Assembly: GCA_903930765.1 (NCBI GenBank)
Contig: CAIYZV010000310.1
Location: 1 to 34,067 of the forward strand
DNA: 34,067 bases
Reading direction: 5' to 3'
DNA from: an uncultured Pirellula sp.
Lineage (GTDB): Bacteria; Planctomycetota; Planctomycetia; Pirellulales; Pirellulaceae
Shown: piece by piece, positions 1-34,067 of the stretch
Layout of the letters: every line of letters begins with the position of its first letter
Numbering within the stretch: position 1 is the stretch's first letter
Notes under the pieces: generated by a model
Database searches by the model: none
The model's input: the letters and a program-made list of their open reading frames with translations, nothing else
Told to the model about the DNA's origin: nothing
Translations under genes and position numbers: made by a program

Positions 1-268
1 ACTGAGATGGGGCGCGGCTTGGGCAAGTCAGCCAGCGGCCGAGTAAGGCCCTTGGGGGAGGTTGGCAGCGGTGGTTGTGATGGCTCGGTTTTGCGGTTCG
101 CGTGGCATCGGGATCGATTTTTAACGATTTCCGGGGTAGTTGAGGTCTTGGGTTGTGTTCCGATGTTTCCTCTGGCAAAAGTTGGTAACGTGGAGATAAT
201 TGGCTTCGATTCGCTCTGCGATGGTGTGGGGCACGATTTTTTGGTTGCGTAAAACGGTTTCCAGTCCG

Positions 269-1453
269 ATGTTCGAGTCGTTCCCGCTTGCTCCTCCTGA
301 TTCCATACTCGGTCTTGCTGCTGCCTTCGAGAAAGATCCCCGGCCGGGAAAGATCAACTTGACCGTTGGTGTTTTCAAGGACGAACAGGGGAGGACGCCG
401 ATTTTGGAGTCGGTTCGGCAAGCGGAAGAACGCATTTTCAAAACGCAGAAGACGAAGAGCTATCTTCCGATCGAAGGTGCTCCTGAGTTCACGAAAAGTG
501 TCAGCCGGCTTGTCCTCGGAGAGGATTTCGATTTCAGTCGCGTTGCCGCGGCTCATACGCCAGGTGGTACCGGTGCTCTGCGTGCCGGAGCGGACACCCT
601 GGCCCGCAACTTTCCTGGCTTGCGAGTTTGGCTCAGCAATCCGACGTGGGCCAATCATGGCTCCGTATTCCAAGCTGCCGGGATGGAAACGTTGGTCTAC
701 ACGTACCTCAACGGCGGAAAGACGGGTTTGGATTTTGATGGGATGATCCAGGATCTGGAATCGAAGGGGCGTCCGCGGGATGTGGTTCTACTCCACGCGT
801 GCTGCCACAATCCGACGGGAATCGATCCGACTCTGGAGCAATGGGAACGTATCTCGAGTTTGATGGCCGAAAAAAAGATGATCCCGTTCCTTGATTTTGC
901 GTACCAGGGATTCGGTGACGGAATCGTTGAGGATACAAAACCGCTGCACATCGTTCTGCGAAAGAATCCTGAAGTGGTGGTTTGCAGTTCGTTTTCCAAA
1001 AACTTTGGGTTGTATTCCGAACGGGTTGGTGCCCTGCTGATGATTGGAGCCGATGGCTCTGGAACCGAGGCGTTGATGAGTCAAGTCCGAGCGTCGATCC
1101 GCTGCAATTACAGCAATCCACCACGACACGGTGAAGCGATCGTTGTAACCATTCTCGGCGATAACGATTTGTCCGCTTTGTGGCGAAGCGAAGTCGATGC
1201 AATGCGCACTCGGATATCCAGCATGCGGGATTCGTTCATTCGCGGCATGAGTTCCATGGGGCGTGACTTCGGTTTTTTAGCGACCCAGAAAGGGATGTTT
1301 TCCTACACTGGATTGAACGCCATGCAAGCGGATTGGCTCAAGCAGGAGCGGGCTATTTACATTGTGGGGACGGGTCGGATCAATGTGGCTGGTCTATCCC
1401 CGGATACCATGACAACGCTATGCATGGCGGTCGATGAGGCATGCAAGCTTTAG
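269..1453 (+). CDS. Aromatic/aspartate-type aminotransferase (class I, PLP-dependent)
   Basis: A 394-residue enzyme of the AspC/TyrB subfamily, which transfers amino groups between aspartate or aromatic amino acids and 2-oxoglutarate in the cytoplasm. The N-terminus MFESFPLAPPDSILGL matches the family start, so ATG 269 was chosen over an in-frame ATG 69 nt upstream. The PLP Schiff-base lysine is Lys244 in SSFSKNFGLYSERVG. CHNPTGIDPT carries the Asn/Pro/Thr cofactor contacts, and GRINVAGL near the C-terminus supplies the Arg that binds the substrate carboxylate. Length is normal (about 396 in E. coli). No operon partner is visible; it runs convergently into the histidine kinase with 4 nt between the stops. 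Whether it prefers aspartate or aromatic substrates cannot be told from sequence reading, so no symbol is assigned. Confidence 0.93.
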   Translation: MFESFPLAPPDSILGLAAAFEKDPRPGKINLTVGVFKDEQGRTPILESVRQAEERIFKTQKTKSYLPIEGAPEFTKSVSRLVLGEDFDFSRVAAAHTPGGTGALRAGADTLARNFPGLRVWLSNPTWANHGSVFQAAGMETLVYTYLNGGKTGLDFDGMIQDLESKGRPRDVVLLHACCHNPTGIDPTLEQWERISSLMAEKKMIPFLDFAYQGFGDGIVEDTKPLHIVLRKNPEVVVCSSFSKNFGLYSERVGALLMIGADGSGTEALMSQVRASIRCNYSNPPRHGEAIVVTILGDNDLSALWRSEVDAMRTRISSMRDSFIRGMSSMGRDFGFLATQKGMFSYTGLNAMQADWLKQERAIYIVGTGRINVAGLSPDTMTTLCMAVDEACKL

Positions 1454-1457
1454 GGCG

Positions 1458-3257
1458 TCAGGCCGGATTTTCTGGAGGTTGGTCCAATTCTAGTAGCGAG
1501 AGTTCTGACTCAGGTGCTAATTTGAGTCGGACTGTGAATTGGCTTCCTTTACCGAGAGTGCTGCGAACGGATACCGACCCACCTAACGCTTGGGTGAGGT
1601 GCTTGACGATGGCAAGTCCCAATCCTGTTCCCCCGGCGTCTTGGCTGCGAGCCTTCTCGACGCGATAGAACCGTTCGAAGATCCGGTCGATATCTTCGTC
1701 GGGGATCCCTATCCCGTAGTCGATCACAGACAGTTCGACATCGGAGCCGGAAACTTTCGAGGATACGCGAATGTATCCGTCGGGTTTCGAGTAACGCACA
1801 GCGTTGCTGAGCAGGTTTCCCAGGATGGTTCGAAGGGATTCGTGGTCGGCGAGGACACGTGGGGTCGACTCTGCGATTTCGTTGTAGATCGTGATGTTCT
1901 TCGTTTTCGCGATCGCTTGATGTTCCTCGATGCAGGCGCGGGCGAAATCTTGGAGTGGCAAAGCCATCAGTGGTAGTTTTTCCGGGAGGGATTGTATCCT
2001 GGTTAACTGGAGCAAGTCGAAGATGAGCCGATCAAGTCGGTCCGCTTGTTCGCTGATTCGCGTGATGAATAACTCGCAGGCATCCGGGTCGTCGAGCGCT
2101 CCCATGAGTAGAGTTTCCGCGTAGGCTTTAATCGCAGCGAGCGGAGTTTTCAATTCGTGCGACACGTTGGCCGTGAAATCACGACGCACATTTTCCAGTT
2201 GCTTGAGTCGCGTCTCGTCCGTGATCACCAATAGCATCGGTGGCGGGCTGGATGGATCCGATTGCGGGGAGTCGTGCTGGAGCGGATGCGCCCGCAATCG
2301 CAGAACGATGGATTTCGCCGTGCCATCAAGTTCACAGTCCATGGTTTGGCATGACTTTTGGGACTCTGTGATCAATTCGAGAACCCGCGGTTGCCGAATC
2401 AACTCGATTAAACGGGTTCGATCACGAATCCGGTCGGAAAGATCAAGAAGGTCGATCCCCGCCCGGTTCGCAAACCAAAGTTGAAGATCGGATGTGAAGG
2501 CAAGGATTCCCACTGGCATCGCAGATAAGACCGTTTCCGATTGTTCTGCCCCCGTTTTGACGGCGATGATTTGATTCTGGTATGCCGCGATTAGGGCGAC
2601 TAACTCGCGGCTGATATCGCCAAAAAAGAAACCTCCAGGAAACACTTTGAGCATCTCGTGTGGTGGTCGGCTTTTCGACGCTTGAGCTCGGATCTGTTGG
2701 AGGGTTCGAGCATAGGTTTGTCGAGTCTCAGTGAATGAACGTAGAGCGATTGCGGAAGCGAGTCCCGCCAGGAAGGCGCCTGCAAGCCACCATGGTGTCC
2801 AACGCTTATTGTTCGCGTTGAAGGGAGGAAGTCGCTTGGTGTACGCGATCCAACGCCTGGGGGGCGTCGTGTCTTTTTTGGGGTCGCTATCTTTGGTGAG
2901 AGTTGGTTTAAGTCTCTCGATGAGACGAAGCCGAATGTATCCGCCCGGCTCGAGACTGGTTTCCTTCGACGAATTTTCTAGCCTTTTAATCTCCGTAGTT
3001 GTCAGTTGCTGTTCTTCAAGAATGGATAAATTACCTGTGCGGGAATCGCTTACTTGACCGCTAAATGCATTGAGATCGACCGGAGACGTTTCCGCAATGG
3101 ACCTGTAGAACTGCATTTCATCCGATGCAACTTGAGTTTGCATCTGGTTCCAGAGGTTTTCGTTGTGTCGATCGACCCACCACAGGATGAGAGCAACGAT
3201 TGCAACGCAAGCAATGGGCAAAACCCCTAGCGACCAAGGAATGCGTTGGAGTGACAT
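1458..3257 (-). CDS. PhoR-like membrane sensor histidine kinase
   Basis: A 599-residue two-component sensor. TM1 is at about residues 10-27 and TM2 at about 156-173, enclosing an extracytoplasmic domain of about 125 residues with no family I recognise. A PAS-like segment (about 240-345) follows. The HisKA box FTANVSHELKTPLAAIKAYA has phosphoacceptor His367. The HATPase_c domain shows the N box (NLLSNAVRYS, from 481), the G1 box DYGIGIPDEDI (from 513), the F box IFERFYRV and the G2 box GTGLGLAIVKHL (from 543). The order TM-sensor-TM-PAS-HisKA-HATPase matches PhoR-type kinases. All catalytic motifs are intact. No response regulator is adjacent, so the partner is encoded elsewhere. The upstream neighbour is a divergent glycosyltransferase, so a link to surface-glycan control is possible but unproven. 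Confidence 0.93.
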   Translation of the reverse strand: MSLQRIPWSLGVLPIACVAIVALILWWVDRHNENLWNQMQTQVASDEMQFYRSIAETSPVDLNAFSGQVSDSRTGNLSILEEQQLTTTEIKRLENSSKETSLEPGGYIRLRLIERLKPTLTKDSDPKKDTTPPRRWIAYTKRLPPFNANNKRWTPWWLAGAFLAGLASAIALRSFTETRQTYARTLQQIRAQASKSRPPHEMLKVFPGGFFFGDISRELVALIAAYQNQIIAVKTGAEQSETVLSAMPVGILAFTSDLQLWFANRAGIDLLDLSDRIRDRTRLIELIRQPRVLELITESQKSCQTMDCELDGTAKSIVLRLRAHPLQHDSPQSDPSSPPPMLLVITDETRLKQLENVRRDFTANVSHELKTPLAAIKAYAETLLMGALDDPDACELFITRISEQADRLDRLIFDLLQLTRIQSLPEKLPLMALPLQDFARACIEEHQAIAKTKNITIYNEIAESTPRVLADHESLRTILGNLLSNAVRYSKPDGYIRVSSKVSGSDVELSVIDYGIGIPDEDIDRIFERFYRVEKARSQDAGGTGLGLAIVKHLTQALGGSVSVRSTLGKGSQFTVRLKLAPESELSLLELDQPPENPA

Positions 3258-3456
3258 CGGTGGATGGTGTGGAAGGCTATGGGAGGAGGCAACCGAGCGA
3301 GTATATCTTATTCAAACTCTTGTTTTCTTGGAATTGCATTCGATGTAAGGGCATTCAGTTTAACCTTTTGCTACTAGGTGGATCCCAGGAACGGGTACCT
3401 GAGAAAGCAGATCACTCGACTTTTTGCCGGCTGCGTTTTACCTGTATCTTCGGATT

Positions 3457-3483
3457 CATCGGAAAGAGCGGAATGAGCGGAAA
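3457..3483. repeat. Three tandem 9-bp units in a divergent intergenic region
   Basis: CATCGGAAA, GAGCGGAAT and GAGCGGAAA follow one another directly. They lie in the 322-nt gap (3258-3579) between the histidine kinase and the first glycosyltransferase, which are divergently transcribed. The rest of the gap shows no convincing gene and no clear -35/-10 pair. The units could be a protein-binding array upstream of the polysaccharide locus, or merely slippage repeats. Confidence 0.45.
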
Positions 3484-3579
3484 AATCGCACCCCAGCGGC
3501 GGGAATCGTTGATTGCAGGTGCCTAGATCGGTTGGGTTTGTTGAATGGAACCATCACTTGATTAGGATGGACTCCCGGG

Positions 3580-4950
3580 GTGGTCCCGTTGATCACAACC
3601 TCAATTCCGCTTTCAGTAAATTCTAGAAAATCGATGGCCGCTTCCTCTACGGGCATAACAGAGTCCAACATTCCCGAAACCTCGGAAGAAATTCTGCCTC
3701 GGTTGGTGATGATTGCATACTGTTTCGACCCGGATGGAACCATGGAGGAGCGGAATGGGTGGCACCGTGCGTTGATCGCTGCGGAGCAGTTCGATACTAC
3801 CGTTATCTATCGCCCCCTTCCTGGTCGGGGCTCGTTCGCATCGAAGCTTCGCGAGTTGCCCATTTCTAAACGGCTTCGAACAATAGAATTATCTCCGAGT
3901 CGCCTTACCAATTTCTTGCTGAATCGAGAACTCACTTTTTATCGTGGTTACCGCCGATGGCACAGCGAAGCTTTTGCGGTCGCACAAAAGCTGCATAGCA
4001 ACGTTGCGTTCGATCTCGCGCATACAGCGACCCTTTGTGGCTTTCGAGAGCCTGGGTTTCTCTGGAAGTTAGGCGTACCGCATGTTTGGGGGCCAATCGG
4101 TGGGACCCAAGATCTGCCAATCGACTTTTACAGCATGATTTCCCCTGCAGGTAAACTCCGAGAGTGGTTGCGTTCCAAACTCAATTGGTGGCATTTGAAA
4201 CATCGGAAGAGGGTACGAGACGCTTTCGCGGGCAGTGCTGCCGTCATCGCTGCGACGGAGAAAGCGCGCGACGATTTCATGGTGCACCTCGGGGTCGATG
4301 TTGAGGTCGATTTGGAGACCGGTTTAGATTACGAAACGCACGCAAAAGAGTCGATTCGCGACCACGGGCAACCCTTGAAAATCTTGTGGTCAGGGCGGCT
4401 TCGCGAGTGGAAGGGTTTGCCGTTGCTTTTGTACGCCTTGGCGAAACTTCGATCCGATCGAATACCATTCGAACTCCGAGTGCTCGGGGCTGGTAGCAGT
4501 AAGGCTCGCTGGATGAAGCTTGCGAAGCGATTGAAGATCGAACAACAAATCGAGTGGATTGAGAGTAGCGGCTATCGAATTGGCTTTGAACACTATCGCT
4601 GGGCTGATGTTTTTGCGTTCACGAGCTTGCGAGACACTTCCGGAACGGGTTTGTTAGATGCGTTGGCCGCCGGTACTCCGATTGTCGGGGTTGGCCATCA
4701 AGGTGCGTCGGACATAATCACACCGGACTGTGGTGTTGTGGTGAGCGTCGAACGGCCTTCGCAAACGATCAGCGAAATGGCGGCTGGGTTGAGTACCATG
4801 GCACGAAACCCCAAGCGTCTACGGGAATTGAGTTTAGGTGCTACGAGGCGTGCGAAATACTACCATTGGGATCAACGGAGGAATTTTTGGTTTCAGGTAT
4901 ATTCGAGAGTGCTTCCTAACCATCGCAACCAACAAATCGCATGCAGTTGA
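3580..4950 (+). CDS. GT4-family glycosyltransferase (first gene of the polysaccharide locus)
   Basis: Up to 456 residues with a GT-B fold typical of GT4 glycosyltransferases, which pass sugars from nucleotide donors to lipid-linked acceptors at the cytoplasmic membrane face. The N-terminal strand LVMIAYCFDPDG is followed by ERNGWHRAL, as in the family with IAY...SEE.GW starts. The C-terminal half carries the donor-site GRLREWKG (272-279) and LRVLGAGSSKARW. The position of the usual EX7E is taken by D352-X7-D360 (RDTSGTGLLDALAAGTP). The start is uncertain: ATG 3634, GTG 3706 and ATG 3709 are also in frame, and the last two begin right at the first beta strand. The first 40 residues look unlike the family and may not be translated. 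It is followed by a strong hairpin and then the chain-length protein gene on the same strand. Confidence 0.85.
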   Translation: MVPLITTSIPLSVNSRKSMAASSTGITESNIPETSEEILPRLVMIAYCFDPDGTMEERNGWHRALIAAEQFDTTVIYRPLPGRGSFASKLRELPISKRLRTIELSPSRLTNFLLNRELTFYRGYRRWHSEAFAVAQKLHSNVAFDLAHTATLCGFREPGFLWKLGVPHVWGPIGGTQDLPIDFYSMISPAGKLREWLRSKLNWWHLKHRKRVRDAFAGSAAVIAATEKARDDFMVHLGVDVEVDLETGLDYETHAKESIRDHGQPLKILWSGRLREWKGLPLLLYALAKLRSDRIPFELRVLGAGSSKARWMKLAKRLKIEQQIEWIESSGYRIGFEHYRWADVFAFTSLRDTSGTGLLDALAAGTPIVGVGHQGASDIITPDCGVVVSVERPSQTISEMAAGLSTMARNPKRLRELSLGATRRAKYYHWDQRRNFWFQVYSRVLPNHRNQQIACS

Positions 4951-4953
4951 CGC

Positions 4954-4974
4954 AGCGAGGGGGGCCCCCTCGCT
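4954..4974. repeat. Perfect inverted repeat, 10-bp arms
   Basis: AGCGAGGGGG (4954-4963), a single G, then CCCCCTCGCT (4965-4974). It starts 3 nt after the stop codon of the glycosyltransferase. As RNA it would form a very GC-rich hairpin, but no T-run follows, so it is not a standard intrinsic terminator. It may end, stall or stabilise the transcript between the first gene and the chain-length gene. It could equally be a dispersed extragenic palindrome; no second copy was seen in this window. Confidence 0.6.
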
Positions 4975-5131
4975 ACGTGAACTGCAGCGAACGCCACGTC
5001 GCTTCGGTGGTGGTTTTTGGCAGCGACGAAACCATTCGCAGGACGCTGATCGGTGCTTAAAATGGATGGGGATAACCCCCTTTTTTCCGAGGTTTAGGAT
5101 CCAAGATGAGCCACAAGAGACGAGTTGCAAC

Positions 5132-6688
5132 ATGAGACGACATTTGGATTTTGCGGAGTTGATCTCGAAGGCATGGGGTGCGAGGTGGAAGATACTGGCT
5201 CTTCAGATAGTCCTTGCCGTTGGATGCGTTGCGGCGCTGCTTCTATTGCCGCGAAGTTATCGGTCCGAGGCAAGATTGTTCCTGCAGTTGGGACGCGAAT
5301 CACTCGGGGTAGATCCGACAGCGACCACAGGGCAAACAATTGGGATGAGCGCCTCTGGGCGCGAAGATGAGATCGCATCAGCTCTGGATGTGATCCGCAG
5401 CCGAGGGCTAATCACCAAAGTGGTCGAGGAATTGGGTTCGGATGTGGTTTTAGGTCGCTCGGTCGAGGGTGGAGCTGAGTCTGATAGCTCATTGGCCGGG
5501 AAAATCGCCAGTCTTCCTGGGGCTGTTCTGTCACCCGTTCTCGAAGCATTGCAGTCCATTGATCCGATGTCTGACTTCGAGCGTGCGGTTCTGCTCATCA
5601 GCAAGGGGCTTTTCGTCGATGCCGAGCGTAAAAGCGAGGTGATTGTGATCGCTTATCAAGCGAAGTCTGCGGAGCTCGCTCAGCGCATTGTGGAATCCAT
5701 CGTTCGTACCTACCGAGATGAGCATTTGCGATTGCATCGAACCGATGGATCGCAGTCGTTTTTCGACGAGCAGCAACAACTTCTTTCGAACGAGCTCAGC
5801 GATGTCAAAGAACGATTGAAAATCGCGAAAAACAGAATGGGTATCGCATCGATTCAAGGTGAGCGAGGAATCCTGGAAAGCCGTCGGAAGGATATCGTTC
5901 AGGGGCTGTCTGAAAACATCCGCTCGATGAAAGAGTCGACAGGGAAGAGCATCGCGCTCCAACGGGAACTCGAAGTCACCCCTGTGAGGATCAATAGTCA
6001 ACAAGTTCAGAAAGCCAACGCTGCCACCGAAGCGCAAGAAACTCAGTTGTTTGAGTTGCAATTGTTGGAGTCAGAATACAACGCGAAATACTCACCGGAA
6101 AACCCTAAATTGATAGCGATTCGCGAGCAGGTGAAGGAGGCTGAAGCTAGGTACAACGAGAAGGCGAAAGGTAGTTCCGAGAATACCGACGATGTGAATC
6201 CAATCCATCGGGACTTGACACTCGAGCTGATCAGAAATGAAGCGTTGCTGGCCGGCTTAGTGGATAAAGAGTTGGTATTGCGGACTGAGGATATCGAAGT
6301 CGCAAGCCGGATTGAGAAACTCAATAGCCAAGAAATCGAGATCGACGATCTCGAGCGAGAAGCAAACATTCGTGAACGAAAGTACCTCGCTTACGCTGAT
6401 AGTTTTGAGCAAGCGCGTATCAAGCATGCGTTAGAAACGGATAGGATATCGAGTATCGTTGTCGCGCAGGATGCAACATTGGAAGAGAAGCCGGTCAGTC
6501 CATCGAAACTGGCGATCATTTTCTTTGGACTTGCGTCGATGGTGTCGGGTGCTGCTGGGATCGCGCTGATTTGTATTCAGCTCGATGATCGATTGATCAC
6601 TCCGACCGCAGCGAGGAAGCGCCTCGGTATACCGGTGCTGGCTACCATCGTTGACTCTCGTCACTTGAGTTCGACGAGCCCGTTATGA
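5132..6688 (+). CDS. Wzz/GumC-type polysaccharide chain-length determinant
   Basis: A 518-residue inner-membrane polysaccharide co-polymerase. ATG 5132 (MRRHLDFAELISKAW) was chosen because family members begin with a short cytoplasmic helix just before TM1; the open frame extends about 98 codons further upstream across the hairpin, but that part has no family character. TM1 is WKILALQIVLAVGCVAALLL (about residues 18-37). A Wzz-like segment with the LFLQLGRE strand follows, then a long periplasmic coiled-coil region (roughly 220-450) rich in Glu/Lys/Gln. A Pro-flanked TM2 (PVSPSKLAIIFFGLASM) follows, and the protein ends with a short tail, RKRLGIPVLATIVD. It lacks a fused kinase domain; the next gene encodes a separate P-loop protein of the kinase family. 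It probably sets polymer length together with the Wzy-like protein of the opposite arm. Confidence 0.88.
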   Translation: MRRHLDFAELISKAWGARWKILALQIVLAVGCVAALLLLPRSYRSEARLFLQLGRESLGVDPTATTGQTIGMSASGREDEIASALDVIRSRGLITKVVEELGSDVVLGRSVEGGAESDSSLAGKIASLPGAVLSPVLEALQSIDPMSDFERAVLLISKGLFVDAERKSEVIVIAYQAKSAELAQRIVESIVRTYRDEHLRLHRTDGSQSFFDEQQQLLSNELSDVKERLKIAKNRMGIASIQGERGILESRRKDIVQGLSENIRSMKESTGKSIALQRELEVTPVRINSQQVQKANAATEAQETQLFELQLLESEYNAKYSPENPKLIAIREQVKEAEARYNEKAKGSSENTDDVNPIHRDLTLELIRNEALLAGLVDKELVLRTEDIEVASRIEKLNSQEIEIDDLEREANIRERKYLAYADSFEQARIKHALETDRISSIVVAQDATLEEKPVSPSKLAIIFFGLASMVSGAAGIALICIQLDDRLITPTAARKRLGIPVLATIVDSRHLSSTSPL

Positions 6689-6760
6689 TCCTTTATCGCT
6701 CTCGTCAATAGAGCGTTAAACCTACTGTGTCCCCGATCTTGAAGCAAAGGTGTTCTTAGT

Positions 6761-7462
6761 ATGCGATCCGATTCGATAGCGGAAAAACGAGAGGGGAATG
6801 CGTTAGGCGAGATAACTTATCGCGGCGCACGCATCACAAGCATAGATTCCGTAGTTGTGCAGGTTCAGACGTGGCAAGCGGAACATGGTCTCGGGACAAT
6901 GGTCGTCGGTGTCATCGGAGAACGGCGTGGAGTAGGTAACACATCCTTTGCACTCCAATTGGCAAAACAAGCAACCGGGTTCGGGCTCGGAGATGTCTTG
7001 TACGTTGAGGGTGGGAGAGACGAACCAGTCCCGAAAGGCACTCGCGAGAGTAGTCCGAAAACAAGGCCGGGTTTAGTCGACCATTTGAATGGTCTGGTTG
7101 AGTTGGAGGAATGCATTGTTAAACGAACAGACCTAGGGCTCTTTGTCTTGCCTTGGGGCGCGATGCATGATTCAAACGATCGGTCCGTTGGGCCAATTAT
7201 GTATCAGCATGTGTTTCAGGAATTGCGAACTCGATTCTCCTGGGTCGTTGTCGACTTGCCGGTGATGACTGAGTTGGAGACGGTACCCGCATGCGCTTCG
7301 CAGGTGGATGGGGTTATTGTCGTGGTTGATAACCAAAAGTCCACAGCGACCAACGTTCGGGCGGTGCTCGAGGGTATGGCGATTCTTCAAATTCCAGTAA
7401 TAGGATGCGTGTTGAATCGATACGCATTGCCACTTCCGCGCTGGATTTCGCGTTGGTTGTAG
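6761..7462 (+). CDS. CpsD/BY-kinase-like P-loop protein with degenerate Walker A
   Basis: A 233-residue protein with the fold order of bacterial tyrosine kinases and ParA/MinD-type ATPases that partner Wzz/GumC proteins. The strand VVGVIGERRGVGNTSFALQLA sits where such kinases have a GxxxxGKST loop. Here the catalytic lysine position is Asn60 (GVGNTS). The Walker A' strand VLYVEGGRDEP replaces the usual VLLIDaDlRrP, so its acidic residues are altered. The Walker B strand WVVVDLPVM keeps Asp165. The typical C-terminal tyrosine cluster is missing; the protein ends PLPRWISRWL. It is therefore probably a non-catalytic or regulatory paralogue (inference). ATG 6761 has an AAGG 10 nt upstream. It lies 72 nt after the chain-length gene and 34 nt before a GT4 gene, consistent with an operon. 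Confidence 0.8.
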   Translation: MRSDSIAEKREGNALGEITYRGARITSIDSVVVQVQTWQAEHGLGTMVVGVIGERRGVGNTSFALQLAKQATGFGLGDVLYVEGGRDEPVPKGTRESSPKTRPGLVDHLNGLVELEECIVKRTDLGLFVLPWGAMHDSNDRSVGPIMYQHVFQELRTRFSWVVVDLPVMTELETVPACASQVDGVIVVVDNQKSTATNVRAVLEGMAILQIPVIGCVLNRYALPLPRWISRWL

Positions 7463-7496
7463 CCATGGTCTTTGCGCTCCGACGGAATTTGCCCTC

Positions 7497-8681
7497 ATGA
7501 AAATACTCTTCCTACATAATTACTACCAGCAACGTGGTGGTGAGGATCAGTGTTTTGAGGAGCAGGCAGATGCCATGGAGGAACGTGAACACACCGTGAC
7601 TCGGTACGTGGTCCATAACAAGGACATCAGCCCGAGCTGGGTCTCGAAAATCAAGACCGCGAAGGATACGGTTTGGAATCGTAACGCGTTTCGTGAGGTT
7701 CAATCCGTGATCCGAGACGTTCGTCCGGACGTGATGCACGCGGTGAACACGTTTCCTTTGCTTTCGCCATCTGTGTTTTACGCGGCCAAGGCTTTAGGGG
7801 TTCCGGTGGTGCATGAAATTGCAAATTACCGTATCGCATGCGCAAACGCGCTCCTGCTGCGAAATAACCATGTTTGCACAAAGTGCCTCGACAATACTCT
7901 TCCTTGGGGGGCGATTGTGCATAGGTGCTACCGAGGAAGTACCATGGGTAGCGCGGTAGTCGCGTCCAATATTTTGCTGCATCGGATTTGGAAAACGTGG
8001 GATCGCGGGGTCGACGCAGTTGTTTGTCCGTCGCATGTGTGCAAGGAAAAACTGATCCTGGGTGGGGTCTCGCGTAAAAAAATACACGTCAATGAAAATG
8101 CATTGCGATCCGATCCAGGTGTGCAGGGCAGTCCCGATGGTTCGGCAATTTTCGTTGGTCGTTTGTGCGAGGAGAAGGGAGTGCGTACAGTCGTTGAGGC
8201 ATGGCGGCGTTTTCCCGATTTGCCGCGGTTGAAAATCGTGGGTGATGGTCCGAACCGAGATATCGTTCAAAAGCTAGCGGCCGAAGATCAACGGATTGAG
8301 TTCGTGGGTTGGTTGTCACACGCGGCTTTACTGGAAATGGTCGGAAAATCGGATTGTTTGTTGATGCCTTCTATTTGTATAGAGCCATTCGGTAGGACCA
8401 CGATCGAAGCGTTCGCCGTTGGAACACCGGTACTCGGTTCGCGCATCGGTGGCACGGTTGAAATCATCAACGACGGGGTGGATGGTTATTTTTTTGAGCC
8501 GGGGGATGCAGCTGATTTGGCCATGAAGGTTCGTAGATTCTTTGGTTTGCCGTGCGAAGAAAGGGAGAGGATGCGTTTGGCCGCTCGAAGGTCCTTCGAA
8601 AGCCGCTATACTTCGGATCGCCATTGCGACCGATTGCTGGATATCTATAACAAAGTCATCGCGGATAATCGATCGCGATGA
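7497..8681 (+). CDS. GT4-family glycosyltransferase
   Basis: A 394-residue GT-B glycosyltransferase starting cleanly with MKILFLHNYYQQRGGED. The N-terminal acceptor domain contains the cysteine-rich stretch (C115, C127, C130, C144; HVCTKCLDN... HRCYRGS) seen in many capsule and exopolysaccharide GT4 enzymes, possibly structural. The C-terminal donor domain has FVGRLCEEKG (219-228), LKIVGDGPN and an intact E296-X7-E304 motif (EPFGRTTIEAFAVGTP). The complete motif contrasts with the D-X7-D of the first glycosyltransferase, so the two probably add different sugars. The predicted location is peripheral to the cytoplasmic membrane. It is in tandem with the GT39-like gene 21 nt downstream. Donor and acceptor cannot be named. 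Confidence 0.92.
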   Translation: MKILFLHNYYQQRGGEDQCFEEQADAMEEREHTVTRYVVHNKDISPSWVSKIKTAKDTVWNRNAFREVQSVIRDVRPDVMHAVNTFPLLSPSVFYAAKALGVPVVHEIANYRIACANALLLRNNHVCTKCLDNTLPWGAIVHRCYRGSTMGSAVVASNILLHRIWKTWDRGVDAVVCPSHVCKEKLILGGVSRKKIHVNENALRSDPGVQGSPDGSAIFVGRLCEEKGVRTVVEAWRRFPDLPRLKIVGDGPNRDIVQKLAAEDQRIEFVGWLSHAALLEMVGKSDCLLMPSICIEPFGRTTIEAFAVGTPVLGSRIGGTVEIINDGVDGYFFEPGDAADLAMKVRRFFGLPCEERERMRLAARRSFESRYTSDRHCDRLLDIYNKVIADNRSR

Positions 8682-8702
8682 AGGTGAGGGGACGATCTGC
8701 TG

Positions 8703-10274
8703 ATGAATGCCGGGATGAACGATTTTCATGAGCGATTGGATCGAGTCGTTGAAGCGGCGAGGGACTTAGATACGGAAAGGATCAGCGGAAGAGTCGTCGC
8801 AGCGTATTGTGGCGTTTTGGTGAGCGCCATTCTTTTTCGTTGCGTCGGGATAGTAGGTCGCTCTTTCAGCAGCGACGAAGTTTACGAATTACGGCATTTG
8901 TCTTTAAATTTGCTTGAAATCGCTCGTGATCCAGATGGCTTTCCTCCGTTGTTTCGGTGGTTGATTAGTGCTTGGATCAGTGTGTTCGGAGTTGAGGGAG
9001 CGCGGTTTGTATCGGTGTTCTTCGGCGTCGCCGCGGTGATCGCGATTATGGGTATCGCTCATTTTCTCGGCGGTCTGCGGGCTGGAATAGCAGCGGGTGT
9101 CTGGAGTGCGGCCTCGGCTCATCAAATTGACTTCAGCCAGTCCCTGCGTTCGTATTCGATTTTTATCGCGCTGAGTGCTTTTACCATTCTCGCGGCGCTT
9201 TATTTGACTCGGCGTCCTGATTGGAGGCGATGGCTGCTGTTTCTGCTCACGGCTGGCTTATGTTTCGGGACGCATTATTACGCGGTGTATTTGCTGTTTG
9301 CAGTTTGGGTGTATTTGGTGTGGCAGTTCTGGGATCGCCCCAAGGCATGGATCTGCGGTGCCCTGCTTCAGTTTGTTTTCTGCTTGCCGACCTTGGTCTG
9401 CTTGAGGATCGATTTGACGGTGCCGGTGCCACCCGAAGTCGTTAACCCCGTGGATTTAACAGGTCTCGCATATCTTTATTGGACGCTGCTGGTCGGATGG
9501 TGCCTGGGGCCTTCAGCGACTCAATTGCAGATCTTGGGTGCCAAAAAAGGTATCTTGGCCATGTTGCCATGGTTGCTCCCTGCAGGAATTGCGGTACTTG
9601 TGATCGCGAATGCGGCGTTGAGAAGTGCGGACCGTCGCCGTTGGGCATTCCTGGTGATCATGCTCGTTACGTTGCCTTGGCTGGCCGGCTTCGTCGCGTC
9701 CTCAACGGGTACGAATTTTGTGTCCCGATACCTTTCGTTCCTCGCGGTTCCTTTAGCGGCCGTCATAGGTTGTGCGTTAACCAGTTCGAAGCGACGTTTA
9801 GAGTTTATCGCATTTTCGTTTTTGATCGGTTTGAACCTTCTTTCGACCTACCATCGATCATTCGATTCGGCGTATGCGGCGGAGGACTACGTATCGCTGG
9901 TGCGTTTTATTGACTCACGGTCGGAACGACCCATCGTGATTTCGATGTCACACTACATGTCGTATGCTTTGGAACGAGAAGTCCCCAAAAACTGGCGGTT
10001 CTATGCGATTGCATTTGGCTCCGATGAACCTGAAGATTGGAAAGAGGTCTTGGGGCCGCTTCTAGAAAATGTGTCGGATGACCAGCGTGTTTATTTGGTC
10101 GTACCCTGGGTGAAAGACCCGAGCATTCGTACCGAGCAGCGCGATCGCATGGTTCAATGGATGCAAGGAGAATTGATATCGACGGGTGGCTTCACGGAGG
10201 AACTGTACGAGGGTACGACCGCTGGGATTAAGCGAGCACTGATCGAGTCGTCCAACGTTAGGAACGGACGCTAA
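8703..10274 (+). CDS. GT39-like integral membrane glycosyltransferase
   Basis: A 523-residue polytopic protein resembling the PMT/ArnT-like GT-C superfamily, which uses polyprenyl-phosphate sugars on the outer face of the membrane. After TM1 (about residues 31-48) the first loop has the acidic pair SSDEVYELRHL (D58, E59) and, 20 residues on, FPPLFRWL, in the place of the family's HPPLYY motif. About ten further hydrophobic segments follow to residue 385, then a soluble C-terminal region of about 130 residues. ATG 8703 was taken; ATG 8715 is also possible. It is the last plus-strand gene of the left arm and converges on the GT2 gene. In this context it probably decorates the lipid-linked polymer after export, for instance adding a side-branch sugar (inference). 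Confidence 0.85.
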   Translation: MNAGMNDFHERLDRVVEAARDLDTERISGRVVAAYCGVLVSAILFRCVGIVGRSFSSDEVYELRHLSLNLLEIARDPDGFPPLFRWLISAWISVFGVEGARFVSVFFGVAAVIAIMGIAHFLGGLRAGIAAGVWSAASAHQIDFSQSLRSYSIFIALSAFTILAALYLTRRPDWRRWLLFLLTAGLCFGTHYYAVYLLFAVWVYLVWQFWDRPKAWICGALLQFVFCLPTLVCLRIDLTVPVPPEVVNPVDLTGLAYLYWTLLVGWCLGPSATQLQILGAKKGILAMLPWLLPAGIAVLVIANAALRSADRRRWAFLVIMLVTLPWLAGFVASSTGTNFVSRYLSFLAVPLAAVIGCALTSSKRRLEFIAFSFLIGLNLLSTYHRSFDSAYAAEDYVSLVRFIDSRSERPIVISMSHYMSYALEREVPKNWRFYAIAFGSDEPEDWKEVLGPLLENVSDDQRVYLVVPWVKDPSIRTEQRDRMVQWMQGELISTGGFTEELYEGTTAGIKRALIESSNVRNGR

Positions 10275-10275
10275 T

Positions 10276-10304
10276 ACCTCCGTCGGTTTTGCCTCTCCGG
10301 AGGT
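10276..10304. terminator. Possible bidirectional hairpin between convergent genes
   Basis: ACCTCCG (10276-10282) pairs perfectly with CGGAGGT (10298-10304) across a 15-nt loop. It lies in the 49-nt gap where the GT39 gene and the GT2 gene converge. There is no downstream T-run on either strand, so the terminator reading rests on position and stem alone. Confidence 0.35.
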
Positions 10305-10323
10305 TGAGCGCACTTTGTACGGC

Positions 10324-11277
10324 TTACTTCCCACGATGCGCGTTTTGGCTTGCGAGCTTTTGGATGGATGCTTCATTCCCCCAGGCTGTCCAAATATAGG
10401 CCAGATCGCGTTTCATTTTGCCAGTAGTGCCAACCTCCATGGCTTGGTTGCGCGTCAGTTTCGCCACCGTGCGCTGCAAGGTGCATAGAGTGAAAGAACG
10501 CAATAACCTTAAAAGACTAAGGTATCGCGTCATTGGTATGCCGCGGTACTTGCGATCGCGGTATGCCAAAATGATTCCGGATCTCCTCGCGACGTACTCG
10601 ATATAATTACTATCTGTCCGGTGCGGTGGAATCACATGGAGAATGTGGGATTCGGGGACATGCCGGCCGGGGATTTTCGCCAGAACCAACCTCGTAAACC
10701 ACTCGGTGTCTTCTCCGCTTTGGTGCATGCTTTCGTCGAATTCGCCAAGCGATGCGAATAAGCTCTTATCGATAACGACGTTGCCTGTGGCCGGTAAAAA
10801 ATGGTAGTGGTAATGGGTTGGTGTGCTTACGACAAACTCACCTAGCATCTGCCGTGAGAAAACGTCGAGTGGGGGTGGGTTGGGTTGGACATACTTGAGG
10901 ACGTAGCCGCCACCGGCATAACGTAGATCCTCGGAGCGGCATGCACGCACAAGATGCACCAGCCAATCGCTGGGAGCAAGTTGGTCATCATCAAAGAATG
11001 CGATCCAATCACCCTCGGATTCGCGCACACCTCGGTTTCTAGCACAGGCAATTCCAGGCTTGGGTTCGAAGAAATATCGAACCTTGTACGGTGCGTTGAT
11101 TGCTGCATTCTGAACCACACTTGGAGTATGGTCGGTGCTGCCGTTGTCGATGACTACGATTTCGAAATCATAATCAGGGTATTTCGGCATCGCTAAAAGG
11201 CTTTCGAGCGCCTCGCGTAGCGCGTCACCTCGGTTATAAGTGACCACGACTAATGATAGGAAGGGTTGTTCTGTCAT
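10324..11277 (-). CDS. GT2-family glycosyltransferase
   Basis: A 317-residue GT-A enzyme. ATG 11277 gives MTEQPFLSLVVVTYNRGDAL, the standard family start, and lies 7 nt after the stop of the preceding ligase gene; the ATG 36 nt upstream would overlap that gene. The nucleotide-binding part contains VVTYNRG, VIDNGSTDHTP, the GIACARNRGV loop and the metal-binding WIAFFDDDQLAP (D96-D98), with an acceptor-side segment near SGEDTEWFTRLVLA. The C-terminal 90 residues are basic and include a possible membrane-associating helix. It is the last gene of a three-gene minus-strand unit with the flippase and ligase. It probably adds one sugar of the repeat unit on the cytoplasmic side; the sugar is unknown. 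Confidence 0.92.
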   Translation of the reverse strand: MTEQPFLSLVVVTYNRGDALREALESLLAMPKYPDYDFEIVVIDNGSTDHTPSVVQNAAINAPYKVRYFFEPKPGIACARNRGVRESEGDWIAFFDDDQLAPSDWLVHLVRACRSEDLRYAGGGYVLKYVQPNPPPLDVFSRQMLGEFVVSTPTHYHYHFLPATGNVVIDKSLFASLGEFDESMHQSGEDTEWFTRLVLAKIPGRHVPESHILHVIPPHRTDSNYIEYVARRSGIILAYRDRKYRGIPMTRYLSLLRLLRSFTLCTLQRTVAKLTRNQAMEVGTTGKMKRDLAYIWTAWGNEASIQKLASQNAHRGK

Positions 11278-11284
11278 CGTATTG

Positions 11285-12733
11285 TCATCTGCCGTAGTTG
11301 GTTGGAATGACATCGAATTCGGTTTTTATAGATTGTGGCGTGTTGAATTTCGTCGAAGCACATTGGGCGGTGGATAAAGCACAGTGGGCGGTGGACGTTG
11401 GATCGCACTGGAGTTGATGCAAGTTGGGGCACTCTCTTGAGATTCTGTAAATGAGGAATAGAAGGGCGTAGCTCTCAAAGCCGAGGCTGTAGAACGATGC
11501 CTCGGCAAGTCCGTGGATCAACGCGAACAGAGTAACTGTAAACACCAGTTGGAACTCCGGGCGGCGAGTATAAAGCGTAGCCGTAGCCGAGATCCCGAGG
11601 GTCGACAGAAGTAGGGCCGAGTATGCGATTAGTCCGACAATTCCCAGGTTCAACAGTGCTTCGAGGAAGACCGAATGCGCGTGGGTGATTTCCCACAAGA
11701 AAATCTCCGACGTGCGTTGGATCATTTTCGAATCCCAAAAGGCACCGTAACCACTTCCGCACCACGGTCTCTCCGCCGCGTGCTTGAGCAATTCAAGCCA
11801 CAATGGGACGCGGCCTGTCAAGCTACTGAGATGTTCTGTTCGGCCCATGGCAGCCGCAACACCGATCCGATCCCAAAGATGAAAGATCGAGATCGCCAGG
11901 CCCATCACGCTGATGATGAAAGAACCTGCAATGAGCCCTACCATTCGCCACTTGGGTTCAGCTCGTAGCAGTCCAGAGATAGTTAATGCTGCCACCAATG
12001 CCAGCAGGGTCGTTCGAGACTTTGTCAGAATCAATGCTGCGACACCCGCCAGGATCGTTGCCCACAAGAGCCATCGTAGCTGTGCATTTTGCTTCAGTAG
12101 CATTAGACCTGTCACAATCATCAGGGCTGCATAAACAGCCAACACGTTTGGATGCTCTGTGCCGATGAACCGATAGTAACGCCAAAATGGGTTGAACGTT
12201 CCTTGGTAAATCTCGGCGAAGAATCCGGCCGTGATGAAGCACGTGGATACGCCGAAAATTACCCAGCCTATCTCGCGTAAGCACAAATGCCTTGAAAATC
12301 CATAGAGGCTCAGTGCTACGCACAGTTCTTTAGGAACCCGACGTATGCTCACCGGTAGGTTGGTCGTCCATGCCAATGACGCGACAATCCAAAAGAGTTG
12401 AAACGCCAGTAGGAAGATAAGAAAGTTTCTAATCGGGAGAGTTTTATCGGTTTTAAAGAGACAGCAAATTGCACCCGCGAAGGCCAAGCCGAGGAAGGAG
12501 ATGGCCGCGTTGATGTTCCCTGACTCTGCGTACTCCGCAGATTTGTTGGCGTCGACGTCGTAGGGGACGAGTTCTGCGGGTACCAGTGTCTTACTGGCAT
12601 TCCATGACTGATAGTAAAATGCAAAGCACGCCGCAATGATCGCAATCGTAAGTAAAACGACGGGAACGTTGACGGTATCCCGCGACGATGCAACGATCGT
12701 CGCTTTTGGAGGATGGATCGCTGTCGTACTCAT
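11285..12733 (-). CDS. O-antigen ligase / Wzy-type polymerase family membrane protein
   Basis: A 482-residue polytopic protein with about 10-12 hydrophobic segments. ATG 12733 (MSTTAIHPPKATIV) overlaps the flippase stop by one base (TGATG), implying translational coupling, so a start 186 nt upstream was rejected. Family signatures are TKSRTTLLALVAALTISGLL, then the large extracytoplasmic loop with GSGYGAFWDSKM and ITHAHSVFLEALLNLGIVGL, whose His corresponds to the conserved loop residue of the Wzy_C family. These proteins polymerise or transfer lipid-linked glycans on the outer face of the membrane. Ligase and polymerase cannot be separated from sequence alone; with Wzz and flippase partners in the same locus, polymerase is my preferred reading. 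The hydrophilic tail contains an odd 7-residue repeat. Confidence 0.86.
   Translation of the reverse strand: MSTTAIHPPKATIVASSRDTVNVPVVLLTIAIIAACFAFYYQSWNASKTLVPAELVPYDVDANKSAEYAESGNINAAISFLGLAFAGAICCLFKTDKTLPIRNFLIFLLAFQLFWIVASLAWTTNLPVSIRRVPKELCVALSLYGFSRHLCLREIGWVIFGVSTCFITAGFFAEIYQGTFNPFWRYYRFIGTEHPNVLAVYAALMIVTGLMLLKQNAQLRWLLWATILAGVAALILTKSRTTLLALVAALTISGLLRAEPKWRMVGLIAGSFIISVMGLAISIFHLWDRIGVAAAMGRTEHLSSLTGRVPLWLELLKHAAERPWCGSGYGAFWDSKMIQRTSEIFLWEITHAHSVFLEALLNLGIVGLIAYSALLLSTLGISATATLYTRRPEFQLVFTVTLFALIHGLAEASFYSLGFESYALLFLIYRISRECPNLHQLQCDPTSTAHCALSTAQCASTKFNTPQSIKTEFDVIPTNYGR
11358..11395. repeat. 21-nt tandem repeat within the ligase C-terminus
   Basis: GCACATTGGGCGGTGGA (from 11358) recurs as GCACAGTGGGCGGTGGA (from 11379). 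The period is 21 nt with one mismatch over 17 bases. It is in frame and gives the protein repeat STAHCAL/STAQCAS in the polar tail. Such a repeat is atypical for this family and looks like a recent local duplication or a short intergenic-type repeat absorbed into the gene end. Confidence 0.7.
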
Positions 12734-14109
12734 CAAGCTATACCCTCCAATAAGTCTCTGGGTTCTGAGGGGGACTTGGAGTCCTGCCCGATGCATTTCC
12801 TGAACGCGAAATACGTAAGGACCGCTGAGCAGCTGTTTCCGCACAAAATGGCGAGTGCAGAACCTTGCATGCCCAACCAGGGTATCGTAAGTACCGCAAC
12901 GACCAGGGACACCGCGCAATTCGCCAATTCACCTCGCAGGTTAGCTTGGGATTGACCAAGGGCTGCCAAGCCATTGCCGGCGACAATTGCCCAGCTCACT
13001 ACCAGCATGTTCAATCCTAGCAAACCGGTGACCACGTTAGATCGAGCGTCGGTGTCTTTGTAGATTCGTTCGACGAGGGTGTCTCCGAACATCAAGAAGA
13101 GAAGGCACAAGGGTGCGAGCACCGCTGTAAAAATAAGAGCGCTGCTCCACATCGAACGGGATAATGCATGCGAGCCATGGGTGTGGTACGCGTGCACATT
13201 CTGTCCCAGAAGGTAATTGTTCAAACCAGCGATCAAGGTCAGCGAGATACCCGTCAGATTCAGGCACTTGATAAAAGTCGCGGTCTCCGAGTCGCCTCGC
13301 ATGACCGCGAGTATCCATGGGATGAGCATCGCCCCGCCCAGTGCAAACGCTCGTGCAAATACAAGCCACTTTGCGTAATCCCACGAGGTTGTCCATTGCT
13401 GCCAGAGTCGATCACGTTCCAATTTCCATGAGAGCGGTGGGTTCAAGAACCAGATCAGGATTGGAAGGGAATTGGAAACTGCGAGCACAGTGGCGACACT
13501 GAGCAGTTCGATCGGCTCACTAGCCCACAAAAATCGCATTCCTAGAAACAATATTCCGCCTAGTTGAAGCAGAGATGCGAGTCCGTCGACTGCGATCGCA
13601 AGGATAGGGTGGAACGTCGTGAATGAGACGGTGCGAAGATGATCTTTCAAAAGTATGCCGGGCAGGATCATGCACTGAACGAGCAGACTATAGCCAAACT
13701 CGGAATTGCTGCCACCAACGATGAGTGATATCGCTGCGGCGAGCATGGTAATGACCGATACGACTGAGAAAAAAAACTCGTGTGCAAGGCTATTCCCGGT
13801 CCATGATGGAAGATCGGTCGTGGGGCGGTGTGCAAACGATACGAAGGGTGCTGAAATCACTCTCTCTTGAATGGCCCGTAGGTAGCTAATCAACTGCCAT
13901 CCCAAGGCGAAGCTGGTGAAGACATCGTCGCTACTGCATCTTGCCAGAATGACAAAGGTCAAGAAATTCGATGCGCTCACCGTCGCTTGGTTGGTAACGC
14001 CCAAGACGAGTCCAAACCAATTGCTTCTGGTTTTTCCCACGTTTTCCAAATCGGATGCGGGGGCGTCCGAAGTCGTGAGAGGGGGCCCACCGATGAGTTT
14101 TGTTGTCAA
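12733..14109 (-). CDS. Wzx-like polysaccharide flippase (MOP superfamily)
   Basis: A 458-residue polytopic membrane protein with about 12 predicted helices. An N-terminal soluble stretch of about 30 residues precedes FGLVLGVTNQATVSASNFLTF, a typical MOP/Wzx first helix. Family assignment rests on topology, length and neighbourhood rather than a catalytic motif, since Wzx proteins are divergent. Late helices contain LGLNMLVVSWAIVAGNGLAALGQ, as in MATE/Wzx repeats. It heads the minus-strand arm and its stop overlaps the start of the ligase gene (TGATG). Its expected role is moving undecaprenyl-linked repeat units across the cytoplasmic membrane for the polymerase. The upstream side is a 336-nt gap shared divergently with the secreted glycosidase. 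Confidence 0.8.
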   Translation of the reverse strand: MTTKLIGGPPLTTSDAPASDLENVGKTRSNWFGLVLGVTNQATVSASNFLTFVILARCSSDDVFTSFALGWQLISYLRAIQERVISAPFVSFAHRPTTDLPSWTGNSLAHEFFFSVVSVITMLAAAISLIVGGSNSEFGYSLLVQCMILPGILLKDHLRTVSFTTFHPILAIAVDGLASLLQLGGILFLGMRFLWASEPIELLSVATVLAVSNSLPILIWFLNPPLSWKLERDRLWQQWTTSWDYAKWLVFARAFALGGAMLIPWILAVMRGDSETATFIKCLNLTGISLTLIAGLNNYLLGQNVHAYHTHGSHALSRSMWSSALIFTAVLAPLCLLFLMFGDTLVERIYKDTDARSNVVTGLLGLNMLVVSWAIVAGNGLAALGQSQANLRGELANCAVSLVVAVLTIPWLGMQGSALAILCGNSCSAVLTYFAFRKCIGQDSKSPSEPRDLLEGIA

Positions 14110-14243
14110 CAGATTTTGAGGCTGATTTCTTGGGGGAATTGGAAAACCGTTTCTCTCAACCCATTGTAGTAGGGGATGTTGCGGGGCCTTTGTGGTTCCT
14201 CGGTAAAGTTAACGCAATCGAACTAGTAGCCCACACGATGCAA

Positions 14244-14278
14244 GGTGAGGAATCGGTACAACCGTCACAATCCTCACC
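14244..14278. repeat. Inverted repeat in the divergent flippase/glycosidase gap
   Basis: GGTGAGGA (14244-14251) and TCCTCACC (14271-14278) are perfect 8-bp arms separated by 19 nt. They lie inside the 336-nt non-coding gap 14110-14445 between divergent genes. The position suits a regulator-binding site or a leader hairpin. Nothing else in the gap is convincing; the short open frames there have no family character and no clear promoter hexamers were found. Confidence 0.4.
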
Positions 14279-14445
14279 GATAGTGGTTTTACGGACCGTC
14301 GCTGGAGTCCTTATGAAATCGCGGTCGCGGCTGTATATTGACGGGGCTCGGGGCAAAAATCTGAGGTTGATTCTCTCAAAGCTGTCCTGGGATTCGTAGT
14401 GAGTTTTTGAGTCGTTGATCTCGTGTGCTGGAATGGGGCGTTCGG

Positions 14446-17070
14446 ATGAGTCTACGGTTTTACTCTAGTTTGCTCGTGGCACTTTCAGCCTTTGGGTTTT
14501 CAGTAGGTGCCCAGCAGGTTGAAGCTCAAGTTCTAGACAAGCAGTCTCTGCTCGAAAATCAAACCTATTTTGATAATCGCGACTGGGACTGGTATCTGGA
14601 GAACATCCCGTTCTTCGATTGCCCAGAACCAGACGTGGTGACAACCTACTACTACCGCTGGGAGTTGATCACCAAGCATTTGACCTATGGATCGCCAGAT
14701 ACGGGATATTTGTTTACCGAGTTTATTGACCGACCATTCTGGTCCGGGGCGTATGGCGCCATCAGTTGCCCAGCCGGCCACCAACTTTATGAAGCGCGTT
14801 GGCTCCGAGATCCAAAGATCGCTAACGACTATTCGAAGTATTGGTTGCAAACCAAAGGTGCACAGCCTCGGAACTATTCAACTTGGCTGGCCGACTCCGT
14901 CCTCGCGGTGGAGCGCGTTCATCCGAATCCAGCGATCCTCAAGTCCCTTTTGCCGGGCTTGGTCGACAACTACCGAAAATGGAAAGAGCGACATTACGAT
15001 GCGAACGTTGGATTGTTTTGGCAAACCGGCCATGACGATGGGATGGAGTTCAATATCGCCAGCCGCCAAACCCAAGATATCTTGCGAGGTGCTCCTAGCT
15101 ATCGACCGTCGTTCAATGCCTACATGTGGGCGGATGCGATTGCCATCGCTGAAGTTGCAAAACGAAGTGGCGACGTCGACATCGCGAAAGAGTTTGCGGA
15201 GTTCGCTGCGACGCTTCGAGAGACGATGCTAAAGAAGCTTTGGGATCCCAAACGGCAGTTCTTTTTTCCCATGTTCAAGAACGATGAGAACAGGGATGGT
15301 TACGACATTAAGGCTCTAACTCTGGTCTATGAGTCTGGGCGGTTCGCAGGGGATTCTCACGGTCGAGAGCTCATCGGTTATGTGCCGTGGCAATTCAACA
15401 TGTTGGACTCCAATCCGGAATACGACGTTGCATGGAAAAAACTGATGGATCGCGATGGTTTTTACGCGGAATACGGGCCGAGTACGGTCGAACGAAACGA
15501 TCCCATGTTCTTGCTTCAGAAAAGCTGCTGCTGGTGGAGTGGTCAATCGTGGCCCTATGCCACCACCCAAACCCTGAAAGGACTAGCGAATTTGCTCCAG
15601 TCACGCTCGAGCGATGCCGTGTCTGCGGATGACTATGTTCGCTTGTTGAACATCTACGCGAAATCGCACCGCAAGGATGGAAAGCCGTACCTTGCGGAAG
15701 CACTGCACCCCGATACGGGGTCCTTTGAAGGGCATGATGGGTACAACCACAGCGAGCATTACTTCCACTCAGGCTTCTGTGACTTAGTGATCAGCGGACT
15801 GGTTGGTTTGGATGTGGTTGGTGTCGATCCAACGGGTTATGGTGAGGTTCGTATCTGCCCTCTAGCACCTGCGGAATGGGATTACTTTGCCTTGGATGGG
15901 GTTATGGTGCGAGGCCGACAGGTGTCCGTGATTTGGGACAAAGAGGGAAGTAAATATGGAATTAAATTTGGGGCGGGAAAGGGGCTTACGGTGATCGTGG
16001 ATGGCCGAGTTATCTTAAACCGTCCAGACTTGAAAGCAGTATCATTCCGTTTGCCACCCGTGACCCAAACTCGAGACGGAGCGGCAACGGAGACATCAGC
16101 TAGTCGACAAAACGATAATCGCGTTGTCAATCACGCGGTCAACAACAACGGTGATTACTTCCCGAGAATGACTGTGTCGTCCACGAGCGAGAATACGTCG
16201 GTGTCTAGGATCCAGGATGGAAATTACTGGTACCTGCAAAACCCTCCCAATCGTTGGGAGAGTGGGGGTGGGAAAATGGCTGAGAAGGAATGGATCGAAG
16301 TCGACTTCGGTGTTCCTCGCAATGTGCAAACCCTGAAGTTTTATTTTCTCGATGATGAGACGGACCGGGATGGAGAGATTGCTGCGCCGGGACAGATTGC
16401 CGTTTCAACCCAGCTCGATGGGGAGTGGAACCGTTTGGATAGTTCGAGGATGGGATCCATCGACGGTCATCGCCCCACCACCATGAAACTTGGGGATAGC
16501 ATGGTTCGGAAGGTTCGATTGGAGATGGTACCGAAAGAGGGGCGGCGCGTTGGATTGACGGAGATCGAAGCATGGGGTGACGGGGAACTGCCCTATCGCG
16601 TGGCGCCACCTCCGAGTGGGAATGTCGCCTACAGGCCTGAGGGTGCCGTGTTCCCGCGAGCAACCGCGTCGCACAGCGATCGTTTTGGAGGAACCCCTGA
16701 AAAGTCGAACGATGGAAAAACGGTGTTTGTTCCTAATCCGGTGAATCGCTGGACGAGCTACGAGTCGCCTGAGAAGAGCGATTGGTTGCAGATTCAGTTC
16801 GAAAAACCTACGCGCTTTTCGCGCGTCGAACTCGCCATCTACGATGATCGTGGCGGCGTGCAAGCACCAAAATCCTATGCGATCGAGGTATGGGTCGATA
16901 ACGATTGGAAGAGAGTTCGCGATGAAGTGCATCAACCGATGGAACCGCGCGGGAATCAGTGGAATGACGCCAGGTTCGAACCGGTCGTGAGCGATCGAGT
17001 GAGAATCGTGTTCGAACATAAACTACCAGCCAAGAGCGGTGTGACCGAGGTCATGGTTTGGCCAGAGTGA
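14446..17070 (+). CDS. Secreted (alpha/alpha)6-barrel glycoside hydrolase with two discoidin-like domains
   Basis: An 874-residue exported protein. ATG 14446 gives the signal peptide MSLRFYSSLLVALSAFGFSV with cleavage near GAQQVEA. Residues of about 35-480 resemble the MGH/GH63/GH37-like six-hairpin glycosidases. HDDGMEFNIASRQ aligns with the SGxD-type acid region of clan GH-G. CCWWSGQSWPYATTQTL resembles the WRGPxWP segment, and GHDGYNHSEHYFHSGFCDLVISGLVG resembles the closing helices. Two beta-sandwich modules of the F5/8 type C kind follow (about 560-700 and 710-874), each with NRW... and WIEVDF or WLQIQF strands, likely for glycan binding. The substrate is unknown; alpha-glucosidic or alpha-mannosidic bonds are typical of relatives. 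Divergence from the flippase suggests processing of the exported polymer, but dietary glycan use is equally possible. Confidence 0.82.
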   Translation: MSLRFYSSLLVALSAFGFSVGAQQVEAQVLDKQSLLENQTYFDNRDWDWYLENIPFFDCPEPDVVTTYYYRWELITKHLTYGSPDTGYLFTEFIDRPFWSGAYGAISCPAGHQLYEARWLRDPKIANDYSKYWLQTKGAQPRNYSTWLADSVLAVERVHPNPAILKSLLPGLVDNYRKWKERHYDANVGLFWQTGHDDGMEFNIASRQTQDILRGAPSYRPSFNAYMWADAIAIAEVAKRSGDVDIAKEFAEFAATLRETMLKKLWDPKRQFFFPMFKNDENRDGYDIKALTLVYESGRFAGDSHGRELIGYVPWQFNMLDSNPEYDVAWKKLMDRDGFYAEYGPSTVERNDPMFLLQKSCCWWSGQSWPYATTQTLKGLANLLQSRSSDAVSADDYVRLLNIYAKSHRKDGKPYLAEALHPDTGSFEGHDGYNHSEHYFHSGFCDLVISGLVGLDVVGVDPTGYGEVRICPLAPAEWDYFALDGVMVRGRQVSVIWDKEGSKYGIKFGAGKGLTVIVDGRVILNRPDLKAVSFRLPPVTQTRDGAATETSASRQNDNRVVNHAVNNNGDYFPRMTVSSTSENTSVSRIQDGNYWYLQNPPNRWESGGGKMAEKEWIEVDFGVPRNVQTLKFYFLDDETDRDGEIAAPGQIAVSTQLDGEWNRLDSSRMGSIDGHRPTTMKLGDSMVRKVRLEMVPKEGRRVGLTEIEAWGDGELPYRVAPPPSGNVAYRPEGAVFPRATASHSDRFGGTPEKSNDGKTVFVPNPVNRWTSYESPEKSDWLQIQFEKPTRFSRVELAIYDDRGGVQAPKSYAIEVWVDNDWKRVRDEVHQPMEPRGNQWNDARFEPVVSDRVRIVFEHKLPAKSGVTEVMVWPE

Positions 17071-17104
17071 TGAAATTGCAGAGGAATGTCGTAGGAACCG
17101 GCTG

Positions 17105-17629
17105 CTACCAATGATCTGGTGAAACCCACGGGATCTCATCGCTCTGCCCCCTGGTTTTGTCGCTGATCGCGTCCTTTTGGCGTTGGATCAAGTCGAATTC
17201 CGCAACGGCTCGGGCTCCTGTGGGTATTTGTCCAAACACAATCACATGCTTGATTTGTCGGTTTCCGACGGGAAACTTAACGCTGCCGTTCCGGGCGACA
17301 AACGCCTCGAGAGGGATAGACAACGTTCCCCCAGGGGTGACACCTTTGGGTTCGGATGCGTAGAACTGCTCATTCAACCCAATCGATACATTTTTCCACG
17401 GTTGATCCGTCGGATTCTTTACCGTGATCGATGGGATTAGCCGGCGGTTTGCAGCGTCCGATTCCGGGCCCACCCACATGGCATCCAAGCGGACTTGGGC
17501 GTCCAGCGGCGGCTCCCGCATCGGTTTCATCCACGCGGCCAAACCTAATCCGTAACCGACTGGAATAAAGACACTCAGTAGAATGAGGGCTGTGAGTGTT
17601 TTGCGGTTTAGGGTGATCCCTGTTGCCAT
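17105..17629 (-). CDS. Membrane-anchored protein of unknown function
   Basis: A 174-residue protein I do not recognise. An N-terminal signal-anchor (TALILLSVFIPVGYGLGLAAW, about residues 13-33) follows a short basic head. The exported remainder is mostly beta-rich, with SITVKNPTDQPWKNVSIGLNEQ and SIPLEAFVARNGSVKFP looking like an immunoglobulin-type sandwich. A polar tail (QRQKDAISDKTRGQSDE) follows. There are no catalytic motifs and no lipobox. It is divergent from the P-loop GTPase pair, with only about 60-126 nt between the starts, so the two units may share a control region. A role together with the membrane-bound GTPases is conceivable but rests only on position. ATG 17629 is the only reasonable start. 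Confidence 0.75.
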   Translation of the reverse strand: MATGITLNRKTLTALILLSVFIPVGYGLGLAAWMKPMREPPLDAQVRLDAMWVGPESDAANRRLIPSITVKNPTDQPWKNVSIGLNEQFYASEPKGVTPGGTLSIPLEAFVARNGSVKFPVGNRQIKHVIVFGQIPTGARAVAEFDLIQRQKDAISDKTRGQSDEIPWVSPDHW

Positions 17630-17684
17630 TGTTGTTTCAACTGTTGCGGCGATTCAATCTGTTAGTTCGTTCGTCGAGATGCTC

Positions 17685-17690
17685 TACTAT
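17685..17690 (+). promoter_or_regulatory. Candidate -10 element for the GTPase pair
   Basis: TACTAT is a five-of-six match to TATAAT. The -35 position (17662-17667, TTAGTT) is poor. If used, transcription would start near 17697, after the TTG codon at 17690, favouring GTG 17756 as the translation start. Confidence 0.25.
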
Positions 17691-17755
17691 TGGCGAATCA
17701 GCCGTTTTGTCAATCGATTCAGGTTTTCAGCGATTTCGCTTCCAAAAGCATTCCC

Positions 17756-19999
17756 GTGGACAGTACGTTAACGCAACTAGTATCCGATTTGGACGTTTTG
17801 GTCCGAGGAACCTCGGTCGCGAGGTCGGATGTAGCTGTTCCAAATTCGAGTTTTCTCGATTTGCTGAGGGAATCGGAAAAAGGATCCCGAGTTTCGAGGG
17901 CTGATGATCCGAGCGAGTCTTCGTTGGCAAAGGAATTGTCGGAGGCATTGGAACAAGCTCGCGTTTTGTCGACGGCACCTGCGTGTCCCATCGTCGCGGT
18001 TCTTGGGATGCTCAACGCAGGCAAGAGTTCGTTGGTGGCGACATTCCTGAGTTCCGGGGGAATGGACACAACGCGTCGGCCCGACGATTATCGCTCGCGG
18101 GTGCTCATCGGCGCCGCAAACTCCGAAGGAACGCATCGATTTGTTCTTTGGCTTCCTGAATCGTGGAAGACGCATGAACGTTTTTGGGAGTTCATCCGCG
18201 AGCGTTTGACGGCAATCTTCGGATGCGAGTGTGAGTCCCTTTCAGAAGATTCCGAGTTGGCGAGTCTCCAGTACAACGATATGTCACCTAGGATGGTGAA
18301 GACTTCCAGTGGAGAGACGGAGCAGCGTAGTCCCATCGAAGTCCCCCTCGTCGCATTCGATCCGAGTTTGGACCGCCTCGGGATTGCGCTCATGGATTGT
18401 CCCGATGTTCAAACGGGACTAATGGATCGCGGCATCGACGTTCCCGTCCAATCGACACGTTACGATGAAGCCTCGGCTGTGGTTGCCAATAGTCGATTCG
18501 CAGTTTTGACTCGTGCAGCGCGGATCTGTTCGGCCTCGATTGTCGTACTTCCCGCAAACTCGATGCATGATCAAACCGTGAGCAAGTTATTGCGCTTGCT
18601 AGAAAATCAAATGCCGCATGTGCAGCGGATCATGGCTGTAAACCGGGTACCGCGAAAATACCTGGTCGAGCAGATCTCGAAAGAAGTCCGTCACCTCTAC
18701 GTGTCTACTGGACTCCGCAGGGTGTACATGGCATACCATTTCGAAGGCCCTAAGGATCGCGATAAACTTCCGTCCCCGCCTTCTGAGTTAGCGAATGCCT
18801 TAAACCCGCCACTCCCTTTGTTCTTTCGAATCGATGAAGAATCGCGTGCGCAGCCTCCCGAGCGAATACCTGATGGGGATTGGCTGATCCGGCTGGGCCG
18901 CCAATTGCAAGCGAATGATTTGCTAGAAGATTCCATCCGTTCTGCAACGACCCGTTTGGCAAGCACGATCCATGCTGGAATTTCAGAATTACGGACATGG
19001 AATGAGAAGAAGCGGCACGAAAATCAGTTGGCAATGCGGACGATCGCGGACGCGTGTATGGATTTTTCGATCGACCCAAATTCTTCGGCGACACAACCTC
19101 GGATCCGTCTTCAAGCATCTCGACAAGTCGTTGAGCAGATCGCTGAATCTCTTGAGCGGACCGCACCTTGGTGGGCGAAACCGGGGCGTTGGGTGCAACG
19201 AATTGCACAAGCTGGCAAAGAGTCTGTCACGCATGCAACTTCCTGGTTTCGCGTCCCAGGTTGGGTTTCCGATGGTTCGAATGCGGTAGGAGACTGGATT
19301 CGTGCACGATTCAAGCGTGGTGAGAATGGTCACGTGGTCACAGCCAATGCGCTTTGCGAACGACTGGCACAACGGGATATTTCCGGCGTTTTTCAACTGG
19401 ATGAATCCGAATCGAGACGGGAAACGGTTCGGGCTGCATGCCAACGCGCGATCGATCGGTTTCAGCAGGAGAGCCGCACCCGTTTGGATCAAGACCAAGT
19501 CGACGCGTTAACACGGCGATTATGGGCCGAGATGCCGATGGGGAAACGCTTACTAAGCGGCATCGCGCCCGCTGGTATCCTGTTTGCTCCCCTGTTGGCA
19601 GTGATCATGGTGCCACTGGATTTTGGCGGTTCCGCGGTACTCGTTTTTGCCTCGTTGAAGGAACTCCTCGTCGCAGGTGCTGCGGGTGTCGGATTGGTAA
19701 TGGCGAACGCCGACTCCATGCCGCAAATTGCTGAAACCGAATCAGCATGGCAGCAGTTGTCGGATTTAGTCTCCCTGGTGATCGATGAACTAGGCTTCGA
19801 ACGCACCGCGTCTACCAATCCACACAAAGTTTCGCTGGCCGGAGTGAGTCGTGAGTTGACGCAAAGCCAGCTTCAGGTCAAGAAGCAGTTAGGGCGCGAG
19901 ATGCCTGGGGCGACGCTTACGCCCTTGGTTTTTGATGAATCGGTTCTCAAGCAAATTCAATCGCATTTGACGGCTATGGAGCGTGCGCAAAGATCATGA
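17756..19999 (+). CDS. Dynamin-like large P-loop GTPase, membrane-anchored (first of a pair)
   Basis: About 747 residues from GTG 17756, or 769 from TTG 17690. There is no in-frame ATG before the P-loop, so a non-ATG start is obligatory. Counting from GTG, G1 is GMLNAGKSS (84-92). The switch/G3 region is LMDCPDVQTG, with Asp in place of the usual Gly of DxPG. The G4 position is VNRVP rather than N/TKxD. A long helical middle region (about 370-590) precedes a hydrophobic block of about 50 residues (SGIAPAGILFAPLLAVIMV onward), fit for membrane insertion. A helical tail of about 100 residues ends the protein. This architecture resembles bacterial dynamin-like proteins and related GTPases that remodel or tether membranes. 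The stop overlaps the next gene's start (ATGA). The exact family is unconfirmed. Confidence 0.75.
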   Translation: MDSTLTQLVSDLDVLVRGTSVARSDVAVPNSSFLDLLRESEKGSRVSRADDPSESSLAKELSEALEQARVLSTAPACPIVAVLGMLNAGKSSLVATFLSSGGMDTTRRPDDYRSRVLIGAANSEGTHRFVLWLPESWKTHERFWEFIRERLTAIFGCECESLSEDSELASLQYNDMSPRMVKTSSGETEQRSPIEVPLVAFDPSLDRLGIALMDCPDVQTGLMDRGIDVPVQSTRYDEASAVVANSRFAVLTRAARICSASIVVLPANSMHDQTVSKLLRLLENQMPHVQRIMAVNRVPRKYLVEQISKEVRHLYVSTGLRRVYMAYHFEGPKDRDKLPSPPSELANALNPPLPLFFRIDEESRAQPPERIPDGDWLIRLGRQLQANDLLEDSIRSATTRLASTIHAGISELRTWNEKKRHENQLAMRTIADACMDFSIDPNSSATQPRIRLQASRQVVEQIAESLERTAPWWAKPGRWVQRIAQAGKESVTHATSWFRVPGWVSDGSNAVGDWIRARFKRGENGHVVTANALCERLAQRDISGVFQLDESESRRETVRAACQRAIDRFQQESRTRLDQDQVDALTRRLWAEMPMGKRLLSGIAPAGILFAPLLAVIMVPLDFGGSAVLVFASLKELLVAGAAGVGLVMANADSMPQIAETESAWQQLSDLVSLVIDELGFERTASTNPHKVSLAGVSRELTQSQLQVKKQLGREMPGATLTPLVFDESVLKQIQSHLTAMERAQRS

Positions 20000-21837
20000 A
20001 TGAGTCATTAGCCATCGCGGATCGTATCGAAAGTGCAGCGCTGCGGTTGCTGGGTCAGCAGTCGACGTGCCATACCATCGTGCAGTGGTGTGAAGAATAC
20101 CGTCGACAGGCAAACGACATCATGAGCGGACGAGGGATCGCACTACCCAGTTTTGCAATCGTTGGAGCAAAGGGCCAAGGCAAAACCTGGGTGGCGAGGC
20201 AAATGCTTCTCGACGAACGCGTCGCGGAATCCCTGCCGAGCGGTGTGCTGACCAGCGAGGCGACGACTCAGTTGCATTGGATTGGGCCCGTTCCACCGGA
20301 GGCGTTGGATCCCGCGAAAGAAGTGTATGTGCCGTGCCCGGCACACCGAATGCTCGATTTGGGACGACCCTATCTTTTGATCGATACACCCGGATACACC
20401 GACGACGATCCAGCCGCCGCCGCAATTGCTCGCGACTCACTCAGCTTTTCGCCGATGAAGTTGCTGGTCGCTCGTCGCGATCAATTGCGCAGCGCCATCC
20501 ATTCGCAGTTGGCGGCCTTGACCGATGGAGCTGTTTGTATTCCGTTGATCACCTGCGTTCCCTTGAAGGAGATCTCGACTGGAATCTCAGCGCGAGGAAA
20601 GGGGGCGAGTGGCGATGCCGGCTATCAAGAGGAGCGATTCAGTGAATCTCTAAGGGGGGATTTGGAATGGTACCGTGCGGCATTGACCGCGAGCGCTCCG
20701 AATACACGATTTCTGGATCCCATCGTCATCGCCGATTTCGAGGCGGACGGAAACGAGGAGCAGGTTGGAGAGCGACTGCGATCGGATCTCAAGGAGCGAT
20801 TGTCGCGGGAATCAATCGATGCGATCTCCTCAACGAAAGCAAATCGATTGGCGTCATTGAATGATCGGTTGAGGCATCGGGTTTCGCAATCGATCGACAG
20901 CCAAGTCCCGCAGTTGGCGCAAGCGGTGCGCAAATTGCATGCGGCAGCCGACGCGCTGCCGAGCCATGCCATCGAAACGGTGCTAGGATCCAAGCAAGTC
21001 CTCAAAACGGCGATTCGCGATCGGATTCGAGCGGATGTCATCGGCGGCACTGGATTGTTTTGGTTCCCCTATCGAACGTTGCTCAACATTCTCGGGTTCA
21101 CGCATGGCGCATGGGATCGACTTCTGCTCTCGATGACCGGAAGCATCCCATCCATCTTCGGAACCTTTGCCGCGTGGGCGAAGAATCTAGCCAGTTCCAG
21201 GGAGGCGAATCAAGGCTTGCAGGAGGGGATACGGGATCAGCTGAATCGACAAATCCAAGATCGACTGCAGCCAGCCCAGCAGCAGTTCTACCGTACCATC
21301 GATCGGATCCGTGGGGATCATCGCGAAGGACGTTCCGTCGATGGCGAATTGCGTGTTCGATTGGCTGGTGTGGACGAATTGCAATTGCAAGCACGCGAGG
21401 TATTCGATTTCACGTTGGAAAAAAACCGGGCGTCCCGCGTGGCGTTGCTGGTGTTTGGTGCCCTGGGAACATCGCTCTTTTGGGGGTTGATGGCTGGTCC
21501 CATTATTTCAATTTACCGCCAGTATTTTTATGCCAGTTACCGTGCATGGACCGATTCGTCGGCGTTGGTTGAGTCCTTCCCGCACCCGAGTCCAGGAATG
21601 CTGTTCACCTCGACCGTGATCTCCTTGGTGCCCGTTTTGGTGTTCGCCATGCTCGTCATGAGTTGGTACCAACGAGCTGCGCGGCTCAATGGCTTAGCAG
21701 AGAATGTGTATTCGGCGGAATTGAGCAAAGTTGAGGAATTGAAGAGGCTCGGGGTGATTCAATTGCACTACGAAGACCCCGTTTTGGAAGCCGCTGAATT
21801 TTTGGTCAACTTGGAAACCAAGACCTCGGTGGGGTGA
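19996..21837 (+). CDS. P-loop GTPase-like membrane protein (second of a pair)
   Basis: A 613-residue protein whose ATG overlaps the previous stop by 4 nt, implying coupled translation and probably a stoichiometric partner. The P-loop is FAIVGAKGQGKTWV (G57-T64). The Walker B/G3 motif is LLIDTPGYTDDDP (D130-G133), better preserved than in its partner. No N/TKxD motif is visible; the matching strand reads LITCVPLKE. Residues of about 255-480 are helical. Two membrane segments follow, ALLVFGALGTSLFWGLMAGP (about 483-502) and FTSTVISLVPVLVFAMLVM (about 537-555), then a 55-residue cytosolic tail. It is a divergent paralogue rather than a copy of the first gene. ATP use cannot be excluded because base-specificity residues are missing. 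Confidence 0.75.
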   Translation: MNESLAIADRIESAALRLLGQQSTCHTIVQWCEEYRRQANDIMSGRGIALPSFAIVGAKGQGKTWVARQMLLDERVAESLPSGVLTSEATTQLHWIGPVPPEALDPAKEVYVPCPAHRMLDLGRPYLLIDTPGYTDDDPAAAAIARDSLSFSPMKLLVARRDQLRSAIHSQLAALTDGAVCIPLITCVPLKEISTGISARGKGASGDAGYQEERFSESLRGDLEWYRAALTASAPNTRFLDPIVIADFEADGNEEQVGERLRSDLKERLSRESIDAISSTKANRLASLNDRLRHRVSQSIDSQVPQLAQAVRKLHAAADALPSHAIETVLGSKQVLKTAIRDRIRADVIGGTGLFWFPYRTLLNILGFTHGAWDRLLLSMTGSIPSIFGTFAAWAKNLASSREANQGLQEGIRDQLNRQIQDRLQPAQQQFYRTIDRIRGDHREGRSVDGELRVRLAGVDELQLQAREVFDFTLEKNRASRVALLVFGALGTSLFWGLMAGPIISIYRQYFYASYRAWTDSSALVESFPHPSPGMLFTSTVISLVPVLVFAMLVMSWYQRAARLNGLAENVYSAELSKVEELKRLGVIQLHYEDPVLEAAEFLVNLETKTSVG

Positions 21838-21947
21838 TCGGTTTGTTTGGATTCGGACGGAGGTCGTCGGACACCGGGCCGCTGACGCGATACCGCTACT
21901 GTCTGGATCCGGCTGGAGCGTACCGCCACTATGAAGCAGAACGGTCG

Positions 21948-23390
21948 TCAAGCGAGAATGGGTGTGACAACGGTTCCGTGGACGTCGGTCAATCGATAAT
22001 CGCGACCTTGGAAACGGAAGGTCAGCTTTGTGTGATCGAAGCCGAGCAGATGCAGGATCGTGGCGTTGAGATCGTGGACGTGCACGGGGTTCTGAACCGC
22101 ATTGAACCCAAGTTCATCGGAGCCACCATGCACATGGCCTTTCTTCAAGCCGCCACCTGCCATCCATACGCTGAAGGCCCGATTGTGGTGATCGCGTCCA
22201 TCGTTGCCACCTTGGACCATGGGTGTCCGTCCAAATTCGCCACCCCAAATAACAAGCGTATCATCCAACATGCCCAAACGCTTGAGGTCCTTGATCAACG
22301 CGGCGCTGGGTTTATCCGTGGTGTTCGCATTGTTCTTAACGTCTGCGGTTAGGTTGCCATGCTGATCCCATGCCTCATGAAATAGTTGGACGAAGCGTAC
22401 ACCGCGTTCGAGCAATCGCCGTGCTAGCAAACAGTTACGGGCGAAGCTGCTTTCTTTGGGATCTTTCACGCCGTAGAGGTCAAGGGTTTCCTTGGATTCG
22501 CTGGCGAGATCCATCAGCTCCGGCGCGCTCGTCTGCAGCTTGTAAGCGAGTTCATAGCTTTGGATACGTGCCGCGATTTCAGGATCGCCGAGTTGCTCTT
22601 CGGCGATTCGGTTCAATTGGCTGAGGGTGTCGATCGATTCGCGTTGAATCTCGTTATCGATTCCTTTCGGATTCGAGATGTAGAGCACAGGATCCCCAGC
22701 ACTTCGGAATGGAATTCCAGCATACGTGGTGGGTAGGAACCCGCAACCATAATTGCTGGCACCGCCGCTGGTCCCTTTGGCACTGGTGAGCACTACAAAA
22801 CCCGGTAGATCCCTTGCTTCGGAGCCCAGCCCGTAAAGGGTCCAGCTGCCCAAGCTCGGTCGTCCGAATTGTTCGGAGCCTGTGTTCATCAGGATCTGCG
22901 CTGGAGCATGGTTGACAGCGTCGCTTTGCATGGAGCGAATCAAGCAGATGTCGTCGGCGATTTCGCCGATATGAGGTAGTATCTCGCTGAGTTCCATCCC
23001 GCACTGTCCACGCGGTGAGAACGGATACTTGGGGCCGAGGAGTGCGGAGTTGGGGTTGATGAAGGCAGCCCGGTAACCTTTGAGCAATTCCTGCGGGGGG
23101 AGTTGGCCGTTCCTTTTGGCGAGTTCCGGTTTGGGATCGTAGAGTTCCAATTGGCTAGGAGCCCCTGCTTGGAAAATGTACACCACCCGTTTCACCTTGG
23201 GCGTAAAGTGTGGCTGTTTGGGGCTGAGTGTTCGTTCGTCCGGATGGACTGCTGATTGCGTGGGAGTTTGCCCAGCGAGCATCTCCATGGCGGCGATTCC
23301 AGCCAAGCCAACGCTGCATTCCCTCATGAACCAGCGCCGCTTCAACAGTGTAGCGCGCGCATTGCGTAGATCGGTGTCGATGCTGGACAT
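21948..23390 (-). CDS. DUF1501 protein (second tandem copy)
   Basis: A 480-residue member of the DUF1501 family, which belongs to the alkaline phosphatase/sulfatase-like superfamily and is expanded in planctomycetes; its biochemical role is unknown. ATG 23390 leads into LLKRRWFMRECSVGLAGIAAM, a Tat-like export signal (Arg18-Arg19). A TTG at 23432 is also in frame. Typical segments are VVYIFQAGAPSQLELYDPKP, NHAPAQILMNTG, YGLGSEARDLPGFVVL, the WGGEFGRTP motif, DGRDHHNRAFSVWMAGGG and ATILHLLGFDH. It is clearly paralogous to the gene just upstream, with the motif order conserved throughout. It is the last gene of the GntR-PSD1-DUF1501-DUF1501 unit and converges on the GTPase pair across 110 nt that hold nothing recognisable. 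Confidence 0.9.
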   Translation of the reverse strand: MSSIDTDLRNARATLLKRRWFMRECSVGLAGIAAMEMLAGQTPTQSAVHPDERTLSPKQPHFTPKVKRVVYIFQAGAPSQLELYDPKPELAKRNGQLPPQELLKGYRAAFINPNSALLGPKYPFSPRGQCGMELSEILPHIGEIADDICLIRSMQSDAVNHAPAQILMNTGSEQFGRPSLGSWTLYGLGSEARDLPGFVVLTSAKGTSGGASNYGCGFLPTTYAGIPFRSAGDPVLYISNPKGIDNEIQRESIDTLSQLNRIAEEQLGDPEIAARIQSYELAYKLQTSAPELMDLASESKETLDLYGVKDPKESSFARNCLLARRLLERGVRFVQLFHEAWDQHGNLTADVKNNANTTDKPSAALIKDLKRLGMLDDTLVIWGGEFGRTPMVQGGNDGRDHHNRAFSVWMAGGGLKKGHVHGGSDELGFNAVQNPVHVHDLNATILHLLGFDHTKLTFRFQGRDYRLTDVHGTVVTPILA

Positions 23391-23436
23391 GGCGGATGGA
23401 AGTTTTCTGGAGGTTGGCGGGAAGAATTGCAAACGG

Positions 23437-24957
23437 TTAGGCGAGGAGACCGCGGATGACTTTTCCTTCGTCCGTTGGCCCGATCAATCGGTTGAAAAGT
23501 CCTTGATAATCAAAGCCGAAACGATAGGGATCAAAACCGAGCAAATGCAGGATCGTCGCTTGCAAATCCCTCGGTGTGACCGGATCCTCACCTACATAAT
23601 AGCCTATCTCATCCGTTTGGCCGTAGGAAGTTCCTCCGCGAATTCCACCGCCGGCCATCAGCATCGAATACGCGTACGGATGGTGGTCTCGGCCGAAGAA
23701 GCCTTTCGATGGAGTGTCCCGCACGTTGTTTTGGGACATCGGGGTTCGGCCGAATTCACCCCCAAAAACGATGAGCGTGGAGTCGAGCAATCCTCGTTGC
23801 TTCAAATCCTTCAGCAACCCAGCAATCGCTCGATCGATCTGTTGGCACTTGATGGGCAAGGTTTCGTCGATCGATTCACCCGGCGAGGAACCGTGGTGAT
23901 CCCAGCCCCAGTCGTAGACCTGAACGAAGCGGACGCCGGATTCGACCAACCGCCTCGCGAGTAGGCAATTATTGGCAAAGGTCGGATCATCTCCCTTATA
24001 AAATATGCGAGGATCCGTTTCCGATTCGGCCTTGGACACGAAACCAGGCTTCGCGCCGTACATGTCGAGGATGTGTTGTGGCTCTGTCGATAAATCCATC
24101 ACCTCTGGGACCGCTAACTGCATGCGGTAGGCGAGTTCGAATTGCTCGATGCGGGTCAGGGTCTCAGGATCACCGATGCGTTCGAATTGAGCTTGGTTCA
24201 TCTCTCGCAATGCTGAGAGAACATCGCGCCGCAACGCGCGGTCGACACCTTTTGGGTTAGACAGGTAGAAAACGGGATCGCCGCTGGTCCGGCATTGAAC
24301 TCCTTGATAAACCGACGGCAAAAACCCACTGCCCCAAAGGCTTTTCCCAGCATCCGGGGTTTTACCCCCCGACAAGAGAACGACGAATCCTGGCAGATTC
24401 TCATTTTCGGAACCGAGCCCATACGTGGTCCATGCTCCTAGCGATGGATAGCCCAAACGCGGTTGTCCAGTATGTACGAACAGTTGGGCTGGCGAGTGAT
24501 TGAACTGATCGGTTCGCATGGATCGAATCACTGCGATGTCATCGGCGCACGTTGCGATGTTGGGGAGAAGCTCCGAGATCCATTGGCCACTTTGCCCGTG
24601 CTGGGCAAACGAAAACATCGGAGCGAGCATCTTGGGAACACCTTTGATGAACGCGAACCGTTTGCCTTCGAGGTATTCCTTGGGGCACGGTTGACCGTTG
24701 TACTTGTTGAGCTCTGGCTTGAAGTCGAAAAGTTCCAATTGAGATGGAGAGCCCGCCATGTGAAGATAAATCACATGCTTCGCCTTCGCTGGCAGAGGTG
24801 GGATTTTGGGCGCCAACGGACCGGTGCTACCGGATTCTGTTGCCGAAAAGGATGTGGAACGGTTCATGGCAGCCAACGCCATGGCTCCGATGCCAATCCC
24901 CGACCGGCTGAGAAAATGCCGCCGAGTTTGTTGCTGGATATCAAGGGATGGGGTCAT
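23437..24957 (-). CDS. DUF1501 protein with Tat signal (first tandem copy)
   Basis: A 506-residue DUF1501 protein. ATG 24957 (MTPSLDIQQQTRRHFLSRSG) gives a textbook twin-arginine signal, RRHFLSR followed by IGIGAMALAAM; an in-frame start 123 nt upstream would bury it. Conserved blocks are IYLHMAGSPSQLELFDFKPE, NHSPAQLFVHTG, TYGLGSENENLPGFVVLLSG, FGGEFGRTPMSQ, GRDHHPYAYSMLMAGGGI and DLQATILHLLGFDP. Folded export through Tat is expected, placing it in the periplasmic or paryphoplasm space with the PSD1 protein encoded 65 nt upstream. PSD1/DUF1501 gene pairs are very common in planctomycetes and are often linked to polysaccharide use, but no reaction has been assigned that I know of. The closest local relative is the neighbouring downstream copy. 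Confidence 0.93.
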   Translation of the reverse strand: MTPSLDIQQQTRRHFLSRSGIGIGAMALAAMNRSTSFSATESGSTGPLAPKIPPLPAKAKHVIYLHMAGSPSQLELFDFKPELNKYNGQPCPKEYLEGKRFAFIKGVPKMLAPMFSFAQHGQSGQWISELLPNIATCADDIAVIRSMRTDQFNHSPAQLFVHTGQPRLGYPSLGAWTTYGLGSENENLPGFVVLLSGGKTPDAGKSLWGSGFLPSVYQGVQCRTSGDPVFYLSNPKGVDRALRRDVLSALREMNQAQFERIGDPETLTRIEQFELAYRMQLAVPEVMDLSTEPQHILDMYGAKPGFVSKAESETDPRIFYKGDDPTFANNCLLARRLVESGVRFVQVYDWGWDHHGSSPGESIDETLPIKCQQIDRAIAGLLKDLKQRGLLDSTLIVFGGEFGRTPMSQNNVRDTPSKGFFGRDHHPYAYSMLMAGGGIRGGTSYGQTDEIGYYVGEDPVTPRDLQATILHLLGFDPYRFGFDYQGLFNRLIGPTDEGKVIRGLLA

Positions 24958-25022
24958 GATCTTGCATTGTCGAGGTGAAGGTAGATTGTATTGCCGGCTG
25001 CTTCTTTGTTGCAGAGCCGGGG

Positions 25023-28022
25023 CTATGGACGCATGAGAAGTTCGTCGAGATTCAATACCGCACTGGTGACGCTCGCCCACGCCGCGAGTTCGGCGCTCGT
25101 CAGTGATTTGTCGATGGCTAGCGGATACTCGGATAGAAACTCCACAGCCGCCTCGGGATGGTTTTGGTAGTGGATCCGAGCTCGTTGCAATAAGTCTTGC
25201 AATTGGATGAGTTCTCTCTGGTCGATAGGGCGAGCGAGTGCTTCTTGGAAACCGCTTTTCAGTCGCGTCCCTTCGTCACTACCGAGTTGGTACCAACGGA
25301 TTGCCATCGCAATCGAAGCTTCGACGTAGACGGGATCGTTCAACGTTACTAAGGCTTGAAGCGGTGTGTTTGTGGAGATGCGTCGAATCTGGCAAACCTC
25401 TCGCGTGGTCGCGTCAAACGTTTCCATCGACGGGTACGGTGTCGTCCTCTTCCAATACGTGTAGATGCCACGGCGAAATCGATCCTCGCTGGGACTAGTC
25501 ATCCATTTTGCACTCGAGTAGGTAGAACGCCACAATCCGTCGGGTTGTGGGGGCATCACGGGTGGTCCTCCGCGTTTTTGCGAAAGGAGCCCAGAAATAG
25601 CTAGAGCCTGGTCTCGGATAACTTCGGCGGAGAGCCGGAATCGCGGCGAACGACTGAGCCAGTCGTTGCGGGGATCGATGGCGCGTCGTGCGTCATCGAG
25701 TTTGTACGACTGTTGGTAGGTGTTTGAGAGTACGATGGTTCGCAACAATTTTTTCAAGGACCATCGATGTGTATCGCGGTATTCCATGGCTAGCCAATCG
25801 AGCAGTTCCGGATGGGTTGGCAGGGAGCCTTGGGCACCGAAATCTTCTTCGGTCTCGACCAGACCTCGCCCGAATAGTTGGCTCCAGATTCGGTTTGCCA
25901 TGACGCGGGGAGTGAGTGGGTTGGCGGGGTCCACAAGCCATTGGGCCGCAGCCAAACGGTCCGGCGCTAGTTGGTCCAGCGTTGGGTTGAAGAGCTTGGG
26001 AAGTTCGGGTGAAACCTCAACGCCCGGATCAAGAAAACTTCCTCGTTGGTGGATCTTCGTAACACGCCGGCTTGAACTCGGCAGTTCCTTGAGAACAGGA
26101 AGTTTCGGAATGGATTCTCGGAGAGTCCCCATTTGCTTGTCGATTTCCTGGGATCGTGCGGCGATCTCCTTTACCGAAGGATGGTCGTCTGCAAGGAGAG
26201 GTGATTTATCCTCTGAGCTGAGATGCATGCGAACGCGGTGAAGTAGCAAGCGGTTTCCGAATTGCTGAGCGATGGTAACGCGTAGCACCGAGTCGTTTTC
26301 AACGGTCAAGGGTTCCTTGAAATGGAAGATTCCCCAATGCTCTTGGGATTGGCGGGGCGATATGGCCCAACCCGATTTTGGGTCCTCATCGAAAGTTCCC
26401 TGGATCGACCAGCCACTCTGTTCAAAGCTCGCTTTCGCGCTTGCAATGGCGATCGGCTTCGGCTCCTTTATGTCACCAGGTGTTATGACATTGAATTTTA
26501 GATCAGTGATAACAAAGTTCGGATCGGCGGCATTGATCCCTAGACGAGCGTTTGCATCGGACGGGTTTGCTCTGGCCTGGAGCGCATCGAGGCGCAGATG
26601 GCGGTACGTTCCGGCTGGCAATTGCAGATCGATCACGTAGGTATCGCGTTCAGGGCGTTCCGCCGCGGCTCGCACACTATGATCTTCCTCGATGATCATC
26701 GGCGCATTGCTTTCCGCCCTTGCGACGGTTGGTTTGGCCAGAGTCCAGGATTTCTCGATCTCCGCCGCGACCTGCTTTCGAGCCGCATCTAGCGATTCCG
26801 AAGTTCGTTTTTTCGCGTTGATAAGCTTTGCGAGTTCGGACTGCTGAGTAAACGAAGGAATCGCGAATTTCGGTTCGTCATCGTATCGGTCTGCGTCTTC
26901 GGTTTGATTGAAGATCGCGTAGAAGCGGTAGTAGTCTTCCATCGAAATTGGATCGTATTTGTGGGAATGGCATTTCGCACACCCCATCGTGAATCCCATC
27001 CAGACTTGGATCGTGGTGTCGACGCGATCTTTCACGGCTGCGACGCGGTACTCCTCATCGTCGGTTCCACCCTCGTCGTTGGCCAGCGTGGTTCGGTGAA
27101 ACGCGGTTGCGATTTTTTGGCTTTGCGTTGCGTTCTCCAGAAGATCGCCGGCGATTTGTTCGATGGTGAATTGGTCGAACGGCATGTCGCCGTTGAACGC
27201 TTGAATGACCCAGTCGCGGTAGGGCCACATTTCGCGCGGTAGATCCTTTTCGTAGCCTTTGGTATCGGCGTAGCGAGCTAGATCGAGCCACAGTCGTGCC
27301 CAATGCTCGCCGAAGGCGGGACGCGACAGAAGCTCATCGACCAAATCGCGGATGGCAGATTCTCGATCGACGCGAGCTGACTCCACGAAGGCCTTCAAGC
27401 GTCCTGGGGATGGGGGTAAACCAACCAAATCCAGGTGCAAACGGCGTGCGAGGGTGTAGTCATCCGCGGGTGAAGAGGGTTGCAATTGGTTTTGCTCCAG
27501 GCCTTTGAGGACCCAAGCGTCGATTGGGGTATTCGCCCAGGGATTGCTCGACGTACTCGGCATCGGTGTTGGATTTAGGGGAGCTAGCGACCAATGCGTT
27601 CCCCAGGGTGCACCCGATTCGATCCAGCGTTTGAGGAGTTCCTTTTGCGGTTCGGTGAGCACTTTGCGAGCCGATGGTGGGGGCATCACTTCATCGGGAT
27701 CGGTGGAGTGGATTCGACTCCAGAGTTCGCTCTTCTCAAGGCTCGCGGGGGCAATCGCTGCGAGTCCATGGGTACGACCGTGGTCGGATTTCGCGGATGC
27801 TTCGTCGTCGAGCCGAAGGTTGGCTTCGCGGTGTGCCGCATCTGGACCGTGGCAATGGAAGCAATGCTCCGCGAGGATCGGACGGATTTGGAGTCCGAAA
27901 TCGATGGCTTTATCGGCGTTGGTATCGGTGGCGAATGCAGTAACGCATGGCGATAAAAACGCAACCACAACAACCAAGGGCGCTATCGCAAACATGGGGT
28001 TTCTTCGGGCGGGGTATCTCAT
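25023..28022 (-). CDS. PSD1-type protein: PSCyt1 cytochrome, DUF1549 and DUF1553 domains
   Basis: A 999-residue exported protein. ATG 28022 gives a basic head plus FAIAPLVVVVAFLSPCVTAFA as signal peptide; ATG 27995 is an alternative. The planctomycete cytochrome domain comes first, with heme motif CFHCHGPD (C54, C57, H58) and EVMPPPSARK. DUF1549 follows (PIDAWVLKGLEQN... WARLWLDLARYADTKGYE), with a second CxxCH in CAKCHSHKYDPI. A beta-rich insert of about 200 residues containing LPAGTYRHLRLDAL looks carbohydrate-binding-like. DUF1553 ends the protein (NPLTPRVMANRIWSQLFGRGLVET... RRISTNTPLQALVTLNDPVYVEA). It is probably a periplasmic redox or cytochrome partner of the DUF1501 proteins downstream. 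The enzymatic role is not established. It lies 72 nt after the GntR regulator. Confidence 0.93.
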   Translation of the reverse strand: MRYPARRNPMFAIAPLVVVVAFLSPCVTAFATDTNADKAIDFGLQIRPILAEHCFHCHGPDAAHREANLRLDDEASAKSDHGRTHGLAAIAPASLEKSELWSRIHSTDPDEVMPPPSARKVLTEPQKELLKRWIESGAPWGTHWSLAPLNPTPMPSTSSNPWANTPIDAWVLKGLEQNQLQPSSPADDYTLARRLHLDLVGLPPSPGRLKAFVESARVDRESAIRDLVDELLSRPAFGEHWARLWLDLARYADTKGYEKDLPREMWPYRDWVIQAFNGDMPFDQFTIEQIAGDLLENATQSQKIATAFHRTTLANDEGGTDDEEYRVAAVKDRVDTTIQVWMGFTMGCAKCHSHKYDPISMEDYYRFYAIFNQTEDADRYDDEPKFAIPSFTQQSELAKLINAKKRTSESLDAARKQVAAEIEKSWTLAKPTVARAESNAPMIIEEDHSVRAAAERPERDTYVIDLQLPAGTYRHLRLDALQARANPSDANARLGINAADPNFVITDLKFNVITPGDIKEPKPIAIASAKASFEQSGWSIQGTFDEDPKSGWAISPRQSQEHWGIFHFKEPLTVENDSVLRVTIAQQFGNRLLLHRVRMHLSSEDKSPLLADDHPSVKEIAARSQEIDKQMGTLRESIPKLPVLKELPSSSRRVTKIHQRGSFLDPGVEVSPELPKLFNPTLDQLAPDRLAAAQWLVDPANPLTPRVMANRIWSQLFGRGLVETEEDFGAQGSLPTHPELLDWLAMEYRDTHRWSLKKLLRTIVLSNTYQQSYKLDDARRAIDPRNDWLSRSPRFRLSAEVIRDQALAISGLLSQKRGGPPVMPPQPDGLWRSTYSSAKWMTSPSEDRFRRGIYTYWKRTTPYPSMETFDATTREVCQIRRISTNTPLQALVTLNDPVYVEASIAMAIRWYQLGSDEGTRLKSGFQEALARPIDQRELIQLQDLLQRARIHYQNHPEAAVEFLSEYPLAIDKSLTSAELAAWASVTSAVLNLDELLMRP

Positions 28023-28094
28023 AGGATGACAGAAGGTCGTGTTAACGCAATCCGATGGAAGTATGGCACGGTAATCGGGGTTCATTTCGGTTTC

Positions 28095-28790
28095 CTAGTC
28101 TTCCACGGCTCGCACGATGTATCGCGTGCCGCTGCGAAGGTGATCGTACAAAGCCCGCTTTGCGAGTTTCGCATCATTCAGGATCAATGCGTCGACGATG
28201 GCCAAGTGTTCTTTGGCTTCTTGGATGACGAAGACCAAGTCGGGACTTTTGGTCTCTAGAAGACGATTCCAAGCGGCATCGCGGATGGCCCGTACCAAGA
28301 TCATGATGCGTTCGAGTTCGTCGGTCAGGAATCGATTGCGAGTGTGCTGGCGAACCAAATCATGCAATTGGGTATCCGTACGTTTGACATCCTCGATCGC
28401 TTGCCTTCCGATGGCTCCTCGGAGCTTGGACTGCTTCATTAACTCGTTGTGCAGCGACTCAAGGGACTTCAAGGGTATCCGACCGCACGCGGTGGTGATC
28501 GCTAAGCATTCCAAAGCGCAGCGGACTTGGCAGATGTCGCGCACCTCGCGAGGAGCGAACCGCCGGACCACCGCGCCGCAATTCGGTTTCACCGAAAGGA
28601 CTCCCATTCCCGAGAGCGTCCCGAGGGCTTCGCGAATCGGGGTTTGACTAACACTGAACTCTTTGGCCAGGGAGCTTGAGACGAGCCGATCGCCTGGCGA
28701 GTACTTACCGCTGAAGATCCCTTCGAGGATCCCTTCGACGATGCGAGGCCGATTCGGCTCGCGGATCGTTGACGTGGTTTCTTTTGGCAT
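28095..28790 (-). CDS. GntR-family regulator, FadR/FCD subfamily
   Basis: A 231-residue transcription factor. ATG 28790 (MPKETTSTIREPNRPRIVEG) fits the family start; 26 extra in-frame codons upstream include the operator and are rejected. The winged helix-turn-helix spans about residues 12-77, with SSLAKEFSVSQTPIREALGTL and the wing PNCGAVV. The FCD ligand domain has R90 and the likely metal ligands D139, H143, H195 and H217 (TDTQLH, EHLAIV, YDHLRSG). FCD regulators usually sense organic or sugar acids. It is the first gene of the minus-strand unit with PSD1 and the two DUF1501 genes, so it most likely controls them and itself. The effector is unknown. Confidence 0.92.
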   Translation of the reverse strand: MPKETTSTIREPNRPRIVEGILEGIFSGKYSPGDRLVSSSLAKEFSVSQTPIREALGTLSGMGVLSVKPNCGAVVRRFAPREVRDICQVRCALECLAITTACGRIPLKSLESLHNELMKQSKLRGAIGRQAIEDVKRTDTQLHDLVRQHTRNRFLTDELERIMILVRAIRDAAWNRLLETKSPDLVFVIQEAKEHLAIVDALILNDAKLAKRALYDHLRSGTRYIVRAVED

Positions 28791-28853
28791 AGAAATACGC
28801 GAACCTTGTAGCGCTGACAGCCGACTTCGATACCCCCAAATTAAACCAAGCAT

Positions 28854-28865
28854 ATTGTATACAAT
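28854..28865. promoter_or_regulatory. Perfect 12-bp GntR/FadR-type operator
   Basis: ATTGTATACAAT is a perfect palindrome centred 69-70 nt upstream of the regulator's ATG. It fits the known FadR-subfamily operator pattern with GT...AC half-sites (TNGTNNNACNA-like). On the minus strand its right half reads TACAAT, a good -10 hexamer. TATAGA, 17 nt further upstream, is a weak -35. Binding would block its own promoter, which predicts autorepression. Confidence 0.7.
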
Positions 28866-29169
28866 CAAGCAGGATGTCTATAGTGGGTTCATGTTTCAGT
28901 AGATTTTCGATACGAGTTAGCGATGAACCGGGCAGGATGATCCCGCTGCAAAGCAGCAAGGTTGCTGAATGGCGTTGGGTTTTCCGATCGAAATGTAGGG
29001 CCTCCATCGGCCTTGTGCGGGTGGAGCCGCGACTGACAGCTACAGATATCCTCCGCACTCCCCCCTTTTTTATTGGTGGTTGTGGCAAGTCCACAACGCA
29101 TGCTCCCCAGGCCTCTTCATCGAAGTGCCATCATTGGAAAACGTTAAGAATGTGGGGGAGGATACCACC
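28866..29169. other. Intergenic region upstream of gntR and downstream of ispD, with a hairpin
   Basis: No convincing gene lies here. The notable element is a perfect 7-bp stem, GTTGTGG (29079-29085) and CCACAAC (29091-29097), with a 5-nt loop, about 73 nt past the ispD stop. For the ispD transcript it is followed by A residues rather than U, so it is not a standard intrinsic terminator, though it may mark the mRNA end. A smaller GCTGC-AAA-GCAGC hairpin sits at 28945-28957. Confidence 0.45.
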
Positions 29170-29880
29170 TTAGAAGAACGGGTTGTCTCGGGAACGTTGA
29201 GGTATTTTGAGGAGCGATTCCGCGGTCCGCAAATCGTCTCTGGTGGTGATTTTAAGATTGGTCTCGGGGCCTTCGACGATAGATACGGAGATGCCGAGGG
29301 CTTCGATGAGTTGCGAATCGTCGGTCGGTGTGCCTTGGATTTTTGAGTAGGCTTTCTGCAGATGTTCGGTGCGAAACACTTGCGGTGTTTGGGCTTGCCA
29401 AAGTCCTTCTCGGGAAACGGTGTCGGCGATGGTTTGCGATTTGGGATCGATTCGCTTCACGGTGGCGCGGATTGGGGATGCGAGGATAGCTGCGCCCGTT
29501 CGATCCGCCATTTCGATGACTTGATTGAGCGATTGCTTGCTCAAGCACGGCCTTGCCGCGTCGTGGATTCCCACCAAGCGAATCCCCGGTTTCACCTTCT
29601 CGAGCGCGTTGCGCACACTTTGATACCGTTCGTCTCCACCGATGACTACCTCAACGCCGAGCATCGTCAGGTTGCCCGCGAATTTCTCTTGAACCATCGC
29701 TTTGTCTTCGGGCGCGATGGTCATGATGATCTGAGCCACACGTGGATGGTCGGCAAAGAGCTGCGCGCTATATTGCCAGACCGGTTTGCCTTGGATGGTG
29801 GTGTAGACTTTTTTCTGAAAGGGGTCGTTGAATCGGGTGCTTTTGCCGGCAGCGGCCAGGATGATAGCAACGTCTTTCAT
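29170..29880 (-). CDS. ispD: 2-C-methyl-D-erythritol 4-phosphate cytidylyltransferase
   Basis: A 236-residue enzyme that joins CTP and 2-C-methyl-D-erythritol 4-phosphate to give CDP-ME, the third step of the non-mevalonate isoprenoid pathway. ATG 29880 gives MKDVAIILAAAGKSTRF with the glycine-rich CTP loop; the in-frame extension upstream is unlike the family. Catalytic residues match E. coli IspD: Lys24 region (FQKKVYTTIQGKPVW), D107 and R110 in GIHDAARP, T140 in RATVKR, R157 in VSREGLWQAQTPQ and K210 in ETNLKITTRDDL. Length is normal. It lies 34 nt downstream of the TerC-family gene on the same strand, so co-transcription is likely although no functional link is obvious. Confidence 0.95.
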   Translation of the reverse strand: MKDVAIILAAAGKSTRFNDPFQKKVYTTIQGKPVWQYSAQLFADHPRVAQIIMTIAPEDKAMVQEKFAGNLTMLGVEVVIGGDERYQSVRNALEKVKPGIRLVGIHDAARPCLSKQSLNQVIEMADRTGAAILASPIRATVKRIDPKSQTIADTVSREGLWQAQTPQVFRTEHLQKAYSKIQGTPTDDSQLIEALGISVSIVEGPETNLKITTRDDLRTAESLLKIPQRSRDNPFF

Positions 29881-29914
29881 GGATTTCGTGGGTATTGAGA
29901 GGATGCGGCGGTGC

Positions 29915-31021
29915 CTAGGTGCTGGAACTCTTGGACTCGTTCTTCCGGGGCATGAATCCATAGAGGAAGCAGGACATCATGATGATCCAAAATCCTGAGC
30001 ATTCAGGGCGCCGGAAATCATGGAAGTTTAGTAGGTGCGGAATGTGCTTGATCCCTTCGACATGTATATCTTCGCTGCGACCGAAAGGCCATGAGGTATC
30101 CAGCCATCGTTCGTACGCGTGGACGCCGGATAAGCGGAATTGCTCGACGCCACTCCAGAATTCTTTCCAACTGCCGAGCCAATCCGCAGCCCCGAAGCTC
30201 CAGTCGCTATTGAACGCCCAGTCGGCAAGCAGCTTTAAGCCGATGATCACGACCAGCAGGTACGCTGAAGTCTCAAAGCGGGGATACTTCTCGAGAAGCT
30301 TGACGAAGAGGGCAGCTGCGAATCGCATCAGCACCACTCCTAGGATCCCACCGGTTACCACAACCCACAGTTTATCTTGCCTGGAGCCGGCGAGAGCCAT
30401 CGCTGCGAGGATCGAATCGACAGCGAATGCAATATCGGTCAACTCGATGACCAGTACCGTTCGCCAGAAGAGGGCTTGGTTGCGTGCTGGTACATCGCAA
30501 ACCGCCGATTCGCTCGGCATCAGAGGTGTCGCGTTGGATTGATCGGGTTCCTCAGTCACCAATGCAGCAGCGATCGGAACCCGTTGTTCGATCTCGATAT
30601 TTTCCCGATCGATATCGAGCTTCTCACCCGTGGTCGCATCGACGAGCGCGGGTTGACCTTCTTCGTCGAGCACGACTTTTTCGTCATTGCCGTCCGCTTC
30701 ATCGAGAAACAGGTGCTTCACGGCGATGTAAACCAGATACGCTCCGCCTATGAATTTGACGAAGGTCCATTGGAGCAAGTATGCCGAGGTCAAAATCGCG
30801 ATCACGCGAAATACGAAGGCACCGATCAGCCCGTACGACAGCGCACGCGAACGCATGTGCTTGGGCAATCGCTTCGCCAACATCCCCAACACGAGCGCGT
30901 TGTCGATCGAAAGCAATCCTTCCAGAAGTATCAACAGTCCGACCACGATTAAGTCGGCGGATTCGACACTTTGCCCAAACAAGTTCAGGGCGAGGGGGAA
31001 GGATAGGAAGGGGATCTGCAT
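29915..31021 (-). CDS. TerC-family integral membrane protein
   Basis: A 368-residue polytopic protein of the TerC/Alx family, whose members have been linked to metal (notably manganese) efflux or homeostasis and tellurite resistance. ATG 31021 starts just before TM1; the 28-codon upstream extension was rejected. Both acidic membrane signatures are present: ILLEGLLSIDNALVLGMLAKRLP (E34, D40, N41) and VIELTDIAFAVDSILAAMAL (E193, D196, D202). A hydrophilic, acidic insert of about 75 residues (about 107-180) separates the two halves. A C-terminal extension ends with an additional hydrophobic segment, GFWIIMMSCFLYGFM. It is the first gene of a two-gene unit with ispD. The substrate cannot be determined here. 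Confidence 0.9.
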   Translation of the reverse strand: MQIPFLSFPLALNLFGQSVESADLIVVGLLILLEGLLSIDNALVLGMLAKRLPKHMRSRALSYGLIGAFVFRVIAILTSAYLLQWTFVKFIGGAYLVYIAVKHLFLDEADGNDEKVVLDEEGQPALVDATTGEKLDIDRENIEIEQRVPIAAALVTEEPDQSNATPLMPSESAVCDVPARNQALFWRTVLVIELTDIAFAVDSILAAMALAGSRQDKLWVVVTGGILGVVLMRFAAALFVKLLEKYPRFETSAYLLVVIIGLKLLADWAFNSDWSFGAADWLGSWKEFWSGVEQFRLSGVHAYERWLDTSWPFGRSEDIHVEGIKHIPHLLNFHDFRRPECSGFWIIMMSCFLYGFMPRKNESKSSST

Positions 31022-31525
31022 CAAGGTTTCTTTGGATAGGTGTCTGGTCCACGGAAAGGGATCGCGGAAATGTATCGCGTTAATGGATGGCGGTTTAGCC
31101 GGCATTGGCTTATCGGAGTTAATCAGGGCCGGTTTAACGACTGGTTCCAGAACCTAGGATTCCGGGAACCCACCCCACTCGAAAGGATATCCGAGCGGTG
31201 CCTTCCTGTAACCGGGGGCATCCCATTCGCGACAAAAAGCCCAGGTTGGACCACCCGGTCAGCCAGCCCGGTCGGACAACCGGCACATTTCCTACAGACG
31301 AGTGCCTAGCCCATGTTGCAGATTGAAAAGGGCCTATTTAGAGGGAAGACAAGGCGGTGATTGCTGGCGAATAGCTACATTTTTATTGGGCGATGAGGTC
31401 CGAAGCTTCTGTTTTGGCGTGAATGCGGGTCGTCGGAAACGGCTGGCATCTTCATTGGTCATTGTTACACTACTCATTCGTTTTCTCCGTCAATTTTACA
31501 CATAGCTCTCACTTGGTTATCGCTC
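31022..31525. other. Divergent 504-nt intergenic region with CCCGGTC repeats
   Basis: It separates the TerC-family gene (minus) from the S1 gene (plus); no open frame here has family character. CCCGGTC occurs at 31254-31260 and 31267-31273 (13-nt period). The second copy runs into a small hairpin, CCGGT (31268-31272) pairing with ACCGG (31279-31283). These lie about 250 nt before the S1 start and could be leader or regulatory elements. No reliable promoter hexamers or ribosome-binding site were found. Confidence 0.4.
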
Positions 31526-33214
31526 ATGGTTGATCCTCTCGATTCCGGAAACACTCAAGGACTTCCGCCGACTGTTCCCGACACAGGCGATGCCCCAGCG
31601 GAGAATCCTTCCTCAGACTCCGCTGTGGATGCTGCGTCTGCAGGCTCCGTTGTGCAATCGGGTGCCGCCAGCACGGAACCGCGAACGGCTGGGGGACCGA
31701 TCAATCTGGAGAGTCTGCGTCGAATGCGAATGGCTCAGGAACAATCACAACCTCCCCGGGGGAATCAACGGGACAAGAAACGAGGAGGTGGCTCACCAAA
31801 AGGTCCCAGTCCAACCGGCCCTCGCCCAACCGGCCCTCAGGGCGCACGAGGAGATGCACCCGTCGCAGGAGCGACCGTCGACGCTGGTGACGTTACCGAA
31901 ACACCAGAGACGATCGACGCCGAAGCACTGGCACCGCGATACCGATCGAACAAAGACTCCGCCCCCGTGGCTCCCAAGGTTCCCGTTCCTAACCTGAGAA
32001 ATCGCGACTCCAGCGAGGACTCCGAACTCGAAGCAGCACTTGCTGGCGCCGATTTGAACAGCTTGATGATCGGCGAGAAAGCCGGTCGGGTTGGCGTCGG
32101 CCTAGAAACTGGTGGCCGCTACCAAGCTCGTGTGATCAAGATTCACAACCAGAACGTCTTCGTCAGCCTCGGTGGTCCCAACGAAGGAGTGGTCCCATTG
32201 CTGCAGTTCACCGATATGCCAACCGAAGGGCAATCCGTCGACATCGTGATTCGCTCCTTCAACGCCGATGAAGGGCTCTACGAATTGGCGATCCCCGGTG
32301 AAGCCATCTCGGCATCCGACTGGGGCGATCTCGAGGAAGGAGCCGTCGTAGAAGCCAAGATCGATAGCGCGAACACCGGCGGGGTCGAATGCAAGGTCGG
32401 CAATATTCGCGGCTTCATTCCCATCAGCCAATTGTCAGAGTTCCGCATTGAGTCGGCTGCCGACTACATCGGCCAAAAACTCTTGTGCATCATCACCGAG
32501 TCGAATCCACGCCGAGGGAATCTGGTCTTGTCCCATCGCGCCGTCCTGGAGCGAGAGAAGCAGCAGAAGAGAGCCGAGCGGTTGGCAAGCCTAGAAATCG
32601 GCGAGCTTTGCGAAGGTGTGGTTCGCAAAGTTATGGATTTTGGAGCCTTCGTCGACATCGGTGGACTCGATGGGTTGATCCACGTTAGTCAATTGTCTTG
32701 GGAAAAGATTAAGCACCCGAGCGAGGTGATCAAGGAGGGGGACAAGGTGCAGGTTCGAATTGAGAAATTCGATCCGAAGACCGGAAAGATCTCTCTTTCC
32801 TATCGGTCGCTTCAAGACGATCCATGGAACGATGCCGAAGCCCGCTTTCCAGCAGGCTCCACGGTCCGCGGCACCGTTTCGAGACTCGCGAATTTCGGTG
32901 CTTTTGTCAAACTCGCGACGGGCATCGAAGGCCTGATCCACATCTCGGAACTCGCGCACCGCCGGGTCAACAACGTTTCCCAAGTGATCCAGGAAGGCCA
33001 AGAAGTCGAAGTCAAAATCCTGACGGTCGATCGCAATGCTCAAAGGATCGGGTTGTCGCTGAAAGCGACGCAAGCCAAACCGGAAGGTTCGAAACCCACC
33101 GCCGCGCCCGAACCCGAGGAAGTCAAGCGAGAGGTCGCCGTAAAGAAATATCAGGGGCAACTTCGAGGTGGTACAGGATCGAGCGGTGGCGAATTGTTTG
33201 GGTTGAATCTGTAG
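31526..33214 (+). CDS. Ribosomal protein S1-like RNA-binding protein (four S1 domains)
   Basis: A 562-residue cytoplasmic protein. Residues 1-190 are low-complexity and probably disordered, rich in Pro, Gly, Ala and acidic residues (including PTGPRPTGPQGARG), with a basic patch at NQRDKKRGGG. Four S1 OB-fold domains follow: about 196-258, 270-336, 358-427 and 444-513. The last two are the most canonical (VMDFGAFVDIGGLDGLIHVSQLSW and LANFGAFVKLATGIEGLIHISEL). E. coli S1 has six domains, so this is a shorter form like those of several other phyla. Its likely role is mRNA binding in translation initiation, plausible in a genome with few Shine-Dalgarno sites, or another RNA-binding function. ATG 31526 is preferred, with no clear ribosome-binding site. 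Whether it is the main S1 (rpsA) is not certain, so no symbol is given. Confidence 0.88.
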   Translation: MVDPLDSGNTQGLPPTVPDTGDAPAENPSSDSAVDAASAGSVVQSGAASTEPRTAGGPINLESLRRMRMAQEQSQPPRGNQRDKKRGGGSPKGPSPTGPRPTGPQGARGDAPVAGATVDAGDVTETPETIDAEALAPRYRSNKDSAPVAPKVPVPNLRNRDSSEDSELEAALAGADLNSLMIGEKAGRVGVGLETGGRYQARVIKIHNQNVFVSLGGPNEGVVPLLQFTDMPTEGQSVDIVIRSFNADEGLYELAIPGEAISASDWGDLEEGAVVEAKIDSANTGGVECKVGNIRGFIPISQLSEFRIESAADYIGQKLLCIITESNPRRGNLVLSHRAVLEREKQQKRAERLASLEIGELCEGVVRKVMDFGAFVDIGGLDGLIHVSQLSWEKIKHPSEVIKEGDKVQVRIEKFDPKTGKISLSYRSLQDDPWNDAEARFPAGSTVRGTVSRLANFGAFVKLATGIEGLIHISELAHRRVNNVSQVIQEGQEVEVKILTVDRNAQRIGLSLKATQAKPEGSKPTAAPEPEEVKREVAVKKYQGQLRGGTGSSGGELFGLNL

Positions 33215-33249
33215 TTTCAACCGATCGCCTCCAAACATCACTCCGCTGG

Positions 33250-33292
33250 AATCCCATACCCGCGACGAAGCGATGGGTTGGGTAGGGGGATT
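33250..33292. terminator. Possible bidirectional terminator hairpin
   Basis: AATCCCATACCC (33250-33261) pairs imperfectly with GGGTAGGGGGATT (33280-33292) around an 18-nt loop. It lies in the 86-nt gap where the S1 gene and the sigma-factor gene converge. No T-run follows. Confidence 0.35.
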
Positions 33293-33300
33293 GGTCTGGC

Positions 33301-33933
33301 CTACATCAACGAACTGAGGCTTGATTGCAACGCTTGCATCGCCTCTCGGAGTCCCTGCAGCCCACGCTTCAATAATCCTGCGACGGCCATTTCTGATTTG
33401 CCCATCCGATCCGAGATGTTTTTGAGGGACATGCCTTCCAAGTACCTCATCCGGATCGCTTCGCGCTGCGTGTCGGGGATTTTTTCCAAGCACAGCGCGA
33501 GCACGGCCGCGGCTTCGCTCTTCATCATGCGTTGGCTCGGGGATGACGCCTCGGATGGGATAATGTTCTCGATTCCCGGTGCGCTATCATCCGTTTTTCT
33601 TTTGGCCCCTAAATCGATCTCCCGCCTGGCGGATCGCTTCTGAGTTGCAAGGTGTTCTTGATGCGCCGTGGCGACGTTGTTCTTGAGGATATTGCGCAAC
33701 CAAGCCAGCAGCGATTCGACGGATTCGCCATTGAAGTCGCCGAAGTCGCGCGAGGCCTCCAGGTAGGTGATCTGGACCACGTCGGTAGGATCGAGTCGAC
33801 CTTGAATGCGGCTGTCGAGCAGTCGATGTGCGATGACATTGAGATACGGACGGAATCGATTCAGCAATTCGCCCTTGGCCGCTTCGTCGCCGGCCTTCGC
33901 CGCAATCAGCTTGTCTTTGGAATCATATAGCAT
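33301..33933 (-). CDS. ECF-like RNA polymerase sigma factor
   Basis: A 210-residue sigma-70 family protein of extracytoplasmic-function type. Region 2 spans about residues 22-90 (LLNRFRPYLNVIAHRLLDSR, DPTDVVQITYLEASRDF, LLAWLRNILKNNVA). Region 4 spans about 140-198, with the helix-turn-helix MRYLEGMSLKNISDRMGKSEMAVAGLLKRGLQGLR. A linker of about 45 residues joins them, and no region 3 is visible. The SLLAWLRNILKNN and DPTDVVQ phrasing is typical of the ECF groups expanded in planctomycetes, some of which lie beside Ser/Thr kinases. No anti-sigma gene is seen within the window; the candidate neighbour upstream is cut by the window edge. ATG 33933 is the first in-frame start and fits the family length. 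Confidence 0.92.
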   Translation of the reverse strand: MLYDSKDKLIAAKAGDEAAKGELLNRFRPYLNVIAHRLLDSRIQGRLDPTDVVQITYLEASRDFGDFNGESVESLLAWLRNILKNNVATAHQEHLATQKRSARREIDLGAKRKTDDSAPGIENIIPSEASSPSQRMMKSEAAAVLALCLEKIPDTQREAIRMRYLEGMSLKNISDRMGKSEMAVAGLLKRGLQGLREAMQALQSSLSSLM

Positions 33934-34006
33934 GTGTTGCGGTTTTTAGTGAGGCGATTTTTAGAGATCTGTTGGAACCGATCCTGCATCATTGTGTTCT
34001 CGAGGA

Positions 34007-34066
34007 TCAAGGAGTCGTTTGGGCTACCTTTTGCCCATCAGACTGCCCATCAGGTTTCCCATTAGG
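34007..34066 (-). CDS. Possible C-terminal end of a gene cut by the window edge
   Basis: One minus-strand frame stays open from the edge to a TGA at 34007-34009 and reads PNGKPDGQSDGQKVAQTTP. It is hydrophilic with a small repeat (GKPDGQSDGQ), like a disordered tail. Nineteen codons are too few to identify anything, and the stop would lie about 73 nt upstream of the sigma-factor start. Confidence 0.2.
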   Translation of the reverse strand, partial: PNGKPDGQSDGQKVAQTTP

Positions 34067-34067
34067 C

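What the first reader, a model, noticed from the sequence alone, without database searches (positions are those of the whole stretch)
17690..21837. Translationally coupled pair of divergent dynamin-like GTPases
Two large P-loop proteins (about 750 and 613 residues) overlap by ATGA, and each combines an N-terminal nucleotide-binding domain, a long helical middle and C-terminal membrane segments. Bacterial dynamin-like proteins are known to occur as adjacent pairs (for example C. jejuni DLP1/DLP2, LeoABC, IniA/IniC). Both genes here have non-standard G motifs: the first has DCPD and VNRVP; the second has a good DTPG but no NKxD. This suggests a lineage-specific pair, perhaps for membrane remodelling in a compartmentalised planctomycete cell or for membrane-stress or phage defence (inference).
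Basis: partly seen in the sequence, partly recalled or inferred. Interest (0 to 1): 0.7.

Follow-up and report, generated by a model that had tools for sequence, protein, structure and literature searches.

The report
Asymmetric bacterial dynamin-like protein pair
Two neighbouring genes of a Pirellula-type bacterium encode a pair of dynamin-like proteins, probably membrane-remodelling, that are almost always kept together in the genomes that have them and whose unusual nucleotide-binding sites suggest an unequal division of labour.

Summary
In detail: two ORFs overlap by ATGA, and both predicted structures match dynamin-superfamily chains best in the PDB: every Foldseek match with E<=0.001 (40 for P2, 20 for P1) is of that superfamily. 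The pair is nearly confined to Pirellulaceae: P2 in 114 of 241 family genomes, 17 of 68 genera. Of 44 relatives with either gene, 42 have both, 11 of these unlinked on my reading. The trees are congruent (43 of 60 splits shared). The pair also occurs in the gammaproteobacterium Ca. Thiobius, probably transferred as a unit.
New details: P1 has DxxD for DxxG (56 of 56) and no guanine-reading Asp (0 of 56). P2 has no NKxD, and one deep branch (3 of 25 homologues) has lost the P-loop while the FPYR...GxW motif stays. In 26 of 80 loci a TolQ/ExbB-like gene follows P2, in 16 overlapping by 1 or 4 bp; in 13 a Ser/Thr kinase gene precedes P1.
Best reading: a heterotypic dynamin-like pair that tethers or remodels the inner membrane, P1 the motor, P2 mainly the anchor. 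New variant of a known kind; nothing biochemical was testable.

The parts
17690..19999 (+). P1, dynamin-like protein 1 (769 aa from TTG 17690; more likely 747 aa from GTG 17756)
   Evidence: ORF; AF2 model mean pLDDT 80.5, pTM 0.77; Foldseek top BDLP 2j69 E 1.1e-7; VIA-align Mfn1 5yew Z 19.3, rmsd 5.0, 331 aligned
19996..21837 (+). P2, dynamin-like protein 2 (613 aa)
   Evidence: ORF; AF2 model mean pLDDT 80.9, pTM 0.62; Foldseek top BDLP 2j68 E 1.9e-8; VIA-align Fzo1 9kfd Z 18.5, rmsd 4.6, 265 aligned
19996..19999 (+). ATGA overlap of P1 stop and P2 start (translational coupling inferred)
   Evidence: sequence
18005..18031 (+). P1 G1/P-loop GMLNAGKSS (residues 106-114)
   Evidence: G106, N109, G111, K112 in 56 of 56
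18395..18406 (+). P1 G3 DCPD (residues 236-239): DxxD in place of DxxG
   Evidence: D239 in 56 of 56 (A3) and 28 of 28 (A1)
18641..18652 (+). P1 G4-like NRVP (residues 318-321): N kept, Asp of NKxD absent
   Evidence: N318 in 56 of 56; Asp at 321 in 0 of 56
19562..19690 (+). P1 hydrophobic hairpin (residues 625-667), likely trunk-tip membrane element
   Evidence: hydropathy, also averaged over the family
20164..20187 (+). P2 G1/P-loop GAKGQGKT (residues 57-64)
   Evidence: K63 in 48 of 48 of A4; 22 of 25 of A2
20383..20394 (+). P2 G3 DTPG (residues 130-133)
   Evidence: D130 48 of 48, G133 47 of 48 in A4; each 22 of 25 in A2
21064..21144 (+). P2 signature FPYR...GAWDR...GS (residues 357-383), more conserved than the P-loop
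   Evidence: F357, P358, G371, W373 in 48 of 48 (A4) and 25 of 25 (A2), also where the P-loop is lost
21439..21513 (+). P2 transmembrane-like segment 1 (residues 482-506)
21601..21657 (+). P2 transmembrane-like segment 2 (residues 536-554)
17680..17693 (+). conserved 5' element TGCTCTACTATTGG, promoter-like by eye; contains the TTG start of the longest P1 ORF
   Evidence: exact match in 13 of 191 loci, which by my reading are 5 genomes including this one; a TGTTCTACTAT variant in L114, L117, L125 (19 loci looked at)
17105..17629 (-). divergent neighbour ORF of 174 aa; association only
   Evidence: its counterpart L102:5416-5940 (157 identical residues) has homologues in 18 loci beside P1; no Pfam match

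Best explanation
P1 and P2 are a heterotypic pair of bacterial dynamin-like proteins (shown at the level of predicted fold, domain order and gene pairing). They are made together from overlapping genes (inferred) and assemble with each other, as the C. jejuni DLP1/DLP2 pair does (inferred by analogy). Each reaches the membrane through a hydrophobic tip of its helical part (hairpin in P1, two transmembrane-like segments in P2; shown as hydropathy only). Nucleotide-driven dimerisation of the P1 G domains powers the cycle; P2 is chiefly the membrane anchor and scaffold, its own nucleotide site being weakened or, in one deep branch, gone (motif loss shown, division of labour inferred). The result is tethering, bending or stabilisation of the cytoplasmic membrane as a housekeeping task of this group of Pirellulaceae, in Rhodopirellula-type genomes physically linked with a Ser/Thr kinase gene and a TolQ/ExbB-like gene (linkage shown, functional coupling inferred).
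For: Folds. For P1 the first 29 rows of the VIA-align list are dynamin-superfamily chains; the first other GTPase (EngB, Z 13.3) is row 30. The Mfn1 match runs from residue 18 to 769, so the N- and C-terminal helices that build the neck are included. Weak independent sequence signals: Dynamin_N best E 0.0027 in P1 homologues (7 of 28 members at E<=1), best E 0.01 (6 of 25 at E<=1) and 0.00015 (2 of 48 at E<=0.01) in P2 homologues. Pairing: 42 of 44 genomes with either gene have both; P2 lies downstream of P1 in 58 of 80 named loci, with a gap over 50 bp in 2 (22 of the 80 have the same P1 as a genome); linkage changed at least 5 times on the P1 tree yet both genes stayed; trees congruent, distance r 0.95 for 59 pairs against at most 0.17 in 1000 permutations. 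Not patchy in the two genera counted: P2 in 26 of 27 genomes of the window's genus, two of these as fragments and one in two pieces, P1 in 14 of 14 of the R. baltica genus, one as a fragment. P1 D294 (56 of 56 in A3, 24 of 28 in A1) follows strand 4 in LPANSMHDQT, which resembles dynamin's trans-stabilising loop (recalled).
Against: No membrane, nucleotide or interaction assay exists here, and no complex was modelled. Whole-chain TM-scores of the E<=0.001 matches are low (0.17-0.33 by query), so the trunk arrangement is not established. The top three P2 alignments stop at residue 303, and rows that go further (9kfe to 609 among them) are few or of high rmsd; generic GTPases (EF-Tu, Z 15.8) follow close behind. 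The window proteins fall below Pfam's Dynamin_N cut-off (P1 14.6 bits against 27; P2 none). PDB sequence searches with profiles were not significant. The G3 and G4 departures in P1 could mean weak or no GTP hydrolysis. Three quarters of the sampled Pirellulaceae genera (51 of 68) lack P2, so the pair is not essential to the family's cell plan. The three P2 proteins without a P-loop form one branch, so this may be a single loss.
Confidence: 0.6

Rival explanations
1. Membrane-stress or envelope-repair pair (functional analogue of DynA or IniA/IniC) rather than a shape- or division-related machine.
For: Same architecture and pairing as those systems; accessory distribution (17 of 68 genera); DynA forms foci under stress (introduction of PMC6104087).
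Against: Nothing in the sequence points specifically to stress; it is not exclusive of the best explanation.
Confidence: 0.3
2. Anti-phage dynamin pair, switched on by infection or membrane damage.
For: Weak PADLOC matches to LeoA/LeoBC (window P1 E 0.025 to LeoBC, 0.043 to LeoA; P2 of Ca. Thiobius E 0.00044 to LeoA). A B. subtilis dynamin-like protein is reported to confer phage resistance (title in a reference list; paper not read).
Against: P2 in 26 of 27 and P1 in 14 of 14 genomes of the two genera counted, congruent trees, no relative in viral contigs (30 pattern matches, none confirmed), and in one clade neighbours that look like ObgE, CoaX and MnmE (these names recalled from the sequences, not from a family search).
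Confidence: 0.12
3. Not dynamins: STAND, AAA or other P-loop NTPases with helical C-termini.
For: Pfam's weak hits include AAA_22, AAA_16 and nSTAND_NTPase5; no family passes its curated cut-off in the window proteins.
Against: All Foldseek matches with E<=0.001 are dynamin-superfamily, and for P1 the matches include the neck helices.
Confidence: 0.05
4. P1 and P2 are neighbours without a shared function.
For: They are unlinked in 11 of 42 relatives with both (my reading).
Against: Both are kept in those 11; co-occurrence 42 of 44; congruent trees; joint presence in Ca. Thiobius.
Confidence: 0.03

Closest known systems
Campylobacter jejuni DLP1/DLP2 (PDB 5oxf, 5owv)
   Same: Tandem pair, larger partner with an extra N-terminal part (84.5 and 71.2 kDa there; 769 and 613 aa here); chains of it are among the E<=0.001 matches of both proteins. 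The trunk-tip segments of Cj-DLP2 (348-401 and 509-542) fall at about the same positions as the P2 signature (357-383) and the P2 hydrophobic segments (482-554); the comparison is of numbers, not of a superposition.
   Different: P1 has DxxD and no NKxD Asp; P2 lacks NKxD and its G site is lost in one branch; P2 has two transmembrane-like segments; other gene neighbours (an HcpA-like gene there).
Nostoc punctiforme BDLP1 (2j68, 2j69)
   Same: Best Foldseek hit for both P1 and P2.
   Different: Identity 11-13%; studied as a single protein, although a BDLP2 gene lies near it (legend passage in PMC4159319).
Mycobacterial IniA (6j72, 6j73)
   Same: Among the best structural hits of both proteins.
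   Different: No match at sequence level in profile searches of PDB sequences.
E. coli LeoA/LeoBC
   Same: Paired bacterial dynamins; LeoA 4aur is rank 5 for P2, not among the 50 rows for P1; weak HMM matches. LeoA alone showed no nucleotide binding in its study (passages of PMC4159319), a precedent for an unequal pair.
   Different: LeoBC is split into two genes and lies on a pathogenicity island; here the pair is held by nearly all genomes of the genera counted.
Mitofusin/Fzo1
   Same: Highest VIA-align Z for both (18.5 and 19.3).
   Different: Eukaryotic mitochondrial fusion proteins with standard G motifs (recalled).

Membership tests
Bacterial dynamin-like proteins (dynamin superfamily) | Dynamin-type G domain | tested here: met
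   Both models; all Foldseek matches with E<=0.001 are dynamin-superfamily (20 for P1, 40 for P2)
Bacterial dynamin-like proteins (dynamin superfamily) | Neck bundle built by helices before and after the G domain plus the C-terminal helix (P1) | tested here: met
   Mfn1, Fzo1 and EHD alignments run from residues 13-21 to 769
Bacterial dynamin-like proteins (dynamin superfamily) | Neck bundle including the C-terminal helix (P2) | tested here: inconclusive
   The top three alignments cover residues 1-303; one of the first four rows (9kfe) reaches 609
Bacterial dynamin-like proteins (dynamin superfamily) | Helical trunk with a membrane-binding tip | tested here: inconclusive
   Long helices and hydrophobic segments present; trunk arrangement not confidently superposed
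Bacterial dynamin-like proteins (dynamin superfamily) | Standard G1-G4 motifs | tested here: not met
   G1 and switch Thr present; P1 DxxD in 56 of 56 and NKxD Asp in 0 of 56; P2 G3 present (Gly in 47 of 48), NKxD absent. So 'dynamin-like fold' is claimed, not 'a regular dynamin GTPase'
Bacterial dynamin-like proteins (dynamin superfamily) | Pfam PF00350 Dynamin_N above its cut-off | tested here: not met
   P1 14.6 bits against 27, P2 no match; homologues reach E 0.0027 and 0.00015
Bacterial dynamin-like proteins (dynamin superfamily) | Tandem paired genes | tested here: met
Bacterial dynamin-like proteins (dynamin superfamily) | Nucleotide-dependent oligomerisation and membrane remodelling | not testable with these tools
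   needs purified protein
LeoABC / PADLOC dynamin defence proteins | Match to LeoA, LeoB or LeoC models | tested here: inconclusive
   window P1 E 0.025 (LeoBC) and 0.043 (LeoA); window P2 none; Ca. Thiobius P2 E 0.00044 (LeoA) (6 proteins)
STAND or AAA NTPases | STAND/AAA fold | tested here: inconclusive
   Only weak sub-threshold profile hits; Foldseek ranks dynamins first for both models, but absence from a list does not exclude a family

The most novel reading that the evidence does not exclude
P1-P2 is the core of a membrane-shaping machine in which a motor with a rewritten nucleotide site (DxxD, no guanine-reading Asp; perhaps not GTP-specific) works through a partner that is becoming a pseudo-GTPase membrane anchor and, in Rhodopirellula-type genomes, is coupled to a TolQ/ExbB-like proton channel and a Ser/Thr kinase: an energised dynamin complex serving envelope constriction or budding in bacteria without FtsZ.
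Probability: 0.1. Interest if true: 0.85.

Novelty: new variant of a known kind. Interest (0 to 1): 0.55.

Why it matters
Planctomycetes lack FtsZ and a 2014 review calls their budding mechanism unknown (PMC4164004, passages seen). A dynamin-like pair held by nearly all genomes of at least two planctomycete genera gives a concrete membrane-remodelling candidate there. The family also shows a step from two P-loop partners to one (P-loop lost from P2 in 3 of 25 homologues, one deep branch), which makes testable why bacterial dynamins come in pairs: which partner needs a nucleotide. I found no paper describing it (searches, open-licence PMC papers only; I judged listings, and opened passages of PMC4164004, PMC2837639, PMC11265339; in PMC7203096 the part held shows no mention, the rest is not held).

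Tried and rejected
STAND/AAA reading: disfavoured on structure; no chain described as STAND or AAA stands among the 50 rows of any of the four structural lists, which does not exclude it. Homology of P1 and P2 to each other: hhalign E 0.012, probability 3.6% over the G domains, so only a common GTPase core can be suggested. Sequence search of the PDB with single proteins and with profiles: nothing significant (the best rows for the P1 profile were helix matches to a viral nsp8, and C. jejuni DLP1 5owv came at E 0.087 below them). Phage link: viral contig scan found nothing. Defence: PADLOC matches weak. Wider phylum: P1 in 2 of 343 sampled genomes, both Pirellulaceae and one the window's own; the profile is built mostly from Pirellulaceae and may miss distant relatives, though single-sequence search reached another family of the order (G115, G146). 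The short hits in G604, G800, G801 and a second place in G485 (22-25 bits, about the P-loop only) were taken as generic GTPases and not counted. One search prints only part of the genomes without a match, so presence within genera was counted only for the window's genus and, for P1 in the genus of R. baltica. Conserved neighbours: no neighbour is shared by all clades; the kinase and TolQ-like genes were found beside the pair in Rhodopirellula-type loci only. In one search the TolQ-like start codon was chosen as the in-frame start nearest to the P2 stop, which favours overlaps; only L154 and L157 copies were tested in Pfam, the rest are phmmer homologues of L154's. In some searches ORFs were picked by length, so some neighbours are missed or misread. 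Rows for the trees were the named loci with one complete P1 and one complete P2 ORF plus thirteen genomes chosen by hand; L072 (P2 of G063) is open at its contig end. A downstream ORF at 21834-22352 overlaps a DUF1501 gene on the other strand and has no Pfam match: taken as spurious.

Full report
What is there. Two + strand ORFs, P1 (17690-19999) and P2 (19996-21837), overlap by ATGA. P1 lies after a glycoside-hydrolase-like gene (14425-17070) and a divergent 174-aa ORF (17105-17629); P2 is followed by a DUF1501 gene on the other strand. The first codon of P1 is unsure: the longest ORF starts at a TTG inside TGCTCTACTATTGG, a 5' element that in relatives is not tied to the ORF start; GTG 17756 (747 aa) is the better guess, by inspection.

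Fold. Neither protein passes a Pfam or NCBIfam cut-off. Alignments of 56 P1 and 48 P2 homologues (full-length ORFs chosen from the loci) gave AlphaFold2 models with mean pLDDT 80.5 and 80.9, pTM 0.77 and 0.62. In the PDB, Foldseek puts Nostoc BDLP first for both (P2 1.9e-8, P1 1.1e-7); C. jejuni DLP chains, IniA, Fzo1, mitofusins and EHD follow for both, LeoA for P2. Every match with E<=0.001 is dynamin-superfamily (40 for P2, 20 for P1). VIA-align gives Fzo1 Z 18.5 (rmsd 4.6, 265 aligned) for P2 and Mfn1 Z 19.3 (rmsd 5.0, 331 aligned) for P1. Whole-chain TM-scores are low (0.17-0.33), which domain swings could explain (inference) but which also means that the trunks are not matched here.

Nucleotide sites. 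P1 in A3: GxLNxGK is invariant (56 of 56), switch Thr T148 56 of 56, D294 56 of 56, but the third motif is DxxD (D239 56 of 56) and the fourth has N318 (56 of 56) without the Asp (0 of 56; R 29, P 17, K 9, E 1). P2 in A4: P-loop K63 48 of 48, D130 48 of 48, G133 47 of 48, but no NKxD. In the wider set (A1 28 rows, A2 25 rows) three P2 proteins, from G046, G115 and G146, have lost the P-loop and the DTPG, while P1 keeps K112, T148 and N318 in 28 of 28; D294 is replaced in 4 of 28. The P2 signature FPYR...GxW is kept in all 25 (F357, P358, G371, W373). It falls, by residue number, where Cj-DLP2 has the first part of its trunk tip. I infer that P2 is kept for its membrane-facing part. The three form one branch, so one loss would explain them.

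Distribution. Among 147 relatives, P1 is in 43 and P2 in 43; 42 have both, the exceptions being G003 (P1 only, draft) and G016 (a 114-residue P2 piece only). By my reading of the coordinates 31 of the 42 have them adjacent and 11 apart (G002, G008, G014, G015, G020, G021, G023, G032, G038, G063, G084; several are drafts, and in G032 they lie 13 kb apart). P2 is in 114 of 241 genomes of the family, 17 of 68 genera; P1 is in 14 of 14 genomes of the genus of R. baltica and in 2 of 343 genomes drawn from the phylum. In the named collection 109 relatives were found and 80 kept; the titles name planctomycetes throughout except one 'bacterium isolate' (L128) and Ca. Thiobius zoothamnicola, a gammaproteobacterium. 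There the pair ends 176 bases before the rpoD ORF, and pnp and a dsbA-like gene lie on the other side. No other match that I count as true was found in 274 genomes of its class or 92 relatives (both counts include Thiobius itself). I read this as transfer of the pair as a unit; direction and donor are unproven, since its branch is long.

Co-evolution. On trees of 63 genome-matched pairs, 43 of 60 inner splits are shared (at most 2 in 200 label permutations), and distances correlate at 0.82, or 0.95 in the 59 pairs without four long branches (maximum 0.17 in 1000 permutations). Linkage changed at least 5 times. Part of this congruence is common descent of the genomes; it shows vertical inheritance together, not contact.

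Neighbours. In 26 of 80 loci a homologue of a MotA/TolQ/ExbB-family protein (PF01618, E 1.1e-27 for L154 and 5.2e-25 for L157; ExbB and TolQ structures at E about 1e-9 for L154) follows P2 within 600 bp on the same strand, overlapping by 4 bp in 13 and 1 bp in 3 (start chosen nearest the P2 stop). In 13 of 80 a homologue of the L154 Ser/Thr kinase (Pkinase E 8.9e-51) ends 2-81 bp before P1. These are Rhodopirellula-type loci; the loci of the window's genus lack them beside the pair. Other clades place the pair beside other genes.

Literature. The C. jejuni pair paper (PMC6104087: abstract, introduction and first part of the results read) says that most bacterial dynamin genes are paired and reports a 2:2 complex whose formation triggers GTPase activity and lipid binding. 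The LeoABC paper (PMC4159319: passages) reports that LeoA alone bound no nucleotide. PMC4164004 (passages) states that planctomycete budding without FtsZ is unexplained. Six searches for dynamins in planctomycetes or with TolQ showed no description of this pair in their listings; the passages opened contain none either, but PMC7203096 and PMC2837639 are held only in part.

Verdict. What is added is the structural confirmation, the distribution, the likely joint transfer, the unequal decay of the nucleotide sites, and the TolQ/kinase linkage. I file it as a new variant of the known kind 'paired bacterial dynamin-like proteins'.

Noticed in passing
L075 4895-17009 (genome G046): The P1-P2 region is repeated in tandem with period 6855 bp; the two P1 and the two P2 proteins are identical and identical DNA runs reach 4.3 kb. 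A recent duplication or an assembly artefact.
   Followed up: partly
window 17105-17629 (-): Divergent 174-aa ORF with no Pfam match; its L102 counterpart has homologues beside P1 in 18 loci.
   Followed up: partly
window 17680-17693: Conserved TGCTCTACTATTGG element at the start of the longest P1 ORF, between divergent genes, promoter-like by eye.
   Followed up: partly
L179 5812-9725: The pair in a gammaproteobacterial symbiont, directly upstream of rpoD.
   Followed up: yes
L001 1501-1602 (G000 contig C427): The only Dynamin_N match in the window's own genome is elsewhere and covers 34 model positions around the P-loop (25.8 bits); possibly a generic GTPase.
   Followed up: no
window 3580-14109: Exopolysaccharide-type cluster: glycosyltransferases, a weak Wzz match, an O-antigen-ligase-like protein.
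   Followed up: no
window 31526-33214 (+): 562-aa protein with S1 RNA-binding domains, probably ribosomal protein S1 (name inferred).
   Followed up: no
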